Both the position numbers and the translations under genes were made by a program. Positions 1 to 62,754 of a DNA stretch of 62,754 nt are shown piece by piece. The DNA lies in assembly GCF_900009265.2 (NCBI RefSeq), contig NZ_LR735023.1, positions 1 to 62,754 of the forward strand. The letters are read 5' to 3'. How positions within the stretch are numbered: position 1 is the first letter of the stretch; every line of letters begins with the position of its first letter. A model generated the notes under the pieces. That model was not told the origin of the DNA. It saw only the letters and a program-made list of their open reading frames with translations, and made no database searches. This stretch comes from Planktothrix paucivesiculata PCC 9631. GTDB taxonomy: Bacteria > Cyanobacteriota > Cyanobacteriia > Cyanobacteriales > Microcoleaceae.

Positions 1-195
1 GCCTTGTTGCTTACAAATAGCTAGGATATGGTCTATCCCAACGAATTTTGATTTCAATGTTCGACTAAAAATTGATTGTTCTGTTGGTAAGTAGAGTCCC
101 CGTACTCCGTCGAGTTTCGGTGAACTCCACCAACTCGAAACCCCATAGTTTTTGGTGGGATAGTAGGTATTTGCCAGTTGACAAGATAGTGCCAT
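1..195 (-). CDS. ATP-dependent DNA ligase, 5' part only
   Basis: An open frame starts with ATG at 195 on the minus strand and runs off the left edge without a stop (65 codons seen). Residues 25-33 read SPKLDGVRG, the KxDGxR nucleotidyltransferase motif I of ATP-dependent DNA ligases, with Lys27 as the expected AMP-accepting residue. Residues 44-48 (SRTLK) fit the following Ser-Arg motif. Ligases of this type seal nicks in double-stranded DNA and in bacteria are mostly carried by phages and plasmids. The gene diverges from the next one at 258, with about 60 bp between them. An RNA ligase or capping-enzyme relative is possible, since most of the protein is outside the window. Confidence 0.6.
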   Translation of the reverse strand, partial: MALSCQLANTYYPTKNYGVSSWWSSPKLDGVRGLYLPTEQSIFSRTLKSKFVGIDHILAICKQQG

Positions 196-257
196 TTTTG
201 TTGTCCTAAAAATCAACTTTATGATACGATAATACTATCAAATTACCAGGTAAAATT

Positions 258-1418
258 ATGGCTGCGGGGAAATTAAGTTTCACTCAAACTGAGTTTAGAA
301 TCCGAGAAGATGGAACTTATATTGGAGCTAAAGTTTCTGTTGAAAGAACTGAAGGAAATGTTGGATTAGTTAGCGTAAAAGTAACAAATAGTTCGGCTTC
401 TAGTTTGGGTCGTGCTACTCGAAAATTAGATTTTCTTCCAATTAATCCAACAACTTCTACTGGGAGTTCTCAATTATTAACTTGGGCTGATGGAGAGGGC
501 GGAATAAAAACCCTTGAATTTACTATTATTCAAGAAAACCTTGTTGAAGGAGACGAGTTTATTCCTTTGAGTTTAGGAAGTTATAAAGGCGGTGCGGTTG
601 CTGGTGAGATTCCTAAATGCAGCCTGATTATTGTTGATGATGATTCGGCTAAAGGTATTCAAGGTATTCAAGGAGAGAAAGGGGAAAAAGGGGAAGGAAT
701 AAGATGGAAAGGAGTTTGGCAATACGGCCCTTATCAAGTCGGGGATTTAGTTAGTTATTTTGACGCTGTTGAATGGGCGGTTTATATCTGTACTAATCCA
801 CCAGTAATTAACTATCCAATTGGATTAACCGAGGCAGATTATTCTGGTTTTGAGGACTCCAGCATTTTCCCTAATGTTTCCCCTAGTTGGGAATTGTTCT
901 GCAAGGGAGCAAATGGTCGGGATGGTCGAGATTACATAATGACCTTCAAAGGGGTGTGGAACCCAGAAACCCTTTATGTTCAAAGGGATGCGGTACTTTT
1001 TAATGGAAGTTCCTATGTTTGCATCAAAGAGAATGGCAGGGGACGTAACCCAGTTTCTGAACCTACTTTCTGGGCATTGGTGGCTCAAGGAACCCAGGTA
1101 TTTTTTGGTAGTGGATTTGCCACACTTAAAAAACATTTATTTGCCTGCCGAACCTCAGATACTGCTGGAGGCACGAGAACTTTCCCCCATGGTTTGAGTA
1201 GCTCCGGTGTTAAGGGTTATTCTGCCGTATTAGCAATGTCTGAACCTGTTGGACAGTTTGGATATGCGCCGCTAATTTTACCAGGAGGTTTCCGTACTCT
1301 ACCGGGATACTCTTACGATATTGCTGTTAATGATACCCACATTGTAATTGTTACTACTGCCTCGGATAGCTCAAAGATTCTCTCTAAAGAAGTCTTTGTG
1401 ACCCTTGACACTTTCTAA
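258..1418 (+). CDS. Calx-beta / collagen-like / carbohydrate-binding fibre-like protein
   Basis: 386 residues. Residues about 5-131 fit a Calx-beta-like domain: an N-terminal REDGT-type strand, a WADGEGGIKTLEFTI stretch, a VEGDEF segment and a closing IIVDDD. Residues 133-147 are a short collagen-like Gly-X-Y run. Two related Trp/Tyr-rich segments follow (about 148-180 and 228-260), each with the pattern KGVW...Y..GD.V.(Y/F)....Y.C typical of CBM5/12-like modules in tail fibres and chitinases. There is no signal peptide. It is the first of three plus-strand genes with short gaps. The architecture suggests a receptor-binding or surface fibre, possibly phage-derived. That role is inferred from domains only. 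Confidence 0.55.
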   Translation: MAAGKLSFTQTEFRIREDGTYIGAKVSVERTEGNVGLVSVKVTNSSASSLGRATRKLDFLPINPTTSTGSSQLLTWADGEGGIKTLEFTIIQENLVEGDEFIPLSLGSYKGGAVAGEIPKCSLIIVDDDSAKGIQGIQGEKGEKGEGIRWKGVWQYGPYQVGDLVSYFDAVEWAVYICTNPPVINYPIGLTEADYSGFEDSSIFPNVSPSWELFCKGANGRDGRDYIMTFKGVWNPETLYVQRDAVLFNGSSYVCIKENGRGRNPVSEPTFWALVAQGTQVFFGSGFATLKKHLFACRTSDTAGGTRTFPHGLSSSGVKGYSAVLAMSEPVGQFGYAPLILPGGFRTLPGYSYDIAVNDTHIVIVTTASDSSKILSKEVFVTLDTF

Positions 1419-1430
1419 TCCATTCTGTTG

Positions 1431-1453
1431 TCCCTAATTCTAGCTTTTAGGGA
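1431..1453 (+). promoter_or_regulatory. Small hairpin between fibre-like and membrane protein genes
   Basis: TCCCTAA (1431-1437) pairs with TTAGGGA (1447-1453). There is no T-run after it, so it is more likely a processing or attenuation hairpin than a terminator. An A-rich leader with repeated AATAACAAA-like units leads into the next ATG at 1490, which lacks a clear Shine-Dalgarno sequence. Confidence 0.3.
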
Positions 1454-1489
1454 TAACAAACCAATAACAAACTAATAACAAATAACATT

Positions 1490-2848
1490 ATGGCATTATT
1501 AACAGCAAAATATCTACAAAAGTTAAAGAGTCGGGTTGTTGATTCTGAGGATTCTAAGAATTGGTTAGGAAAAGATGTTTTGGAAATTCCCATTGATTTG
1601 TACAATCTCGTCAATAATGGGGTTAATAATTTTCCTCCCGCTAGGATATTAACAGGATTAACTGAACCAATATTAGAACCAATAAAACAAATAGCAGAAA
1701 AACTTTTAGCCCTTCCTGATATTGGAATTATGAGTGGATTATTAACCCTAGAAAGTATTTATGGAATCAACAAAGCCTACAATACAAAACTCTACAAGGG
1801 ACAAAATCTATTAGCTTATGCGAATAGTATTATGAATCGTGATATCCCATCTTCAGATGATGATTATTATTATATTATGGGGATTTCTGCTTACAATGAA
1901 ACTCTCAATATTCCCTTACTAAATACTCAGATAAATAGTCTTCAATCTCAAGTTGGAAATATTCAATCTCAAGCTCAATCAACAATAGATAGTTTTGAAT
2001 CTAAATTTGGCATTGATTATATTCAAGATAAAATTACTGAACTTGAAGGATTAATTTTAGAAGCCGGAGACAGTGCATCGTCAACTATTAAAAATCAACT
2101 CTATCGTCTCAGAAGTTTTGTTAAAAAATTTATGGGCATTAGTTCTAGTTCTCAATCAATACCAATATCAAGTTATGGGAGTTTTGGAGCAATTGAATTA
2201 ATAGTACCAACATTAACACCAAAGTTAGGGGATGTTATGGGGGTAATTAATCAGTTAGCAAATTGGTTCCTATCAATGTTTTCAATACCAAATCAAATCC
2301 TAGAAGTATTAACCCATACGGTGACATCGGTTGTTTGTAAGGCTATTGGTTCAGCAGGTGCAGAAGTTAGTCGGTATTTGTCGGCAGGACTATTACAATC
2401 TTTACCTCAATTAGTTCCTGCTGTTGGCTCGGCAACGGGAACTTTATTTGGTGGTGCGTGGGCAGTTCTAATGGCTTATGCTCCTTGGATTGCTTTGGTT
2501 GCAGGATTGATTCTGGTTGCCCTTAAATTAAGTGATAAGAAAGTTAAGTTCGGGAACCTTGTTTATCTTTTTGGAACTAGGTTGGGAGATTCTCCTGATA
2601 CTGGATTTGGCGTTACTTACGATATGAATGAAAAACAAATGAGAGATTATATTCTTGATTTTGCCAAACGAATGCTCAATGAATCTAAATCTAGTTATGT
2701 TAAATTTTGGGCATTTAATATCAATGATGATGAAGTTGCTCTAATGTTTGACTTAACAAATGTTAGTAATCCCATAGAAATAAATGATGAAACTTTTCAG
2801 AAAACTACCTGGGATTCGTTAAAAACTTTTGCAAGAGAACCATTCTAA
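1490..2848 (+). CDS. Unknown membrane-associated protein between fibre-like and DxDGD-protein genes
   Basis: 452 residues, family not recognised. Residues about 145-205 are coiled-coil-like and polar (repeated QSQ, ITELEG). A hydrophobic, Gly/Ala-rich stretch near residues 300-347 contains probable membrane segments (PAVGSATGTLFGGAWAVLMA, then PWIALVAGLILVALKL). The C-terminal 100 residues are soluble. The gene lies 71 bp after the fibre-like gene and 39 bp before the DxDGD gene, so the three are probably one transcription unit. In a phage-like setting a coiled-coil plus membrane-segment protein could act in DNA ejection, but nothing here proves that. Confidence 0.5.
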   Translation: MALLTAKYLQKLKSRVVDSEDSKNWLGKDVLEIPIDLYNLVNNGVNNFPPARILTGLTEPILEPIKQIAEKLLALPDIGIMSGLLTLESIYGINKAYNTKLYKGQNLLAYANSIMNRDIPSSDDDYYYIMGISAYNETLNIPLLNTQINSLQSQVGNIQSQAQSTIDSFESKFGIDYIQDKITELEGLILEAGDSASSTIKNQLYRLRSFVKKFMGISSSSQSIPISSYGSFGAIELIVPTLTPKLGDVMGVINQLANWFLSMFSIPNQILEVLTHTVTSVVCKAIGSAGAEVSRYLSAGLLQSLPQLVPAVGSATGTLFGGAWAVLMAYAPWIALVAGLILVALKLSDKKVKFGNLVYLFGTRLGDSPDTGFGVTYDMNEKQMRDYILDFAKRMLNESKSSYVKFWAFNINDDEVALMFDLTNVSNPIEINDETFQKTTWDSLKTFAREPF

Positions 2849-2887
2849 TTTCTATTAAATATTTCTATTAAATATAAGGAGGAGATT

Positions 2888-5533
2888 ATGCCCACACAAT
2901 TTGAGAATATAAAACTTAAACAAGATGGTACAGAAGGTCAAATAATAACAGTTTCAACTTTTTATGTTTGGGATTGTACGAACCAGAGGTTTTCAACCGC
3001 GCCACCAGTAGTTCTCCGTAATACAATGTTAGCGGCTTTATACCCTGACAAAAAGTTTATTATTGGGGAAATCCCTAAAACATCAACTAACGCAAGTTTA
3101 TTAGACCCTTTTAAAGTTCCTAATGTTTCTGATCCTTACTTTCTGGATTTAGCATCTAATAGTCGAACCCATGGAAGATTTTTATTTACTCCTAAAAGAA
3201 CAATTGGTAGAGATTATTTCCCTAGTAAAGATGATTGGAAACGAATAATTTATGGTTCAATTCTACATACCGGATGCAATAGATTATTTTATAGAGAAAT
3301 AAAATATATTGTTGTTGATGATGAACGAAGAAATCCCCAAACAAGTGAGCCTCAAGATGATGGAGTAAATGGAGTTCATTGGGATACAGGGGATTGTCAT
3401 GCAAAAGTTTCAAAAAGTCTCCTAACCCTATTAGAAAGCTGGGACACAGTTGGCAATGAAGATAACCCAAAAACAATTCAGATAAGAGCCGCAATTTTTA
3501 AAGAATGGACTATTAAAGGAACAGCAAGTCATTCATATAAGTTTGAGAATGATAATAGATTCAAAGGTTATGATTTAGTTATTCCCCTCTCTTGTTTTAA
3601 GGGTAATAAACCCGCACCTGGGAATTATACTGGTAAAGTTTTGATTGGGGTTGTGCATGAAGCTGAAGAACGGCGTGCTAAACCTGGTTGGATGTTATGG
3701 CAATGGTTTAGTTTTGAAACCCTTGAAGAAGATGGAATAATTAGTAAACTCCATGAGAAATGTCAGAAATTAAGCACTGCCCTTGATGATATTTATAAAT
3801 TAGCTGATGTTCTCCGAATAGACCTTGATGAAGCTGAACAAGAATTAGCCAACCTTGACGATAATCCTGATGCTGAAGTAGCTTATGTTGATTCGGTTCT
3901 CAAGATAATTAAAGCTGATAAAAAAGGGGTTTTAATTCTTCATCCTTATGTTTTATTAAAGGTTAAATTTAGACTTCGAGAGATGTGGAAAAACCTTGCT
4001 AAATCAGCCGGAGTCCGGTTTTATTCAGTTATGTGTACACCGGATACAAGTCTTGAAAAATATCAAAAACCCTATGGCAATGATTTTATTTTCAAGCCTA
4101 AAGTTTTTTGCTCACCAAGTTTTAATGAAGGTCAATATATCGTTTTCTGTAACCCGATGCGCCATTGGGGAGATGTTCAACTGTGGGAAAACTTTCATGA
4201 GGGTAGATTCCGAAATACTAGGGGAGTTTTAGCCGCGACTCGTGAACTTTTATTGAGTCTGGGGAGGGATACTGATGGAGATTTTATACAACTAATAAAT
4301 AGTAGTCGATATCCTAACTTAACGATGGCTTTATATGATATGGATTCGCCCCCAAAAGTTAAGAAGTTTCCCAAGGTTGCACTTACAGGAAGTCTTCAAC
4401 AGATTGCTATTAATTCAATGAATGATATTACCGGAGTTGTTGCTAGTTTGTTGGGTAGAGCTAGAGCTATTGGGGCTGAATTGATTGTTTTAGATATCCC
4501 AAAGGAAGGGGAAATGAGAATTATTGATTTTCTATCCCAAGAACTTCAAATAGCCGTTGATAGTTTAAAATCCGCTTATCCTAATAATCAAGATGGTCTA
4601 AAAGTTGTTAAGGATTTCCTAGATAAATCTGGTGCTGATATTCAATGGCTCAAGGATTTAAAATCTGATGATTGTTACCTTAACCGTCCTTGTCTTGTGA
4701 ATAACAATTTAACTGATACTGTTACTCGAATAGTAAGTTTAGTTAATAGTTATTGGCGATATCCTAATCTTGTCGAAGATACAACCCCAAAAGATTATAG
4801 ATTCACATTATTTTCTAATGTCATTAGTGATGAACTTCAAGATGCGATCGCACTACGGGAACGTGACGCTTATAGAGCCGAAATGGGTGCGGCTTTAGCT
4901 TATAAAAGAGACACTGAAGATGATAGATTAGTTAAAGAAGTTACGGCTAAATTTAAAGCTTCGACTGAAGTTATTTTGAGGGAAACTCTCAATCCGCTTA
5001 GAAAACCCTATCCTCCCAGGACTTGGGCAGCCGCCTACTGGAGAGCCAATCATTTAGCACAAAGTGGGACTGCGGGATTAGTTTTCTTGTTATTTTGTGA
5101 TGAGATTATTGAGGAACTAAAGAATTTAGAAAATAAAAAAGTTTGGTTAATAACAATTTATGCCGTTCAATTCACCCCATTTGCTCGTCCCCAGTTGAAT
5201 GCTTGGAATGGAGAAGAACTAACAGTTAGGAGTAGTTTTCTGAATGTTAATGGCAAGGATAAAGTTAGTTTAGAAGGGAAGTTTGATGGACAGCCTGGGT
5301 TTATTAATATGGGGCTTGTCAACGAGAAAGATATTGCTCAAGTTCCGAACGGTTGGACTGGTCGGGTTAAAATTTATGCCAAATCTTATGAGAACGACAA
5401 ATATCCCCGAAAGATGTCAGCTAATGATGTTTGTACAAGTCTTTATTGCTTTTCAGTTGATATGCTTCAAGAAGATATTGATGACTTTATGAATGATCAC
5501 TGGTCAAGTAGCAGTAGATTTAATCCCTTATGA
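2888..5533 (+). CDS. Candidate single-chain RNA polymerase-like protein with DxDGD motif
   Basis: 881 residues with a strong GGAGGAG ribosome-binding site just upstream of ATG 2888. Residues 422-427 read NPMRHW and residues 461-465 read DTDGD. In RNA polymerase beta-prime subunits a conserved RxPxxH stretch is followed about 30 residues later by NADFDGD, whose three Asp hold the catalytic magnesium. QDE-1/RDR and YonO proteins have the equivalent NP...DbDGD layout. Here PxxH to DxDGD spacing is about 35 residues. An upstream segment, near residue 238, reads PLSCFKGNKPAPGNYTGKV and could be the Lys-bearing first double-psi barrel. The C-terminus ends with DDFMNDHW...RFNP, which recurs in a fragment at 20.35 kb. 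The polymerase assignment is inferred from motifs alone; a non-polymerase protein is possible. Confidence 0.45.
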   Translation: MPTQFENIKLKQDGTEGQIITVSTFYVWDCTNQRFSTAPPVVLRNTMLAALYPDKKFIIGEIPKTSTNASLLDPFKVPNVSDPYFLDLASNSRTHGRFLFTPKRTIGRDYFPSKDDWKRIIYGSILHTGCNRLFYREIKYIVVDDERRNPQTSEPQDDGVNGVHWDTGDCHAKVSKSLLTLLESWDTVGNEDNPKTIQIRAAIFKEWTIKGTASHSYKFENDNRFKGYDLVIPLSCFKGNKPAPGNYTGKVLIGVVHEAEERRAKPGWMLWQWFSFETLEEDGIISKLHEKCQKLSTALDDIYKLADVLRIDLDEAEQELANLDDNPDAEVAYVDSVLKIIKADKKGVLILHPYVLLKVKFRLREMWKNLAKSAGVRFYSVMCTPDTSLEKYQKPYGNDFIFKPKVFCSPSFNEGQYIVFCNPMRHWGDVQLWENFHEGRFRNTRGVLAATRELLLSLGRDTDGDFIQLINSSRYPNLTMALYDMDSPPKVKKFPKVALTGSLQQIAINSMNDITGVVASLLGRARAIGAELIVLDIPKEGEMRIIDFLSQELQIAVDSLKSAYPNNQDGLKVVKDFLDKSGADIQWLKDLKSDDCYLNRPCLVNNNLTDTVTRIVSLVNSYWRYPNLVEDTTPKDYRFTLFSNVISDELQDAIALRERDAYRAEMGAALAYKRDTEDDRLVKEVTAKFKASTEVILRETLNPLRKPYPPRTWAAAYWRANHLAQSGTAGLVFLLFCDEIIEELKNLENKKVWLITIYAVQFTPFARPQLNAWNGEELTVRSSFLNVNGKDKVSLEGKFDGQPGFINMGLVNEKDIAQVPNGWTGRVKIYAKSYENDKYPRKMSANDVCTSLYCFSVDMLQEDIDDFMNDHWSSSSRFNPL

Positions 5534-5553
5534 TAACTGATACGGACACAAAA

Positions 5554-5637
5554 TTAACGTCCTTCACAGCCAATGCCATCTTTATCAGAATCAAAGTTGT
5601 GGGGGTCAGGAGTTTGTTGTTTGAGGAATACTTGGTT
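5554..5637 (-). pseudogene. Remnant of an Excalibur-type calcium-binding tail
   Basis: On the minus strand a 27-residue open stretch ends in PHNFDSDKDGIGCEGR followed by a stop. The DxDxDGxxCE pattern is the Excalibur calcium-binding motif usually found at the C-terminus of extracellular or thermonuclease-like proteins. A stop codon (5638-5640) precedes it in frame, so only the tail survives. It lies directly after the 881-residue gene, on the opposite strand. Confidence 0.45.
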
Positions 5638-5697
5638 TTATTGCTTTTTATAATAATATTTAACTGTTTGTTTCTAATCAATTAATTTCCCCCAGCA

Positions 5698-5740
5698 AGT
5701 AGGGAGTATTGCCATGTAAAAAATGAATATACTCCCTACT
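5698..5740. terminator. Bidirectional hairpin between convergent genes
   Basis: AGTAGGGAGTAT (5698-5709) is perfectly complementary to ATACTCCCTACT (5729-5740), giving a 12-bp stem and 19-nt loop. It lies between the convergent 881-residue gene and the RTX-like gene. TTTCTAATCAATTA occurs at both 5671-5684 and 5743-5756, so the hairpin is also framed by a short direct repeat. No other gene is seen in 5641-5900. Confidence 0.5.
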
Positions 5741-5900
5741 AATTTCTAATCAATTAACCTCCCTAGCGAGTATGGAGCCTAACCATACCTGCCGAGGTGG
5801 TGGAGATGAGTGGGATAATGTTAAATATCCTGACATCCCTATTCCTAATTTCCCCTAGTTCTGTACTTTCTAACTGATCGCCTTTCTAATGACAGCCACT

Positions 5901-7211
5901 TTATCCAAATTTGCTAATAAACTGAGATGCGTTATAGGTAGTACCATTTACCGCAAATAGTTCAACCCCTTTGATTGTCTGAGTCCAGGCATTAGATTGT
6001 CCAAAAGTATCAAAGTGATTGCCAAGATTGTCGGTTGTTCCACTAATCAAGACATCTCCGCCTGAATTGGTACTAACTATCACATTGGTCGGTTTTTGTG
6101 TGCTGGGATCGAGTTGGAAATAATCGATAATCAAGTTATCTTTACCCCTTCCACCGTCTACAGTACCTTGACCTGTCCCAACAGTGAAAGTGTCATCTCC
6201 ATTGCCACCAGATATTAGGGCATCTTTAATCCCAAAGTTAGTACCAGAAATATTAAGGGTGTCATTGCCATTGTCACCGCCTACAGATGACTGATACACC
6301 CCAATGCCTAGAGAGCTATCCAAATCCCGGAGTCGAATTTTAGCCTCACCAACACCAGATCCATATCGATAATTACCGTCAATCACTCGATTGAAAGCGG
6401 CAAAGATGTCATAATTAACAGGCCCTTCTGTATCGGCTTGACCGTTAAGACTATAAAGATAGGGTGAATCGAGACTACCTGATATTCCTGAGTTATTATT
6501 CCAAGCTAGAAACTCATCTTGAACAGTTAAGTTAACAGTGGAACCTTGACTCACCAAATCTGGTATAAGCTCCAATTGTGGGGATGGTGCACCATCGTGA
6601 GCCCAAATAAACAGGTCATTATAAATATTAGAAGAACCTATAACTCCTCCAATATTCAGTTCTGCATCATTGCTCTGAGTAGCCCCATCTCCACCAAAGC
6701 CGTTGTTCGTGCTTGAATCTCCAATATTGACCGTGATCCCAGTGGGTACTCCATCATATTGCACCTCAAATTCAGCAACATCATAGGGATTACTGGATGC
6801 TGGCCCAAGGTTGATCTTGAGAACTGTTTCAAGCCATCCATCATGATTAAAGTCTTCAGGGGGAGTGACAAAAGATAGGAATGGAGATGGAGGCAGAGAA
6901 GAAACATTATTTCTGAGATCAATTGTGTAGACAATATCGTCAGAACTGCTTCCAATACCAGAAATCTTGATAATATCATTCCCGTTATTGCCATTAAGAG
7001 TTGAGTTGTAAGCCCCATAACCAACTCCAGAGGCACCAGCTTTACCCATCAGCGTAATAGTATCAATGCCATTACCCGCATCAATCTGAGCGTTAAACGC
7101 ACCATAGGCTGTAGCACTCTCCGCATTCCCTGTCACTTGGCCAGAAAAGGTATCAGCTTTATTGGTGCCTAATAGAGTTCCTTGAAACGGTGATCCTGTA
7201 AATGTAGCCAT
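5901..7211 (-). CDS. RTX-like calcium-binding repeat protein
   Basis: 436 residues. Gly/Asn/Asp-rich nonapeptide-like units occur near residues 45-85 (GNGIDTITL, GNNGNDIIKI) and near residues 310-360 (GGDNGNDTLNIS, GGNGDDTFTVG, GGRGKDNLII). These resemble RTX repeats that bind calcium in secreted beta-roll proteins, normally exported by type I secretion through an uncleaved C-terminal signal. The N-terminal FxGTxxxDTFSG opening is common in cyanobacterial surface proteins. There is no N-terminal signal peptide. ATG 7211 has a GGAGGA ribosome-binding site. The gene is divergent from the cyanobactin cluster and convergent with the 881-residue gene. A second, smaller RTX-like gene is at 32.3-33.1 kb. 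Confidence 0.65.
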   Translation of the reverse strand: MATFTGSPFQGTLLGTNKADTFSGQVTGNAESATAYGAFNAQIDAGNGIDTITLMGKAGASGVGYGAYNSTLNGNNGNDIIKISGIGSSSDDIVYTIDLRNNVSSLPPSPFLSFVTPPEDFNHDGWLETVLKINLGPASSNPYDVAEFEVQYDGVPTGITVNIGDSSTNNGFGGDGATQSNDAELNIGGVIGSSNIYNDLFIWAHDGAPSPQLELIPDLVSQGSTVNLTVQDEFLAWNNNSGISGSLDSPYLYSLNGQADTEGPVNYDIFAAFNRVIDGNYRYGSGVGEAKIRLRDLDSSLGIGVYQSSVGGDNGNDTLNISGTNFGIKDALISGGNGDDTFTVGTGQGTVDGGRGKDNLIIDYFQLDPSTQKPTNVIVSTNSGGDVLISGTTDNLGNHFDTFGQSNAWTQTIKGVELFAVNGTTYNASQFISKFG

Positions 7212-7591
7212 AATTGTTCCTCCATCTAATGGTTTAGACGCTTGTAACGCGGCAACCGCCAGAAGTCCAGGGGAAAGAAATATTAATAACTCAATGGACA
7301 GTCGCTCTACTGTTGCAACTACCTCGAATGAATTTTCTTTAATTAAACCGAAAAATTTTGAAGTATTTATGAAGAAACTCTATTGGGTGTATACTTGAGG
7401 GGGCGACTACCCAACCTCGTCAGTTAAGAAATATTAACCAATAGAAATTTCTATTGCTAACTACAACTAACTATGGTTCGATAAAAATTATAGCTAGCCT
7501 AAATATCAGAACCCCCTTAATCACAATTTTTGAGATCCCATTATTTAATCAAGAATCTAGGCTACATAAATAAAAAGGATAACACCTTTAA
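7212..7591. promoter_or_regulatory. Divergent promoter region with an 18-bp perfect palindrome
   Basis: This 380-bp gap separates the RTX-like gene from the first cyanobactin gene and should hold both promoters. CAATAGAAATTTCTATTG at 7439-7456 is a perfect palindrome, the size of a dimeric repressor operator. The segment is AT-rich and no coding sequence was found in it. The patA-type ATG at 7592 has a weak AAAAAGGA about 12 bases upstream. Confidence 0.4.
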
Positions 7592-9565
7592 ATGCTAGAT
7601 ACATTACATACTATCTCCCAAGGAGATAGCAGTATTTGTGTGGCTGTTTTGGATGGGCCTGTTGATCAAGCTCACCCTTGCTTCCAAGGCGCAAACCTTA
7701 CCTATCTGCCCACATTGGTGCAAGAAGCCGCTAAAGTTGATGGCAGTATGTCCATGCACGGAACTCACGTTGCCAGCATTCTCTTTGGGCAACCCGGTAG
7801 CCCCGTTCAGGGAATCGTACCTCAATGCAAAGGCATTATCATACCTATTTTTGCCGATGACCGTCGCCGAACTTCCCAGCTAGATTTAGCTCGGGGAATC
7901 GAGCAAGCCGTTCATGCCGGAGCCCACATCATCAACCTCAGTGGGGGTCAACTCACTGACTTTGGTGAAGCCGATGGCTGGTTAAAAAATGCTGTTCGTT
8001 TGTGCCGAGAGAATAACGTCTTGTTAGTGGCAGCAGCAGGCAATAATGGTTGCGAGTGTTTGCACGTTCCGGCAGCTTTACCGTCAGTGCTGGCCGTCGG
8101 GGCAATGGATGCCCAGGGGAAACCCCTCGACTTTAGCAACTGGGGGGAAGCCTACCAAACTCAAGGCATCCTGGCTCCAGGGGAAGATATTCTGGGAGCC
8201 AAAGCTGGGGGGGGAACCCACCGATTAAGTGGAACCAGTTTGGCTACTCCTATCGTTTCTGGTGTCGCTGGGGTATTACTCAGCCTTCAACGGGAACAGG
8301 GAGATTCCCCCGACCCCCAAAAAATTCGTCAAATTTTGTTGCAGAGTGCTTTACCCTGTGACCTTGACTTGCCAGAAGAAAGCCGGCGGTGTCTGGCGGG
8401 CAAACTCAATGTCTCTGGAGCAATCACGTTACTAAAAGGAGAAAAAATGGCCGAGGAATTTTCGTCTGTTGCGGCATCAGAAGTAACAGCAGCAGGTTGT
8501 GGTTGTGGAGGCACATTAAGTGCTACCCCCCAAGAGCAAACGGCTCCTAGCTTAACTGCTGTGGCTTCCAGTCCATCGGCTGGGGCTGTCCCCAGCGACA
8601 CTCCCAACTTAAACAACTTAATTCAATCATTCCCTACTGCTGTAACTCAACAACCAACTATGCCCAACTTCACTGCTAATTCCGTTACTGCCAGCCAAGC
8701 TCCTAGCGAACTCGCCGAGATGGGTCAGCTTGTTTATGCTCTAGGAACCCTTGGTTATGACTTCGGCACAGAAGCTCGTCGCGACTCATTTAAACAACTC
8801 ATGCCTCCCTTTGATTTAGGTGGAGGACTCATGGTTCCGGCGAACCCCTACGATGCCCGTCAGATGGTGGACTATCTAGGGGAAAACATCTCCGAGGCGC
8901 GATCGCTGATTTGGACATTAAACATTGAACTGACTCCGGTTTATGCGATTGATCCGGCTGGCCCCTTCGCCGCCGAGTCCTACCGCGCCCTTCAAGAACT
9001 CCTGGCGGGTCAAATCCAACCGGAAAACGATGGCGAATATGTTGAACGGGTGAGTATCCCCGGTATTTTAACTGGACGTAAGGTTAAACTCTTCTCCGGT
9101 CAAGTCATCCCGGTCATTGAACCCCAAAGCACCCGTGGTCTCTACGGTTGGAAAGTCAATAACCTGGTCAGCGCAGCGATGGACGCGGTACAAGCTGAAG
9201 ATGGCACTGCCGACGAAGAAACGATCCGCAAAACCTTGGATGGCTTCCTCAACCGCATCTACTACGACCTCCGCAACTTGGGAACCACTTCCCAAGACCG
9301 CGCCCTCAACTTCTCCGTTACCAACGCCTTCCAAGCTGCCCAAACTTTCAGCCAAGCGGTAGCCGTTGGCATGGAACTCGATAGCATTACGGTAGAGAAA
9401 AGCCCCTTCTGCCGGATCGATAGCGACTGCTGGGATGTGAAGCTGAAGTTCTTCGACCCGGAAAACAGCCGCCGTGCCAAGAAGATTTACCGCTTTACCA
9501 TTGATGTCAGCGATCTAATTCCTGTCACCCTCGGCGAAGTTCGTTCTTGGTCTTCTCCCTACTAA
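7592..9565 (+). CDS. patA: PatA-type subtilisin protease of the cyanobactin cluster
   Basis: 657 residues. The subtilase (S8) domain covers about residues 1-275, with Asp21 (VAVLDG), His56 (MHGTHVA) and Ser216 (SGTSLATP) as the catalytic triad. After a low-complexity linker (about 290-370), residues 380-657 form the C-terminal domain shared with PatG proteins, starting at VYALGTLGYDFG. PatA proteases cut the precursor at the recognition sequence before each core peptide, freeing the N-terminus for macrocyclisation. It heads a co-directional run of nine genes. All catalytic residues are present and the length matches the family. The C-terminal domain is close to that of the PatG gene (19.25-20.1 kb). 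Confidence 0.92.
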   Translation: MLDTLHTISQGDSSICVAVLDGPVDQAHPCFQGANLTYLPTLVQEAAKVDGSMSMHGTHVASILFGQPGSPVQGIVPQCKGIIIPIFADDRRRTSQLDLARGIEQAVHAGAHIINLSGGQLTDFGEADGWLKNAVRLCRENNVLLVAAAGNNGCECLHVPAALPSVLAVGAMDAQGKPLDFSNWGEAYQTQGILAPGEDILGAKAGGGTHRLSGTSLATPIVSGVAGVLLSLQREQGDSPDPQKIRQILLQSALPCDLDLPEESRRCLAGKLNVSGAITLLKGEKMAEEFSSVAASEVTAAGCGCGGTLSATPQEQTAPSLTAVASSPSAGAVPSDTPNLNNLIQSFPTAVTQQPTMPNFTANSVTASQAPSELAEMGQLVYALGTLGYDFGTEARRDSFKQLMPPFDLGGGLMVPANPYDARQMVDYLGENISEARSLIWTLNIELTPVYAIDPAGPFAAESYRALQELLAGQIQPENDGEYVERVSIPGILTGRKVKLFSGQVIPVIEPQSTRGLYGWKVNNLVSAAMDAVQAEDGTADEETIRKTLDGFLNRIYYDLRNLGTTSQDRALNFSVTNAFQAAQTFSQAVAVGMELDSITVEKSPFCRIDSDCWDVKLKFFDPENSRRAKKIYRFTIDVSDLIPVTLGEVRSWSSPY

Positions 9566-9670
9566 GGAGCCGCACAATTTTAGTGAGAGTGCAATATTAG
9601 ACCCCACTCTCACTAGGAGATGCAGATGTGTTCAGTTAATTAATACTCTCCATAGGGAGAATCCTAAACT

Positions 9671-9922
9671 ATGCGACTTCCTCTATTATCTCCCCCGATT
9701 GAACGTCCCCATTTCATCCAGCCAGGACTGTGCGTGGATCTAGAAAATGGTCGTCCCGAAGATTTGGTGCATATTCGGATGGATCTGCTCCATGCCGCTA
9801 ACTATAACGATCCTCCAGCCTTTGCTAACCGTAGTTTCAACCAAGTGATGCACTCTAGTGCCAGCCAGAGTTCAGCCAGCCCTGGCTGGGGCGGTTTTGG
9901 CAGCATGGGAGGATTCTATTAA
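9671..9922 (+). CDS. patB: PatB-family cyanobactin cluster protein
   Basis: 83 residues. The opening MRLPLLSPPIERPHF and the body LENGRPEDLVHIRMDLLHAA fit the small PatB/AcyB/McaB family that lies between the A and D genes of cyanobactin clusters. The C-terminus is Gly/Ser-rich (GWGGFGSMGGFY). Its biochemical role is not established, and the homologue is dispensable for heterologous cyanobactin production in the patellamide pathway. It lies 105 bp after the protease gene. Confidence 0.8.
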   Translation: MRLPLLSPPIERPHFIQPGLCVDLENGRPEDLVHIRMDLLHAANYNDPPAFANRSFNQVMHSSASQSSASPGWGGFGSMGGFY

Positions 9923-9974
9923 TGGGCTGCTAATCACGCGATGCCTCAGCCAACCCTAAACATCCAAGGACACT

Positions 9975-10217
9975 ATGAGCAAGAACAAAACCACAACAAC
10001 ATCCTCGGAAGTCCCCTCTAACCCTGAACTGACCCCGCCTGAACCAAGCAAGTCTGAACCAACGACGATCGCAACGCCTGAACCCAAAAAGTCTTACGTT
10101 CCCACTTCCCAGACCGGGCTGCAAGATTATTCCTACTGGTGCCAATACGTCAAGGATCAAGCCAAGAAATCAGACAAAGACCCTAAATCCTTCCGGCGCG
10201 GTCGCATCTGGGCTTAA
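9975..10217 (+). CDS. patC: PatC-family cyanobactin cluster protein
   Basis: 80 residues. It has a Thr/Ser/Pro/Glu-rich, probably unstructured N-terminal half (residues 5-45). The conserved tail is TGLQDYSYWCQYVKDQAKK...FRRGRIWA, fitting the PatC/TenC/TruC family found only in cyanobactin clusters. Function is unknown. It sits 52 bp after the B gene and 55 bp before the D gene. Confidence 0.8.
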   Translation: MSKNKTTTTSSEVPSNPELTPPEPSKSEPTTIATPEPKKSYVPTSQTGLQDYSYWCQYVKDQAKKSDKDPKSFRRGRIWA

Positions 10218-10272
10218 CCCCTAGCTGCTGCTGGTCTTGTTATCGTCCACTTAATCACTGACTGTTCGTTCT

Positions 10273-12600
10273 ATGCAATCCACCCCACTGCTCCAAATTC
10301 AACCCCACTTTCATGTCGAGGTGATCGAGCCAAAGCAAGTTTATCTCCTTGGCGAACAGGCTAACCATGCCCTGACTGGACAGCTTTACTGCCAGATTTT
10401 GCCCCTCTTAAATGGGCAACACAGCCGTGAGCAGATTGTCGAAAAGCTGGATGGGGAAGTCCCAGAAGAATACATCGACTATGTACTGGAGCGCCTCGCT
10501 GAGAAAGGTTATCTGACTGAGGCAGCCCCGGAACTGTCCTCGGAAGTGGCGGCATTTTGGAGCGAGTTAGGGATTGCACCTCCGGTTGCTGCGGAAGCTT
10601 TACGGCAGCCTGTAACCCTAACCCCTGTGGGCAACATCAGTGAAGTGACGGTAGCAGCCCTGACAACGGCTCTGCGGGACATTGGTATTTCCGTGCAGAC
10701 CCCAACGGAAGCAGGTTCTCCAACGGCGCTCAACGTCGTCTTAACCGATGACTATTTGCAGCCCGAACTCGCCAAGATTAATAAACAGGCACTAGGGAGT
10801 CAACAAACTTGGCTACTGGTCAAACCTGTAGGCAGTGTGCTGTGGCTGGGGCCTGTGTTTGTTCCGGGCAAGACGGGGTGTTGGGACTGTCTAGCTCATC
10901 GGCTACGGGGCAACCGGGAAGTGGAGGCATCGGTGTTGCAGCAAAAACAAGCCCAGCAGCAACGCAATGGTCAGTCCGGTTCTGTAATCGGTTGCCTGCC
11001 TACCGCACGGGCAACCTTACCTTCCACCCTGCAAACGGGGCTACAGTTCGCGGCAACTGAGATTGCTAAGTGGATTGTCAAGCACCACGTCAATGCCACT
11101 GCACCGGGTACTGTGTTCTTTCCCACCCTCGATGGCAAGATTATCACCTTAAACCACTCAATTTTGGACTTGAAAAGCCATATCTTGATTAAGCGATCGC
11201 AATGTCCAACCTGTGGCGATCGCCAGATTTTGCATCGGCGAGGATTTGAACCCCTGAAGTTGGAGTCGCGCCCCAAGCACTTCACCAGCGATGGCGGTCA
11301 TCGAGGCACCACTCCCGAACAGACGGTGCAGAAATACCAGCACTTGATCAGCCCGGTGACGGGAGTCGTGACAGAACTGGTGCGAATCACCGACCCAGCT
11401 AATCCCTTGGTACATACCTACCGGGCGGGGCATAGCTTCGGCAGCGCCACCTCCCTGCGGGGTCTGCGGAATACTCTGAAACACAAGAGTTCTGGCAAAG
11501 GCAAAACCGATAGCCAATCTAAGGCTAGTGGGTTGTGTGAGGCAGTGGAACGCTATTCCGGTATCTTTCAGGGAGACGAACCCCGCAAACGGGCAACCCT
11601 GGCAGAACTGGGAGACTTGGCGATTCATCCTGAGCAGTGTTTGTGCTTTAGCGATGCCCAATATGCTAACCGGGAAACCCTAAACGAACAGGCAACAGTG
11701 GCTCACGATTGGATTCCCCAGCGCTTTGATGCGAGTCAAGCCATTGACTGGACTCCGGTGTGGTCGTTAACAGAGCAAACCCATAAGTATCTGCCGACAG
11801 CCCTGTGTTACTACCACTATCCCTTACCCCCAGAACACCGCTTCGCCAGAGGTGACTCCAACGGAAATGCCGCAGGCAACACCCTGGAAGAAGCCATTCT
11901 GCAAGGGTTTATGGAACTGGTGGAGCGCGACGGTGTGGCGCTGTGGTGGTACAACCGCTTGAGGCGTCCGGCAGTGGATCTGGGCAGCTTTAACGAGCCG
12001 TATTTTGTCCAGTTGCAGCAGTTCTACCGGGAAAACGATCGCGATTTGTGGGTGCTGGATTTAACAGCAGACTTGGGTATTCCCGCTTTTGCAGGGGTGT
12101 CGAATCGGAAAACCGGAAGCTCGGAACGACTGATTCTCGGCTTTGGGGCGCACCTCGACCCGACTATTGCTATTCTCCGCGCCGTCACAGAAGTAAACCA
12201 AATTGGCCTGGAACTCGATAAAGTCCCAGATGAGAACCTGAAAAGTGATGCAACAGATTGGTTAATAACTGCGAAACTGGCGGATCATCCCTATCTCCTC
12301 CCTGATACCACACAACCCCTCAAAACAGCCCAGGACTACCCCAAGCGTTGGAGTGATGATATTTACACCGATGTGATGACCTGCGTAAACATTGCTCAAC
12401 AAGCGGGTTTAGAAACTTTGGTAATTGATCAAACCCGACCGGATATTGGGCTGAATGTGGTTAAGGTGACAGTGCCAGGGATGCGCCATTTTTGGTCACG
12501 GTTTGGGGTGGGTCGGCTCTATGATGTCCCGGTGAAACTGGGATGGCTAGATGAACCGCTCACTGAGGCACAGATGAACCCCACACCGATGCCATTTTAA
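10273..12600 (+). CDS. patD: PatD-type YcaO cyclodehydratase
   Basis: 775 residues. The N-terminal part (about 1-310) is the leader-binding and E1-like region with zinc-type cysteine pairs (CWDC near 207, CPTCGD near 314). The C-terminal part (about 350-775) is the YcaO domain, with ATP-binding segments EAVERYSG and GNTLEEAILQGFMELVERDG. It ends in PTPMPF, the Pro-rich C-terminus typical of YcaO cyclodehydratases. The enzyme uses ATP to convert Cys (and in some relatives Ser/Thr) of the core peptide to azolines while bound to the leader motif LAELSEEAL. The core here contains only Cys as a heterocyclisable residue, so thiazolines are expected. Confidence 0.93.
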   Translation: MQSTPLLQIQPHFHVEVIEPKQVYLLGEQANHALTGQLYCQILPLLNGQHSREQIVEKLDGEVPEEYIDYVLERLAEKGYLTEAAPELSSEVAAFWSELGIAPPVAAEALRQPVTLTPVGNISEVTVAALTTALRDIGISVQTPTEAGSPTALNVVLTDDYLQPELAKINKQALGSQQTWLLVKPVGSVLWLGPVFVPGKTGCWDCLAHRLRGNREVEASVLQQKQAQQQRNGQSGSVIGCLPTARATLPSTLQTGLQFAATEIAKWIVKHHVNATAPGTVFFPTLDGKIITLNHSILDLKSHILIKRSQCPTCGDRQILHRRGFEPLKLESRPKHFTSDGGHRGTTPEQTVQKYQHLISPVTGVVTELVRITDPANPLVHTYRAGHSFGSATSLRGLRNTLKHKSSGKGKTDSQSKASGLCEAVERYSGIFQGDEPRKRATLAELGDLAIHPEQCLCFSDAQYANRETLNEQATVAHDWIPQRFDASQAIDWTPVWSLTEQTHKYLPTALCYYHYPLPPEHRFARGDSNGNAAGNTLEEAILQGFMELVERDGVALWWYNRLRRPAVDLGSFNEPYFVQLQQFYRENDRDLWVLDLTADLGIPAFAGVSNRKTGSSERLILGFGAHLDPTIAILRAVTEVNQIGLELDKVPDENLKSDATDWLITAKLADHPYLLPDTTQPLKTAQDYPKRWSDDIYTDVMTCVNIAQQAGLETLVIDQTRPDIGLNVVKVTVPGMRHFWSRFGVGRLYDVPVKLGWLDEPLTEAQMNPTPMPF

Positions 12601-12660
12601 GTTTTTTTAAAGTTTAGGGCCGACTTGCTTTCACTACATAACAAATGTCGTCCCAGTAGG

Positions 12661-12704
12661 CTTCTTCTCCAGGAAGAAGGGGACTGACCCACCCCAACGG
12701 GTCA
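12661..12704 (+). promoter_or_regulatory. Two tandem hairpins upstream of the precursor gene
   Basis: CTTCTTC (12661-12667) pairs with GAAGAAG (12673-12679) over a 5-nt loop. TGACCC (12685-12690) pairs with GGGTCA (12699-12704) over an 8-nt loop. They lie in the 136-bp gap between the cyclodehydratase gene and the precursor. A position just 5' of a small, highly expressed ORF suits mRNA-stabilising or processing hairpins that raise precursor expression. That function is inferred. An AGAGGA ribosome-binding site precedes ATG 12737. Confidence 0.45.
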
Positions 12705-12736
12705 ATAAACCAAACAACAAAAAGAGGATTATTCTC

Positions 12737-12985
12737 ATGGATAAGAAAAACATCCTGCCCCACCAAGGCAAACCCGTACTCCGTAGCACCAACGGTAAAC
12801 TCCCCAGCCACTTGGCTGAACTGTCTGAAGAAGCGCTCGGTGGTAATGGTGTGGATGCGTCTATGTGCCCCTGCGTCTGCTCCTACGACGGTGTGGATGC
12901 GTCTATGTGCCCCTGCGTCTGCTCCTACGACGGTGTGGATGCGTCTATGTGCCCCTGCGTCTGCTCCTACGACGGTGATGAGTAA
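12737..12985 (+). CDS. patE: Cyanobactin precursor peptide with three MCPCVC cores
   Basis: 82 residues. The leader carries the cyclodehydratase recognition motif LAELSEEAL at residues 26-34. Three identical cassettes follow, each GVDAS (protease site) + MCPCVC (core) + SYD (macrocyclase recognition, completed by the next Gly). The cores are residues 43-48, 57-62 and 71-76. The peptide ends DGDE. All core cysteines are at even positions including the last, as in patellamide/tenuecyclamide-type precursors, which places an azoline at the macrocyclisation point. Predicted product: cyclo(Met-Thz-Pro-Thz-Val-Thz). The core has no Ser, Thr or Tyr. The opposite strand also has an open frame here, but that is a by-product of the repeat. 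Confidence 0.95.
   Translation: MDKKNILPHQGKPVLRSTNGKLPSHLAELSEEALGGNGVDASMCPCVCSYDGVDASMCPCVCSYDGVDASMCPCVCSYDGDE
12848..12973 (+). repeat. Three perfect 42-bp tandem repeats encoding the precursor cassettes
   Basis: Units 12848-12889, 12890-12931 and 12932-12973 are identical at every base, including silent positions. Each encodes 14 residues (protease site, core, macrocyclase site). Perfect DNA identity indicates recent amplification or ongoing homogenisation rather than long divergence under protein-level selection. Confidence 0.95.
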
Positions 12986-13030
12986 TCTAGCGTGTCTCAA
13001 TAGCATGGCGTTTCATCGTCTTTGCCTTGA

Positions 13031-13150
13031 GACTACACCGAGCTAGATAGCCAGATAGAGATGAGGTTAAAGATTGATAGACAGCAATCAGAATCTTTTC
13101 TAGAGCTTGCGTTTTGATATCTTCCTCATCTCTGTCACGCCGATGTAGTC
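13031..13150 (+). promoter_or_regulatory. Large nested stem-loop downstream of the precursor gene
   Basis: An inner arm GATAGAGATGAGG (13054-13066) pairs with CCTCATCTCTGTC (13124-13136) as a 13-bp stem with one G-U pair. An outer arm GACTACACCG (13031-13040) pairs with CGATGTAGTC (13141-13150) with one mismatch. The structure fills most of the 257-bp gap between the precursor and the first prenyltransferase-like gene. There is no T-run, so it is better read as an mRNA 3'-stabiliser or partial read-through barrier that would give more precursor than enzyme mRNA. That role is inferred. Confidence 0.55.
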
Positions 13151-13242
13151 TGTTACGTTAATCCTTATTGAATCACGATGATTGATTCGTCGGGTTCTAT
13201 AAAAACCTTCTGCCTGCTTAACTGTTACTTAGGAAAAAGACT

Positions 13243-14181
13243 ATGGCTCTAAATTCTTCATTGCAACAAATCAACTTACGGGAGCGTCGTCTTCAGTTTA
13301 TCCGAACTCATCTAGATGCTTTTGATGTTGAGCCAACTTTCCCTATCCCTCTTTTTGAACAGGCAGTTTTTGAGATAGAAGGTTCTTGTGGAATTGAATC
13401 TTCTTGCAAAGTTGAAAATGATAGGCTATTTGCAGGATGTTTTGATGTTTCAAACTATGGAGATGTTTCTTGGCCAGGATCTTTGAAATATGCACTCAAA
13501 TTCTTAGATAGAGTTGAAAGTAGAGTAAACGTCAAATTCAACCGTGACTTGCTTCAACAGTTTGCATCATTACACATTGATTCTAGAAAGATTCTTGATA
13601 GTAGTGTTGGACTCCACTTAGATCCAAAACTTGAGAATTCTGTTGTAAGGATATATCTTCATATTAAACCAGAAGAAGATCCTGAAGAATTAGTGAGAAC
13701 AGCGATCGAGATTGATGGTAGCCACTACCCAATTGAATTGTTACAAGTTTTGCTTAAAGATGTGATAATTATTGGATTCAATCTCTTTTTTGACGGTTGC
13801 AGTGATGTAGAACTCATGGCTGGTGATTTAGGCAAGGAATATAGAGGTAATAATCAGCGCGGTAGGGCTTTTGCTACATACGCACAAAAAATCTTTTCTA
13901 AAAAAGTTATTGCTCTTTATAAAGCTTCTGATATTTTTTTTGTAAGCTTTTCTAAAATAAGAGAATATCCATTTTTGTATTTTCAGTTTAATGATATTAA
14001 AGAACTTAAAAAGCAGTTTTCGTTTAATAGCCTGGGAGATAGAATATACGGCTTTTGTCAGAATCAAGATTGTATTGCCTACGCTGCTGTCGGTGTCAAA
14101 GAACAAGATTTAGAAAGTAGCAGATTAGAGAATTTTCATTTCTCTTATAATCAACATGATGGATGCAAACCTCATCCATAA
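13243..14181 (+). CDS. patF: PatF/TruF-family prenyltransferase-like protein, copy 1
   Basis: 312 residues. The opening RRLQFIRTHLDAFDVEPTFP, the FNRDLLQQFASLHID and SRKILDSSVGLHLDP segments and the SLGDRIYGFCQ stretch match the LynF/TruF/PatF family, whose ABBA-type fold transfers dimethylallyl groups to Tyr, Ser or Thr, or to peptide termini, in cyanobactins. PatF itself lacks detectable prenyltransferase activity, so activity cannot be assumed. The next gene is a clear paralogue with the same motifs. Base composition is more AT-rich than in the neighbouring D and G genes. The gene starts about 30 bp after a strong A-rich leader; ATG 13243 is preceded by TAGGAAA. Confidence 0.82.
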   Translation: MALNSSLQQINLRERRLQFIRTHLDAFDVEPTFPIPLFEQAVFEIEGSCGIESSCKVENDRLFAGCFDVSNYGDVSWPGSLKYALKFLDRVESRVNVKFNRDLLQQFASLHIDSRKILDSSVGLHLDPKLENSVVRIYLHIKPEEDPEELVRTAIEIDGSHYPIELLQVLLKDVIIIGFNLFFDGCSDVELMAGDLGKEYRGNNQRGRAFATYAQKIFSKKVIALYKASDIFFVSFSKIREYPFLYFQFNDIKELKKQFSFNSLGDRIYGFCQNQDCIAYAAVGVKEQDLESSRLENFHFSYNQHDGCKPHP

Positions 14182-14263
14182 CATTGATTTTTGTTAAAAA
14201 TGAGTTTAATATTCCGCAATTTACCTTGACTATCATCCTCAAAGAATCCCGTCCTGAAACACT

Positions 14264-15184
14264 ATGCTTCAAAATATTCAAAATAATCGGTTCAAAGACC
14301 GCCCTATTGAGTTTATCCGATCTCATCAAGAGGCTTTTGATGTTGAGCCAATCTTCCCTATCCCTCTTTTTGAAGAGGTAATTCTTGAGTTAGAAGGTGT
14401 ATTTAGTGTTAAACCCTCTTGCAAAGTTGAAGGTAGCCGACTGCTAGCAGGGCGTTATGAGACTGGTATTCTCCCTATGAGAAAAACTTGGCCCCAATTG
14501 CTAACTCATACGTTTAAGTTCTTGAATAAAATCGAGAGTCGGGTGGGTGTATGTATTAATCGTGAATCGTTTGAGCAGTTTGCAGCAGTACATATTGGCT
14601 CTGACAAAATTATGGATAGCACGATTGGCGTTCACTTGGGGTCAAAGCTGGAAGATTCCAGTGTAATGATGTATATCCATTTTGACACGGAGCAAGATTG
14701 TGAAGAATTAGCAAAGACAGCGATCGCTCTTGATGGGGGTCACTACTCCGATGAATTAACACAGGTTCTGATTAGAGATATGGTCGTCATCGGTTTTGAA
14801 CTTTTCTTCGATGGTCGCAGTCATGTGGAGCTATGTCCTGTTGCTCCAGCACAGCCTGGAGCATTAGGAATCAGAGGAAAGTATCTTACCCCCTACATCC
14901 AAAAATACTTTTCACAGAAGGTGAATTCCATTTTCAGAGGATCGCACCTCCTCAAAATATGCTTCTCTAAAGCCTATGCAACACCAGTTTTAGGGTTTTA
15001 CTTCAAAAACCTCAAAGACATACCAAAATATTTTAGGTTTAATAGCTTAGGTGATAGGATTTATGACTTTTGTCAAAGTCAAAGTTGTATCATGGTTCCT
15101 GCTGTGTTTGCTACAGAGGCAGAGTTAGAAAAGAGTCGATTAGAAAAGTTTGATTTTTACTACATTCGATGGGAAGAATGTTAA
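14264..15184 (+). CDS. PatF/TruF-family prenyltransferase-like protein, copy 2
   Basis: 306 residues, collinear with the preceding gene (RPIEFIRSHQEAFDVEPIFP, CINRESFEQFAAVHIGS, SLGDRIYDFCQ). Two F genes in tandem also occur in the trunkamide-type (TruF1/TruF2) clusters. This copy has a longer loop near residue 190 (CPVAPAQPGALGIRG). It begins 82 bp after copy 1. One copy may have lost catalysis and serve as a chaperone, as proposed for PatF. Which one cannot be told from reading alone. Confidence 0.82.
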   Translation: MLQNIQNNRFKDRPIEFIRSHQEAFDVEPIFPIPLFEEVILELEGVFSVKPSCKVEGSRLLAGRYETGILPMRKTWPQLLTHTFKFLNKIESRVGVCINRESFEQFAAVHIGSDKIMDSTIGVHLGSKLEDSSVMMYIHFDTEQDCEELAKTAIALDGGHYSDELTQVLIRDMVVIGFELFFDGRSHVELCPVAPAQPGALGIRGKYLTPYIQKYFSQKVNSIFRGSHLLKICFSKAYATPVLGFYFKNLKDIPKYFRFNSLGDRIYDFCQSQSCIMVPAVFATEAELEKSRLEKFDFYYIRWEEC

Positions 15185-15293
15185 CCGCATCCGGTATTTT
15201 GATTTTTTTGAAAATGACTCTCCCCCTCTCCCCGTCTCCACTTTAATTATAATGATTGAAAATAACCTGATATCAGGCTCAAGAAGTAAGACT

Positions 15294-16097
15294 ATGGGAA
15301 TAGAATTTAACCATTTATATGTTACTCTCGACTCAGAAACCCTAGAGTCAATTGGTCAATCAGAGTTTATTAGCCAAGAATTCTGCACAATATCCAGAGA
15401 TACTGTAAAAACTGATACAGAAAGCTGGACGGGAATTTATCTCAGAGGAAAACATTCCTATCTAGAGCTTTTTCCTCCCGGCGGTGCTGAAGGGTTAAGA
15501 GAAAGTTTTTCCGGTCTTGGTTTCAATAGTCAACAAGCAGGACAGATTGATATTGTCAAGGAAAAGCTTAGATCCTTATTAGGCTCTAAAGAAATCCTTT
15601 CTGATTTGCAAGTTCGTCAAACCGAAGATGGAAAAGTTCCCTGGTTTCATTATTTGTCCATCAACCCAGCAGAGAGAGAAGCTTTTGCTTCATGGTTGAT
15701 GGAATTTCATCAGGATTATTTAAAGTATAAAAACATCAAACTTACCAGTGATGGTTGCTTTGACCGTGCTGCTTATCTAAAAAGCCTTGATACTTCCGAA
15801 ACCTGTTTATTTGATGACGTATCGGAAGTTCATCTTGAATTGACTTTATCGGAACAGGAGGAGTTGGCATTACTCCTTCAATCTTTTGGCTATGAATCAT
15901 CTTGCGAAGGAGATATTACTACCTATCATTCCCATAGTTTTATGATCAAAGTATGCCAGAAAGTTGCTCCCCGTTATCGAATTCGCAAGGTTGTTTGCAC
16001 TCTCAAAGAGCAATTACAGCAGGAAAAAACCTTTACTTTTGGTAAAAATGCACAGTTAAATGTGGGTAACTCGTTAGCAATTTGGGAGTTTGGATGA
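15294..16097 (+). CDS. DUF5829-like (VOC-fold-like) protein inside the cyanobactin cluster
   Basis: 267 residues from ATG 15294, chosen because the family-like sequence begins there (MGIEFNHLYVTLDSETLESI) and AAGAAG lies just upstream. In-frame starts at 15252 and 15150 would add an AT-rich, unlikely extension, the latter overlapping the F2 gene. The segments SWTGIYLRGKHSYLELFPPG and PWFHYLSINP fit DUF5829 proteins, which resemble glyoxalase/VOC folds. The role in the pathway is unknown. Its place between F2 and G, co-directional with 90-110 bp gaps, suggests it belongs to the cluster, perhaps for tailoring, transport or self-protection. Confidence 0.6.
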   Translation: MGIEFNHLYVTLDSETLESIGQSEFISQEFCTISRDTVKTDTESWTGIYLRGKHSYLELFPPGGAEGLRESFSGLGFNSQQAGQIDIVKEKLRSLLGSKEILSDLQVRQTEDGKVPWFHYLSINPAEREAFASWLMEFHQDYLKYKNIKLTSDGCFDRAAYLKSLDTSETCLFDDVSEVHLELTLSEQEELALLLQSFGYESSCEGDITTYHSHSFMIKVCQKVAPRYRIRKVVCTLKEQLQQEKTFTFGKNAQLNVGNSLAIWEFG

Positions 16098-16186
16098 CTC
16101 AAGCAATCCGTTAAAAATTAAGACAAATTTCACCAATTGCTGTTTTCATTGCTCCACCTATTTAATACCGTTTCTTATTATTAATC

Positions 16187-19100
16187 ATGATCAACAATTG
16201 TCCTTTTGCTATTTCCCTTAACCCTGATGTCCAAATCACCGACACTAAAGATGGCTATACCCTGCACGGAGCAGAATCTGAGCCGAATGCTTTACTAACC
16301 TGGGAAACAACCCCTGGTATCAGTGCTGCTCTCGATTATCTCAAGGCAGGCAACACCACCCCTGAATCACTCGTGCAAGGGTTAGCCGAACTGGAGGGTC
16401 AGGCTGCCGGGGAACAGTTTGGGCAGATGCTACAACAATTGGACGAGCGAGGTTGGTTGAGTTATGCCGTGTTACCGCTGGCAGTGGCGATCCCGATGGT
16501 GGATTCCGCCGAGTTGAATCTCACCGAACCCTACTGGACACAAACCCGTCTCAGCCTCTCCCGTTTTGCCTACCAGCATCCCTACGAAGGCACAATGGTA
16601 CTGGAGTCCCCCCTGTCGAAGTTTCGGGTCAAGTTCCTCGACTGGCGAGCCAGTGCGATCTTAGCTCAACTCGCCCAGCCCCAAACTTTAGGATCACTGA
16701 CACCACCACCGTACTTGGGTGCAGAAACCGCCTATCAGTTTCTCAACCTGCTGTGGGCAACGGGGTTTCTGACGGCTGACCCGGAACCCCCCTCCCTCCG
16801 GCTTTGGGACTTCCATAACCTGCTGTTCCATAGTCGCAGTCGCTTCGGTCGCCACGACTATCTCGCCATAGACAATGATATAGAGCAGTGGTCAGATTTT
16901 CCAGTCGTGAAGCCTCCCATGAGTGACCAGATTGTGCCACTACCACGTCCGAACTTGGGGGCGTTGATATCTAATGATGCTACCCTCACAGAAGCGATCG
17001 AGACACGGAAATCCGTTAGGCAATATGATGATAACCATCCGATTTCGATCGAGCAACTGGGCGAACTGCTGTATCGCACCGCCCGTGTCAAGGAATTACT
17101 TAGCGTAGAAGAGTGGTTCGGTAAGAATTGGCGAGAAATACTCGGTTTTGAAGCAGATATTGACTATGGGGAGTTGAGCCGTCGCCCTTATCCGAGTGGC
17201 GGGGCAATGTATGAATTAGAAATTTACCCAGTTGTAAGGCTTTGTGAAGGTTTGAGTCAAGGAATCTACCACTACGATCCCCTAAATCATCAATTAGAGC
17301 AGATTATTGACTCAGAAAACGATATTTTCGCTCTATCAGGTTATAAGATTTATAAGATCGAAAAATCAACTGATTTAGGAACACCACAGGTAATTCTAGT
17401 AATTACAGCCCGATTTGGTCGGCTATTTCGTCGCTATCGCTCGGTCGGCTATTCGTTAGTGCTGAAACACATCGGAGTATTACAGCAAAATCTCTACCTA
17501 GTAGCGACGAATATGGGGTTAGCTCCCTGCGCGATTGGGGGAGGTGATAGCGATGCTTTTGGGCAAACAGTTGGTTTAAATTATGTGGAAGAGTCGGCAG
17601 TGGGAGAATTTGCGTTGGGGTCGTTGCCAAACCGTAATGTTGAAGCAAGTGGGTTGGAGTCGATGGAGGTGGATGGCTCAGAAGAACCTGCTGAAGCAAC
17701 TGTCTCAGCCAGTGAGACAGAATTGGCTGGAATGGATCTTGAGCCTGATTCTGGTGAACCTGAGCCTAGTCAAACAGAAATATTGGGAAATCAGCTTGAG
17801 TCAGTTGAGTTAGTGGCAGAAATTCCCTCGGCTGAGATAGGAGAAAGTCCTGAAAATACCTCAGAGCAAGTCGAAGAGACGGAGGCTGAGGCTGTTGAAT
17901 TGACGGCTTCAGATGCGATCGCCCAGACTCCAGATTTATCCAGTGTCGCTGAGGGAGAAAAATCAGCAGGGGTTTCAGCCAGTGAAGTTGAGAGTTCTGC
18001 AACCCAACTATCGATCGCACTCCATCCCCACGACCTCGACGATCGCATTCCCGGACTGGCTGAACTTCACAACCAAACATTAGGCGATCCTCGGATCACG
18101 ATTGTAATTCTAGATGGCAACCCAGACCACACATTATCCTGTTTTGCTGGAGCCAATGTTTCTAAGGTGTTTCCCTACTGGCACGAACCCGCAGAACCAA
18201 TCACCCCAGAAGATTATGCCACCTTTCAAGCCATTGAGGATCAGGGGCTGAAGGGTAAAGCAAAAGAAGCGGCGATCAAGGCTGCTTTTCCAGAAACGAT
18301 GGATCGCATTGACATCAATCGCCATGCTTGCCATGTCACTAGCATCATTGTAGGTCAAGAACATAGTCCGGTTTTTGGACTGGCTCCCAACTGCCGAGTC
18401 ATCAATGTACCCCAGGATGCTTTAGGGAAGTATGATGATATGCTCTCACCCCTCAATTTAGCCCGTGCCTTTGAGTTAGCCTTAGAGTTGGGTGCAAATA
18501 TTATCCACTGTGCTTTTTGTCGCCCAACCCAAACCGGAGAAGGGGAAGAAATCCTAGTTAAAGCCATTAAAAAATGTATTGACAACAATATTTTGATTGT
18601 CTCGCCGACGGGGAACAATTTAGGCGAATGCTGGTGTCTGCCTGCTGTGCTGCCGGGAACTTTGGCAGTGGGAGCCGCAAAGGTTGATGGTACGCCGTGC
18701 CACTTTAGTAACTGGGGCGGCAATAATGCAGAAGAGGGTATCCTTGTTCCCGGTGAAGATATTCTCGGAGCGCAACCTTGCACGGAAAAACCTGTGCGCC
18801 TAACCGGAACCAGCATGGCGGCTCCGGTGATGACGGGTATTGCTGCGCTGTTAATGAGTTTGCAAGTGCAACAAGGCAAAACTGTTGATGCTGAAGCCGT
18901 CCGAACCGCACTGCTCAATACTGCTATTCCCTGTGACCCAAACGTTGTAGAAGAACCAGAGCGCTGTCTACGCGGCTTTGTCAATATCCCTGGTGCGATG
19001 AAGGTGCTGTTTGGACAACCTTCTGTTACCATTTCCTTTGCAGGCGACCAAGTGACCCGCACCGAATGGGCTGGCTATGGCACGGCGATCGCAGGGGATA

Positions 19101-20104
19101 CGTTGAGTATTCCTGCTGGGATGACTGCGATCGCAGCAAGTTCGGTTGGAGGCTCTACTATGACAATGCAAGCCGCTACGCCAATGGCAGCCGAAGTAGC
19201 GGTAACTGCGGCGGCTGACCCGGCTACGGTGGAGGCTAGTACCGCTTTTTCGGGCCATGTTTATGCTCTGGGAACCTTGAGCTATGACTTTGGCGATGAA
19301 ACCCGTGTTGATACCTTCAAAGAACGGATGGCTCCAGTGGAAATGGACAGCATCTTGGTTCCGCCAGACCCCTACGATCCCCGTCAGATGGTTGAACACC
19401 TCGATCGCAACCCAGACGAAAGCCGTTCGTTGATCTGGACGTTGAGCCTGGATGGAGACACGATCTATGTCCTAGAACCAACAGGAGCGTTTTCAGACCA
19501 GATCTACGAGATGTTTGTGCTGATGTTAGCAGGTCAACTGGAACAACAAAGCAGTGATGAATTTGTAGAACGAATTAGCATCCCCGCCCGACAAACTAAC
19601 CGCACAGTTGAACTATTCTCTGGTCAGGTTGTGCCAGTCGTGAAGGTACATGATATCCGAGGAATGTACGGCTGGAAAGTGAATACCCTGGTCAACGCGG
19701 CGATGGTGGCGATCTCTCGTCAGGTGGACGAAGCCCAAGCACCCCTCATCCAACAAGCTCTGACTTCGTTCCTCAACCGAGTCTACAATGATCTACGCAA
19801 TGTGGGTCAGACTTCGCGCGATCGCGCCCTCAACTTCGCCGCCACCAACATCTTCCAAGCAGCTTCCGTCTTTGCGAAAGCGATCGCCGAGCGTCGTCAA
19901 CTCGACACTATAGAAGTCGAAAAAAGCCCCTTCTGTCGGCGAAACAGTGACTGTTGGGATATCAAGCTAGAATTCTCTGACCCAGAAAGGAGTAGCCGGG
20001 GACGCAAGGTTTTTCTATTTACCCTGGATGTAGTGCTTCAGATGCCCGTCACTTTGGGTAAAATCAAGAGTTGGTCAATGCCTTCGCGTTCTGAACAAAC
20101 CTGA
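16187..20104 (+). CDS. patG: PatG-type fusion: oxidase plus subtilisin macrocyclase
   Basis: 1305 residues. Residues about 1-230 are a docking-like N-terminal region. Residues 265-480 form a flavin-dependent nitroreductase-like thiazoline oxidase (ETRKSVRQYDDN, RRPYPSGGAMYELEIYPV). Residues 485-607 are an acidic, Glu/Ser-rich linker. Residues 625-960 form the subtilase macrocyclase with Asp643 (VILDG), His713 (RHACHVT, where protease relatives have HGTH) and Ser876 (TGTSMAAP). Residues 1025-1305 are the C-terminal domain shared with PatA. It cleaves after the core and joins the ends, and the oxidase domain predicts thiazoles rather than thiazolines. It ends the cluster. The gene is full length, with no frameshift seen. 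Confidence 0.93.
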   Translation: MINNCPFAISLNPDVQITDTKDGYTLHGAESEPNALLTWETTPGISAALDYLKAGNTTPESLVQGLAELEGQAAGEQFGQMLQQLDERGWLSYAVLPLAVAIPMVDSAELNLTEPYWTQTRLSLSRFAYQHPYEGTMVLESPLSKFRVKFLDWRASAILAQLAQPQTLGSLTPPPYLGAETAYQFLNLLWATGFLTADPEPPSLRLWDFHNLLFHSRSRFGRHDYLAIDNDIEQWSDFPVVKPPMSDQIVPLPRPNLGALISNDATLTEAIETRKSVRQYDDNHPISIEQLGELLYRTARVKELLSVEEWFGKNWREILGFEADIDYGELSRRPYPSGGAMYELEIYPVVRLCEGLSQGIYHYDPLNHQLEQIIDSENDIFALSGYKIYKIEKSTDLGTPQVILVITARFGRLFRRYRSVGYSLVLKHIGVLQQNLYLVATNMGLAPCAIGGGDSDAFGQTVGLNYVEESAVGEFALGSLPNRNVEASGLESMEVDGSEEPAEATVSASETELAGMDLEPDSGEPEPSQTEILGNQLESVELVAEIPSAEIGESPENTSEQVEETEAEAVELTASDAIAQTPDLSSVAEGEKSAGVSASEVESSATQLSIALHPHDLDDRIPGLAELHNQTLGDPRITIVILDGNPDHTLSCFAGANVSKVFPYWHEPAEPITPEDYATFQAIEDQGLKGKAKEAAIKAAFPETMDRIDINRHACHVTSIIVGQEHSPVFGLAPNCRVINVPQDALGKYDDMLSPLNLARAFELALELGANIIHCAFCRPTQTGEGEEILVKAIKKCIDNNILIVSPTGNNLGECWCLPAVLPGTLAVGAAKVDGTPCHFSNWGGNNAEEGILVPGEDILGAQPCTEKPVRLTGTSMAAPVMTGIAALLMSLQVQQGKTVDAEAVRTALLNTAIPCDPNVVEEPERCLRGFVNIPGAMKVLFGQPSVTISFAGDQVTRTEWAGYGTAIAGDTLSIPAGMTAIAASSVGGSTMTMQAATPMAAEVAVTAAADPATVEASTAFSGHVYALGTLSYDFGDETRVDTFKERMAPVEMDSILVPPDPYDPRQMVEHLDRNPDESRSLIWTLSLDGDTIYVLEPTGAFSDQIYEMFVLMLAGQLEQQSSDEFVERISIPARQTNRTVELFSGQVVPVVKVHDIRGMYGWKVNTLVNAAMVAISRQVDEAQAPLIQQALTSFLNRVYNDLRNVGQTSRDRALNFAATNIFQAASVFAKAIAERRQLDTIEVEKSPFCRRNSDCWDIKLEFSDPERSSRGRKVFLFTLDVVLQMPVTLGKIKSWSMPSRSEQT

Positions 20105-20136
20105 TCTACAACAAAATGGGCTACCAACCTAAGTGT

Positions 20137-20345
20137 CGGCGTAAACAGAAGGTTCGTGTCACCAGGTGCAGCCTTGTAAAGTTTTGCAAAAATGACCCAT
20201 TTTTTCGGCGAAATTGATAAGAAATACAAATGATAACATTGCCCAGTTTGAGTCAAACTAGGCAATGTTTGAAAGCAATAAATACATGAATACTTTACAA
20301 AACTTTACGTCGTGCTAAATTTTGCGCGTATCTTGTCTTTACCCC
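20137..20345 (+). mobile_element. MITE-like repeat A, inverted partner of repeat B (28.2-28.4 kb)
   Basis: This ~207-bp segment matches 28233-28439 in inverted orientation almost throughout. Inside it, TTGCCCAGTTTGA pairs with TCAAACTAGGCAA (20241-20267), a strong hairpin that may also end transcription from patG. The right end (TTTTGCGCGTATCTTG...) resembles the terminal repeat of the element at 20490-20793. No transposase is present. It begins 33 bp after the patG stop and ends directly against a gene fragment. Confidence 0.7.
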
Positions 20346-20347
20346 AT

Positions 20348-20419
20348 ATGGAACAATCCGATATTGATGATTTTATGAATGATCACTGGTCAACTAACAG
20401 TAGATTCAATCCTGTTTGA
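20348..20419 (+). pseudogene. C-terminal fragment of a second copy of the 881-residue DxDGD gene
   Basis: The translation MEQSDIDDFMNDHWSTNSRF followed by NPV and a stop matches the C-terminus of the 881-residue protein (DIDDFMNDHWSSSSRFNPL). At the DNA level 20360-20428 and 5474-5542 agree at 62 of 69 positions, including bases beyond the stop codon. Everything upstream has been replaced by repeat A. This is the tail of a paralogue cut off by insertion or rearrangement. Confidence 0.75.
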
Positions 20420-20489
20420 TAACTGATATATAGTATTCAATCCCTCATAGTTATTATTAAGCAAATCTTCTGGTAATTAAACCCAAATA

Positions 20490-20793
20490 GGGTAGCCACC
20501 GAGATACCTGCAAAATGGGACACGTTGTAAAGTTTTGTAACGTTAATGTTTAAAATCCACGATTTTACGTTGTTTCAACACTGGATTCCGCGTGTCCTCT
20601 TTTGTAAAACATCCCCTAAAAAGGTCATAAATGGGCAAGTTTGAAAGACTGAATAGTGTTAACAGTGGATTTAAGTATCCAAAAACTAGAATGTTTCAGT
20701 ACCATTTTTGGGCAAGTTTTTAAATCATTAAAAGACATTTTGCAATATTTGTTTACAAAGTGTCCCATTTTGCACGTATCTCGGCGACTACCC
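20490..20793. mobile_element. 304-bp MITE with 34-bp terminal inverted repeats
   Basis: Left end 20490-20523 and right end 20760-20793 are inverted repeats agreeing at 31 of 34 positions, starting GGGTAG and ending CTACCC. AAATA borders the element on both sides (20485-20489 and 20794-20798), a probable 5-bp target duplication. The interior is AT-rich with no convincing gene. Such non-autonomous elements are moved by a transposase encoded elsewhere that recognises the same ends. Confidence 0.75.
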
Positions 20794-20817
20794 AAATACT
20801 ACATTTTGTCGAGCGGA

Positions 20818-20855
20818 ATGTGGGTTAAAAAGAAATTTTTCTTTTTAACCTACAT
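20818..20855. terminator. 18-bp hairpin with 2-nt loop
   Basis: ATGTGGGTTAAAAAGAAA pairs with TTTCTTTTTAACCTACAT across a TT loop, with one G-T position. It lies between the MITE and the 3' end of the giant LamG gene and could stop transcription from either side. It may also be the core of another small palindromic element. A weaker hairpin (CTGAAA...TTTCAG near 20927-20957) lies closer to the LamG gene's stop. Confidence 0.5.
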
Positions 20856-20999
20856 GGATATCAAGTTGTCATCAGCAGAGGATTAAAGTGCGGACTCAAC
20901 TCTTGACGGAGTTACTCTACTGAAGCCTGAAATCCCCCATATACTGGGTTTTTTCAGAACAAATCGCACTGACACGGATCTCGGCTCAATGCCTTCTTT

Positions 21000-23900
21000 T
21001 TATTTGGACTGTTGCAAATACTGGAGGATTTGATCGAGTTTCGCTTCGAGTTTGCGGTTATCCTCCTCCAGCTTGGCAATTTTATCCAACATTTGTTGAT
21101 TTTCGGAGGTTGTCGCCGCCGCTTTTAATTTACGGACATCTCGACCAAAACCCATTAAAGCCGGACGTTCTACATAAGTAACCCGGTGTAGCACCCGCCA
21201 TGCTTTATTGGGTTTACCCGCTTGAGCTTGACGCAACGCCCGTGCTTCTTCGTCATTGCTGCGTAACCATTCGGGGTCAACAACATAACTAAAGAAGTCT
21301 TGAAAGTTTTGCGTGCTACCTTCGAGATAGAAGCTCATAAACCGATAGCGGTCTACTTTTTCCCCTGGTAGAATGGGGTTGTCGTTGTAGTCAGTGATGC
21401 CTTTATATTCCAGACCGCTTAGGTCTACACTCAACTCAAAGCCCTTACTCCGAGATTCAGTTTTACTCATGGTTTGAGTCAAGTTTACCGTAGCTTGGGC
21501 GGTGAGTTCCACATCAACACCAAAGACTGAAAACTCACTTCCAAGCCCTAACCCGGCATCCATACTAAAAGACCCACCAATGGTATGCTCTACCGTATTG
21601 GCAAAACTTTGAGCTTCCGTGCGTAGTCCACCGTCAGCATCCCAAACGTAGGTATTGACGATATTACGCTTACCAGAGCGAATTTGGATACTTTCCATGC
21701 GTTTTTGCCAACCAGCAAAACTTTCAGTCGCTTGTACTCGTTTTTCCTGATCATCAATTTTGCTCTGAATTTCTGCCTGTTTCTGTTTAGCCGCCGCACT
21801 CGTCGCCTCAGAAGACTGAGCCGCACTATCCCGAACCTGTCTTACTATCTCGTCTTGCTCCTCTTTCCTTTCCTCATCCGTCATCTCAGTGTCAGGTTTA
21901 TCTTCTTCTCGCTGTAACCCAATAGTAGTAGGTGCATCTCCACTATCAATATTGCGATCTAAGGACATTTCATTCAATAAACGCACATCAAAGTTAGAAA
22001 AGTAAGATTCTCGGCGTTTATCCTCAGCTTCAATCTGTTGTTTGAGATCATAAGCCTCTTTGAGACGGTAGTAACTAGCAGGATAGAGCGAACCATACTG
22101 AGAGCGCATTTCAGGAACGTGCTTAAAGAAGCGATCGCTAGTAGCACTGCTTCCGGTCATACCATCCAAACTACCATTCATCGTATAGGCAGGATTCATC
22201 AAAAAGGTAATGGTATTAACATCGGGAGGAATACCATCCACAGGTTGCACTTGATAACCGACCATTTTACCACTGCGCGCCAAACGAGTGATAAAAACAT
22301 CAGCCATAGCCGAAACCACTAAAGCATAACCGATATTTTTAGGAATGAAACGAGTCCCTAAATGGGAGAAATGAGGTCTTTGTTCGGAAGTTCCTCGTAG
22401 TTCCAGCTTATCCGTCATAGTCAAAGATGAACTAGAGGTAATGCTACTCTCATTTTGGAATTGGTAGCTAAAATCAAAATTCCCTTGGAAACCAACTCTG
22501 GTACTGGTTTCGATTGACGAACCGACACCCATTGGCGCAGTTAAAATAGACATTGCACCTCCTCCACCAATAAAGGTGTCCAAAGTTCCTCCCAAACCAG
22601 AATCCTGCGCTCGATTCCAATTAAATTCCACATCTTCCGACATGGTTAACTCCACAGAAGTGGCCCCATTATAATCATCTTCGATCGTTAAATTTTCACT
22701 AGGAACTGGAGGCGCACCTTCAATATAACCCAAGAGAGTCGGCGCAAACTGGGCGTTACCAATCCATTTGAGTTCTAGGGTTTCAATGTGCTTATCTGGC
22801 AACAGGGTGACTCCATTGGTAGCAGGATAAGCAAAGAACCGCCGCATCATGGCAACCTTGGTTTTCGTGGATGGTTCCAGGGTAATGGTGCTGTATTCAT
22901 TAGAAACAACGGCATCGCCACCAATGGGCAGGGTGTTGTCATCTACAATGATCGCTTCGTTGACAGTGCCGTGATTGTTCCCCGCTAAATCTAGGACTTT
23001 TTGGGTAGAACTTTCTGGTTTGATTTCATTGAGAGGATAGTAAGCGATTAAATTGGCTTCTTTGCCAGTGAGACGCTGATACATATCTCCCTGAATTTCG
23101 GCTTGAGTGCGAGCTTTATTCCAGATACGAACTTCTGCTATTTGACCATTAAACGGGTCGTTAATACCTCCAGACCAAACTCCTGCACCAATTTGAAAGT
23201 GCTCAGAAGAGGTTCCATAATTTGTGGTTTGAGAACCACCGGTTTTGATTTGTACTCCATCCAGATAAAGAAGTACATTTTTGCCGTTACCAACCACTGC
23301 CAGATGATGCCAAGATTGAAGCGGATAAGGAGCATCAGCATGACACCAGTTATCGCAGTCCTTTGTCCAGACAACCAGTTTTTGGGAACTGATGCCAAAT
23401 TCAATCACATCGTTTTGCCCAAATAGAGAGATTGTTGCTGCTTCTGGTAGGGAGAGAGCTTTCACCCAACCTTCCAGAGTGAAGGCGGACAAATTATTCA
23501 TTAAGCTGTTGGAGGTAGTAATATAATCATTCACCCCATCAAACTTCATGACTGTATGTCCTGGGTTGCCAATAGGAGCAGTACATCCCCACCAACTTGC
23601 ACCCGATACCTTACCATTATTACCTTGTCCAGACTGATCCCGAACGACATCTCCTGTTGCCTCATTAAAAGGATAATAAGCTAATAAACCGGGTTCATTA
23701 CCACTCAGTAAAGTTTTGCTATTGACAGCAACCTCCTCATTCGTAAGAGCAACTCCCCAAATACGAACTTCGGCAACTTTTCCAAAAGGTTCCCCACCGT
23801 CCTTACAGTTACCAATGAAAGCAACATCGCTATTAGATTTCAGACGAGCTTTCTTAAGGTCTTCAACCTTTTTCTTCGCGGCATCATCTTTGGGGTTTTT

Positions 23901-26900
23901 ATTCAGATTCTCTTCCGCATCTTTTAGGGCTTTTGCTTTCACATCACCTACTTTTTTGCCATCAATATAAAACAGAGTAGTATCTCCCCGACCAACAGCA
24001 GCGACATGATGCCATCCCTCGGTTAACAACTCCATATTGAAACCGCTATCGTAAAAGTTCTGCTTCAAGGAATCATTGCTCAGATAAATCCCTAACTGTT
24101 TACGATTTTTGACCAGAATGTGAGTATCGATATCTTGGCCTCGGATTAAAGGATTCCATTCTGTCGTTTTTGCTAATGGATAAACGAACCAAGCTTCAAT
24201 ACTCCAGTCATCTGGAAGATACAAAGGTTTATTTAACTGAATGAAACTATTGCTGTTACTAAAGTTTAAACAAGCCCGTTGAGCATCGGGAATCCACTGT
24301 TCAAAGGTAGCATTATTACTGTCCGCAGTAGCATCATAGTTCGTTTGTCGCATCCGTCCTTGATTATCAAAGTAACTCAGTTGAACATTCCCTTCGCTAG
24401 TTTCGATCGCATTAAGACGAGTCACAGAATTAACAAAACCAAGTATCGCTCCCTGGGTAACTAAACCTTTGCTATCTGTAAGAATTGAGGGCATAATTTG
24501 GGCAGTTTGTTGTTCCTTGACTCCAACAAGGAAATTGCCGTTTAATTGGTTGATTTCAGTTTGCAGGGTAGTAAGTTGAGCGGTAACTTCTTGGAGACGT
24601 TTTTCCCATTCTTGTTTTTGAGTCCCACTAGCGTTTAATATTTCCTTGAGTTGCCCTAATTCCTTCTTTAAACCATCAAGTTTTTTCCATATTGCTTGCC
24701 AATCTTCATAGGCTTTTTGGATATTATTGTTGACTTGATCATATGTTAGTTGGAATTTCCACTTATTCGACTTATTACTACTAGAAGCGCTTGCTACTAA
24801 CGATACGACATTATTTATACTTGAGGTGTTGACAAAAGAACCTGTGTTCCTGTTTTGGAAGTAGTATCCTTCACTTTCACCTGCTTTACTAAGCTTCCAC
24901 TGAGCCGCAGGCTCATAGATAATAGTACGTCTCAGTTCTAACTGTCCATTTATTAATTCGACATATGAATTTGTTTGCTTATCTTTGATATGGTAGTATC
25001 CTTCCGTTTTTGTAGCAGTGAGGTTCCACTGACTGCAATCATGACCCTTAGTAGAGGTCAGGTCTATAAGTCTTTTTGTATTGGAATTCTTGCTCTCTTT
25101 CCAGAACGAGTCCGTTTCTACCTCTTGAAGAAAACACCAGTAATTTAAAGGGTTAACCAGGCTATCATCGTAAATTGACTTGAGCTCTTTTTCTTCAAGT
25201 TCAAGATCTTTAACTTGCTGGGTTAAATTATTGAATTCTATTTGTTGTTGTTCGATATTAGCTAATCCAGCAATTTTGGCATCTAACTCTTGCATTTCCT
25301 TGAGTAATACCCTTTCCTGTGGCTCTTTTAATTCCAGTTGCTTCAATTGACTGGCTAATGTGGCATGATTATCGACTAAATTTTTCAAAATAACACTATC
25401 ACTGTATTTAAACTCGGTAATACTGTCAGACATTAAACGGATACGGTGTTTACGAATTTCCAAAGATTGCCAGTCACCTTGAACATTAATAATCTCAAAA
25501 CAACGTAACATACTAATCCCATCAGGAATAGTTACATTTGCAGAGACGCGATACCAACCCTTGCCCAAGTCTTCAAATTTGTTTTGTTTAATTTGTTCGG
25601 GGGCAATAATTTTTTTCTCTTCCGCACTGTGGCTGCTTTTTCCCCAATAGGATAGAGTAAAAATTTTAGTGCATAGATTATTACCATCTGCATTGTCTAA
25701 ATAGGCTAGATCAACGGGGGTTGCAGAATTAACCTTAAACTCAAAGCTTTCTTCATAAGTGGCTCGTTCACTGACTGCAAATAGCTCAGAATTGCTATAT
25801 TTAACGGCATCGGTTCCTCCTGCGAGTTTGCGATTTAGTGTGGCAGCACTTACATAGACATCGCCATGCACAATACCATCATTGCAGTTAACAGAAAAGT
25901 CAACCACTTTGCCTTCAGCGATCGCACCTAAGCGCCAATAACCCTCTAAACCAACTTCTTTACCTGTCAGTTGCAGGTACATATTATTTTTGATGTCTTC
26001 GGCTGTACGGCTTGTTTTCCAGATACGGACATCGCTGATTTTACCCTGAAAATGGCTATTATTAGACCAATTACTGCGGGCGATGTAATTCTTAGTCCGA
26101 TTAATAGTTTTAGGAAGATTAACATAACCTGTTTGAATAGCTGTACCGTTTTTGTAGAGGGTAGCATTACCTGACTCATCAATTGTTGCCGCCAAGTGTA
26201 TCCATTTTCCGGTTTCTAAGACTTCTTGAGCTATAATACTCTGGATTTCTGTGTCATGATAGATATGAAAGTTTACGTTATTGGTTGTTCCTTCATTGGC
26301 AAAGATAATGTTTTCTTTGCCAGCACCATTGCCAAAGTCAATAATTCTTGACCAATTTTTAAAACCGTCATACCATACCCATGCTTCTACGGTTAAGCCT
26401 TGAGAGTAGTTATGATTCATCTCAGGTAAGCCAATATAGTCATCTACTCCATCAAAAACGATGCCCCGTCGTCTGTGAGAGACTAATTTAATATTAATAG
26501 CCGATCCCGTTGCCCATTGATGTTCAATCACAAAATGGGTATCATCAATTTTTTTGATGGGATAACTATCGTTATAGTTTTCTGTACCCGTAATTTGCAC
26601 CTCATCGCCATTTTCTAAGCCATGATAAGGACAGGTTACTCGTAATTTACCATCAGCCATCTTTTCGTAGGCGGTAATCATGCCATCAAAAATTAAGCCA
26701 CCTTCTTCTTCCTCTTGTTTTTCCCAGTAACCGAGTTCTTGGGTTAATTTTAAGTCAAGATCAAAGGTATTTTCATCAACGTTATTGGCTCGATAAAGCC
26801 CTTGATAATCACGGGTACCCATGATTTTCACCAAGTCGCCATTCTTCAATTCTCCGGCTTTATCATCAGTGGCAATTTTGACCAAATTTTCAGCATCTTC

Positions 26901-28049
26901 TTCATCACTTCCTTCCATTAATCCTGTAATAATTCCTTGAGGAGGAGGTGTTCTGTCTGCTAAGGCTTTAATTTCATCTAAAGTGTTTAAAGGAAGCAGA
27001 ATTTCTCGTTGTTTGTTCCGAATAATCGTTTTATCGGGAGTTTTGTCAATTTCTGACAGAGTTCCATCTCCAGCAATCGCAAAACTAAAGGCGGCTGTCC
27101 CTTTGTTGGTGGGAATTGCTAACATTAGTCGGGTGACTGTTTTTAACAGTTGCATTTCCCCAGATTGGGTTTGTTGTTCCTGTTGTAAATCGTATTTAGT
27201 GGCTGATAAACCGTTGGTTACAGCTACACCATTAATGTCTAAAGTTCGTTTAATAATTCCTGGGATTCGGCGAGGAACCAGAGTGTCATTTTCTTCTTCA
27301 AAAATGGTATAATCTTGCACATCAAATAGCCCTTCTCCTGAAGCCCGAATTGTGGTTAACTCGACTTTCTGAGTTTGACTATTATAGGCAAAAATATGCC
27401 AGCGATAAACATCGTTTTCAATCGTGGGAACTAATACTATAGAAAACCAACCTTTGTGCAGGTTATTAATTAAACATAATTCTGTGGTGGGTTCGTAGAA
27501 AAAGTTACCATTGGCATCACGGAAGTCTAAGGAGTCAATATTAACCAGTCCATTAGACCCCTTATTCATATTTTTTGTGGGCGTGTGCTTCTGCTTACTG
27601 CGCTTAAACCGGACTTCTAATTTACGGTTTAGCTTATTGGTCATCCCATCTAACACAAAACGGTCTACTAACAGAGTATTAGACTTAGACTGGCGGAAAA
27701 CATAAATATGTCCCAGAGCAGAAATAGCTTGAACAGGGGCGACGGCCGTTTTATCTTCGGTTTTGTAGAGCGACCTGAGAATAAAATTGCTATTGTCTTT
27801 CTGGTGGGTGAGTTTGGCTGTTTCTTGGTCAATTACTGACTTGTCATCAGTTTCATTTGGGAATTCCAGAGATTTCCAACTTTCCCAACCCGTTCTTTGG
27901 TCTGGGGGTGTATTGAGGTAGCTATCCTCAAACCCATCTTGTTTAACAGTATAGGAAATTTTTCCGGTGGCATCGGTAGCAAAGACGAGGACTTTTCCTT
28001 CGTGGGTAATGCTGTTGATGTGCTGAAGGTTTTGTTGTGTGAGGTACAT
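21000..28049 (-). CDS. Giant LamG / ricin-like repeat protein
   Basis: 2349 residues from ATG 28049. A TTG at 28193 would add 48 residues from repeat-adjacent DNA and is less likely. Three LamG/concanavalin-like domains start with FDGVDDYI or equivalents and contain W.HLA / W.HVAAV and VRIW motifs (about residues 530-725, 1260-1465, 1500-1685). Between them are coiled coils (about 885-950, 1105-1185) and a beta-trefoil-like segment with QW/KW repeats (about 970-1105). The last 650 residues include long Ser/Thr-rich alternating strands (for example VGSSIETSTRVGFQGNFDF) that resemble membrane-inserting hairpins of aerolysin-type toxins, and a terminal coiled coil. There is no signal peptide. 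It is likely a large adhesin, surface or toxin-like protein. Substrate and export route are unknown. Confidence 0.7.
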   Translation of the reverse strand: MYLTQQNLQHINSITHEGKVLVFATDATGKISYTVKQDGFEDSYLNTPPDQRTGWESWKSLEFPNETDDKSVIDQETAKLTHQKDNSNFILRSLYKTEDKTAVAPVQAISALGHIYVFRQSKSNTLLVDRFVLDGMTNKLNRKLEVRFKRSKQKHTPTKNMNKGSNGLVNIDSLDFRDANGNFFYEPTTELCLINNLHKGWFSIVLVPTIENDVYRWHIFAYNSQTQKVELTTIRASGEGLFDVQDYTIFEEENDTLVPRRIPGIIKRTLDINGVAVTNGLSATKYDLQQEQQTQSGEMQLLKTVTRLMLAIPTNKGTAAFSFAIAGDGTLSEIDKTPDKTIIRNKQREILLPLNTLDEIKALADRTPPPQGIITGLMEGSDEEDAENLVKIATDDKAGELKNGDLVKIMGTRDYQGLYRANNVDENTFDLDLKLTQELGYWEKQEEEEGGLIFDGMITAYEKMADGKLRVTCPYHGLENGDEVQITGTENYNDSYPIKKIDDTHFVIEHQWATGSAINIKLVSHRRRGIVFDGVDDYIGLPEMNHNYSQGLTVEAWVWYDGFKNWSRIIDFGNGAGKENIIFANEGTTNNVNFHIYHDTEIQSIIAQEVLETGKWIHLAATIDESGNATLYKNGTAIQTGYVNLPKTINRTKNYIARSNWSNNSHFQGKISDVRIWKTSRTAEDIKNNMYLQLTGKEVGLEGYWRLGAIAEGKVVDFSVNCNDGIVHGDVYVSAATLNRKLAGGTDAVKYSNSELFAVSERATYEESFEFKVNSATPVDLAYLDNADGNNLCTKIFTLSYWGKSSHSAEEKKIIAPEQIKQNKFEDLGKGWYRVSANVTIPDGISMLRCFEIINVQGDWQSLEIRKHRIRLMSDSITEFKYSDSVILKNLVDNHATLASQLKQLELKEPQERVLLKEMQELDAKIAGLANIEQQQIEFNNLTQQVKDLELEEKELKSIYDDSLVNPLNYWCFLQEVETDSFWKESKNSNTKRLIDLTSTKGHDCSQWNLTATKTEGYYHIKDKQTNSYVELINGQLELRRTIIYEPAAQWKLSKAGESEGYYFQNRNTGSFVNTSSINNVVSLVASASSSNKSNKWKFQLTYDQVNNNIQKAYEDWQAIWKKLDGLKKELGQLKEILNASGTQKQEWEKRLQEVTAQLTTLQTEINQLNGNFLVGVKEQQTAQIMPSILTDSKGLVTQGAILGFVNSVTRLNAIETSEGNVQLSYFDNQGRMRQTNYDATADSNNATFEQWIPDAQRACLNFSNSNSFIQLNKPLYLPDDWSIEAWFVYPLAKTTEWNPLIRGQDIDTHILVKNRKQLGIYLSNDSLKQNFYDSGFNMELLTEGWHHVAAVGRGDTTLFYIDGKKVGDVKAKALKDAEENLNKNPKDDAAKKKVEDLKKARLKSNSDVAFIGNCKDGGEPFGKVAEVRIWGVALTNEEVAVNSKTLLSGNEPGLLAYYPFNEATGDVVRDQSGQGNNGKVSGASWWGCTAPIGNPGHTVMKFDGVNDYITTSNSLMNNLSAFTLEGWVKALSLPEAATISLFGQNDVIEFGISSQKLVVWTKDCDNWCHADAPYPLQSWHHLAVVGNGKNVLLYLDGVQIKTGGSQTTNYGTSSEHFQIGAGVWSGGINDPFNGQIAEVRIWNKARTQAEIQGDMYQRLTGKEANLIAYYPLNEIKPESSTQKVLDLAGNNHGTVNEAIIVDDNTLPIGGDAVVSNEYSTITLEPSTKTKVAMMRRFFAYPATNGVTLLPDKHIETLELKWIGNAQFAPTLLGYIEGAPPVPSENLTIEDDYNGATSVELTMSEDVEFNWNRAQDSGLGGTLDTFIGGGGAMSILTAPMGVGSSIETSTRVGFQGNFDFSYQFQNESSITSSSSLTMTDKLELRGTSEQRPHFSHLGTRFIPKNIGYALVVSAMADVFITRLARSGKMVGYQVQPVDGIPPDVNTITFLMNPAYTMNGSLDGMTGSSATSDRFFKHVPEMRSQYGSLYPASYYRLKEAYDLKQQIEAEDKRRESYFSNFDVRLLNEMSLDRNIDSGDAPTTIGLQREEDKPDTEMTDEERKEEQDEIVRQVRDSAAQSSEATSAAAKQKQAEIQSKIDDQEKRVQATESFAGWQKRMESIQIRSGKRNIVNTYVWDADGGLRTEAQSFANTVEHTIGGSFSMDAGLGLGSEFSVFGVDVELTAQATVNLTQTMSKTESRSKGFELSVDLSGLEYKGITDYNDNPILPGEKVDRYRFMSFYLEGSTQNFQDFFSYVVDPEWLRSNDEEARALRQAQAGKPNKAWRVLHRVTYVERPALMGFGRDVRKLKAAATTSENQQMLDKIAKLEEDNRKLEAKLDQILQYLQQSK

Positions 28050-28232
28050 AGATTGATTGGTGGAGTCGAGAGTCTCAAAAAATATTGAAATCGCACTTTC
28101 TTTCCCAAATCTAAACGGATGTGACGGCTCGGTCAAGATTTTATTTGTTAAGTAAAAACAATTTTTGTAAAGTTGATAGTGGGACTTAAACAAAAGTCAA
28201 GCCCAAATCAAGCCTAAACTTGCTTTGTAGGA

Positions 28233-28439
28233 GTAAAGACAAGATACGCGCAAAATTTATCACGATGTAAAGTTTTCTAAAGTAGTCATGTATTTATGTC
28301 TTTCAAATATTGCCTAGTTTGAGTTAATTTAGGCAAAGTAATCATTTGTATTTCTTATCAATTCCGCCTAAAAAATGGGTCATTTTTACAAAACTTTACC
28401 CGGCTGCACCTGATGACACCAACCTTCTATTTTCGCCAA
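28233..28439 (-). mobile_element. MITE-like repeat B, inverted partner of repeat A
   Basis: Near-identical inverted copy of 20137-20345, including the GTAAAGACAAGATACGCGCAAA end and the GGCTGCACCTG end. With repeat A it brackets the giant LamG gene. It overlaps the last 54 bases of the HTH-protein gene, so that protein's final residues come from repeat sequence. Confidence 0.7.
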
Positions 28440-28946
28440 CCTCTTTTTTAACTCTACTGCGGCCAATTCCTGCTCTCGCACCTTACCCACCCGTAAACTA
28501 TCCACCAAACACAATAACTCATAAAATAAAGAATCCGCCCCCACCACCTCCGGTACAGACCCATACAAAGGCGTAATTTCCTGACCCTTTACCTTTCCTG
28601 TTGCTGAAGGCCATACTAATGGATTTAGATCATCAACCATTAATAAACCCTTCAACGGTTCCGCAGAATGGGCCGTGGGTACACCCCGCACCAACGCCCC
28701 AGGATAAGCTGGAAAAACGTATTTTAAACCATGTATCAAAAACTCCTCCACAGCCCCCTTTAAAACCTTCCTTTTTTTGCTGTTATATAAATGGCACTGC
28801 TGACAACGCCTTAAAGCATCATGTACCACCGAAGAACTGGTATTCAAACTTTTTGCCAAATCATCATAAGTCCACTCCGAACCTAAACAGTGAACCTTTA
28901 ACAAAATTACCATATCTTGAGGTTTTTGAGCATATTTCATGAGCAT
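28386..28946 (-). CDS. Winged-helix DNA-binding protein with an altered C-terminus
   Basis: 186 residues. Residues about 20-60 form a helix-turn-helix (WTYDDLAKSLNTSSSVVHDA LRRC region), followed by FLIHGLKYVFPAYPGALVRG and PTAHSAEPLKGL segments. This layout belongs to a conserved bacterial family of small HTH proteins that often lies beside a nucleotidyltransferase-like gene, hinting at a toxin-antitoxin or regulatory role. I recall that pairing but cannot verify it. No such partner is adjacent here. The last ~18 residues are encoded by repeat B, so the natural 3' end, and perhaps a downstream partner, was lost. Confidence 0.6.
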   Translation of the reverse strand: MLMKYAQKPQDMVILLKVHCLGSEWTYDDLAKSLNTSSSVVHDALRRCQQCHLYNSKKRKVLKGAVEEFLIHGLKYVFPAYPGALVRGVPTAHSAEPLKGLLMVDDLNPLVWPSATGKVKGQEITPLYGSVPEVVGADSLFYELLCLVDSLRVGKVREQELAAVELKKRLAKIEGWCHQVQPGKVL

Positions 28947-29071
28947 CTACTCAGCTATATTCTTTATTCGTGAATTGCGAATAAAAATATTATAACCCAA
29001 ATTATTCAAACTACAAGAGTTCTGATAATAGGTTTCGATTTAGAGTTGATTAGATTTAGCTTTTAGCTTGA

Positions 29072-29169
29072 TTAATTATTTTCTCCGGCTTGTTTTAGGG
29101 CAAATTCAATCACAGTTGTACTTAATCGAATCCCTTGGTTAATCATTTGTTGAATCGATTCTTTCGGGG
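29072..29169 (-). pseudogene. C-terminal remnant of a DUF3368 (PIN-like) toxin
   Basis: Immediately after the UPF0175 stop codon an open stretch of about 32 codons reads PKESIQQMINQGIRLSTTV followed by IEFALKQAGENN and a stop. This resembles the last part of DUF3368 PIN-domain proteins (LKPLLDxLIxxGF.IS...AGE), the usual partner of UPF0175. The catalytic N-terminal PIN part is missing, so the toxin should be inactive. Confidence 0.6.
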
Positions 29170-29424
29170 TTAGGCATTCTCTAAATCAGATAGTAGTTCT
29201 TCTTCTGTCAAGTCAATCATGGGGATACCATAATCTTTTAATTTGAGGAGAAATGTAACTCTATCTACCCCAATTAACGCTGCTGCCATTCCAGAAGAAA
29301 GGCGTTTGAGTTCAAATAGTTTAACTGCCATTGCCCATTTAGCTTCTTGTTCAAATTGTGCTTTTGTTTGTTGGAGGGCATCGGGGAAAGTTTCGGGGTA
29401 GTTGATTGTGAGTTGGTAGGGCAT
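29170..29424 (-). CDS. UPF0175-family antitoxin
   Basis: 84 residues. The pattern FEQEAKWAMAVKLFELKRLS followed by SGMAAALIGVDRVTFLLKLKDYG IPM matches the UPF0175 family, small HTH-like proteins paired with DUF3368 PIN-domain toxins in cyanobacteria. The downstream partner is only a remnant, so this is an orphan or solitary antitoxin that may now only regulate. ATG 29424 is well placed and the protein looks intact. Confidence 0.75.
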   Translation of the reverse strand: MPYQLTINYPETFPDALQQTKAQFEQEAKWAMAVKLFELKRLSSGMAAALIGVDRVTFLLKLKDYGIPMIDLTEEELLSDLENA

Positions 29425-29487
29425 CGGGGAATAATCGGGTTTTGAATTGGTGGTTTGGGATTTGTCTTGAGTTTGCCAATGTGAACT

Positions 29488-30168
29488 CTATTTTAAAGCT
29501 GCAATCAGTAAATCAGCGACAGCGCCACCAGATGCTGGATTCTGCCCAGTAATGAGTCTTTGATCTTCAACAGCAAAAGCAGCCCAAGGTTCATCCGCTT
29601 TTTTGTAAATGGCCCCTCGTGCTACTAATTCGGTCTCTGTCAGGAAAGGAACAAATTTATCCAATTCTGCCAGTTTCTCTTCTTCATTGGAAAAACCAGT
29701 GACTTCTTTATCTTTGACAAGCAACAATCCATTGGACAATTTGATATTCAGCAAGCCTGCGGCACCATGACAGACTGAAGACACAAAACCACCCTTTTCA
29801 TAAATTTTTTGACTGATGGATTGTAGGGCCTCATTTTCGGGAAAATCCCAGATTACACCATGACCACCAGTGTAATAGATCGCAACGTAGTCATCTGGAT
29901 TCACTTCACTTGGTTGGAGTGTTGCCCCAAGACGATTCATAAATTCTTTCTTCTGATACCACTCCCAATCAACGGAATCAGCCATTGCAAGACTGTGTGG
30001 GTCAATGGGGGTATATCCACCTTCAGGGCTGACGTAATCAACTTCATAACCAGCCTCTTGGACTTTCTTGACAAAGTGAACAGCCTCTCCCAGCCACAGA
30101 CCAGTTGCTCGCTCCAGGTTGGGATACTTTTCAACACTGGTTAGAACGACAAGTATTTTCTTACTCAT
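29488..30168 (-). CDS. DJ-1/PfpI-family protein (type 1 glutamine amidotransferase-like)
   Basis: 226 residues. The nucleophile elbow is GGFVSSVCHGAAGLLN with Cys near residue 135, and GGHGVIWDF lies upstream, as in Hsp31-like members. These proteins act as glyoxalase III, chaperone or deglycase-type enzymes in the cytoplasm. It lies 19 bp after the SnoaL-like gene and probably shares its promoter. Both could serve detoxification of reactive aldehydes or small electrophiles. That pairing is inferred from position. Confidence 0.8.
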   Translation of the reverse strand: MSKKILVVLTSVEKYPNLERATGLWLGEAVHFVKKVQEAGYEVDYVSPEGGYTPIDPHSLAMADSVDWEWYQKKEFMNRLGATLQPSEVNPDDYVAIYYTGGHGVIWDFPENEALQSISQKIYEKGGFVSSVCHGAAGLLNIKLSNGLLLVKDKEVTGFSNEEEKLAELDKFVPFLTETELVARGAIYKKADEPWAAFAVEDQRLITGQNPASGGAVADLLIAALK

Positions 30169-30187
30169 AATGTTTTTTTCTTGTAAT

Positions 30188-30580
30188 TTAGAAAGGCTTT
30201 AGGGTTTGAATTTGACGAGCAATTTTCCATTCCCCCGCCTCTTTTTGCATTAACCACACTTCTCGACATTTGGACTGTTTAGAAGGACTGCCATCTTGAG
30301 GGTAAATCGTAGAGAGGCTAATCCCAAGAACATAACCAAAATCGCCCATAACTTCAATTTCTTCGGCGGTGAAGATTGGATCTATTTCTTGATTAGAAAT
30401 GTACTCTGCAAATCCTTCAACAATGTCATATACCCCACGCCGATCAGGAACATTAGGCATCATCCACAGCGCATCTTCTGTGTACATACCTCCATAACCT
30501 GCTAAATCACGCGAACGAGTATTTGATGAATAGACTTCTTCAAAAACCTGTCTGATATGCTCTTTATCTGCATAAGACAT
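30188..30580 (-). CDS. SnoaL/NTF2-like protein
   Basis: 130 residues. MYTEDALWMMPNVPDRRGV followed later by EIEVMGDFGYVLGISLSTI and EAGEWKIARQIQTLKPF gives the usual NTF2-like (DUF4440/SnoaL) cone: an N-terminal helix pair, a hydrophobic pocket and a Trp-containing last strand. Members are small-molecule isomerases, hydrolases or binding proteins. The substrate cannot be deduced. It is the first gene of a two-gene unit with the DJ-1-like gene. Confidence 0.75.
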   Translation of the reverse strand: MSYADKEHIRQVFEEVYSSNTRSRDLAGYGGMYTEDALWMMPNVPDRRGVYDIVEGFAEYISNQEIDPIFTAEEIEVMGDFGYVLGISLSTIYPQDGSPSKQSKCREVWLMQKEAGEWKIARQIQTLKPF

Positions 30581-30744
30581 TGAATTGCTCCTTAGTGAAC
30601 TATTCCCTCAGCAAGCACTACCTTACTACAAATCCGTAACTAATGCTGCGTGAACTAAGGTTGATTCACAGATTCTACTCAAATTTGATTTTGGATGAGC
30701 GGTTGTTGATTGATCCAGTGGTTTCTTGATAGAAAAATTAACAA

Positions 30745-30802
30745 GTGGCTCAAACCTTTACACCGAAAAGGTTTTACTGGCAACCTTGCGGCTCGTGTCA
30801 AT
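30745..30802. repeat. Dispersed repeat fragment
   Basis: CCTTTACACCGAAAAGG and the following ACCTTGCGGCTCGTGTCA resemble CCTTTACACCGGAGGG and TTTGCGGTTCATGACACG in the element at 50733-50839. It appears to be a partial copy of the same repeat, placed between the SnoaL-like gene's promoter region and the 3' end of the retropepsin gene. Confidence 0.45.
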
Positions 30803-30813
30803 TAAGTTGATTG

Positions 30814-31230
30814 CTACTCTCTTGGACAAATCTCAAAAGCCAAATCGTGACCATAAAAGCAAACATTAAACTCCGCAAAAAAATTCATGTGTCCAAGAAT
30901 CACTGGTACATCATTTAATTGAGTCCAAGCAAACGCCAATAGCACAGGCGCGAAAGACGCAACTGAACCAGAAACCACCAAGCCCCGCGCTTCATTACTT
31001 GCTAAATTTCCACTCATCGGAATCGTCACATTTTGCTCCTCCCAGATACCCCCTAATTGCAGACCAATTTCATAGGGCAAAACATTAACACTCGCCCCTG
31101 TATCCAACAGAGCCATCACTTCCACAGAGCGATCGCCTAATGTTAGTATTAAAGGAATATAGGGCATAACTAGCCATCTTCCTAAGCTATCCCTGCGTTC
31201 TGTAAAAGTAAAACGTTGACCCTCAAGCAT
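30814..31230 (-). CDS. Retropepsin-like aspartic protease
   Basis: 138 residues. ALLDTGASVNVLPYEIG near residues 40-56 carries the DTGAS active-site motif of clan AA proteases, which act as dimers with one Asp from each chain. The flanking VILGHMNFFAEFNV segment fits the ILG strand after the flap. It overlaps the upstream antitoxin-like gene by 8 bp, so the two are translationally coupled. Such pairs recur in cyanobacteria. The substrate is unknown. Confidence 0.78.
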   Translation of the reverse strand: MLEGQRFTFTERRDSLGRWLVMPYIPLILTLGDRSVEVMALLDTGASVNVLPYEIGLQLGGIWEEQNVTIPMSGNLASNEARGLVVSGSVASFAPVLLAFAWTQLNDVPVILGHMNFFAEFNVCFYGHDLAFEICPRE

Positions 31231-31456
31231 TAGTCGCTCCCCGTGCTGCTTCTAACAAATCCGATAAAGATTGCACTGCTGGCTGATCAACCTGTGGAGA
31301 CCATACCACCGCCTCAGTCGCTTTTAATTGACTTATAAGCTCTTCCCCTTGCCGTTGCAATAAGGCCTCAATTCTTTGCCAATCTTGGTAATTAATAATC
31401 ACCGCCACAGGGTTAAAATCCTCATCTGTAACAATTTGCTTTTTTATAGCTGGCAT
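31223..31456 (-). CDS. Small antitoxin-like protein coupled to the retropepsin
   Basis: 77 residues. An N-terminal strand-like part (KKQIVTDEDFNPVAVIINYQ) leads into DWQRIEALLQRQGEE, reminiscent of Phd/YefM-like antitoxins (xPVAVIxxxDYxRLE). The C-terminal half contains SLSDLLEAARG. Phd-type proteins bind DNA and neutralise a partner. The partner here is the overlapping aspartic protease gene. Confidence 0.6.
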   Translation of the reverse strand: MPAIKKQIVTDEDFNPVAVIINYQDWQRIEALLQRQGEELISQLKATEAVVWSPQVDQPAVQSLSDLLEAARGATNA

Positions 31457-31635
31457 TTTAGTTAGCTCCTAAAGTGTTTAAATTCGATCCAGATTCTGAC
31501 CTAGAGAGTAATCACCATCAACTCCTATGCCTAACTGACATATCCTAGTTTAACCAAAAATTCATTCAACTCTCCTAAAGTTTGCGATCGCTCCGCCTCC
31601 AATTCCTGACTTGAAACCGCATACTTAGGGGTGAA

Positions 31636-31764
31636 GTGAGCAGTCGAACAGAAACTTACGCTAAGGAATTAATGGAAGGCGTTACTCACGTTTGGGTTTA
31701 CAATCTGGATGGTGTTGAAATCATCTCAATTAAGATATGGCAGTTACAGGAAAGCTGGAATTAA
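31636..31764 (+). CDS. Small ORF upstream of the FinO-like gene
   Basis: 42 codons from GTG 31636, or 30 from ATG 31672: opening SSRTETYAKELMEG, then THVWVYNLDGVEIISIKIW. It overlaps the FinO-like gene by 28 bp in another frame. Its opening SSxRTETYxK reappears after the FinO-like stop codon at 32049-32079, where it reads on as KINYSIGFRS before a stop. It may be a broken piece of a small conserved protein. Evidence is limited to its open frame and the repeat. Confidence 0.35.
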   Translation: MSSRTETYAKELMEGVTHVWVYNLDGVEIISIKIWQLQESWN

Positions 31765-32039
31765 CCCTTAAAATTACGGAATTTCCAACGGATGTTCAGA
31801 CGGTTGAGAATAACTGGAAGCAATTTATTGTTGACTGTGATGGCAGAATCTTCACAATAACAGTGAAGCCAAAAATGTTCAAAAAACTAGAGGAAGCGCA
31901 AGCGAATTATCCGATGTGGGTAGCTGCGATTGCTGGGAAGATGGGAGAAGCTACTCCTGATGGCTTTGTCTTGGCTGACCCCGCAATTCAAGTGTTTGAG
32001 AAAAAACCGAAAGACCCCCAGGAAGCTGCACCTCAGTAG
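31737..32039 (+). CDS. FinO-like small protein of the cyanobacterial type
   Basis: 100 residues. GKLELTLKITEFPTDVQTVE, then IFTITVKPKMFKKLEEAQAN YPMW and AAIAGKMG resemble short cyanobacterial proteins annotated as fertility-inhibition FinO-like. FinO/ProQ proteins bind structured RNA, while these short versions lack most of the FinO core, so RNA binding is unproven. The tail is Lys/Pro/Glu-rich. The gene starts inside the preceding small ORF. Confidence 0.5.
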   Translation: MAVTGKLELTLKITEFPTDVQTVENNWKQFIVDCDGRIFTITVKPKMFKKLEEAQANYPMWVAAIAGKMGEATPDGFVLADPAIQVFEKKPKDPQEAAPQ

Positions 32040-32261
32040 AAAGGTTTGAGTAGCAATCGTACAGAAACTTACGGTAAGGCTAAAATCAATTACAGCATAG
32101 GTTTTAGAAGTTGACTTTTCTTAACAAATCTGAATCCGTTTTGTACCAATTCAATTAAGGTTTAACGGGTACAGTCAAAGCCAAATCCTTAACGGCACTT
32201 TCTGCACAGTTGCTACTCAAACCCGATTATTCAACGTTGAGATGCGTTTGCCCCAGATGAT

Positions 32262-33149
32262 TTAAGCAATGAAGATTGTCTGATCGTTCGTTAAACTACT
32301 AAAGTCATAGGTTTGGTTACCAGCGATGAGTTTTTCAAATTCTGAAGTGTGCATAATAGCACTGCCCTTGGTAAAGCTGACTGTTGTTCCTGATATCCCA
32401 ATTGTGTAAGTTCCTGAAGTTAATTCAAGTGTATCTTTAGAATCCCCTCCATAAAAATTACCATTGCCGAAACCTTTAAGGTAATCTTTTTGGCCTCCTA
32501 GGAATATATTGCCCATACCATTGAAACCCCCATTGGCAATAATGGAATCATTACCATTTCCAGTATTAATGGGGCCGTCGTTGTAGATGCCAGGGCTGCC
32601 AGTGCCAGTAATTATGTCATTGCCATTTCCAGTATTGATGATGCCGTCGATGTTGTTAAATATGCCGCCGTACCCACTGCCATCAGTGGCAGTGGCAGTG
32701 CCAGTGATGATGTCGCTGCCATCGCCGGTATTGATAGTGCCGCCGTTGCTGATGCCAGTATCACCGCCTGTGGCAGTAATTGTGTCTTTACCAGCACCCA
32801 TATTAATAGTGGCATCAATATTGTAAATGCCGTAAGTAGAAGCCTTGGCAGTAATTGTGTCTTTACCAGCACCCGTATCGATGATAGCCTTGGCATTGTA
32901 GTTCTGAATGCCGTACCCCCAGCCATCCATGATGCCAGTGATGATGTCGTCACCATCACCAGTATAAATCGCCCCGTAATAGTTGTTTATACCAACAGTG
33001 TTGAAGTCAGAGGTGGTGCTAGTGCCGATGAGTATATCTTTGCCATCAAGGGTATTAGCAGTACCTTGATTAAGGATTTGATCAGCCCCAGATTGGGGAA
33101 CAATATCAGCCTTATTGGTAAATGTTAGACCTGAAAGTTCTATCGTCAT
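32262..33149 (-). CDS. RTX-like Gly/Asp-rich repeat protein
   Basis: 295 residues. Units of about 20-25 residues with TGxGxDxIxG (TGDGDDIITG, TGAGKDTITA, TGDGSDIITG, TGNGNDIITG, TGNGNDSIIA) run from about residue 70 to 220, the calcium-binding beta-roll pattern. The opening TNKADIVPQSGADQI and the closing EFEKLIAGNQTYDFSSL resemble the end of cyanobacterial type I-secreted proteins. There is no N-terminal signal. DNA repeats within the gene (GGCAGTGNCAGTGCCAGTA-like on the plus strand) suggest growth by tandem duplication. Confidence 0.65.
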   Translation of the reverse strand: MTIELSGLTFTNKADIVPQSGADQILNQGTANTLDGKDILIGTSTTSDFNTVGINNYYGAIYTGDGDDIITGIMDGWGYGIQNYNAKAIIDTGAGKDTITAKASTYGIYNIDATINMGAGKDTITATGGDTGISNGGTINTGDGSDIITGTATATDGSGYGGIFNNIDGIINTGNGNDIITGTGSPGIYNDGPINTGNGNDSIIANGGFNGMGNIFLGGQKDYLKGFGNGNFYGGDSKDTLELTSGTYTIGISGTTVSFTKGSAIMHTSEFEKLIAGNQTYDFSSLTNDQTIFIA

Positions 33150-33457
33150 AAAACCTCCGAATTTAAAGAGAGATTTAAAAAAACTTCAATGCTAAAAAAA
33201 TCCACTTGCTATAAATATATTTTGTCGATAAACTCTTAAATGAGATGCTTAAAATTTATAAAAATTTATAATTATTATTGATTTTTAATACTTCAACTAT
33301 CCTCCTTCTGTCAGTCATCCATTTTCGGCAAAGATATATTTGAAAAACTTATGAATTAGGGATAAAAAGGAAGCTAAGAGAGAAAAGTTATTAAGAGGCT
33401 AGAATCCATATATATCAAGTGCTATAGCCACAGGCTGCACCTGGTGACACGAACCTT
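33150..33457. other. Gene-free AT-rich gap before sspA
   Basis: 308 bp, strongly AT-rich, with no supported coding sequence. It contains the RTX-like gene's promoter and ends with a short copy of the dispersed repeat (33431-33471). Confidence 0.5.
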
Positions 33458-33471
33458 CTATTTTCGCCAAT
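33431..33471 (-). repeat. Short copy of the repeat A/B end at the sspA 3' end
   Basis: GGCTGCACCTGGTGACACGA and the following bases match the end of repeats A and B. Read on the minus strand, the stretch ...GCGAAAATAG supplies the last codons and TAG stop of sspA. Confidence 0.6.
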
Positions 33472-34636
33472 TCAGCATTTTTTGACGAACTAGATAAACA
33501 GCTTGAGATAGAATTTCAGCCGCTTTATCAATTTCTTCTGAAGTAGTAAATTTACCAATCCCAATTCGGAGCGCACCATCTAACAGTTCTGAGGATAAAC
33601 CCAATGCTCTCAAAACATGAGAAGGGGCAGGTGTCCCTGATGAACAAGCGGCTCCGGTTGATATTGCTAGTTTAGAACGGACTCCGGCAATTATCGCAGT
33701 ATTAGGAACCCCTGGAATCGAAATGTGCAAGTTTCCAGCAAGGCGAGAGTTAATATCACCATTAATCACTAAATCAGGTATTCTTTCAATAAGTAAAGCT
33801 TGTAACCTATCGCGGAGGAGAGCGATCGCCTGTTCATCTTCCTCCATCTCCAGCAAGCGCAAGTGACAAGATTCTCCAAGCCCCACAATTCCTGGTACAT
33901 TTAGAGTTCCTGAACGAATTCCATTTTGATGCCCACCTCCCCAGATTAGAGGTTGTAGGTGGTATCCTTTTTTAATAACTAATGCTCCAATTCCTTTAGG
34001 TGCATAAAGTTTGTGTCCAGATAGTGCTAAATAAGTGATACCCCAGTCATTAAAATTAATAGGAATTTTGCCTACTGCCTGAGAAGCATCGCACAGAAAA
34101 GGAATATTATAATGTTGAGCAATATGACCAATTTGTTCAATAGGATAAATAGTTCCAACCTCATTATTAGCTGCCATAACACAGAGTAGGTCAGCACCAT
34201 CAGAACAGACCTTTTTGAGATAATCTAAGTCAATTTGAGCCTGTTGATTGACTTTTAACCCAATGATTTTAGCAATTCCTTTTTTTTCTAAAGCGTTACA
34301 AGTATCTAAAACCGCTTTATGCTCAACTGGGGAAACAATGATTTTAGAGGGTTTATTTTGTTTCGCAATATGTCCTTGAATCACTAGATTAATACTTTCC
34401 GTTGCACCAGAGGTAAAAATAATTTCTTTAGGAGAAGCATTGATTAATTCTGCTGCTTGTTGACGGGCTTGTTTAACCGCTTGGGAAGCTTCATCACCAT
34501 AACCATGATCCACACTATTAGCATTACCAAAAGCAGTGGTCATGTAATACATAACTTTTTTCGCTACTCTAGGATCAACGGGAGTAGTAGCATGGTAATC
34601 GAAGTAAATGACAGAAGAAGTTGGTTTAGGTGTCAT
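33458..34636 (-). CDS. sspA: Cysteine desulfurase, SspA-type
   Basis: 392 residues. A class V aminotransferase fold with PLP-binding Lys209 (SGHKLYAPKG), the opening YFDYHATTPVDP, and catalytic Cys331 in TGAACSSGTPAPSHVL, as in NifS/IscS/DndA enzymes. It removes sulfur from L-cysteine as a persulfide and passes it to the phosphorothioation machinery, here probably SspD. ATG overlaps the sspH stop by one base (TAATG), so it is the last gene of the operon. DndA is ruled out only by context: the linked genes are sspB/C/D-like, not dndC/D/E. Confidence 0.9.
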   Translation of the reverse strand: MTPKPTSSVIYFDYHATTPVDPRVAKKVMYYMTTAFGNANSVDHGYGDEASQAVKQARQQAAELINASPKEIIFTSGATESINLVIQGHIAKQNKPSKIIVSPVEHKAVLDTCNALEKKGIAKIIGLKVNQQAQIDLDYLKKVCSDGADLLCVMAANNEVGTIYPIEQIGHIAQHYNIPFLCDASQAVGKIPINFNDWGITYLALSGHKLYAPKGIGALVIKKGYHLQPLIWGGGHQNGIRSGTLNVPGIVGLGESCHLRLLEMEEDEQAIALLRDRLQALLIERIPDLVINGDINSRLAGNLHISIPGVPNTAIIAGVRSKLAISTGAACSSGTPAPSHVLRALGLSSELLDGALRIGIGKFTTSEEIDKAAEILSQAVYLVRQKMLNWRK

Positions 34637-37600
34637 TAATCTAGTTTATAATCTTGTTGAATTGCTTCAGCTACTAAATAAAAATCATCATCAGAAAGAA
34701 GAGGAACTTGAGCATAAATTAAATCTGATTCTCCTGATAGTCTAGCAACTAAATGACCTTTTCCCAATAAGTTTTCTGCACCTTTTTGTCCCAAAGAAAA
34801 TTCTGATGTTCCTGTACTTTCCACTCTTAAAATCAGACGATTACCTAAGTTATCTCTTAGTTGCATTGGGAAAATGTCTTTATCAGGACGTTGAGCGGCG
34901 AAAATTAAATGGATTCCGGCGGCACGAGCTTTAACTCCTAATCTTTGGACAGCAGAAGATACAGCTTCTTTATATTCATTAACTAACATCCAATCAGCAA
35001 ATTCATCATGAACGACTAATAAAACGGGTAGTTTTTGATCATTGGATACTTTTTGATTATAAGTAAATAAATTGTTAACTTTTTGCTGTCTAAATAATTG
35101 ATATCTGTGTTCCATTTCTTCGACAATTTCTCCAAAAATATCTATTGCTTGTTCTTGTTCAATAATAATTCCTTTCTGAAGATGGGGTAAATTTTCGAGA
35201 GCAAAATAATCAGTTCCTTGTTTAGCATCAATGAGATAAATTTGTAAGTTTTTCGGTGAATTAGTAGCACAAAAATCAAGTAATAAATTTCTCAATAAAA
35301 CTGATTTTCCACTGCCAGTTGTACCAGCAATTAAAGTATGAGGATGATGTTGTTGTAATCCTGCAAATTCACGTCCCAAATTTAAGTATAATATTTCACC
35401 ATCAATTTCTTTTATCCCAATCACAAAACTAAGATTAATACTATTATTGTTATTGATTTTTCGTTTTTGCCATACTTCTCGGAGGGAAATAACTTGCCGT
35501 TGAGGACGGGCAACGGAAACAATTATTTTTCCGGGTTGCCCAGAAATATGAATAATTTTTAAACCATGAGTTGTTAGTAGTTGGGAACGTCGTTTTTCAA
35601 TATCTGAAATATTAAGTCTATCTGAACCTTGAAATTGAATTAAGGCAGCATTAGGTGTTAATCTTTGTTCTAAAACTTTAGCTTGGAGATCATAACTCAG
35701 TAAAGCTTGACGAAGGGAATTAACAGTTTGATTTAACCATTGTTCTTCTTCTATTTTATTATTAGATGATTTATAATTTTGATTAAGCCAATTAGCAAAA
35801 TGAATATTTGTCCAAGATTTATCTTGTTTTTCGCTAGTTAATTTTTCAGTTAATGAAGTTTTTTGCTCATTACTTTGATTGATTAAAGATGATGAATTAA
35901 TATCTATATTTTGATTATTGAATGATGAACTATTATTGTTAGTTTTAATAGAATCATTATCTCGCAGATTAATATTTTCTTCTTTAATGTCAACTACTTT
36001 AAACTCATCGTCAATATTGTTAGTCCAAATAACTCTTTCAGCCGGAAATTGAGGCTTAGAAATTAACCAAGGTTTTTTTTCTCCAAACTCCCCTCTTACT
36101 GTTAATAATGACTTGCCATTGTGGTAAGCCAGAATTAATTTTCTAACATCCGCACGACTAAAAATTTCTTGAAAACATCTTTGAGCTTTAGGTATTATTA
36201 TTTGTTCACTGTTAACAGAATTGTCATTAGGCCCAGAAATAAAAACATGAGAATAGCCTGATAAATCAATCTTAATTTGACCATAACGAATTTGTTCACG
36301 CCATTGTTCAATGGAAATTGTCGAATTGGGATCAAATTCAATTCCTTCTAATAATAAATCTCCAAAACGAGATAACCATAAATCACGATCTAAACGCCCT
36401 GGTGTAATAAATAGCGCATTATTAATACGTTCAACTGTATCTCTCAATTGTTTTTGTGATTTTTTCCTAACTTCTGTAACACCATTTGCATTAACATATT
36501 TAGCCTCAGAAATAACAATTTTTAATACTGGTTGATCATCTATAATTTGAGGACTAATAGCTAAAATGTCAGCAATTTGTCCCTCTTTTTGTCCTAGCCA
36601 TGTAGCATAATCATCTAAAAAATACCATCCTAAAGGATCATTTTCATTTAATTCTGATTTAAGTAAAGCTTTACTTAAAACTACCCCAATTAATTCACTA
36701 GCATTGTTACCACATTTGGCTGCTCTTAAAACAATATCGCCTGATAATTGATTAGCTGAATCAATAAAACGTTGAGATAAATTAACTAATTCCTGCTCAT
36801 TAAGATTGAGATTTAATGATTCTAAACGACGTTTAACTAGCACTTTTAATAAATTTAAAGGTGCAATCGAAGAAACTAAAAAATTACGTTCATAGGTACG
36901 ATGTTGTTGATAACGTATTACTTGAACTCCCTGATTAATTAATTGTTTTCTTTCTAATAAATCATCATAATTAACAACCCACTCCCCTAAACGATGGACT
37001 TCTTCAAAAATAGTTTTAGTTGTATCATTTTGAAAAGAAATTTGTCGGGCGGGAATAAAATGTTCTTCCGGGGATAAATCTTTTCCTTCAATAACACTAT
37101 AAATTACATCTAAATAATTTTTGCCAATATCAGGTTGACTTGGACATACTAAATAAACTGTTGATTTTAATTCATCTTTAGCGGCTGGGCGTTTTCTTGT
37201 CCATCTGGAGGGAACATGATGTAAAATATCAGGAGTTATTTTTTCTGTTGGTAAAGGTTGCCAAACAACTTGTGCTTGTCTGGAAATAACATCTTGTAAA
37301 AAAACAATATCTGCTGCAAATTTTCCTTCCTGATTATTGTGGGATTGAATGGCATCAGACATCACACTAATTCGCAGTTTTGCCATAAAATTTTGAGAGG
37401 CTTCACTGGCAATAAAGACATCAGGATCTGCATCAGAACTTTCAATCATTTGTTCATATAAACGACTCAGTTTTTCTGATTCTCGATGTTTTAAAATAAT
37501 ATGACAACGAGATTCTTCTTGATTTTCTTGTAATGATGCTAATTGATTAACAACAGCTTGAGGTAATTTAATTGAATCACATTGATACAGAATTATACTT

Positions 37601-39996
37601 AAATTAGTTTTTTCATGGGGTAATAGTTCTAAATATCTTTGGACTAATTTAATTAGTTTAGAAGTGGCTTCAGTGGGGTCTTCATTAGTAATTTGATTTT
37701 TAACTTCCCAAGTCGGTCGCTCTAATAAACTATAATCATTGACAGTATCAGACAATGTTAAAAGAACAGGTTGCTCACCTTGATAACCAACTGCAATTTC
37801 AGGATAATAAGGATGGGCTAATTCAGTAATTAAATCAGAAAAGAAAAGACGAGAATCTCCAAATTCTACTTGTTCAGTATTCAGAATATATTTTAATAAT
37901 CCTGATATTTGACGGGCTTTAATGGCGATTCCAGCTAATCTAAAAGGATGCCAAGGAGCAATAATAGCAGATGGATTTCCTCTTTCTACTTTAATACACC
38001 CTAAACTTAGTAAAGGTTGATAAAGTTCAATTCGATTTTGATCTCCTTTTGCCTCTTGTAACAAAATTTCTAATAGTTTTTGATAGGTTTTACTTTGTTT
38101 CAAAATTTCATAACTGGCAATTCCTTTTCCAGTTAATAAGTTTTGAATAGCTTGTTGATAAGATTCTTTAAATTCTTGCCACACTTGATTAATTTTTTGT
38201 GCAGAATCAGAATTTAAACGATTTGCTTTAACGGCTTCTTTAATCTTTTTTGGAAAAGTTTTAGCTAAATCAAATTTAGGATCATATTTAGGAATTAATG
38301 ATCCTCTATCCTGTCCAAATGCTGCCATAATTGTGCCAACGTCTTTCAAAGAAATACCTTGAAGACGACCTTTTTTACTAACTAATTCTCTGGAAATATT
38401 AGAGGAAATAAAAGGCGATTTAGAAGAATCATAAAGACGTTTTAAATCTGTATAAAGTTCTAATCCAATTGCATTAGGATTATACTTCCAAATTAATTTA
38501 ATTTTTTGATTACCTGAAAATGAAGATTTCAGTTCGATTTCAAATTTAATTTCTGTAGCTGATCTACTAATTGAGGTGTTTTCTTTATATTTATTCTCTT
38601 GTTTTTTTCGAGTTTCTTCTAATAGTTCATCATACTTAAATAACCAATGAGTTTCCCATTTAATTTCTGGGGAAGTTAGTTGTTCAATTCCTTTATATCT
38701 AGTAGAAAAATAAATTCCTACTTGTGCATTAAGTTCAAGCCATTTACTTTTTCGGCTAGTTTTTTCTGTTTTAATAATTAATTTTTGTTGTCCTTCTCTT
38801 GATTCAGATTGAGCGTATAATCTCTCAAAAGCTTGTATTAATCCAATTAAAAAGTCATTACATTCTACCGGTTGTCCATAAACAAATTTATCCCATTTTG
38901 CTTTTAATCTGGGATCTTGTTCTAAAGACTGACGATGAGTTTCATAAAATTCTTCATCATCTTCATTAGAATTTTTAGTAGTAGAACGTTTTTTGAGAGC
39001 TTTTAAATATTCTTGTTCTTTTTCTGTTAAAGCATCAGAATACTCGTCTTCAAAAAATTGAATTGTTAAAGATGCTAAATCTGTTTTTGGCGGTTTTAAT
39101 CCGGTAAAAAGAACATCAATATTATCTTTTTCCCATTCAAATAGGGCTAAATTTAAGGCGTTTTCATGCCAACCAGAAGGACTATTAATAAATTCAAGAA
39201 TAGCTGAATGGGCTATTTCAGGAATTTGCTCTTTTCCTTTAAAAAAGGCTTTATTAATTTCTTGTTCTTCGATTGGTTTCAAATTAGGCATTTGTTTTCT
39301 TAGATAACAAGCTCGTTTATCATTTGCTTGTTTATAAAGATTTTCCCAACGTTTAGCATGACCACGATATTTGTCAGGAATTGCCTCAAAATAGCTAGAA
39401 TCCCTGGGAATTTTTAAAGCGGGTAATGCCCACCCTAAAGCATTAATCAGAGGTTCATTTTCTGTTGAAATTCTGGAATGAGTATCAACAATATAGTAAG
39501 CAAAATTAGCTAGACTTAAGTTAATAGTTGTTTGCAATCCTTTTAAAGCTTTTTGCCAATATTTAATTTGTTCATCTGATAACAGTAAATTACGACCAGC
39601 AATATTAACCCAAATCTCAGTTTCTGCCATTAATTCATTAGCACCAATTCGAGGAATATCTTGTAAAGATTGTCCTTGATCATCATTGGTATTTGCTAAT
39701 AATAAAATCGGTTGATCGCAAGAAGCATGGCGTAAATGAACTGTGCGTTCCGAAGTAATAATTGACTTTGGTAAATCAGTAAAATCGCCGATTAAAGAAT
39801 AGGGAATTTGGATTTTAATTTTTGGTGATAAATGGGGATCATTGAGAATTTGACGACAAATTTCAGCAACTTGTTCGGGCTGTAAACAATCTAACAAAAA
39901 ACGTGCCACTCCCCCAGAGGTTTCTTCTTCCTCTATGGAACTCGAATTTTTGAGAAATTGTGCGGTTACTTTACCAATTAATTCTAAAGGATTCAT
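34636..39996 (-). CDS. sspH: SspH/DptH-type large DNA-translocase-like restriction protein
   Basis: 1786 residues from ATG 39996, which overlaps the sspG stop by one base. An upstream start at 40038 is less likely. The C-terminal ~300 residues are an FtsK/HerA-type ATPase: IAGTTGSGKSVLL with Lys1564, LLVVHDEFADWM near 1667 as Walker B, and IFAAQRPDKDIFPMQLRDN as a sensor segment. The first ~1500 residues have no domain I recognise but match the size of DptH (DNA phosphorothioation-dependent restriction) proteins. In SspFGH systems this subunit is needed for damage of DNA lacking the phosphorothioate mark. AT-rich, with a poly-Asn/Ser linker near residues 1345-1400. Confidence 0.82.
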   Translation of the reverse strand: MNPLELIGKVTAQFLKNSSSIEEEETSGGVARFLLDCLQPEQVAEICRQILNDPHLSPKIKIQIPYSLIGDFTDLPKSIITSERTVHLRHASCDQPILLLANTNDDQGQSLQDIPRIGANELMAETEIWVNIAGRNLLLSDEQIKYWQKALKGLQTTINLSLANFAYYIVDTHSRISTENEPLINALGWALPALKIPRDSSYFEAIPDKYRGHAKRWENLYKQANDKRACYLRKQMPNLKPIEEQEINKAFFKGKEQIPEIAHSAILEFINSPSGWHENALNLALFEWEKDNIDVLFTGLKPPKTDLASLTIQFFEDEYSDALTEKEQEYLKALKKRSTTKNSNEDDEEFYETHRQSLEQDPRLKAKWDKFVYGQPVECNDFLIGLIQAFERLYAQSESREGQQKLIIKTEKTSRKSKWLELNAQVGIYFSTRYKGIEQLTSPEIKWETHWLFKYDELLEETRKKQENKYKENTSISRSATEIKFEIELKSSFSGNQKIKLIWKYNPNAIGLELYTDLKRLYDSSKSPFISSNISRELVSKKGRLQGISLKDVGTIMAAFGQDRGSLIPKYDPKFDLAKTFPKKIKEAVKANRLNSDSAQKINQVWQEFKESYQQAIQNLLTGKGIASYEILKQSKTYQKLLEILLQEAKGDQNRIELYQPLLSLGCIKVERGNPSAIIAPWHPFRLAGIAIKARQISGLLKYILNTEQVEFGDSRLFFSDLITELAHPYYPEIAVGYQGEQPVLLTLSDTVNDYSLLERPTWEVKNQITNEDPTEATSKLIKLVQRYLELLPHEKTNLSIILYQCDSIKLPQAVVNQLASLQENQEESRCHIILKHRESEKLSRLYEQMIESSDADPDVFIASEASQNFMAKLRISVMSDAIQSHNNQEGKFAADIVFLQDVISRQAQVVWQPLPTEKITPDILHHVPSRWTRKRPAAKDELKSTVYLVCPSQPDIGKNYLDVIYSVIEGKDLSPEEHFIPARQISFQNDTTKTIFEEVHRLGEWVVNYDDLLERKQLINQGVQVIRYQQHRTYERNFLVSSIAPLNLLKVLVKRRLESLNLNLNEQELVNLSQRFIDSANQLSGDIVLRAAKCGNNASELIGVVLSKALLKSELNENDPLGWYFLDDYATWLGQKEGQIADILAISPQIIDDQPVLKIVISEAKYVNANGVTEVRKKSQKQLRDTVERINNALFITPGRLDRDLWLSRFGDLLLEGIEFDPNSTISIEQWREQIRYGQIKIDLSGYSHVFISGPNDNSVNSEQIIIPKAQRCFQEIFSRADVRKLILAYHNGKSLLTVRGEFGEKKPWLISKPQFPAERVIWTNNIDDEFKVVDIKEENINLRDNDSIKTNNNSSSFNNQNIDINSSSLINQSNEQKTSLTEKLTSEKQDKSWTNIHFANWLNQNYKSSNNKIEEEQWLNQTVNSLRQALLSYDLQAKVLEQRLTPNAALIQFQGSDRLNISDIEKRRSQLLTTHGLKIIHISGQPGKIIVSVARPQRQVISLREVWQKRKINNNNSINLSFVIGIKEIDGEILYLNLGREFAGLQQHHPHTLIAGTTGSGKSVLLRNLLLDFCATNSPKNLQIYLIDAKQGTDYFALENLPHLQKGIIIEQEQAIDIFGEIVEEMEHRYQLFRQQKVNNLFTYNQKVSNDQKLPVLLVVHDEFADWMLVNEYKEAVSSAVQRLGVKARAAGIHLIFAAQRPDKDIFPMQLRDNLGNRLILRVESTGTSEFSLGQKGAENLLGKGHLVARLSGESDLIYAQVPLLSDDDFYLVAEAIQQDYKLD

Positions 39997-41558
39997 TACA
40001 CTAACTCCACTGCAAAAGGATTTTGAACATAAGCACAAGCATCTGAAAGTCGTTTTAATAAGCCTAAACTCGCTAGACGTGCTTCTAAACGCTCGGCATT
40101 ACTTTTAAAAGCTTCTTGATCCGCTTCTCCGGCTTCAATAAATTTAGTCGCTTGGCGATCGCCAATAATAAAACCGTATTTTTCTGATAATTTGGCTAAA
40201 AACTGTTGAAATTCTAAACGATGCTCTACTGTAGATAATACAACAGTTTTTAACAGGGAATCACTGGGGGCATAACGTAGTCGGCGACTGCCACGACTAG
40301 AAACTAAGCCAATTTCTTTCGCCCAACTACTATGACATTTTGCAATATGTTTTTTATGACGAGAAATTGCTTGTTCGCAAAGTTCGTCAAGCATCTCATC
40401 TGGTGAATTGGCTGTGTCTCCATCCCATGCAAACTTTTCTTTGAGTAATGTTTTTGTATCCTCCAAAAAATTAGGTGAAGTTTTACAATCATCCCATTCA
40501 GTGGTTTTTGTGATACTCCGAATATAATGTTGTACAGCTTGATGTGAAAAATTATTATTTTCCAAAAAAGAGGTAGAAGCTAAATCTCTAATTACGGTTT
40601 TCTTGGGAGCAATAATTTCTAAAATAAATTGAGGTGATTCCTCATTTTCTAAAACAGCTTTTGCTCGTGAAAGTAAGTAAATAATTAGATGCAGTCCAGT
40701 GAGAGTAACTAGATAGGGAATAGCATCATAATCCGGTAAGTTATAATTTAAAATTCTCAGCCAGTCGTCAGCAAAATCCTTATACTCTGTTAGTTTTTTA
40801 TATGGCAAATAAGGAGGATTACCACCTTCTCTTGTGTGTGTTAGTTCAAATTCAGGCTGTAACAGTTTAATAATTCGATTCCATTTTGAGGTTTGATCAG
40901 GATTTTCAGCTTCTCTAACAATTCCTAACTTCAACAAAGCTGTTTTTAATTCTGATCCTTTTCCACTTCGACATAACATTAAATATAATAGTTCTCCCGT
41001 TCTCGCAAAAAAGCGGCGATCTTGAGAAAAGTTAGTCCCTGTAACCCTTAAATCAGAATATAAACAATCGGCTCCATAAGGAAAAACAAATTTAGAAGTC
41101 CAACGTTTATTACTATCTCCTTCAGTCGCATTACTTTGAAAAAAATGGATGATTTTCACAAAATCTTTGAAAGAAGCAAACCTCTTTCTTAAATAACTAA
41201 AATCTACGGGCTGATTAATTCCACCACAACTATTAATCATAATTTTTTCCCATTCTTTCCAACAAGCCTCTTCAGCCAAACCTTGATTACTAATAGATTC
41301 TAAGTAAGGATTATTAAATAAAAGATTACGCAAATAAAGTCGAGGGTAGTAATAGTATTTTAAATTGTTAAGCTGATTTTCTTCTTCTTTAAAGCCTTTA
41401 TTGACTTCAATTTGGGATTGAAGAATACCTAAAAATTCTAATAAAGTTAACCAAGGAGTTTGTTCATCATAGAGGCGATGTCCCCAAATGGCTTCATCAA
41501 CCCACATTTCAATATTTTCTGGTATTTTTTGAGGGAGCGGTAGAAAATTATTATTCAT
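39996..41558 (-). CDS. sspG: SspG/DptG-type restriction subunit
   Basis: 520 residues, no enzymatic motif recognised. Size and position between an ATPase (F) and the giant translocase (H) match DptG of DptFGH and SspG of SspFGH systems. The start overlaps the sspF stop as ATGA (41558-41555), and its stop overlaps the sspH start. A tract of conserved-looking aromatic residues (ADCLYSDLRVTGTNFSQDRR) and a C-terminal helical part (residues 430-520) are visible. Assignment rests mainly on context. Confidence 0.75.
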   Translation of the reverse strand: MNNNFLPLPQKIPENIEMWVDEAIWGHRLYDEQTPWLTLLEFLGILQSQIEVNKGFKEEENQLNNLKYYYYPRLYLRNLLFNNPYLESISNQGLAEEACWKEWEKIMINSCGGINQPVDFSYLRKRFASFKDFVKIIHFFQSNATEGDSNKRWTSKFVFPYGADCLYSDLRVTGTNFSQDRRFFARTGELLYLMLCRSGKGSELKTALLKLGIVREAENPDQTSKWNRIIKLLQPEFELTHTREGGNPPYLPYKKLTEYKDFADDWLRILNYNLPDYDAIPYLVTLTGLHLIIYLLSRAKAVLENEESPQFILEIIAPKKTVIRDLASTSFLENNNFSHQAVQHYIRSITKTTEWDDCKTSPNFLEDTKTLLKEKFAWDGDTANSPDEMLDELCEQAISRHKKHIAKCHSSWAKEIGLVSSRGSRRLRYAPSDSLLKTVVLSTVEHRLEFQQFLAKLSEKYGFIIGDRQATKFIEAGEADQEAFKSNAERLEARLASLGLLKRLSDACAYVQNPFAVELV

Positions 41559-43414
41559 AGTTGAATCTCCAAGTGAATATGGTGAGCAATTTCATCTTTT
41601 ACCTCAAGTAACTGAAGTAAAATATAGTTTTCTGAGTTTATTTCTGGTTCATTGTCAAGACGTTTTCTTTTGGCAATTTGTTGTATAATCTGAGTTTTAA
41701 AAGCTAAAATGTCTTCATAACATTCTTGAGAAAAACTACTAGGCAATGTTCCTTCAGCAACTCTACTTAAATATTCATATCTAGTTAAATTTAAGCCTAA
41801 TCGGATCGGAGCTAATTCAGAATTTGCAGAAAGATTAACCACTAAATAGGGTTTATTTTGGTTTTGATCTAGTTCAATCCTAACTTCCTCCCCCCTTTTT
41901 TTTCTAACCGATATTTCATCTTCAAAAACTTTACTAATTCTAGCTTGGGAGTAACTTCCAGAAGTTGCAATAATTAACTTATCAGGATTTTTAACTAACA
42001 TTCCTGTAAAAATACGATTAATTCCTCTAACTAAACGTCCGATTAGGTTTTGAGAAATCTGTTTTTGCTCTTTTAATACTCTATAAACATCATTCAGGTA
42101 TTCTCCAGCATATTGAAATACGGTTAAATTCCAAAAATTAAGACTTGATTCTTGTTCTGGCGGAATAATAAAAAATAATCGTTGTCTTTGGGATTGAAGT
42201 AATGTTAAAAAATGCTCTCTTTCCTCAACAGAATTACCCTCAAGATAACGCTCTTGTTCTGAGCAAAATTGACGAGAAGCACCATAAAATAAATCCCTTT
42301 TGACTAGATCATTGTAACTTTCTTGTAGGTCAGGATCATCCGATCCAAAGATTAAAATATCATCAATTTGATTGCTAGTTTCAGTACCTATACCGAAATA
42401 ACTTAAAACTTTAAATACTTCGTAAGAGTTTCTTTTTCTTGGAGATAAATTTTCACCAAAGACATTACCATAAAGACTTGCATTATTACTTGTTCCTTTT
42501 TCAATAATTTTAGGGATAGTTTTACAATTGAGAATGTAATCTTTTGCATCAGAATGACCAAGTAAAATATTGGCAATTAGTAATAGTAATTGTCTAATTG
42601 GCAAGTGCATTCCATTCAGTTCTGCTAATTCAAGTAGATCAATTAATCTTTTTTGTATCCTTTGATTATTTTCTATCCCGTCAAGTCTAATTTTATTTTC
42701 AAAAATAGGACACTTTTCATTTGGATTTAGGGGATTATGATAATAACATTGTTGACATTCCTGCCAACCATTATTATTTAAGACGGCATCTAAAATTTTC
42801 GGAAATATTTGAGCCGCACTTAAGCGACTAAGATTATAAAGCCGTAAATTATAATCTTTATTACATTTAGCATCAGTAACTAATAATTCTTCAATAAGTT
42901 GACGAACTTTTATAACATTAGAATTGTCTATAGCTTGATTCCATGCTTCTATTAGTTGTCCATCATTAGCGGCAATCAAGTAAATATTATCGAGTGAAGA
43001 TTCAATAATAGCATTCGCCATTTCAGTTAATAAATTGATTTTCAGATCATTTTCCAATTCACTTAAATCTTTAACAATTAATAATTGCTTATTTCCAATC
43101 ATTAATTTATAAACTTTTTGGTCTTTTTCCCAATCTTCAGAACTACCATTTAATGCTTCCCAAATTTCTCGACAACAGAAGGTTTTTCCGTCTCCGGCTG
43201 TTCCTGTTAAAATCACTGATTTAGGTGATTCTGATTTAAAATTATCAATTAATTCTTTTAGATATTCAGTTTCAAAGGTAATTGGCTCAACTTTTTTACG
43301 TTTTAAATTGCGTTGAATGACCTCATCATACATATTGTCATTACGGGGAATCGCTCCGTAATGTCTAAGAAAATCAATCCATTTAGATTTGGGAAAAGAA
43401 GAAGTATGATTCAT
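41555..43414 (-). CDS. sspF: SspF/DptF-type P-loop ATPase
   Basis: 619 residues from ATG 43414, which overlaps the sspD stop as ATGA. An in-frame upstream start (43432) would give a longer overlap. Walker A is GTAGDGKT at residues 71-78, and LIVKDLSELENDL follows as a possible Walker B region. A Cys cluster CQQCYYHNPLNPNEKC (near residue 215-230) looks like a zinc knuckle. Matches DptF by size, motifs and neighbours. It would provide ATP-driven DNA processing together with SspG and SspH. Confidence 0.8.
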   Translation of the reverse strand: MNHTSSFPKSKWIDFLRHYGAIPRNDNMYDEVIQRNLKRKKVEPITFETEYLKELIDNFKSESPKSVILTGTAGDGKTFCCREIWEALNGSSEDWEKDQKVYKLMIGNKQLLIVKDLSELENDLKINLLTEMANAIIESSLDNIYLIAANDGQLIEAWNQAIDNSNVIKVRQLIEELLVTDAKCNKDYNLRLYNLSRLSAAQIFPKILDAVLNNNGWQECQQCYYHNPLNPNEKCPIFENKIRLDGIENNQRIQKRLIDLLELAELNGMHLPIRQLLLLIANILLGHSDAKDYILNCKTIPKIIEKGTSNNASLYGNVFGENLSPRKRNSYEVFKVLSYFGIGTETSNQIDDILIFGSDDPDLQESYNDLVKRDLFYGASRQFCSEQERYLEGNSVEEREHFLTLLQSQRQRLFFIIPPEQESSLNFWNLTVFQYAGEYLNDVYRVLKEQKQISQNLIGRLVRGINRIFTGMLVKNPDKLIIATSGSYSQARISKVFEDEISVRKKRGEEVRIELDQNQNKPYLVVNLSANSELAPIRLGLNLTRYEYLSRVAEGTLPSSFSQECYEDILAFKTQIIQQIAKRKRLDNEPEINSENYILLQLLEVKDEIAHHIHLEIQL

Positions 43415-44211
43415 AAATGACAAACCAAACAAGGCAACTGTTCATCCTCTTTATCTAAAAGAGCTTCTAAGGCCTCAGCTAAAGTACGATTAGGAGTTAA
43501 CTTTTTTTCCTTAGCCATTGACTTCTGATGATAAGCAATAATTTCGTCCTTACGTTTTAAAAGTTCGGATAAGCTTTCCCCTTCAGTCCAAGTATAAGTG
43601 CGACCATCTGCATGATTTTGTTCATAATCAATTGCTTGTTGAAATAAATCTGGATGTTCCTGTGCCAACATTACCCACTCATACTTACGTTGGAAGAAGC
43701 AGAAAAAGCAACCAGAACGACTTCTCCATTGATAATATTTAGGAAGCCCAATTCCACTATCTTCTAAGATTTGAATAATATCTTGTTTAACCAAACCTCT
43801 TTCCTTAAAAGGAAAAACAGGCTTGATATTGGGCTTTGTTGAAATATAACCCTCCCGATTTTCGTCAGCCCGAATCCCAATATAGCTATAAGTTAAGTCA
43901 TTGCCTACAAACTTTTCTAGGGGTTCTATCTTCATCTTGACCGTACACCAACGCATTTGAGGCGACGGTAACAATCCATCGTGAATAGCCAACCAATGGT
44001 CAAAACCTCGTTCTGAATTCAGATAATCAATCTTAATCCCTAGACGGGCTTTAATCCTTTCCAGGTATTCATAGGTTTCAGGTAACTCTTTATGGGTATC
44101 ACAAAAAAAATACTCCATATCTGGAATTTCCTTGTGTAGTAAGACAGCAAGGGCTGTACTATCCTTTCCACCCGACAGACCCAAAATATGCCTTGCCTTT
44201 GTCTGTGTCAT
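43411..44211 (-). CDS. sspD: SspD-type PAPS-reductase-like PP-loop sulfur transferase
   Basis: 266 residues. The PP-loop is SGGKDST at residues 13-19, followed by YFFCDTHKELPETYEYL as in PAPS reductase/DndC-like ATP pyrophosphatases. Cysteines at MRWCTVKMK, CFFCFF and the terminal CLVCH may hold an iron-sulfur cluster. At 266 residues it is much shorter than DndC (about 500), which favours the SspBCD system. It activates DNA phosphate or carries sulfur for phosphorothioation. A 117-bp gap, the only sizeable one in the operon, separates it from sspC. Confidence 0.87.
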   Translation of the reverse strand: MTQTKARHILGLSGGKDSTALAVLLHKEIPDMEYFFCDTHKELPETYEYLERIKARLGIKIDYLNSERGFDHWLAIHDGLLPSPQMRWCTVKMKIEPLEKFVGNDLTYSYIGIRADENREGYISTKPNIKPVFPFKERGLVKQDIIQILEDSGIGLPKYYQWRSRSGCFFCFFQRKYEWVMLAQEHPDLFQQAIDYEQNHADGRTYTWTEGESLSELLKRKDEIIAYHQKSMAKEKKLTPNRTLAEALEALLDKEDEQLPCLVCHL

Positions 44212-44328
44212 TGTTTACCCTACAGTAAATCCCTGAATAAAACTCTACAATTAAAATTCCAGAGTTTTACTCTCTTAGAGTAGCACCGAAAAGTTAGTTT
44301 AGTAAAGCACTACTGTTAAAAACTTAAC

Positions 44329-47300
44329 TTATGCTTGGTTAAGATTGGGTTTAACTTTCTTTGCCTGTCGAGAATTGTGAATTTTAGTTACATTTTCTTC
44401 TGAAGTTACTCCAAAGACTTTCTCAGTAAACGTAGCAATAAAAGCTTGTTGAAGTTGCGGATTATTGATGAGCAATGGATTTTGAAGAACTTCATTCACC
44501 AAATTTTCAAGCTGGTCAGTTGTTTCATTTTCAACCCAGACCATGCGGTGAGTTTCTTGGCCATCAGGACGAGTCACCGTAATCCGTCGGGCTTCAAAGC
44601 CTTCTCCTCGAGTTGCCGATTCTTTCTGTAAGGCTTCTAAATTTTTAAATCGTCGTGCAATATCCGATAATTTAAGCTCAAAAGATGTAAAATCCTCATC
44701 CTTCCATGATTCTGCGGGTTTATCAGCCACAATCATTAACAAGGCTTCCAACCATTGTTGATCTGGTGCAGTTGTATCTGTTGCGGCTCGTGTGAAACGA
44801 TTTAGTATTGATTCGACGCAGCGCCCTGAAATATAATTAGCTCTCACTCGCAAATCTTCCCGCAACTTAGTTTCTTCACTTCGGACTGCAAAGGCTTCAT
44901 ATAGCAGATTTTGACAATCATTCAGCAGACGGTCATAAGCGGTATGAATATCCCGTAGGACTTGGACAAGCTGGGTGCGTAATGATTTGGCTATGGTCTC
45001 ATCCTCAGCCTCCTCAGTTCCAATCGGAGGAAGGTTAAAGGCTTGGGGCAATTCCTTAAATAACAATTCATCGGGTTCTATTGTCTGTTGGAGAGCTTTT
45101 AATACTGCTTGAGCCTGGGTACTTAAACGTTTAGTTTGTCTAGTATAAACGGGCAGCTTACTGGCAAATTGATACAAAGGCGTGACTACAGAGAGTAAAG
45201 TCGCATTTCTTAATTTTCCTTGTTTCCTGGCATCGGGTTGGCGCAGAATTGCTTCAAGTTCTCGAAAGACTTGCGATCGCAATCCCACCACTTCAAAATA
45301 CTTCACTGCATATCGTTCAGGATATTTAACGAGTAATTCAAAATGTTCCGGCCCCAAGACGGGGACAAACGTACCATCTTTGTAAACTCCAATATCATCA
45401 ACGTGGTACAGCAGTACAGCAGCCAGAATTACTGGAATGGCACCTTGTTTTACACCATAAGGGGGAGCGGATAAAAGTTTATACAGTTGAGCCACTGTTT
45501 GAGGTTTTTCTTTAGCTTCTAAGCAAAACGCCTCAATTGCTTGCCATAATGTCCAAATTTTGGAAGTGTCTAAGGGAGGATAAAATCCCCACTCTCCATC
45601 CACCAATTGATGAATCCCCGTTTCAGCCAACAAAGAATAGTAAATACTAACTTCAGGGCCATATCCTTCCAGGCTTAATCGTTCTTTCTCAGGGTGTAGA
45701 AGCATCGCTTCAATGAGTTCCCGCCTTGCTTTTGCCCCTTGAGCGGTTAGTTCACGGCGATTAATCAACTCGTTCCATAGAATCGGACTTTCAAAGTAAA
45801 CTCGATCACAAACTTCTGAAAGTTTGGCATTGAAATCTGTGACATGGGTAATTTTTTCCGGTTGCCCTTCAACCCAACAAAGGTTTTGATTAATCGCTAC
45901 ATCAAATGCCCGATTTAATGAGTCATCAAAGGATTCTTCTGCTTTCAGCAATCGATAGCGCACTTCCCTTCTGGCGACCCCATCGCTTTGTAATTCGGGA
46001 GCGTTTTTCCTCATGGTTTTCAAGGCTGCATACTCCTTAGCTTGCACTCTTAGCACATCCAACTGTGCAGCACAGAGAAGGATTAAAGGCTTTCCGTCTG
46101 CGGTCTTTGAGGGAACAACAGTAGGAGGTTCGATATCAATCCAGTAACCCACCAACCCATCAAAATTAGAATCTGAACATTGCAATTTGGCTAATTCTGT
46201 TGTGGTATCGAGATAGCATCGTTCAAAATAACGCAGTGTACCTTTTTCATAACTGTGACGTTGAGCAACTAAAGGCTTAAGAGGACGAATATCTGATAGG
46301 AGTTTTACTAAGGGCGATCGCTCTTTATCAATATAGGCAGTTAGTTCCAAATCAACGTTAAAATCGGAACCTTGCCAAATTCGTAACTCATCAAGTTGCC
46401 GACGATGATTAATTAAGCCTTTTTGTAGAAGGTTTTCAATTACTTTTTCCCATCGCTCAAAGCTCTCTGAATTGGGACTATCACACAGAGCTAGGGTAAC
46501 TAATCTTCGGGTTGCCCGAATTGCTCCTGTTGTTGTCACTAAATTTAACGTGCCAATGGTTTTTAAAACTTCTAAAGTATCAGCATCTAAATGTTTAGCA
46601 TCAGTAATTAAACCATGAATTTCTACCCACCGTTGTACATTAGACCGAGATGCTAACCCCATTCCTACTGCTTCGATAAAATAGTCATAAATTCTAGCTA
46701 ACTTCAGAGTGGGTAAAACATCTTTTCCTACCGTTGTTTCTTCTAAAAATTTTTTGAACGAGTAGGGTTCAGCACTGGTCAGAAATGTAAATAGAGAGCG
46801 ATCATTTTGAGCATATCGTACACATAGCATCGGTAACACTAATGCTGCTAGGGGATGTAAGGGATAGTTGAAAGCCAGAATTTCAGGGGACGTATCTAAA
46901 AATATATCATTGGGTAAACGCTCAATCCACTCCTGGGTTTGGTTAGAAATAGCACATTGAATAGCATCAGCTTGAGAAGCATCAATCGCCTGGCCTATCA
47001 AGCGCATCATTTGAGCCGGAGAATCCTGAAAAGGAATATCCTCAAACCGTCCTTGAATTTTAGACCATTCACTACGTTGAACTGCCGCTAGTCTTTCACC
47101 ATAATCTACAAAAGATTGATGTAATAAACCTACAATGTAAACCTGAGTGCCTTCGGCCGTAGATAATTCCGCAAGCTGTTGTAATAGATATAAATCTTCT
47201 GCTCCTTGGTTACGGGCAGCATATTCCAAATTCTTGCCCAGTTCGTCAATAATCAGGAAAATATCAGTGGAGGTCGTTTGAAGAATTTCCTTAATCAGTT

Positions 47301-47841
47301 TAGGAATTTCCCGACTGTCCACTGTACTGCCTGTTGCGACTTGAGTATTAAAATCTGTTAACTTACGACCTACTGAAAGTTTGGATCGTTTTTGGGGCGA
47401 CCAGAATAGATCAGCGCCCTGGTATAAAGCACGAACAATGGTATTACTGATGGGTTCTCGTTGGGCGACGGCAATAGCTCGAAATAATCCTTGACTGGGG
47501 ACGCGCTCACTTAAAACGTTATATTCTGGACTGGACTGTCCCAATGTTTCTGCCGCAATTTCTAAGGCTTTTTGTCGCATCGGGTTCTTATGATCAGCCA
47601 GCAATGCAGTGAGATAATGAGCAAAGGCTGACTTTCCAGTTCCATACACGCTGGTAACTGTCCAGGCTCGATGACCTTCAGAGGTTGTCATGCCCGTTAT
47701 AATTCGTCTGAGGGCATCAACAGAACGTTCTGTTAGAATGTAACCTTCCAAAGCATCTAACCGTTCTAAATCTCGTTCTAAATTAATAGAGCGAGAATAA
47801 CGTCGGTTAAGACTGAAATAGTTAGATAGTGTTTTGTTCAT
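44329..47841 (-). CDS. sspC: SspC-type large P-loop ATPase
   Basis: 1170 residues from ATG 47841, which overlaps the sspB stop as ATGA. An upstream ATG (47904) is less likely because of that coupling. Walker A is VYGTGKS at residues 65-71 and Walker B is FLIIDELGKN with Asp199/Glu200. The remainder is helical with several WVEG/WIDIEPP-like segments and no other catalytic motif. SspC is the ATPase that works with the nickase SspB and sulfur-transferase SspD to insert a single-strand phosphorothioate. Confidence 0.83.
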   Translation of the reverse strand: MNKTLSNYFSLNRRYSRSINLERDLERLDALEGYILTERSVDALRRIITGMTTSEGHRAWTVTSVYGTGKSAFAHYLTALLADHKNPMRQKALEIAAETLGQSSPEYNVLSERVPSQGLFRAIAVAQREPISNTIVRALYQGADLFWSPQKRSKLSVGRKLTDFNTQVATGSTVDSREIPKLIKEILQTTSTDIFLIIDELGKNLEYAARNQGAEDLYLLQQLAELSTAEGTQVYIVGLLHQSFVDYGERLAAVQRSEWSKIQGRFEDIPFQDSPAQMMRLIGQAIDASQADAIQCAISNQTQEWIERLPNDIFLDTSPEILAFNYPLHPLAALVLPMLCVRYAQNDRSLFTFLTSAEPYSFKKFLEETTVGKDVLPTLKLARIYDYFIEAVGMGLASRSNVQRWVEIHGLITDAKHLDADTLEVLKTIGTLNLVTTTGAIRATRRLVTLALCDSPNSESFERWEKVIENLLQKGLINHRRQLDELRIWQGSDFNVDLELTAYIDKERSPLVKLLSDIRPLKPLVAQRHSYEKGTLRYFERCYLDTTTELAKLQCSDSNFDGLVGYWIDIEPPTVVPSKTADGKPLILLCAAQLDVLRVQAKEYAALKTMRKNAPELQSDGVARREVRYRLLKAEESFDDSLNRAFDVAINQNLCWVEGQPEKITHVTDFNAKLSEVCDRVYFESPILWNELINRRELTAQGAKARRELIEAMLLHPEKERLSLEGYGPEVSIYYSLLAETGIHQLVDGEWGFYPPLDTSKIWTLWQAIEAFCLEAKEKPQTVAQLYKLLSAPPYGVKQGAIPVILAAVLLYHVDDIGVYKDGTFVPVLGPEHFELLVKYPERYAVKYFEVVGLRSQVFRELEAILRQPDARKQGKLRNATLLSVVTPLYQFASKLPVYTRQTKRLSTQAQAVLKALQQTIEPDELLFKELPQAFNLPPIGTEEAEDETIAKSLRTQLVQVLRDIHTAYDRLLNDCQNLLYEAFAVRSEETKLREDLRVRANYISGRCVESILNRFTRAATDTTAPDQQWLEALLMIVADKPAESWKDEDFTSFELKLSDIARRFKNLEALQKESATRGEGFEARRITVTRPDGQETHRMVWVENETTDQLENLVNEVLQNPLLINNPQLQQAFIATFTEKVFGVTSEENVTKIHNSRQAKKVKPNLNQA

Positions 47842-48773
47842 TTGGACGTTCTGTTGCCTCTGTTGTGATAGTAATGCTCTAGGATATCTGTTGCTAATTG
47901 CCAAGGATCAGCAGTAAAAGAAAATTGAATAATTCCAGCCGTATCTGAAAGAAATAAAGAATTAAAGTGACGACTAACTCGTTCAATGGCATCACAAACA
48001 TCCCCTTCAATAAGTTTAAATGCCATACCAGGACTACCTGGATCATAGAGTAAGCGCGGCATCGCAATGGTTTTTTGACCCCCTACCCCGACGGCATATT
48101 CCAAGCAGGCAGCCACTACTATTTCAGGAGGTAAATTATTTTTTTCTCCGATACGAAAGGTAAAGTGTTTAGTATCTCCCGCCGTATGCAAAATTCCTAA
48201 TTCAGTAAACGGACAATCTAAAGTATCTTCGCTGGGCTTATCCTTAGAAGATTGTTCAACATACATCCGCAAAATGCAAGTAATATCTTTTTCTAAAGAC
48301 GAATCAGCAATTTTCCCGCCCAAACTATCTCGATAGTCACATAGAGCTAAAAATAAGTCATTTTGTGTAAAATCATTCCCTTGAAATAAGTGAAATACAA
48401 AATACCAAGCTGCTGCATTACAAGGAGGTTTAAGTAAGTTCCAATGGAGCAACCACAAAGATGCCGGATCTTCACAAAAAGCATCCCAGCTTTGATTACC
48501 TAATAAACATTGTCCAAATCGTGTAGGTTTGTCATTATCAAGAACTTTAAATGTATTACACCAGTAGCGAATTGAGCGAACCATATTTTTTCCTACGCCC
48601 AAACGCACTGTTGCTTCATCATCCAAAAAAATTTCTGGATTTTCAATTGCTGCATCAAAGCCTTTTTTAAGCCAACCAAATCGGGGGTGAAAGGTTTCAT
48701 GACGTGCAAAAACTGGATTCACCAAAGTTGATGGAGTAATATTTTCAATAAACGAAAAGCTTGTTTGAATCAC
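47838..48773 (-). CDS. sspB: SspB-type DUF4007 nicking protein
   Basis: 311 residues from GTG 48773. FARHETFHPRFGWLKKGFDA, then VRLGVGKNMVRSIRYWCNTF is the signature of DUF4007 proteins, the family to which SspB belongs. SspB nicks DNA in a sequence-specific way and with SspC/SspD places single-strand phosphorothioates. It is the first gene of the seven-gene operon. No strong Shine-Dalgarno precedes the GTG. The upstream 400 bp are AT-rich and should contain the operon promoter. Confidence 0.87.
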   Translation of the reverse strand: MIQTSFSFIENITPSTLVNPVFARHETFHPRFGWLKKGFDAAIENPEIFLDDEATVRLGVGKNMVRSIRYWCNTFKVLDNDKPTRFGQCLLGNQSWDAFCEDPASLWLLHWNLLKPPCNAAAWYFVFHLFQGNDFTQNDLFLALCDYRDSLGGKIADSSLEKDITCILRMYVEQSSKDKPSEDTLDCPFTELGILHTAGDTKHFTFRIGEKNNLPPEIVVAACLEYAVGVGGQKTIAMPRLLYDPGSPGMAFKLIEGDVCDAIERVSRHFNSLFLSDTAGIIQFSFTADPWQLATDILEHYYHNRGNRTSK

Positions 48774-49174
48774 TGAGAATAAATTATAATGGTTTAATTC
48801 AAAATCATATTATACCATCTTTGGCTCAAGTTAATTATTTTATTTCAGGAAAATATAAAAACTCACAAAGAGTGAATTATTTTAAATTTATTAATTTTTT
48901 ATCAATCCTCTATTCAATAAATAGATGTAGCTTGAAATGAATCGTTAAGTTTTTATTGTGAATATTTTTTAATTCTTGGTTCAATCTTTAGTTTAAAACA
49001 CTAAGGATTCTTTGAAAACCTGATTTTAATTAAACTTATAAGTGAGGTTTCTCTTTTTCTGGTACTTACAGCCCGATTTGAATTACAAACACTGCCTAGA
49101 TTTTTGCATCAATTCGGCTTTACCCCATCAATAGATTATTGGAACTGCCTCATCCGGGGCGGTTTTTCCGTATT
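48774..49174. promoter_or_regulatory. AT-rich promoter region of the sspBCD-FGH-A operon
   Basis: About 400 bp without a supported gene. It is strongly AT-rich from 48780 to 49040, and its right part (49078-49170) has a weak open frame of about 35 codons without start codon. The promoter driving the minus-strand operon should be near 48780-48850. No unambiguous -10/-35 pair can be claimed. Confidence 0.4.
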
Positions 49175-49471
49175 TTAGGGTAGTTTTAAATTAAGAGACA
49201 ACTGCCCAGGTGAGATATTTCCTCGACTTCGACAATGACAAGCCAGGTGGCAACTGGTACACAAAGCCACTAAATTTTCCAACCTATTATCACCAGGGTC
49301 AAGATTCCAATGATGGACTTGCAACACATAAGCTCGGGGTTTTAGGTTGTCGGGTAAGGTTTCTCCAGGTTTTAGACATAAACGACCACATCGTTGACAT
49401 TGCCAGTTAGCTGATTCCTTAACCGCCAAAGCTAGTTGCTTCCAATTTTCAGGATACCGACTTGAACTCAT
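49175..49471 (-). CDS. HNH endonuclease-like protein
   Basis: 98 residues. CQRCGRLC (Cys23/26) and the HH...DNRLENLVALCTSCHLACH segment form the HNH zinc/metal-binding fold; both Cys pairs and the His pair are intact. Members are standalone nicking or restriction nucleases, phage-like packaging nucleases or homing enzymes. It is isolated, divergent from the recombinase and upstream of the defence operon, so it may be an extra restriction component or a phage remnant. Confidence 0.8.
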   Translation of the reverse strand: MSSSRYPENWKQLALAVKESANWQCQRCGRLCLKPGETLPDNLKPRAYVLQVHHWNLDPGDNRLENLVALCTSCHLACHCRSRGNISPGQLSLNLKLP

Positions 49472-49531
49472 GGACAGATTTATTGCTGTTTTCCCCCAAC
49501 CCTTTCCTACAGTCTAGTTTTTCATTGACCC

Positions 49532-49584
49532 AATAACATAACGAATAGCATAGCGGATAGCAAAACAGAATAACATAACGAATA
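49532..49584 (+). repeat. 16-bp direct repeats upstream of the recombinase
   Basis: AATAACATAACGAATA occurs at 49532-49547 and 49569-49584 with further related units (AGCATAGCGGATAGCA) between. The array ends 23 bp before the recombinase ATG. It could hold operators or recombinase-binding arms next to its gene. It may also be simple sequence. Confidence 0.45.
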
Positions 49585-49607
49585 ACAGGAATAGCAATTG
49601 AATCAAT

Positions 49608-50567
49608 ATGTCTGGACTCATTGGATCTGATAAGAAAGGTTTCCGTAGTCTTTCGCTCAACTCTGACATTTTGGGGGATTTACTAGCTAATAAGCGCAGT
49701 GTTCAAACCCGTCAAGCCTACGCTAAGGATTTGCGAGATTTCTTTACTTTCATTGCCAATAGTGACCCGACACCGGAGTTAGTTAGAGAATTCCTAGCTT
49801 TAGAACAGTTTGATGCCCTAGCCATGGTTCTCAACTACCGACAACACTTAATTAATAAGGGTCTGAAGGAATCTACCGTTAACCGTCGGCTGGCGGCTAT
49901 CAAATCCTTAGTTAACTATGCCCGCACCATTGGCCGTTGCAAATTCACTCTTGCTGATATCAAAAACGAGAAAGTCCGCCGCTACACTGACACTTCCGGT
50001 ATTCCTACTGACCAAATGAAAACGCTTCTGGAACTTTGCGATCGCTCTACTCTCAAAGGGAAACGCGATTACGCTATCTTCCGGTTGCTCTGGTCAAATG
50101 CTCTGCGCCGGGGGGAAATTTCTAATGCCAATGTCACCGATTTAGATATTGATAACCGTTGTCTATGGATTCAAGGCAAGGGTCGCGGCACCGATAAGGA
50201 AAAGATTGAGTTGGGTTTGGCTACCCTAGAAGCGATTCAGGATTGGCTAACAGCTAGGGGACGGGTCAGGAAAACTGCGCCTTTATTCTGTACCCTCGAT
50301 TACTGCACCAAAGGGCATCGGCTCAGTGGAGAAGCCATTTACACGATTGTGCGCGAGTTAGCTGAGAAAGCCCAAATTAAAAAACGTCTCTCCCCCCACC
50401 GGATTCGACACAGTTCCATCACCGCTGCCCTCGATGCCACCGGGGGAGATGTGCGCCGGGTGCAAAAACTAAGCCGCCACCATGACCTGAATACTCTGAT
50501 GATTTATGACGATAATCGCCAAAATGCTCAGGGAGAAATTACGAATTTATTAGATGATTTGTTGTGA
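49608..50567 (+). CDS. Tyrosine recombinase/integrase
   Basis: 319 residues. The catalytic residues are Arg167 (NALRRGE), Lys191 (GKGRGTDK), His264 and Arg267 (SPHRIRHS), His291/292 (SRHHD) and Tyr300 (LMIYDD). The N-terminal SAM-like core-binding domain is residues 25-120. Length matches XerC/D-type and plasmid/phage integrases. It is likely to resolve plasmid dimers or catalyse integration. The direct repeats just upstream may include its site. Confidence 0.88.
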   Translation: MSGLIGSDKKGFRSLSLNSDILGDLLANKRSVQTRQAYAKDLRDFFTFIANSDPTPELVREFLALEQFDALAMVLNYRQHLINKGLKESTVNRRLAAIKSLVNYARTIGRCKFTLADIKNEKVRRYTDTSGIPTDQMKTLLELCDRSTLKGKRDYAIFRLLWSNALRRGEISNANVTDLDIDNRCLWIQGKGRGTDKEKIELGLATLEAIQDWLTARGRVRKTAPLFCTLDYCTKGHRLSGEAIYTIVRELAEKAQIKKRLSPHRIRHSSITAALDATGGDVRRVQKLSRHHDLNTLMIYDDNRQNAQGEITNLLDDLL

Positions 50568-50732
50568 GTATTGAGTTTGAACCTAACCTTGTGTAAATAA
50601 TTTCAGGAGGTGCTCGCATCTTCAAGGAAACACCACCATTTTCCGATGATGTCTCCTTGAATCAGCTTAATATTCCGATGGCAGCATCAGTAAACCACCA
50701 GTGACATAGAGTTTGAATTCAATCAGGGGAAA

Positions 50733-50839
50733 ATAGGACACGATGTAAAGTTTTATTGCAACTAATCGCTGTAACCTTTACACCGGAGGGCATTAAGTTT
50801 CTACTTTGCGGTTCATGACACGCTCGCTATTTTCGCCCC
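50733..50839. repeat. About 107-bp palindromic-end repeat element
   Basis: GGGGAAAATAGGACACGATG at the left end and, inverted, GGGGCGAAAATAGCG...GTGTCATG at the right end form imperfect terminal repeats. The GATGTAAAGTTTT core matches repeats A, B and the MITE. It ends flush against the stop codon of the methyltransferase gene. The preceding 165 bp (50568-50732) hold no supported gene. Confidence 0.55.
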
Positions 50840-51582
50840 TATAATGCGGTCATAACCTTCAACAATTCTGCTGATAAATCCACATTAAAAGAATCTTCTT
50901 TTTTAAACAGAACCCCGGCTAAAAAGTAGATATTTTCAGAATAAAAGGCTTTCTGTTTTTTCTGAAGGTCTTCAATGGTTTGTTTAACTTTTGGTTCGCA
51001 ACTATAGTAACCAAACTTTAACGGTGAAATCATAAAATCAACCACTTGATAACCCTGCGCTTGAGCATACTCAATGGTTTCCACCGGATTAGAATAAGCC
51101 GCAATCATTAATAAAACATTCGTACAACCCACTGTAAACAGTTTCTTCGTAATGGTAGCCCCATCAATTCCCCCATGCAAGGCAGGCAGATATAAATCAT
51201 TATCAGGTGCCGGAAGATAAGGAGGATTTGCAATTAAATAACTGGCGGAACCTGGGGAAGCACTAAAAAAACATTCATTATGAATAATATACTTGTTTCT
51301 AAGCTGATATTTCTCAATGGTAGACCAAGCTAATTTACAAGCATCAATGTTTAATTCATAGCCGTGAATACAGCCTTTAAATCGAGTTTTAAGTAAACAA
51401 TTAATGATAGGACTCCCTTCACCCGTTCCAAATTCAATAATTGAGTCAAAGGGTGTACATTCATTTAATACCATTTTCTCAATACATTGAGAGTAAAATT
51501 GAGATTCTTCAGGGCAGAAGAATACTTGATCAGGAGAATAAGGTTCTGTAACTTGATGGGAAGATAATAATCCGGTTTGCAT
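50839..51582 (-). CDS. Class I SAM-dependent methyltransferase
   Basis: 247 residues. SIIEFGTGEGSPI gives the SAM-binding glycine motif (near residue 47) and LIANPPYLPAP (near 115) is the NPPY motif of N- or amino-group methyltransferases. It follows the haem-oxygenase-like gene by 48 bp on the same strand. HemK/PrmC-like enzymes share NPPY, but this protein lacks their usual size and N-terminal domain, so a metabolite-modifying enzyme paired with the diiron protein is likely. Confidence 0.78.
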   Translation of the reverse strand: MQTGLLSSHQVTEPYSPDQVFFCPEESQFYSQCIEKMVLNECTPFDSIIEFGTGEGSPIINCLLKTRFKGCIHGYELNIDACKLAWSTIEKYQLRNKYIIHNECFFSASPGSASYLIANPPYLPAPDNDLYLPALHGGIDGATITKKLFTVGCTNVLLMIAAYSNPVETIEYAQAQGYQVVDFMISPLKFGYYSCEPKVKQTIEDLQKKQKAFYSENIYFLAGVLFKKEDSFNVDLSAELLKVMTAL

Positions 51583-51630
51583 GATGAATATTTGGAGATA
51601 AATGTTAATGGGAAATTGTTGAAAATTGAA

Positions 51631-52752
51631 TTAGGAATTACTAACAGATTTTTCTGCTTGTTTAACAGCTTTAATCACGGCATCCCCGGCCCGATCGCCC
51701 ATCCATTTTTCTTGGTCATAACCGAGCAGAATTTGCCAAGCATCATTCGGATATCGATCCACTAGGGGTAACGCAACTTTGTCTAACATCCAGCGACCGT
51801 GACGTTCATCTTCACGGATATGTAATGCCCAATACCCCATGGCCGTATCTGAAAGTTTGATCCGTTCTGCGGCTAATTTATAATCGGTATAAATGGCAGG
51901 GCCAGCAATTTCAAAGTAAGTTAAGCCGCCGTTATAACGCAAGAAATAACGCTTGCACTCTGTTAGGAGAAAATTATGATTAATTGAGGCTAAAACTTCC
52001 CAAGGAACCATGTTAAAATAAGCTTCTGGCTCCGTCTCTAACCCCAATTCTGCCATCATTTGAGCAAAAAAGGTTGAATGTTTTCGATGGAGATGACCAT
52101 TGCCATATTCTTCGAGTAACACTAAGATTAATGTGGCTTGGACTTCGTTACTCGCACCGCCCAAAATCCGCGACATTCGACTGGCTTCTACTAATCCATC
52201 TAAAGAAGCGATCGCTAATAAATGTTTATACCCTTCCCGGGTCATTTCGTGCCGCAAATAATATTTATTTTCACTAATTGCTGGGTTGAGATCAACCTCG
52301 CTCCGTTCATTTAACGCTTGCTTAATATCTTGTTGTTTGTATTCTTCGAGATCAAATTGGGCATTTTCCCAAGTTTGCCAAACTTCCTCAATGCGATCGC
52401 GCACCCAGTTTATATAATAAGACCGTTCGTTGCTATAGTGCTTTAAATCATCATACCAAAACAAATTCAGCCGATTAATTCGATAAAGAATGCGTTGTAA
52501 AAATAAGCGGGCTAAATTAATATCATTATTTTCAATCTTTTCGGTATAAGCCCTTAATAAAGCTGTATTGATTGGGGCTTCAAACGGTTCTACTAATTCT
52601 GGGTTAATACTGATTTCCTGATCGAGATTTTCTAAATTTAGCAGTTGAATAAAGTGCTGTTCTGCCTCAATAAAATTAACGGATTGAGAAAGTGAAGGCA
52701 GATTGGTTGATATCCCTTTAATCACTTGATCGGGACTCAAAGTTGCTGTCAT
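51631..52752 (-). CDS. Haem-oxygenase-like diiron oxidase/iron-containing redox enzyme
   Basis: 373 residues. The C-terminal half is an all-helical haem-oxygenase-like domain with Glu/His ligand candidates: LVLLEEYGNGHLHRKHSTFF near residues 211-230, later MGYWALHIREDERHGRWML near residues 310-328. These match the EYG(N/D)..xxxH and HxxxDExH patterns of HDO-type enzymes, which oxidise amines, fatty acids or amino-acid derivatives. It precedes a methyltransferase and likely forms a two-step tailoring or biosynthetic unit. The substrate is unknown. Confidence 0.75.
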   Translation of the reverse strand: MTATLSPDQVIKGISTNLPSLSQSVNFIEAEQHFIQLLNLENLDQEISINPELVEPFEAPINTALLRAYTEKIENNDINLARLFLQRILYRINRLNLFWYDDLKHYSNERSYYINWVRDRIEEVWQTWENAQFDLEEYKQQDIKQALNERSEVDLNPAISENKYYLRHEMTREGYKHLLAIASLDGLVEASRMSRILGGASNEVQATLILVLLEEYGNGHLHRKHSTFFAQMMAELGLETEPEAYFNMVPWEVLASINHNFLLTECKRYFLRYNGGLTYFEIAGPAIYTDYKLAAERIKLSDTAMGYWALHIREDERHGRWMLDKVALPLVDRYPNDAWQILLGYDQEKWMGDRAGDAVIKAVKQAEKSVSNS

Positions 52753-53091
52753 ACGATAATTCCTAATTATTTCCTAACGATTAATTCCGACCTGAGCTAA
52801 ATATTAAGATTTATTTAGTCAGCTAATCTCACTATAATCAAGTTTCAGTTCTTCTATAATCTATCTGTAGATGGATCATCAAAAAATAGCCTAAAAGTCA
52901 ACAGTTTTTGCCAGATATTTGATGAGTTTTTAAGATTTCAAGATTTATCAATCTCTTTCTAAAGAGAGTTGAATTAATCGATTTTATCCCTATGTTTCCA
53001 TGAAGTTAACTTCTGTTTAATAGCGATCGCGTCTATCAGTTGCGTAAGTCCTGTTGGCGTTTCTGACCCATTCATTATCAGTGTTTATAAC
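52753..53091. other. Intergenic region between diiron oxidase and EEP genes
   Basis: 339 bp without a supported gene. It contains a GCGATCGC octamer near 53024 and is AT-rich on the left. The left part should hold the promoter of the diiron/methyltransferase pair. Confidence 0.4.
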
Positions 53092-53958
53092 TTAATGGAG
53101 GATGTACAAATCAGCCATGATGCCAAAATGGTCAGAAGGATAGAGAGTACGACTGTTAGAAGCGGGTTGGTTCAGTATTAATTGGCAGTTCTTGACCCGC
53201 AGATGGTGATTGACAAAGATGTAATCTAAGGTGCCTCGCCAAGGGCGAAGTGTGTGATTGAAGCGCAATTGCCGCAACGTATGCCACAGCACTTTCTTCC
53301 AATTGCGTCGGACTAGGGGAGTCGGGCAGGTATAGACTGGTTCTTGACCGTGGTGTGCGGCATAGGCAGACGTGAACTGTTGCCGCATAAGGGCGATCGC
53401 TGAGGTCTCAGGGGTTCCATTAAAGTCTCCGACTGCGACAACGGGTAGTTCTGGTGGAAGCTGTCCTAGCCAATCTAAAACCTGCTGCACTTGAATATCC
53501 CGATCCCGATGAGATCCCGGATACCAGTAATAATGTCCATTGCAGAGGACAAGCGGTTGCCCATCCACCACAACCTGAACATATTGGGCAACGCGGTTCT
53601 GCCCTTTCAATGCCAGCATCTCTTGCTTGACGAACGGATAGCGGCTGAGAATGGCGATTCCTTCAGACAGAGCGGTTCCTTCATCGTTGACTTTAGGAGC
53701 GAGGTACAGGTAGGGCATATCTAGCTTCTCTGCAAGCCAGGCTCCTGTATCTTCCGGTAATTTGACGACCTCCTGCAAAGCAATTAAATCCGCATTCTCT
53801 GCCGCCAGTCCTTCAACCAGGAGTTCCCGTCGCTGTGTCCATTCTTTGAGGTCAAATAAGATGTTGATTGTTGCAACTTTAACCATATTTGTTTTTCTAT
53901 AAAAGTTGAGTTTAGCTGATAGTTTTTCAGCAATCCTGCGTGCAAGTTTTGAGAGCAT
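53092..53958 (-). CDS. Endonuclease/exonuclease/phosphatase-family hydrolase
   Basis: 288 residues from ATG 53958. ATG 53886 (MVKVATINILFDL) is an alternative that removes a basic N-terminal extension. The EEP motifs are present: ATINILFD, ALQEVV, VAVGDFNGTPE, DYIFVNH and SDHFGI. These place the metal- and phosphate-binding Asn, Glu, Asp and terminal Asp-His. Members cut DNA/RNA, inositol phosphates or sphingomyelin. The short basic N-terminal segment could be an amphipathic helix. Substrate unknown. Confidence 0.82.
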   Translation of the reverse strand: MLSKLARRIAEKLSAKLNFYRKTNMVKVATINILFDLKEWTQRRELLVEGLAAENADLIALQEVVKLPEDTGAWLAEKLDMPYLYLAPKVNDEGTALSEGIAILSRYPFVKQEMLALKGQNRVAQYVQVVVDGQPLVLCNGHYYWYPGSHRDRDIQVQQVLDWLGQLPPELPVVAVGDFNGTPETSAIALMRQQFTSAYAAHHGQEPVYTCPTPLVRRNWKKVLWHTLRQLRFNHTLRPWRGTLDYIFVNHHLRVKNCQLILNQPASNSRTLYPSDHFGIMADLYILH

Positions 53959-54034
53959 GGCGCTTTCTCAGTTACTTGGGGGACTCCAAAAGTTGGGGAG
54001 TAAAACGGGTTAGCCGTGTTCTGAGCTATCAACT

Positions 54035-54259
54035 TTAAGAATTACCACCATCAATAATTAATGGGTCGCCCTCAGACCGAGTGATTAACCCTTCTATTGA
54101 GGCTTCCTCTCCATCTGTGTCGGTTTCAATCTCAACCAGAAGTTGATTAATTTCATTCACTAACTGACTAACCTCTGATTCCTTTTGGGTGAGGCTTTGC
54201 AATCTAAGGATAAGTTCTTTTAATCGGTTAAATTGTTCCTCTGAAATTGTTGTAGGCAT
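54035..54259 (-). CDS. Small acidic coiled-coil protein of unknown function
   Basis: 74 residues. Residues 8-45 form a Leu-heptad-like helix (FNRLKELILRLQSLTQKESE, then VSQLVNEINQLLVEIE) followed by an acidic tail. Not recognised. It lies 76 bp before the EEP gene and 35 bp after the PAS-like gene on the same strand, so it probably belongs to one unit with them. Confidence 0.5.
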   Translation of the reverse strand: MPTTISEEQFNRLKELILRLQSLTQKESEVSQLVNEINQLLVEIETDTDGEEASIEGLITRSEGDPLIIDGGNS

Positions 54260-54293
54260 GGGTTTTACTCCTAATAAATAACTAAAAATATTG

Positions 54294-54989
54294 CTATGGT
54301 GTCGTCAACAATTCCCAATCAGCAAGTCCTGAAACACCAACCCTGACAGGGACACCCAGATAATTTGCGGTGTAGTAATCAGTCTGATATCGTGCCATTG
54401 AACCATCAGGGCGTCTCAGTCTGTATTCAAACTTGGGAATATAAACGTCACGGGTTAGGAGGTCACGGAGCGCGGCGTAATCATCCATTGAGTCGCGCCA
54501 ATACCATAGATAATTCTGTCCAATCCATTCAGAGGGTTGAATGATAGCCCGTGCCGGGAGAAGTTTGTCATTTTGGAACAAGCAACGGTTATCAATTTGA
54601 CTAACTACACAGACTGATTTTCCATCCTGCCAATGACTTAATAAAAATTCTGTTACCCGTTGATAGTCGTCATCAGGTCTAAGGGTGATGGGGTTAACTT
54701 TGGGGTTGACGGGTTCCGATGGTTTGTTAGGGTTAGGGTTAGGGGTTGAATTGGACATTGTTGCACTCGCTCCTATTTTTCTTAATCCCTGTTTCGCTCC
54801 GTTATACAGTAACCGCACCTCACCCCACTTAGCCGCCGTTTCCGTTAGCCAGTCCTCAATATCTTTATAAATAGATAAAACTTCCCCTTTTCTTAGTCCA
54901 TCGGGAGCAAGAAAAGCTAACCCTGATGGACTGATAGCGGGTTCCCAGTTAGCTATGACATGGGGCGTTTTTAGTTCGTTTGTTTCCAT
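54294..54989 (-). CDS. PAS-like domain protein
   Basis: 231 residues from ATG 54989. The longer frame starts with TTG at 55031 and is less likely. After a Pro-rich linker (about residues 85-105), residues 110-231 carry a PAS-like pattern: CVVSQIDNRCLFQNDKLLPA, IGQNYLWYWRD, then YRLRRPDGSMARYQTDYY. No output domain follows. The N-terminal 80 residues are unknown. It may be a sensor or a plasmid-encoded regulator. The start lies inside the upstream gene (41-bp overlap). Confidence 0.5.
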   Translation of the reverse strand: METNELKTPHVIANWEPAISPSGLAFLAPDGLRKGEVLSIYKDIEDWLTETAAKWGEVRLLYNGAKQGLRKIGASATMSNSTPNPNPNKPSEPVNPKVNPITLRPDDDYQRVTEFLLSHWQDGKSVCVVSQIDNRCLFQNDKLLPARAIIQPSEWIGQNYLWYWRDSMDDYAALRDLLTRDVYIPKFEYRLRRPDGSMARYQTDYYTANYLGVPVRVGVSGLADWELLTTP

Positions 54990-55314
54990 TGGTGTTTTTA
55001 TCCCGGCAGTGCTGTAGAACGGCTTGATCAATGTCTAAGGTGTCAGCTAATAACGCGAGTTCGACATCCTCAAGAGTCTTCCCTTCAATGGCTTTACAGA
55101 GGATGGGCAGAATCTCACTAGGATCTATTCCTTTGGTGTTAGAGGCTGTTTTTAGTGTGTCTATCCCTTGTTCATAGTTTGCAACATCTAACTCTATAAG
55201 GCATAAAGCCCTAGCTTTCATGTTGGTATAAAGCTCAAGGCACATCTTCTTAAATTTGAAGTGCAGGGCTTCAGGCGGGTCTACTTTTAGCGGTTTGATT
55301 TTTTCCATCGTCAT
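54949..55314 (-). CDS. Unknown small plasmid-type protein
   Basis: 121 residues, not recognised. It is helical with Cys-containing segments (KKMCLELYTNMKARALCLIE) and a Lys/Asn-rich tail. It is divergent from the 55.7-59.2 kb operon across a 370-bp gap, the position of a plasmid regulator. Translational overlap with the PAS-like gene suggests they are co-expressed. Confidence 0.5.
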   Translation of the reverse strand: MTMEKIKPLKVDPPEALHFKFKKMCLELYTNMKARALCLIELDVANYEQGIDTLKTASNTKGIDPSEILPILCKAIEGKTLEDVELALLADTLDIDQAVLQHCRDKNTNGNKRTKNAPCHS

Positions 55315-55684
55315 CGTTTGAGCTTTTTACTATTATCACCCGCTTTACCCTTAAATACCATGTCTACACTTATACCCCTTGTACTCCTTGTACCCTTCAA
55401 ACCTTTTAAGACCCCCAAATATTTTAAATATATAATTACCCTTGATTATTTCTTGACATTCACGGGTAATAAGTGTAATACTAGCCAACATAGCACCCCA
55501 GAACATCCTCTCGCAGAACCCTAGATAGGACTCAGAAGATACCCAAAGGAAGCTATCACTCACCCTGAGAGGCTTTACCGCTTCTCCCCCTCGGAACCTC
55601 GAAAACTAAACAGCCTAGCCACATCCTCAAAATAAGAGGCTCAACTGTGGGAAGCAATTAATTCACTTTATTATCCAAAGGAAA
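55315..55684. promoter_or_regulatory. Divergent regulatory region of the plasmid-like module
   Basis: 370 bp between divergent genes with no supported ORF. CTTGTACTCCTTGTACCCTT near 55377-55396 is a short tandem repeat (TTGTAC units) and the stretch 55415-55450 is AT-rich. It should hold the promoters for both directions and may include a replication or partition site. A GAAAGGA-like ribosome-binding site lies before ATG 55685. Confidence 0.4.
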
Positions 55685-56116
55685 ATGACAGTAATTAACC
55701 CAGAAATTATCCCAAACAATGAACGGGTTAGGCTTTACAAGAATCGAAGCGAGAACAGTTTGTACACTTCCCAAAAGGATTTAACTGAACGGCTAAAACG
55801 CAAGCCCCAAACACTCAGAACATGGGTCAACCTTTTAATTACTCATGTCGATGATTTTTGGAAGTATTACAAACCTCGTAAAGCCTACTGTGATTATGTT
55901 GTTTGGTGTATTGAGCGCATTGATGAACATGACAAAAAGCAATGTAAATCAGCACCACGCCCGGACTTAATTGACGATTTCATTGTTAACAATTCTCAAT
56001 CATTAACCATCAAAAAATACTTAGAGGAGCTAGAAAATGTCTGCACAACCGAATCAAAAATCGACAATGCAAAAAGTACAGTTTCTGATTCTGAAAAACT
56101 TAGCCAAGCAGCTTAA
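55685..56116 (+). CDS. Small HTH-like protein starting a plasmid-type operon
   Basis: 143 residues. LYTSQKDLTERLKRKPQTLR TWVN (about residues 25-48) looks like a helix-turn-helix. The rest is charged and helical with CDYVVWCIERIDEHD. Not recognised as a family. Its last 80 bp overlap the next gene in another frame. A regulator of the operon is plausible. Confidence 0.5.
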   Translation: MTVINPEIIPNNERVRLYKNRSENSLYTSQKDLTERLKRKPQTLRTWVNLLITHVDDFWKYYKPRKAYCDYVVWCIERIDEHDKKQCKSAPRPDLIDDFIVNNSQSLTIKKYLEELENVCTTESKIDNAKSTVSDSEKLSQAA

Positions 56117-56816
56117 TGTTTCCGAATCAGAAATCTTAATCGCTATCAAACAAATGGGCTATGACCCCAACAAGATTCACGAGTCTTGGGAAGTTGCGAT
56201 CGCAAATCACCTAACCGGAATCGCGCCCCAAAAGCTAAACGGCACAGTCCCAAAATCCGAAACACCGGAATCATTCAGTATTGAGGACTCAGAGGAGTTT
56301 GTGGACTGGGAGGAAGTCGAGAATGAGTTAGGGGACGGCGCTCTAAGTTTGGTTGAGGAGTTGGGACTAAACCAAGATGCTATTAGTAAATCGGATTTAG
56401 CGGCGCTCCGAGAATTGGCTTTATCAAATCCCGTTCATCAGAATTTAGCTGATCATATTGGGGCGGTGGGTTCCGTTCAGGAGGGGTTAACTAATGAACA
56501 TATCCGACAGGAATTTGAGAAGGGTTTAGCCATTGGTGAAGCGGGTTCAGTCGCTTTAATTACTGGGTTGTTACAGTCGCAACTAAACGGACTTGAACAA
56601 GCCTACAATCTCCAAACAGCAATTAACTCAGATTTCCAAAAAATTATCAATTCTCAACTGGAAAACCTAGGGAAAACCAACAAAGGGACACCGGATAAAA
56701 CTGTTCAGGACTTGGGGAAGCAAGCCACAGCCAACCAACAGAACAGCAAGAAAAAAACAGCAGTTCGGACTCAGAAAGTCGATGTCATGACTATCAAGAA
56801 ATCATTGAACAAATAA
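56037..56816 (+). CDS. Unknown helical protein with IF2N-like N-terminus
   Basis: 259 residues. ATG 56037 has a strong GAGGAG site inside the upstream gene. Residues 15-45 (LILKNLAKQLNVSESEILIA IKQMGYDP) resemble the small DNA/RNA-binding IF2 N-terminal helix module. Residues 85-110 are acidic, and residues 135-215 are helical. No family recognised. It is the second gene of a coupled series leading to the ATPase. Confidence 0.5.
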   Translation: MSAQPNQKSTMQKVQFLILKNLAKQLNVSESEILIAIKQMGYDPNKIHESWEVAIANHLTGIAPQKLNGTVPKSETPESFSIEDSEEFVDWEEVENELGDGALSLVEELGLNQDAISKSDLAALRELALSNPVHQNLADHIGAVGSVQEGLTNEHIRQEFEKGLAIGEAGSVALITGLLQSQLNGLEQAYNLQTAINSDFQKIINSQLENLGKTNKGTPDKTVQDLGKQATANQQNSKKKTAVRTQKVDVMTIKKSLNK

Positions 56817-56890
56817 ACCAACTAAGAGAGACGGTCATCCTGCTAGAAAGCCGCCTCTCTAATAAATCCAACCATCACGAAGGATTAATT

Positions 56891-56995
56891 ATGAAAGCGA
56901 TTATATCACGATTCAAGCGCATCCTACGACAACTTGAGAGCATATCACCCTATCAATATGACGGTTTAGTTATGCAGATGATGGGGGGTTTCTAA
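56891..56995 (+). CDS. 34-residue basic peptide gene
   Basis: ATG 56891 with AAGGA upstream encodes MKAIISRFKRILRQLESISP plus PYQYDGLVMQMMGGF-type tail, and its TAA overlaps the next ATG (TAATG at 56993-56997). The frame stays open upstream for about 33 more codons without a start. An amphipathic basic helix is likely. Coding status rests on the ribosome-binding site and the overlap. Confidence 0.4.
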   Translation: MKAIISRFKRILRQLESISPYQYDGLVMQMMGGF

Positions 56996-57528
56996 TGGGA
57001 ATATTTAACGCCATTGGCAGAATATTCGGAGGCGGAAAAAACGATACTGCTACCGACCCTAAAATAGCCATTAAAGGGGATGTTTCACCTATCCCACAAA
57101 ACCTAATCACCCCTGATTATAGACCACAAAATGGGGTCTACATCACCACTTCTGCCGACCTTTTAAGGGAATGGGAAGCCCGACAATGGGCATTATCTCC
57201 TGAAGATTTACAAAAATTAAAGATGATGCACAAAACCCTTGAAGGTTACGAGAAATTGTCTCAGGAGTACGGAAAGGAATTGGGAGCTTTTAGTAAAACA
57301 GAAGCCAAATTAGTAAAGACTGTAACAGGCACTATCCCTAAAGTTGCGGGTGCTAATTTTGCCCAATATTCCCACAATCAAAAGCTTAATTCTAATATGG
57401 ACGGAATAGCTGCGGAATATCAGAAAAACATTGCTTTGAGGCAAGCTGAAGCCCAAAAAATCCAACAACAATTATCACAGTTCCGAGCCAAGATGCAACA
57501 GCGAAAAGCAGATTTAAGAGGGGGATAG
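56995..57528 (+). CDS. Unknown protein with amphipathic N-terminus and coiled-coil tail
   Basis: 177 residues. MGIFNAIGRIFGGGKN could be a membrane-touching helix. Residues 75-177 are mostly helical, ending with a Gln/Lys-rich coiled coil (QAEAQKIQQQLSQFRAKMQQ). Followed without a gap by a membrane protein gene. It may be a peripheral partner of the ATPase complex. Confidence 0.5.
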   Translation: MGIFNAIGRIFGGGKNDTATDPKIAIKGDVSPIPQNLITPDYRPQNGVYITTSADLLREWEARQWALSPEDLQKLKMMHKTLEGYEKLSQEYGKELGAFSKTEAKLVKTVTGTIPKVAGANFAQYSHNQKLNSNMDGIAAEYQKNIALRQAEAQKIQQQLSQFRAKMQQRKADLRGG

Positions 57529-57801
57529 ATGTCAAGATTTAGTCTCTACTTTGGGACGGGTTTAGCGAGTACAGGAGCAGGACATTTTTTAAGTCTAGTT
57601 TCTCGTTCCGTCCCTAACTTTAGCTGGCTGTATTGGTCAGTTTTTTTATGTCTAATTATCGCTTGCTTGGTGATGTGTACCCGAATAGGAAGGCAAATTT
57701 ATTCAGGACAGTTCGCAACATCCCCTAGCGTTCTATTGACACTTTCATCAATTACTTTAATTACATATTTAATGGGGGTGATTTGGGGATGGGGTTTCTG
57801 A
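57529..57801 (+). CDS. Small membrane protein
   Basis: 90 residues with three hydrophobic stretches (about 5-25, 31-51 and 65-89), predicted to cross the membrane three times. It begins directly after the previous stop and overlaps the ATPase start by 13 bp. Not recognised. Its position between a coiled-coil protein and an FtsK/VirD4-like ATPase fits a DNA-translocation complex. Confidence 0.55.
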   Translation: MSRFSLYFGTGLASTGAGHFLSLVSRSVPNFSWLYWSVFLCLIIACLVMCTRIGRQIYSGQFATSPSVLLTLSSITLITYLMGVIWGWGF

Positions 57802-59243
57802 CCTGGCTTGAAGAACATGAAGCTGCGGTATCGTCTTTAATTTGTTGCGCTGGCGGGTTCCTTGCCCTTGGTTGGAGTACAGTAAACCCCGGAATTAACC
57901 CCAGTCGGTTCTACTCGGCGGGGGTTACTGGACTGTTTGGGGTGGGTGCGATCGCCCTTTCAATTAAGGGCCTGAAGGAAGAAGAACGAAATATTATTAA
58001 ACGCGACACCCAAGACGAGATTTATGGTCTTTATCAAGCTGCGGAAGTTCAAACTGTACAAAATATTCTGTTCCCACCAAGCCCTATGTCACCGGGGGGA
58101 ATGAATACTTACTATCAGATGGAATTCAATGCTCTACCTGAACAGTTGGATTTCTACAATTGGGATTGGTTAGCCGATGAAGCTTCTGGAATCTTAGTTG
58201 GGGGTAACTCCGGCAGTGCTAAGACTTCACTCGCTGCTGGTTTTATTGTTGGGAAATTAACCGCCGTTACTCCTGCGGAAGTGATTGTACTTGACATTCA
58301 CCAACGAAAAAATATCATCTGGAAACAGATGGGCTTCCCAAGGGTTGAAAGTGATGTCGAAACCATCTTTGAGATTATGAAATGGTTGATAGATGAAATT
58401 GAACGCCGGAAATACGAGGACGGACACCCGTTGATTGTCTGCCTGGATGAAATTAACGACACCCTATCAGAACTTGAACATTTAGACGTTATCAAACCCC
58501 TGCCTGATAAGACAAAACGCAGAAATACCTTTATCTATGCCATCCGCAAACTTTCCAACGCACGGAAGTTTGACATCTGTTTGTTAGGGTTCATGCAGAG
58601 CCACAATACCGAAGCCATAGGCATTGATGGGAAGTTTAGGAATAACTTTCTATTGGTGCTTTGTGGAGCATCAGCCAGAGATGAAATTGGAAATAAATGG
58701 AAGCACGATGACTCCCGTTTTCTGCACATTAAGAACACAGCTTATCCGGTTGTTATTTCAGGATCAAACCCTCTTCAGATAGCGGAACATCCCACCCATA
58801 AGCATCATACCCAGTACCGCAAAAAAGGCAATGCACCCGCTAATTTGATTCAGCCTAGATTCCTTGATAAATCATCAATTCCGGTCTTTGAATCAGTGGA
58901 ACAATCAGAAGACTTTGAGGAGGATGATCACCCCCGTCAACCTTCAAAACCTGAACCACAGTTCCCCCGATTTAATTTTGAGAAAGCACCAGAACAACCC
59001 CGGGAAAATCACATTATTAACGGCGTTGAATTCTTGCCTGAAATGCTTGAAATTTTAGAATTAGCTAAACATAATGGTGAGCTTTCAATCAGACAAGCTT
59101 ATAAGTCGGGGGCAGGTCAAAGGCTTAAATTATCATCTGAATCTACCTTTTTAGTGTTCGAGAAATTTGTTGAGGCGAGATTAGGCAAAATTGAAAATCG
59201 ACAAATTGGGGGAGCAGTTCAGGTCATATTCATCCCGTCTTAG
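57789..59243 (+). CDS. FtsK/VirD4-like membrane-anchored ATPase
   Basis: 484 residues from ATG 57789. A TTG at 57783 is the alternative. Two membrane segments lie in residues 14-60. Walker A is GGNSGSAKTS near residue 136 with Ala in place of the usual Gly before Lys. Walker B is LIVCLDEIND near residue 215. The domain layout (N-terminal anchor, then a RecA-like motor) and a C-terminal winged-helix-like segment (residues 410-484) fit plasmid coupling or DNA-translocase proteins. It likely moves or partitions plasmid DNA. A terminator follows. Confidence 0.7.
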   Translation: MGFLTWLEEHEAAVSSLICCAGGFLALGWSTVNPGINPSRFYSAGVTGLFGVGAIALSIKGLKEEERNIIKRDTQDEIYGLYQAAEVQTVQNILFPPSPMSPGGMNTYYQMEFNALPEQLDFYNWDWLADEASGILVGGNSGSAKTSLAAGFIVGKLTAVTPAEVIVLDIHQRKNIIWKQMGFPRVESDVETIFEIMKWLIDEIERRKYEDGHPLIVCLDEINDTLSELEHLDVIKPLPDKTKRRNTFIYAIRKLSNARKFDICLLGFMQSHNTEAIGIDGKFRNNFLLVLCGASARDEIGNKWKHDDSRFLHIKNTAYPVVISGSNPLQIAEHPTHKHHTQYRKKGNAPANLIQPRFLDKSSIPVFESVEQSEDFEEDDHPRQPSKPEPQFPRFNFEKAPEQPRENHIINGVEFLPEMLEILELAKHNGELSIRQAYKSGAGQRLKLSSESTFLVFEKFVEARLGKIENRQIGGAVQVIFIPS

Positions 59244-59247
59244 CCTG

Positions 59248-59325
59248 GAGGGGGTGGATGGCTAGGATGGCTAGGATGACTAGGATATCCAGGCAATCCA
59301 CCCCCTCTACCCCCTCCAATTTTTT
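59248..59325 (+). terminator. Rho-independent terminator after the ATPase gene
   Basis: GAGGGGGTGGAT (59248-59259) pairs with ATCCACCCCCTC (59296-59307), followed by AATTTTTT. Between the arms are tandem GGATGGCTA/GGATGACTA units (59256-59285). A pyrimidine-rich copy, TCATCCATGCCATCCATCC near 59328-59348, can pair with those units in an alternative larger fold. Confidence 0.75.
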
Positions 59326-59399
59326 ATCATCCATGCCATCCATCCTATCCTCCCTATCCACATCATCCCGGCATAAATACTAATATCAATCTCTAAATT

Positions 59400-59867
59400 A
59401 TGCAAACAATTAATATTAACCCGACCTCCTCCGAGCTAGACGATAGTAAGCCTCGATTGATATTGTTAAAAGGGATTGTGATCGCTACCATCACCGTTAG
59501 CTTGATTGGGGGAATTATTCATGTAGTTAATAGTCGTCAAACTATCACCAAGTTACCTACACCGGAACAACCTAAACCCGATATCAGTAATCAGAAATTA
59601 ATAACACCTACCCAACCATCGGAACCGCCCAAAGTTGTTGTAAAAAAACCAGAGAAGCCTATTGTTATTGAGGAAGGATCGGAGGCTTGGTTTTGCTTGC
59701 AGAATAACGGCGGCTCCGGTTGCCTTGATCGTGATCGGTTTGCACCAAATTATCGGATTGTTTCACCACCTCAACCTCAGAAAACTTATGAAGATTATTT
59801 GATTCAATATGGCATCCGACCGGGTGGAGATTGTGGGAGGTATTTTAATGGCCGTCCAAACTGCTAG
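59400..59867 (+). CDS. Single-pass membrane protein with Pro-rich linker and Cys-rich tail
   Basis: 155 residues. Residues 23-45 (LILLKGIVIATITVSLIGGI) form one membrane segment, followed by a Pro/Lys-rich linker. The C-terminal 55 residues carry four Cys (AWFCLQNNGGSGCLDRDRF, then GGDCGRYFNGRPNC), suited to disulfides outside the membrane. Not recognised. It lies between the ATPase and the replication gene. Confidence 0.55.
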   Translation: MQTININPTSSELDDSKPRLILLKGIVIATITVSLIGGIIHVVNSRQTITKLPTPEQPKPDISNQKLITPTQPSEPPKVVVKKPEKPIVIEEGSEAWFCLQNNGGSGCLDRDRFAPNYRIVSPPQPQKTYEDYLIQYGIRPGGDCGRYFNGRPNC

Positions 59868-59984
59868 GACTTAGACAATCCTGACGGGCTAATGCTTTGG
59901 GCTTTAAATCCAAGCGTTTCTCAAGTCGTATGTTAAATATTACTGAGATTGATTGATTTTTTAACCATTTAGGCTTAAATTGAA

Positions 59985-60023
59985 ATCACCCACAGGAATG
60001 TTTGCGACGCTTCTGCGGGTGAT
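59985..60023 (+). promoter_or_regulatory. Hairpin upstream of CyRepA1 with an alternative start codon in its loop
   Basis: ATCACCCACAG (59985-59995) pairs with CTGCGGGTGAT (60013-60023) with one mismatch. An in-frame ATG (59998) sits in the loop. The chosen start (60070) is 47 bp beyond. The structure may regulate translation of the replication protein and hence copy number. That is inferred. Confidence 0.45.
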
Positions 60024-60069
60024 AGTTAGTTATTCAACCAGGGTTTTGTTGAAACCCTTTCATAAACTT

Positions 60070-62754
60070 ATGGATATATTAGCACAATCAGGGTGCGATG
60101 CAAGTATTTATTCAACTTTTTCTCCTTATTTTCTCAAGGAACCGCATTTTATTGAATGGCAAGGCTCTGGAGTCCATCAAGATATCATTGGTCTGAACGT
60201 TGTTAGTTTAGAAGGATATCAACCCGCCGAGTATTTACTTTATTCCCCACAACTCAAGCGACTCAACACCGGAAGACTCAATAGTTCTACCCTCCACACC
60301 TATCAACACTTGGAAGTTGGGGGCTGGTATTGTCAAGGTCTAGGAAACTGGGGCTGTTTCAAACCTGATAAACCCAGACAAATCCCAGACCTGAATACCG
60401 GGAAATCCAAGGTCATCAAATATGAACATCCCCCAAAAGTCACCACCAGTATTTTTCAACTTTCGGTATCTTGGCGTATCGGTCTAAAGATTGCCTTGAA
60501 ACATGGCTATGGCCAGAAATATTCACAACGACTACAACATCATTGGCAACTTCCTTTCAATATTTCCCCGGCGCATTTACTCCAGGGATACGATAGTTTA
60601 TTAGATTCCTTACTATCCCAAGAAGATATCGGGTTTTGGGACTGGGTACTAGAGAATAATATTCCCATTACGATTTGTGAAGGGGCGAAGAAAGCGGGTG
60701 CTTTATTAACTGCTGGTTATGTGGCGATCGCCTTACCGGGAATTAACGGAGGGGTACGAGTTCAGCGAGATAGCAATAGGGTGAAAATCAATAGTTTCCT
60801 ACTCCCTGAACTAGAACGGTTTGCAACCAATAGCCGACCCATTTATATCTGTTTTGACCATGACCAGAAACGGACTACCCGAATTGCAGTTAATCGAGAA
60901 ATCCAAAAACTCGGTCAATGTTTGAAATCCTTGAAGTGTCCTGCTTGGGTGATTACTTTACCTGGCCCCGATAAAGGTGTGGATGATTTTATTGTCAATC
61001 ATGGTGAACATCAATTTGATGAATTATTTGCTCAAGCAACGGATTTAGAGTATTGGATTTATTGTAAAGAATATTCTATTACTTATCCTGTAACTAAACT
61101 TAATAGTCGTTACCTCAAGTTAAACTTTCCTGAACAGGGATTAGTTTGTATTAAGTCAGGAAAAGGAACCGGAAAAACCGAGAATTTAATCCCGTTAATT
61201 CAAGAATCAATGGGCATTGGGCGGAAAGTTCTAGTAATTAGCCATCGGATTCAGTTAGGGCGCTCTATTTGTAAGAGATTAGGATTAGTTTGGGTAGAAG
61301 ACCGCCAGGAACATCAAGAGGATTCTATCTTTGGTTTTGGCTTATGTATTGATAGTTTACATCCCCTAAGTCAAGCTAAGTTTAATCCGTCGGAATGGTC
61401 AGATGCGGTCATTATTTTAGATGAAGTCGAACAAATTATCTGGCATTTACTCAATAGTTCAACCTGCATAGAAAAACGAGCTATTTTATGTCGAATGTTT
61501 ACCGAGTTAATGCAAACAGTTTTGGGTTCTGAGGGATTAATTATTGCTCAAGATGCCGATTTATCGGATTATGGGATTGATTATTTAATCGATTGTGCTG
61601 GATTTAAAGTTAATCCTCAAGTTTATCTGAATGAATATAAGCATAATCAACAACGGAAAATTATTGTTTATAATCAATCAAATCCGTCTCATCTGATAAC
61701 TCAACTCTATGAATCCGTAGGGAAAGCTCCGATTCTCATGGTTTTGGATAGTCAGAAAGTTAAAGGGAAGTTTTCTTGTATTAATTTAGAAAGTCAACTG
61801 CAAGCATCTTTTCCTGAGTTGAAGATTTTGCGAATTGATTCAGAAACCGTTGCTGATGAAACCCATGCGGCTTTTGGCTGTATGGAAGATATCAATAATC
61901 ATATTAAAGATTATGATATTATTATTACTTCTCCCACAATTGGCACAGGAGTTAGCATTGATCTCTACAATCATTTTCAAGCGGTATTTGGGATTTTCCA
62001 AGGGGCAATTAATGTTAAAGATGCTTGTCAGTTTTTAGCCCGGGTTCGAGACTTAAATGTTCCTTGTCATGTTTGGGCGGCGAACTATGGTTGTGGTCAA
62101 ATTGGCAATCGCTGTAGTTATTGGAAACCCTTATTAGCAACTCAAAATAAGGTTTTTAAACGCAATCTTAAAATTCTGCAAGAAATTGATTTAGAGTTAT
62201 CAATAGATTTTGATGAGCAACTGACTCCCAAACATACTCAGACTTGGGCTAAATTTGCTGCCCGAGTGAATGCAGGTCAATGGAAATTTAGAAATACTTT
62301 AGTTAGAGAATTACAAGCGGAAGGGCATTTAATTGAAGTCTCAGAAGTTGAGAAAACCGCTTTAGAATGTGAGCGTTTATTAGGTGAAGTTTTAGACCCT
62401 TTAGCTCAAGTTCCCGAGTTCACTGAACAATTAAAAGGAACGGTTCAAAAACTCCATCATTTAGAACAAACTGCCAAAAATCACTTAGAGAAAGCCACGC
62501 AAACTCGGAATATTAATCAATACAATTATGCTTTGTTTATTGCTATTCAATCCTTACTTTGTCGGGAAAAATATGAAGAAATGAAAACCAAGCGCCAGAA
62601 AACCAAAGAGGATTTAGCCCAGGAGCGTCATTATGAGATTTCTTATCGTTATGGGGTTGAAGTCTCGCCAGAATTGGTGTTGAGGGATATGGCGGGGGAT
62701 TATCCTAAGCTGCGGTTACATTATTATTTACTGCATCCTGAACTGGTTCATCAA
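60070..62754 (+). CDS. CyRepA1-type plasmid replication protein, 3' end outside window
   Basis: 895 codons seen without a stop, starting at ATG 60070 (or ATG 59998, 24 codons earlier). A DUF3854-type, Toprim-like primase region contains ITICEGAKKAGALLTAGYVA and YICFDHDQK (residues about 210-265). A helicase-type region follows with Walker A GKGTGKT at 364-370 and Walker B VIILDEVEQ (near residue 445). This primase-helicase layout is the CyRepA1 family, the proposed initiator of cyanobacterial plasmids. No frameshift was seen. The C-terminal coiled part continues past the edge. Confidence 0.87.
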   Translation, partial: MDILAQSGCDASIYSTFSPYFLKEPHFIEWQGSGVHQDIIGLNVVSLEGYQPAEYLLYSPQLKRLNTGRLNSSTLHTYQHLEVGGWYCQGLGNWGCFKPDKPRQIPDLNTGKSKVIKYEHPPKVTTSIFQLSVSWRIGLKIALKHGYGQKYSQRLQHHWQLPFNISPAHLLQGYDSLLDSLLSQEDIGFWDWVLENNIPITICEGAKKAGALLTAGYVAIALPGINGGVRVQRDSNRVKINSFLLPELERFATNSRPIYICFDHDQKRTTRIAVNREIQKLGQCLKSLKCPAWVITLPGPDKGVDDFIVNHGEHQFDELFAQATDLEYWIYCKEYSITYPVTKLNSRYLKLNFPEQGLVCIKSGKGTGKTENLIPLIQESMGIGRKVLVISHRIQLGRSICKRLGLVWVEDRQEHQEDSIFGFGLCIDSLHPLSQAKFNPSEWSDAVIILDEVEQIIWHLLNSSTCIEKRAILCRMFTELMQTVLGSEGLIIAQDADLSDYGIDYLIDCAGFKVNPQVYLNEYKHNQQRKIIVYNQSNPSHLITQLYESVGKAPILMVLDSQKVKGKFSCINLESQLQASFPELKILRIDSETVADETHAAFGCMEDINNHIKDYDIIITSPTIGTGVSIDLYNHFQAVFGIFQGAINVKDACQFLARVRDLNVPCHVWAANYGCGQIGNRCSYWKPLLATQNKVFKRNLKILQEIDLELSIDFDEQLTPKHTQTWAKFAARVNAGQWKFRNTLVRELQAEGHLIEVSEVEKTALECERLLGEVLDPLAQVPEFTEQLKGTVQKLHHLEQTAKNHLEKATQTRNINQYNYALFIAIQSLLCREKYEEMKTKRQKTKEDLAQERHYEISYRYGVEVSPELVLRDMAGDYPKLRLHYYLLHPELVHQ

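Follow-up and report, generated by a model that had tools for sequence, protein, structure and literature searches.

Is the 881-residue protein encoded on a contig of Planktothrix paucivesiculata PCC 9631 an RNA polymerase made of a single chain, and if so, from which promoters would it transcribe? Single-chain two-barrel RNA polymerases may resemble the ancestors of all cellular RNA polymerases. Little is known about how such enzymes find their promoters, and motifs have been proposed for those of the Thermus phage P23-45 (PMC10770324, consulted in part). In the window, by which we mean the whole stretch of 62,754 nucleotides that was analysed (contig NZ_LR735023.1, positions 1 to 62,754), and in related loci, the sequence shows a candidate promoter, the genes that would depend on it, its natural dialects and sister clades free of the signal, and a single purified protein with a short piece of DNA would be enough to test the question.

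The polymerase gene, its neighbours and its conserved residues

The gene and its surroundings comprise the following features.
1..195, minus strand: first 65 residues of an ATP-dependent DNA ligase, truncated by the contig start
203..238, minus strand: promoter-like site 27 nt ahead of the ligase ATG, weak (9.5 bits, threshold 9) with a position weight matrix (PWM) trained without Planktothrix
258..1418, plus strand: 386-residue fibre-like protein (accessory), with a collagen-like stretch, a weak CBM5/12 match and tail-fibre PHROGs
1490..2848, plus strand: 452-residue protein with a membrane-like segment, directly upstream of the polymerase gene (phrog_34545)
2888..5533, plus strand: P0001, predicted single-chain two-barrel RNA polymerase, 881 residues, ATG start (motifs, profile matches, dN/dS)
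3479..3523, plus strand: Q198-T212 (QIR...KGT), presumed part of the first barrel; Q198, K210, G211 and T212 in 34/34 homologues
3596..3610, plus strand: F237-K241 (FKGNK), presumed catalytic lysine region of the first barrel; S235 and K238 invariant
4151..4168, plus strand: N422-W427 (NPMRHW), start of the second barrel motif; P423 invariant
4268..4282, plus strand: D461-D465 (DTDGD), presumed metal-binding triad; invariant, and kept in 27/27 covering survey loci
4547..4570, plus strand: Q554-K561 (QIAVDSLK), second conserved motif past the triad; Q554, D558 and K561 invariant
20345..20416, plus strand: remnant of a polymerase C-terminus, 24 residues, 75% identical

The 881-residue frame described in the earlier note is genuine, with NPMRHW at residues 422-427 and DTDGD at 461-465 as claimed; the FKGNK segment also exists, at residues 237-241. 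The polymerase gene is under purifying selection, with a dN/dS of 0.10-0.17 in four of five comparisons and a saturated dS in the fifth. A circularity check found no end overlap of the window's contig.

As for the neighbours, the fibre-like and membrane-segment genes that had been noted are present, and the DNA ligase is reduced to its N-terminal residues by the contig edge; this fragment is 64% identical over 59 residues to the ligase of locus L016, which has Pfam ligase domains. A homologue of the membrane-segment gene was found at most 105 bp upstream of the polymerase gene in 17 of the 23 clade-A loci, in some cases cut or split, and an HU gene lies downstream of the polymerase in 15 of the 23. 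On Pseudanabaena plasmids, two different enzymes adjoin each other. The fibre-like family was found in nine loci with varying positions and strands, and its relative in L018 carries a Calx-beta domain.

The earlier note took these surroundings as reminiscent of phages that package an RNA polymerase in the virion. A fibre-like gene does adjoin the polymerase, three clade-V relatives come from contigs that also carry terminase and head genes, and a terminase match is present in the contig of L096, a more distant relative. However, the terminase and head families phrog_38 and phrog_1357, positive in all three clade-V phage contigs tested, were found in none of the five complete clade-A plasmid records, and the fibre-like gene is an inconstant neighbour that occurs on both strands. 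Packaging is therefore unsupported for this element, and we regard it as highly improbable. The family phrog_2, which we take to be a terminase family, was insensitive as a probe, missing or barely detecting the clade-V phage terminases, and was not relied on.

Conservation of the triad among homologues had been proposed as a check, and the aspartates are kept. Across 34 aligned homologues, with identity as low as 21%, D461, D463, G464 and D465 are invariant, as are Q198, K210-G211-T212, S235, K238, G245, P423, N435, Q554, D558 and K561, and G239 and K241 are kept at 90% or more. Homologues fetched with the pattern D[TF]DGD form a biased set, whereas the profile survey is free of pattern selection. 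Among its 30 loci, which include the gene of the window itself and a near-copy of it, DxDGD was found in the longest frame of 26 and in a stop-interrupted frame of L118; all 27 loci that cover the triad keep it, and the other three do not reach it. The first-barrel motifs QxR..KGT..SxxKGxK and the later QxAVDxxK are likewise kept in the family. Catalysis would proceed through Asp461, Asp463 and Asp465 on a metal, with the first barrel contributing lysines around positions 210 and 238-241. These basic residues of the other barrel precede the triad within a single chain; we take K210, K238 and K241 to correspond to the known catalytic lysines, which the span of the alignment between L091 and the eukaryotic RNA-dependent RNA polymerase (RdRP) family supports in part.

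Relationship to known RNA polymerases

At E values up to 1, the Pfam family PF05183 (eukaryotic RdRP) matches 13 of the 34 members, the best of them at 9.5e-10; L091 scored 38.2 bits over residues 145-490 (cutoff 23.8), and the clade-A enzyme of G030 scored 21.5 bits, slightly below it. Among 194 genomes, the cutoff was passed in four, at clade-C-type loci. The family profile matches plant RDR2 in the PDB (E 3.6e-4), where the QxR part of the Q198-T212 stretch is aligned and the NPMRHW stretch aligns to NPCLHPGD. In addition, eight of the 34 members match phrog_4291, "RNA-dependent RNA polymerase". Because PF05183 matches 13 members and a beta-prime domain only one (E 0.16), the family looks closer to the eukaryotic RdRP and single-chain side than to beta-prime. 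P0001 alone gave no Pfam family at E up to 1 and only weak, unrelated matches in the PDB, and no relatives of it were found among 50,697 phage records at E 1e-5 (with L095 as query, none at 1e-3).

Eukaryotic RNAi RdRPs such as plant RDR2 are the best match among Pfam families and solved proteins and share NPxxHxGD followed by DxDGD; unlike them, the genes here belong to bacterial plasmids and phages, and P0001 itself is under detection. No match was obtained by hhalign with gp77 of phi14:2 (2180 residues), which we assume is the protein called gp66 in the literature. YonO of the Bacillus phage SPbeta is similarly a single chain of similar size with two predicted barrels and DxDGD (PMC5467207, in the part available), and an HU gene adjoins it as well (yonN in phi3T). 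The hhalign profile comparison with YonO was nevertheless weak (E 7e-4, probability 26%), and the YonO profile found no credible match in the 194 cyanobacterial genomes, this one included (one at E 0.0035, with stops). The two polymerases of P23-45, gp96 and gp64, are also single-chain two-barrel enzymes (PMC10770324, available part). gp64 aligns at DxDGD and at AVDxxK, where its QVAVDRQK is set against QIAVDSLK with a weak score, and gp96 aligns at DFDGD, although the pairwise scores are weak (E 0.026 and 5e-4). P23-45 is a phage, in contrast to the plasmids here, and has two enzymes, as the Pseudanabaena plasmids do. NCGL1702-like polymerases of mobile elements are described as relatives of YonO and RdRPs (PMC7824862, in part); they resemble the present family in their carriage, as compared by description.

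Motif conservation, the Pfam RdRP matches, the RDR2 profile match and the gp64 alignment support a polymerase, and the earlier reading as a whole is partly supported. Its remark that the family is poorly described in cyanobacteria is fair, and the class itself is already known there: Forrest et al. 2017 (PMC5467207, available part) place YonO-like proteins in the main genomes of numerous cyanobacteria. Among the matches listed in a search of titles and abstract openings, mostly outside subscription papers, no published description of the polymerase family or its promoter was found, nor any literature on cyanobacterial plasmids with an RdRP. Within the literature searched, plasmid carriage and promoter dialects look new.

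The same matches could point to an enzyme that copies RNA in the manner of RNAi RdRPs, or to a primase that makes primers for plasmid replication. The best family match is indeed a eukaryotic RdRP, one member (L049) is fused to RNase H (E 1.1e-32), and a family-A DNA polymerase gene, named from sequence reading, lies near some Leptolyngbya-type loci (cluster 20, nine loci). On the other hand, the studied single-chain phage enzymes of this fold transcribe DNA (PMC5467207 and PMC10770324, as far as available), at least one clade-A plasmid has VapE as another replication gene, and a strand-oriented signal that co-occurs with the enzyme ahead of genes, described below, fits transcription. An RNA template or a priming role thus appears improbable, and P0001 would act on DNA.

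A signal ahead of small genes on elements bearing the clade-A enzyme

On clade-A plasmids, a signal of about 30 bp, GCTAYCGC-N10-TGnTGTTTT, is located before start codons in an array of small genes, with a conserved second block 10 nt downstream of the core. A matrix trained on the same 22 loci found it ahead of 100 of their 1437 starts, with sites in 20 loci, and 77 of the 100 sites sit 25-31 nt ahead of the start codon. Shuffled controls (n=20) gave a mean of 1.05 sites and a maximum of 3, and reverse-complemented upstreams gave 10 matrix matches, not 1. In a k-mer test of upstreams against the whole sequence, in which p values are uncorrected and related loci were counted separately, the signal emerged as GCTATCGC (p 5e-13), as GCTACCGC in Planktothrix (p 7e-17) and as GGCTAACG in phages (p 7e-14); the C_many and L096 sets (overlapping upstreams, counts above the total) were ignored. 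The plasmids use dialects of the signal that differ at A/T positions (GCTTCGCT, GCTGTCGC and GTTTTCAC), and the phages carry a variant. As the comparison of the clades gave no settled branching order, the GCTAnCGC found on plasmids as well as in phages may have arisen by convergence or come from an ancestor.

The signal is restricted to elements that bear the clade-A enzyme. A strict pattern reached three or more matches in six of the 194 genomes, all within the ten having a clade-A polymerase (p = 3e-9), and 28 of their 32 matches were on the polymerase's contig; the 184 genomes without the enzyme had at most one match each (10 had one). Fewer than three matches were found in the other four clade-A genomes (G030 0, G039 1, G119 0, G131 0), of which G039 and G030 have variant signals, G119 has a split polymerase and G131 has its polymerase on a 7-kb contig. 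Near the polymerases of other clades, the matrix matched 0/1147 (C), 3/967 (B) and 1/243 (D) starts; this matrix came from training on the full set of 22 loci, with which L310, L311, L313 and L315 have elements and some of their sequence in common, so that the clean tests are those of G064 in this comparison and of Planktothrix. For the latter, a matrix trained without Planktothrix found sites ahead of 8/200 starts on the contig of the window, each of the eight on the minus strand, of 6/23 on C103, and of 0/24 and 0/28 around two paralogue loci.

The k-mer test gave no comparable signal in clades B and C, nor in L016, L017, L013, L005, L090 or G119 alone; the matrix detects one to three sites each in L016, L017, L090 and L010. 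In the stretches examined, sites were found at 0/35 starts in L013 and 0/65 in NIES-204 (L005), and a de novo search of Pseudanabaena (W05) and Nostocales (W06) plasmids gave no convincing signal.

What reads the signal, and what reads the enzyme's operon

The signal might instead serve the host RNA polymerase, aided by a factor from the host or the plasmid, or it might be a repressor operator or 5'-UTR element; the enzyme would then do something else. The extended -10 element is TGnTATAAT, which TGCTATCG loosely resembles, a short leader would fit the distance from the signal to the ATG, the matrix also matches reverse-complemented upstreams, as given above, and clade-V phages encode a protein with a sigma-70 region 2. 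However, the core contains CG, the dialects alter A/T positions, the second block is conserved at its fixed distance, and the strict pattern hardly occurs in genomes without the clade-A enzyme. Moreover, in the stretches compared, the polymerase is the sole protein family matched between all seven plasmid elements and all four phage contigs. These points make a host-read or regulatory signal unlikely; a sigma-70 scan of positions 1-6000 was uninformative (24 sites, against 19.8 in shuffles). We consider it quite probable, from the comparisons above, that P0001 belongs to a family of single-chain two-barrel RNA polymerases carried by cyanobacterial plasmids and by some phages; this predicted double-psi beta-barrel enzyme would transcribe the array of small plasmid genes from GCTAYCGC-N10-TGnTGTTTT as a dedicated promoter.

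A precedent exists in P23-45, where transcription starts have been mapped, a separate promoter motif has been proposed for each of gp96 and gp64, and phages without one of these enzymes also lack its motif (PMC10770324, in the part available). The logic of pairing enzyme and motif is the same here; the P23-45 motifs are described as AT-rich and GC-rich. For YonO, the promoter sequence and possible helper factors are left open in the available part of PMC5467207. Since each lineage has its own dialect, the enzyme and its promoter seem to have diverged in step, and it appears rather likely that plasmids and related phages run a private transcription, in which an RNAi-related enzyme is paired with a compact family of co-diverged promoter dialects.

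T7-type RNA polymerases are likewise one polypeptide with a short dedicated promoter and lineage-specific dialects. The present enzyme would work alike if our reading is right, although the polymerase fold is unrelated, and it could then provide a T7-like orthogonal expression tool based on an unrelated enzyme. Promoter pairing, earlier proposed for one Thermus phage, would become a plasmid trait across many cyanobacteria with natural dialects that can be compared; it would add an unforeseen level of control over plasmid genes and a way of grouping many "hypothetical" plasmid genes.

The enzyme's own operon may be controlled differently. No site was found within 400 nt ahead of the membrane-segment gene in the seven clade-A loci checked, and because no site stands just before the operon, the host polymerase probably reads it first. 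In L020, L025 and L090, same-strand sites lie 2-6.5 kb ahead of the polymerase, and in clade V a site lies 167-253 nt ahead of the polymerase gene in five of six loci, the exception being L095. Where the signal precedes the enzyme's gene, as it does in phages of clade V and possibly in a small number of plasmids, the enzyme may therefore boost its own expression.

The polymerase family and its relatives

The 881-residue open reading frame that the earlier note had recognized by its RNA-polymerase-like signature proved to be real, with the motifs confirmed at their positions.

2888-5533, plus strand: open reading frame of 881 residues, product P0001

P0001 had no match in Pfam at E values up to 1 and one strong match in PHROG (phrog_34895, E 9e-71, function unknown). 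Using tblastn, we found none in phage records at E 1e-5 and 55 matching plasmid records, of which the 40 listed were cyanobacterial throughout and annotated as "hypothetical protein" or not at all. The nearest named relatives among the matches listed were on plasmids of Planktothrix agardhii and P. rubescens, mostly with 91-93% identity and in one case 80%. The window covers bases 1-62754 of contig C128, which is 87,291 bases long; in the same genome, contig C103 carries a second copy (97% identical, interrupted by the contig end), and C137 and C6 carry more distant paralogues. The gene is under purifying selection, with dN/dS of 0.10-0.17 in four comparisons, a fifth being saturated.

In a profile search across 194 genomes of the phylum, 22 had the family; the search yielded 30 loci, counting the gene in the window and its near-copy. 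The DxDGD motif, on which the earlier note had based its reading, is conserved among these homologues: it was found in the longest frame at 26 of the 30 loci and in a stop-broken frame at one (L118), and the remaining three do not extend over it. We also aligned 34 members, namely P0001 and 33 picked from 78 genome-contig loci and 9 viral-contig loci; the scans feeding this alignment used patterns containing DxDGD, and it is therefore uninformative on that motif. Its invariant columns include Q198, K210-G211-T212, S235, K238, G245, P423, N435, Q554, D558 and K561. In the tree, five clades were well supported, with the branching order among them unresolved. Clade A, which includes P0001, had support of 100/100; the others were:

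Clade B: Pseudanabaena
Clade C: Nostocales and relatives, about 1,050-1,340 aa
Clade D: 1,160-1,625 aa
Clade V: phage contigs and one relative

The family very likely belongs to the two-barrel RNA polymerase superfamily, with a putative fold and activity, as judged from profile comparisons. Against the PDB, the family profile matched the plant RNAi polymerase RDR2 (E 3.6e-4), aligned from NPxxHxGD through DxDGD, and phage P23-45 gp96 reached only E 0.7. The alignment with P23-45 gp64 was weak (E 0.026), yet DxDGD and QxAVDxxK were both paired; YonO was paired at E 7e-4 with a probability of 26%. Thirteen of the 34 aligned members matched PF05183 (eukaryotic RdRP) at E values up to 1, the best at 9.5e-10. 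Locus L091 scored above the curated cut-off of this family across residues 145-490, covering both presumed barrels. Four loci in the 194-genome survey exceeded this cut-off; the context of their DFDGD motif assigns them to the clade-C type. In G030, the clade-A enzyme reached 21.5 bits against the cut-off of 23.8.

The enzyme class is already known, and promoters for such enzymes are likewise not unprecedented. Single-chain two-barrel polymerases are known from phages; YonO-like proteins are said to be present in cyanobacterial main genomes, and the YonO promoter is left open (PMC5467207). Mobile elements are stated to carry relatives (PMC7824862), and among phage enzymes one group is stated to be the nearest kin of eukaryotic RdRPs (PMC7281927). 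A 2024 dendrogram in PMC10770324 places phage and plasmid single-subunit enzymes in one clade with RNAi ones, and its 23 members may or may not include the plasmid family of P0001. For P23-45, that paper describes mapped starts and ChIP-seq that gave one motif per enzyme, AT-rich in the case of gp96 and GC-rich in that of gp64. Our literature search found no paper on the P0001 plasmid family, its signal or its dialects.

Gene neighbourhood and the upstream signal

In 17 of 23 clade-A loci, the gene for the 452-aa membrane-segment protein or its homologue, cut or split in some, lies at most 105 bp upstream of the polymerase. Fifteen of the 23, none of them from Planktothrix, have a same-strand HU gene no more than 1.3 kb downstream, and one of these HU proteins has a weak GYF match; likewise, the HU gene yonN adjoins yonO in phi3T. 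The polymerase and its neighbours are surrounded by small genes that form an array, mostly read from the opposite strand.

On a Phormidium yuhuli plasmid, several array genes are preceded by an identical stretch of 13-15 bases, and close variants occur at other loci at a constant spacing to the start codon. This signal, an element of about 30 bp (GCTAYCGC-N10-TGnTGTTTT), was captured in a 36-column weight matrix (..a..GCTATCGCtt...ga...TG.TgTTTtt....). Of the 1437 candidate starts at 22 loci, 100 had a site. These were the training loci, some of them sharing a plasmid; two of the 22 (L013 and L005) had none. Twenty shuffles gave a mean of 1.05 and a maximum of 3, and reverse-complemented upstream regions gave 10. 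The distance to the ATG was 25-31 nt in 77 of the 100 sites, 20-42 being permitted.

As a clean test, a matrix built without Planktothrix was applied to Planktothrix. On C128, sites preceded 8 of 200 starts, all on the minus strand, seven of them at 68-87 kb and one, weak, inside the window:

203-238, minus strand: weak signal site

Sites were also found on C103 (6/23), C29 (1/9) and two P. rubescens plasmids (4/45 and 3/39), and none on C182 (0/11), at L013 (0/35) and L005 (0/65) or around the two distant paralogues (0/24 and 0/28).

In a test of upstream 8-letter words, with p values uncorrected and related loci counted separately, the top word was GCTATCGC in clade A (p 5e-13) and GGCTAACG in clade V (p 7e-14); in Planktothrix, GCTACCGC was near the top (p 7e-17) and its spaced form ranked first. 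Other plasmids carry the dialects GCTGTCGC, GCTTCGCT, GTTTTCAC or CCTATCGG, and six sets (L016, L017, L013, L005, L090 and G119) gave no comparable signal. The clade-V signal is GGCTAACGCC, followed about 9-10 nt further by a TGA-like block, and occurs at most twice per genome in the 194 genomes.

Restriction of the signal and its possible reading

The strict pattern GCTAYCGC-N10-TGNTGTT was counted across the 194 genomes. Six had at least three matches (G072 8, the window's genome 7, G116 5, G127 5, G064 4, G118 3), all belonging to the ten that carry a clade-A enzyme (p = 3e-9), at 41-100% identity, the remaining genomes showing at most 31%. Of their 32 matches, 24 lay on the polymerase contig no more than about 52 kb from that gene, four on C128 at 62-81 kb from it in linear coordinates, three on other contigs of the window's genome and one in G064, 1.3 Mb off. 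Among genomes without the enzyme, the pattern occurred once in 10 of 184 and never more.

Around other clades, the matrix found 0/1147 (C), 3/967 (B), 1/243 (D) and 3/479 (V), with 1/473 for L091/L096, 0/71 for G119, 1/194 for G039 and 0/118 on Bacillus YonO phages; elements of G064, G116, G072, G127 and G030, which partly overlap the training set, gave 54/495.

We propose that the polymerase would read the small-gene array from the signal, with a start within about 30 nt and catalysis via an Asp triad. The main rival is that the signal serves the host polymerase or is recognized by a regulator. Four clade-A-enzyme genomes fall below three strict matches (G030 0, G039 1, G119 0, G131 0), which counts against reading by the plasmid enzyme; G039 and G030 have variant signals (GCTTCGCT; TGCTACCG), the polymerase gene of G119 is split, and the polymerase contig of G131 is short. 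The best reason for tying the signal to the polymerase is that, when 495 ORFs of seven plasmid elements were compared with 336 of four phage contigs, several elements being covered in part, the polymerase was the sole family matched in all. The three clade-V contigs tested (G197, G199 and G201) are tailed phages, with terminase (E at most 1.5e-83), major head (E at most 1.6e-8) and portal proteins.

In seven clade-A loci checked, the 400 nt preceding the membrane gene contained no matrix site, which suggests that the enzyme's own operon may be read by the host polymerase; same-strand sites lie 2-6.5 kb before the polymerase in L020, L025 and L090. In clade V, a site precedes the polymerase by 167-253 nt in five of six loci, which suggests possible self-activation. 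A clade-V protein with sigma-70 region 2 (L093, 4264-4923, minus strand), conserved in six loci, might serve the host or the phage polymerase.

Additional features of the loci

Within the window, further features were found:

7592-20104: cyanobactin-like biosynthetic cluster (PatG-type protease, YcaO, DUF5838, PatG with oxidase), starting about 2 kb past the polymerase gene
12614-13006: repeat (VVGADAGAHRRIHT) triplicated in frame within an ORF on the minus strand
20345-20416: polymerase C-terminus remnant of 24 residues, just past the cyanobactin cluster
34639-40038: protein of 1800 aa carrying an FtsK/SpoIIIE domain at its C-terminal end, in a group of large ORFs on the minus strand

Because a polymerase remnant lies at its far edge, the cyanobactin cluster looks as if it had arrived through recombination beside or between polymerase copies.

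Pseudanabaena plasmids have, upstream of the 788-aa enzyme, another and longer relative; intact copies measure about 1,450-1,630 aa, and the one read has DFDGD. At L007 (1251-10224), two different two-barrel polymerases of 1629 and 788 aa are separated by three small genes. In the 1625-aa family member at L049 (4838-9712), the C-terminal part includes a fused RNase H domain (E 1.1e-32), preceded by a stretch that appears SLOG-like by eye.
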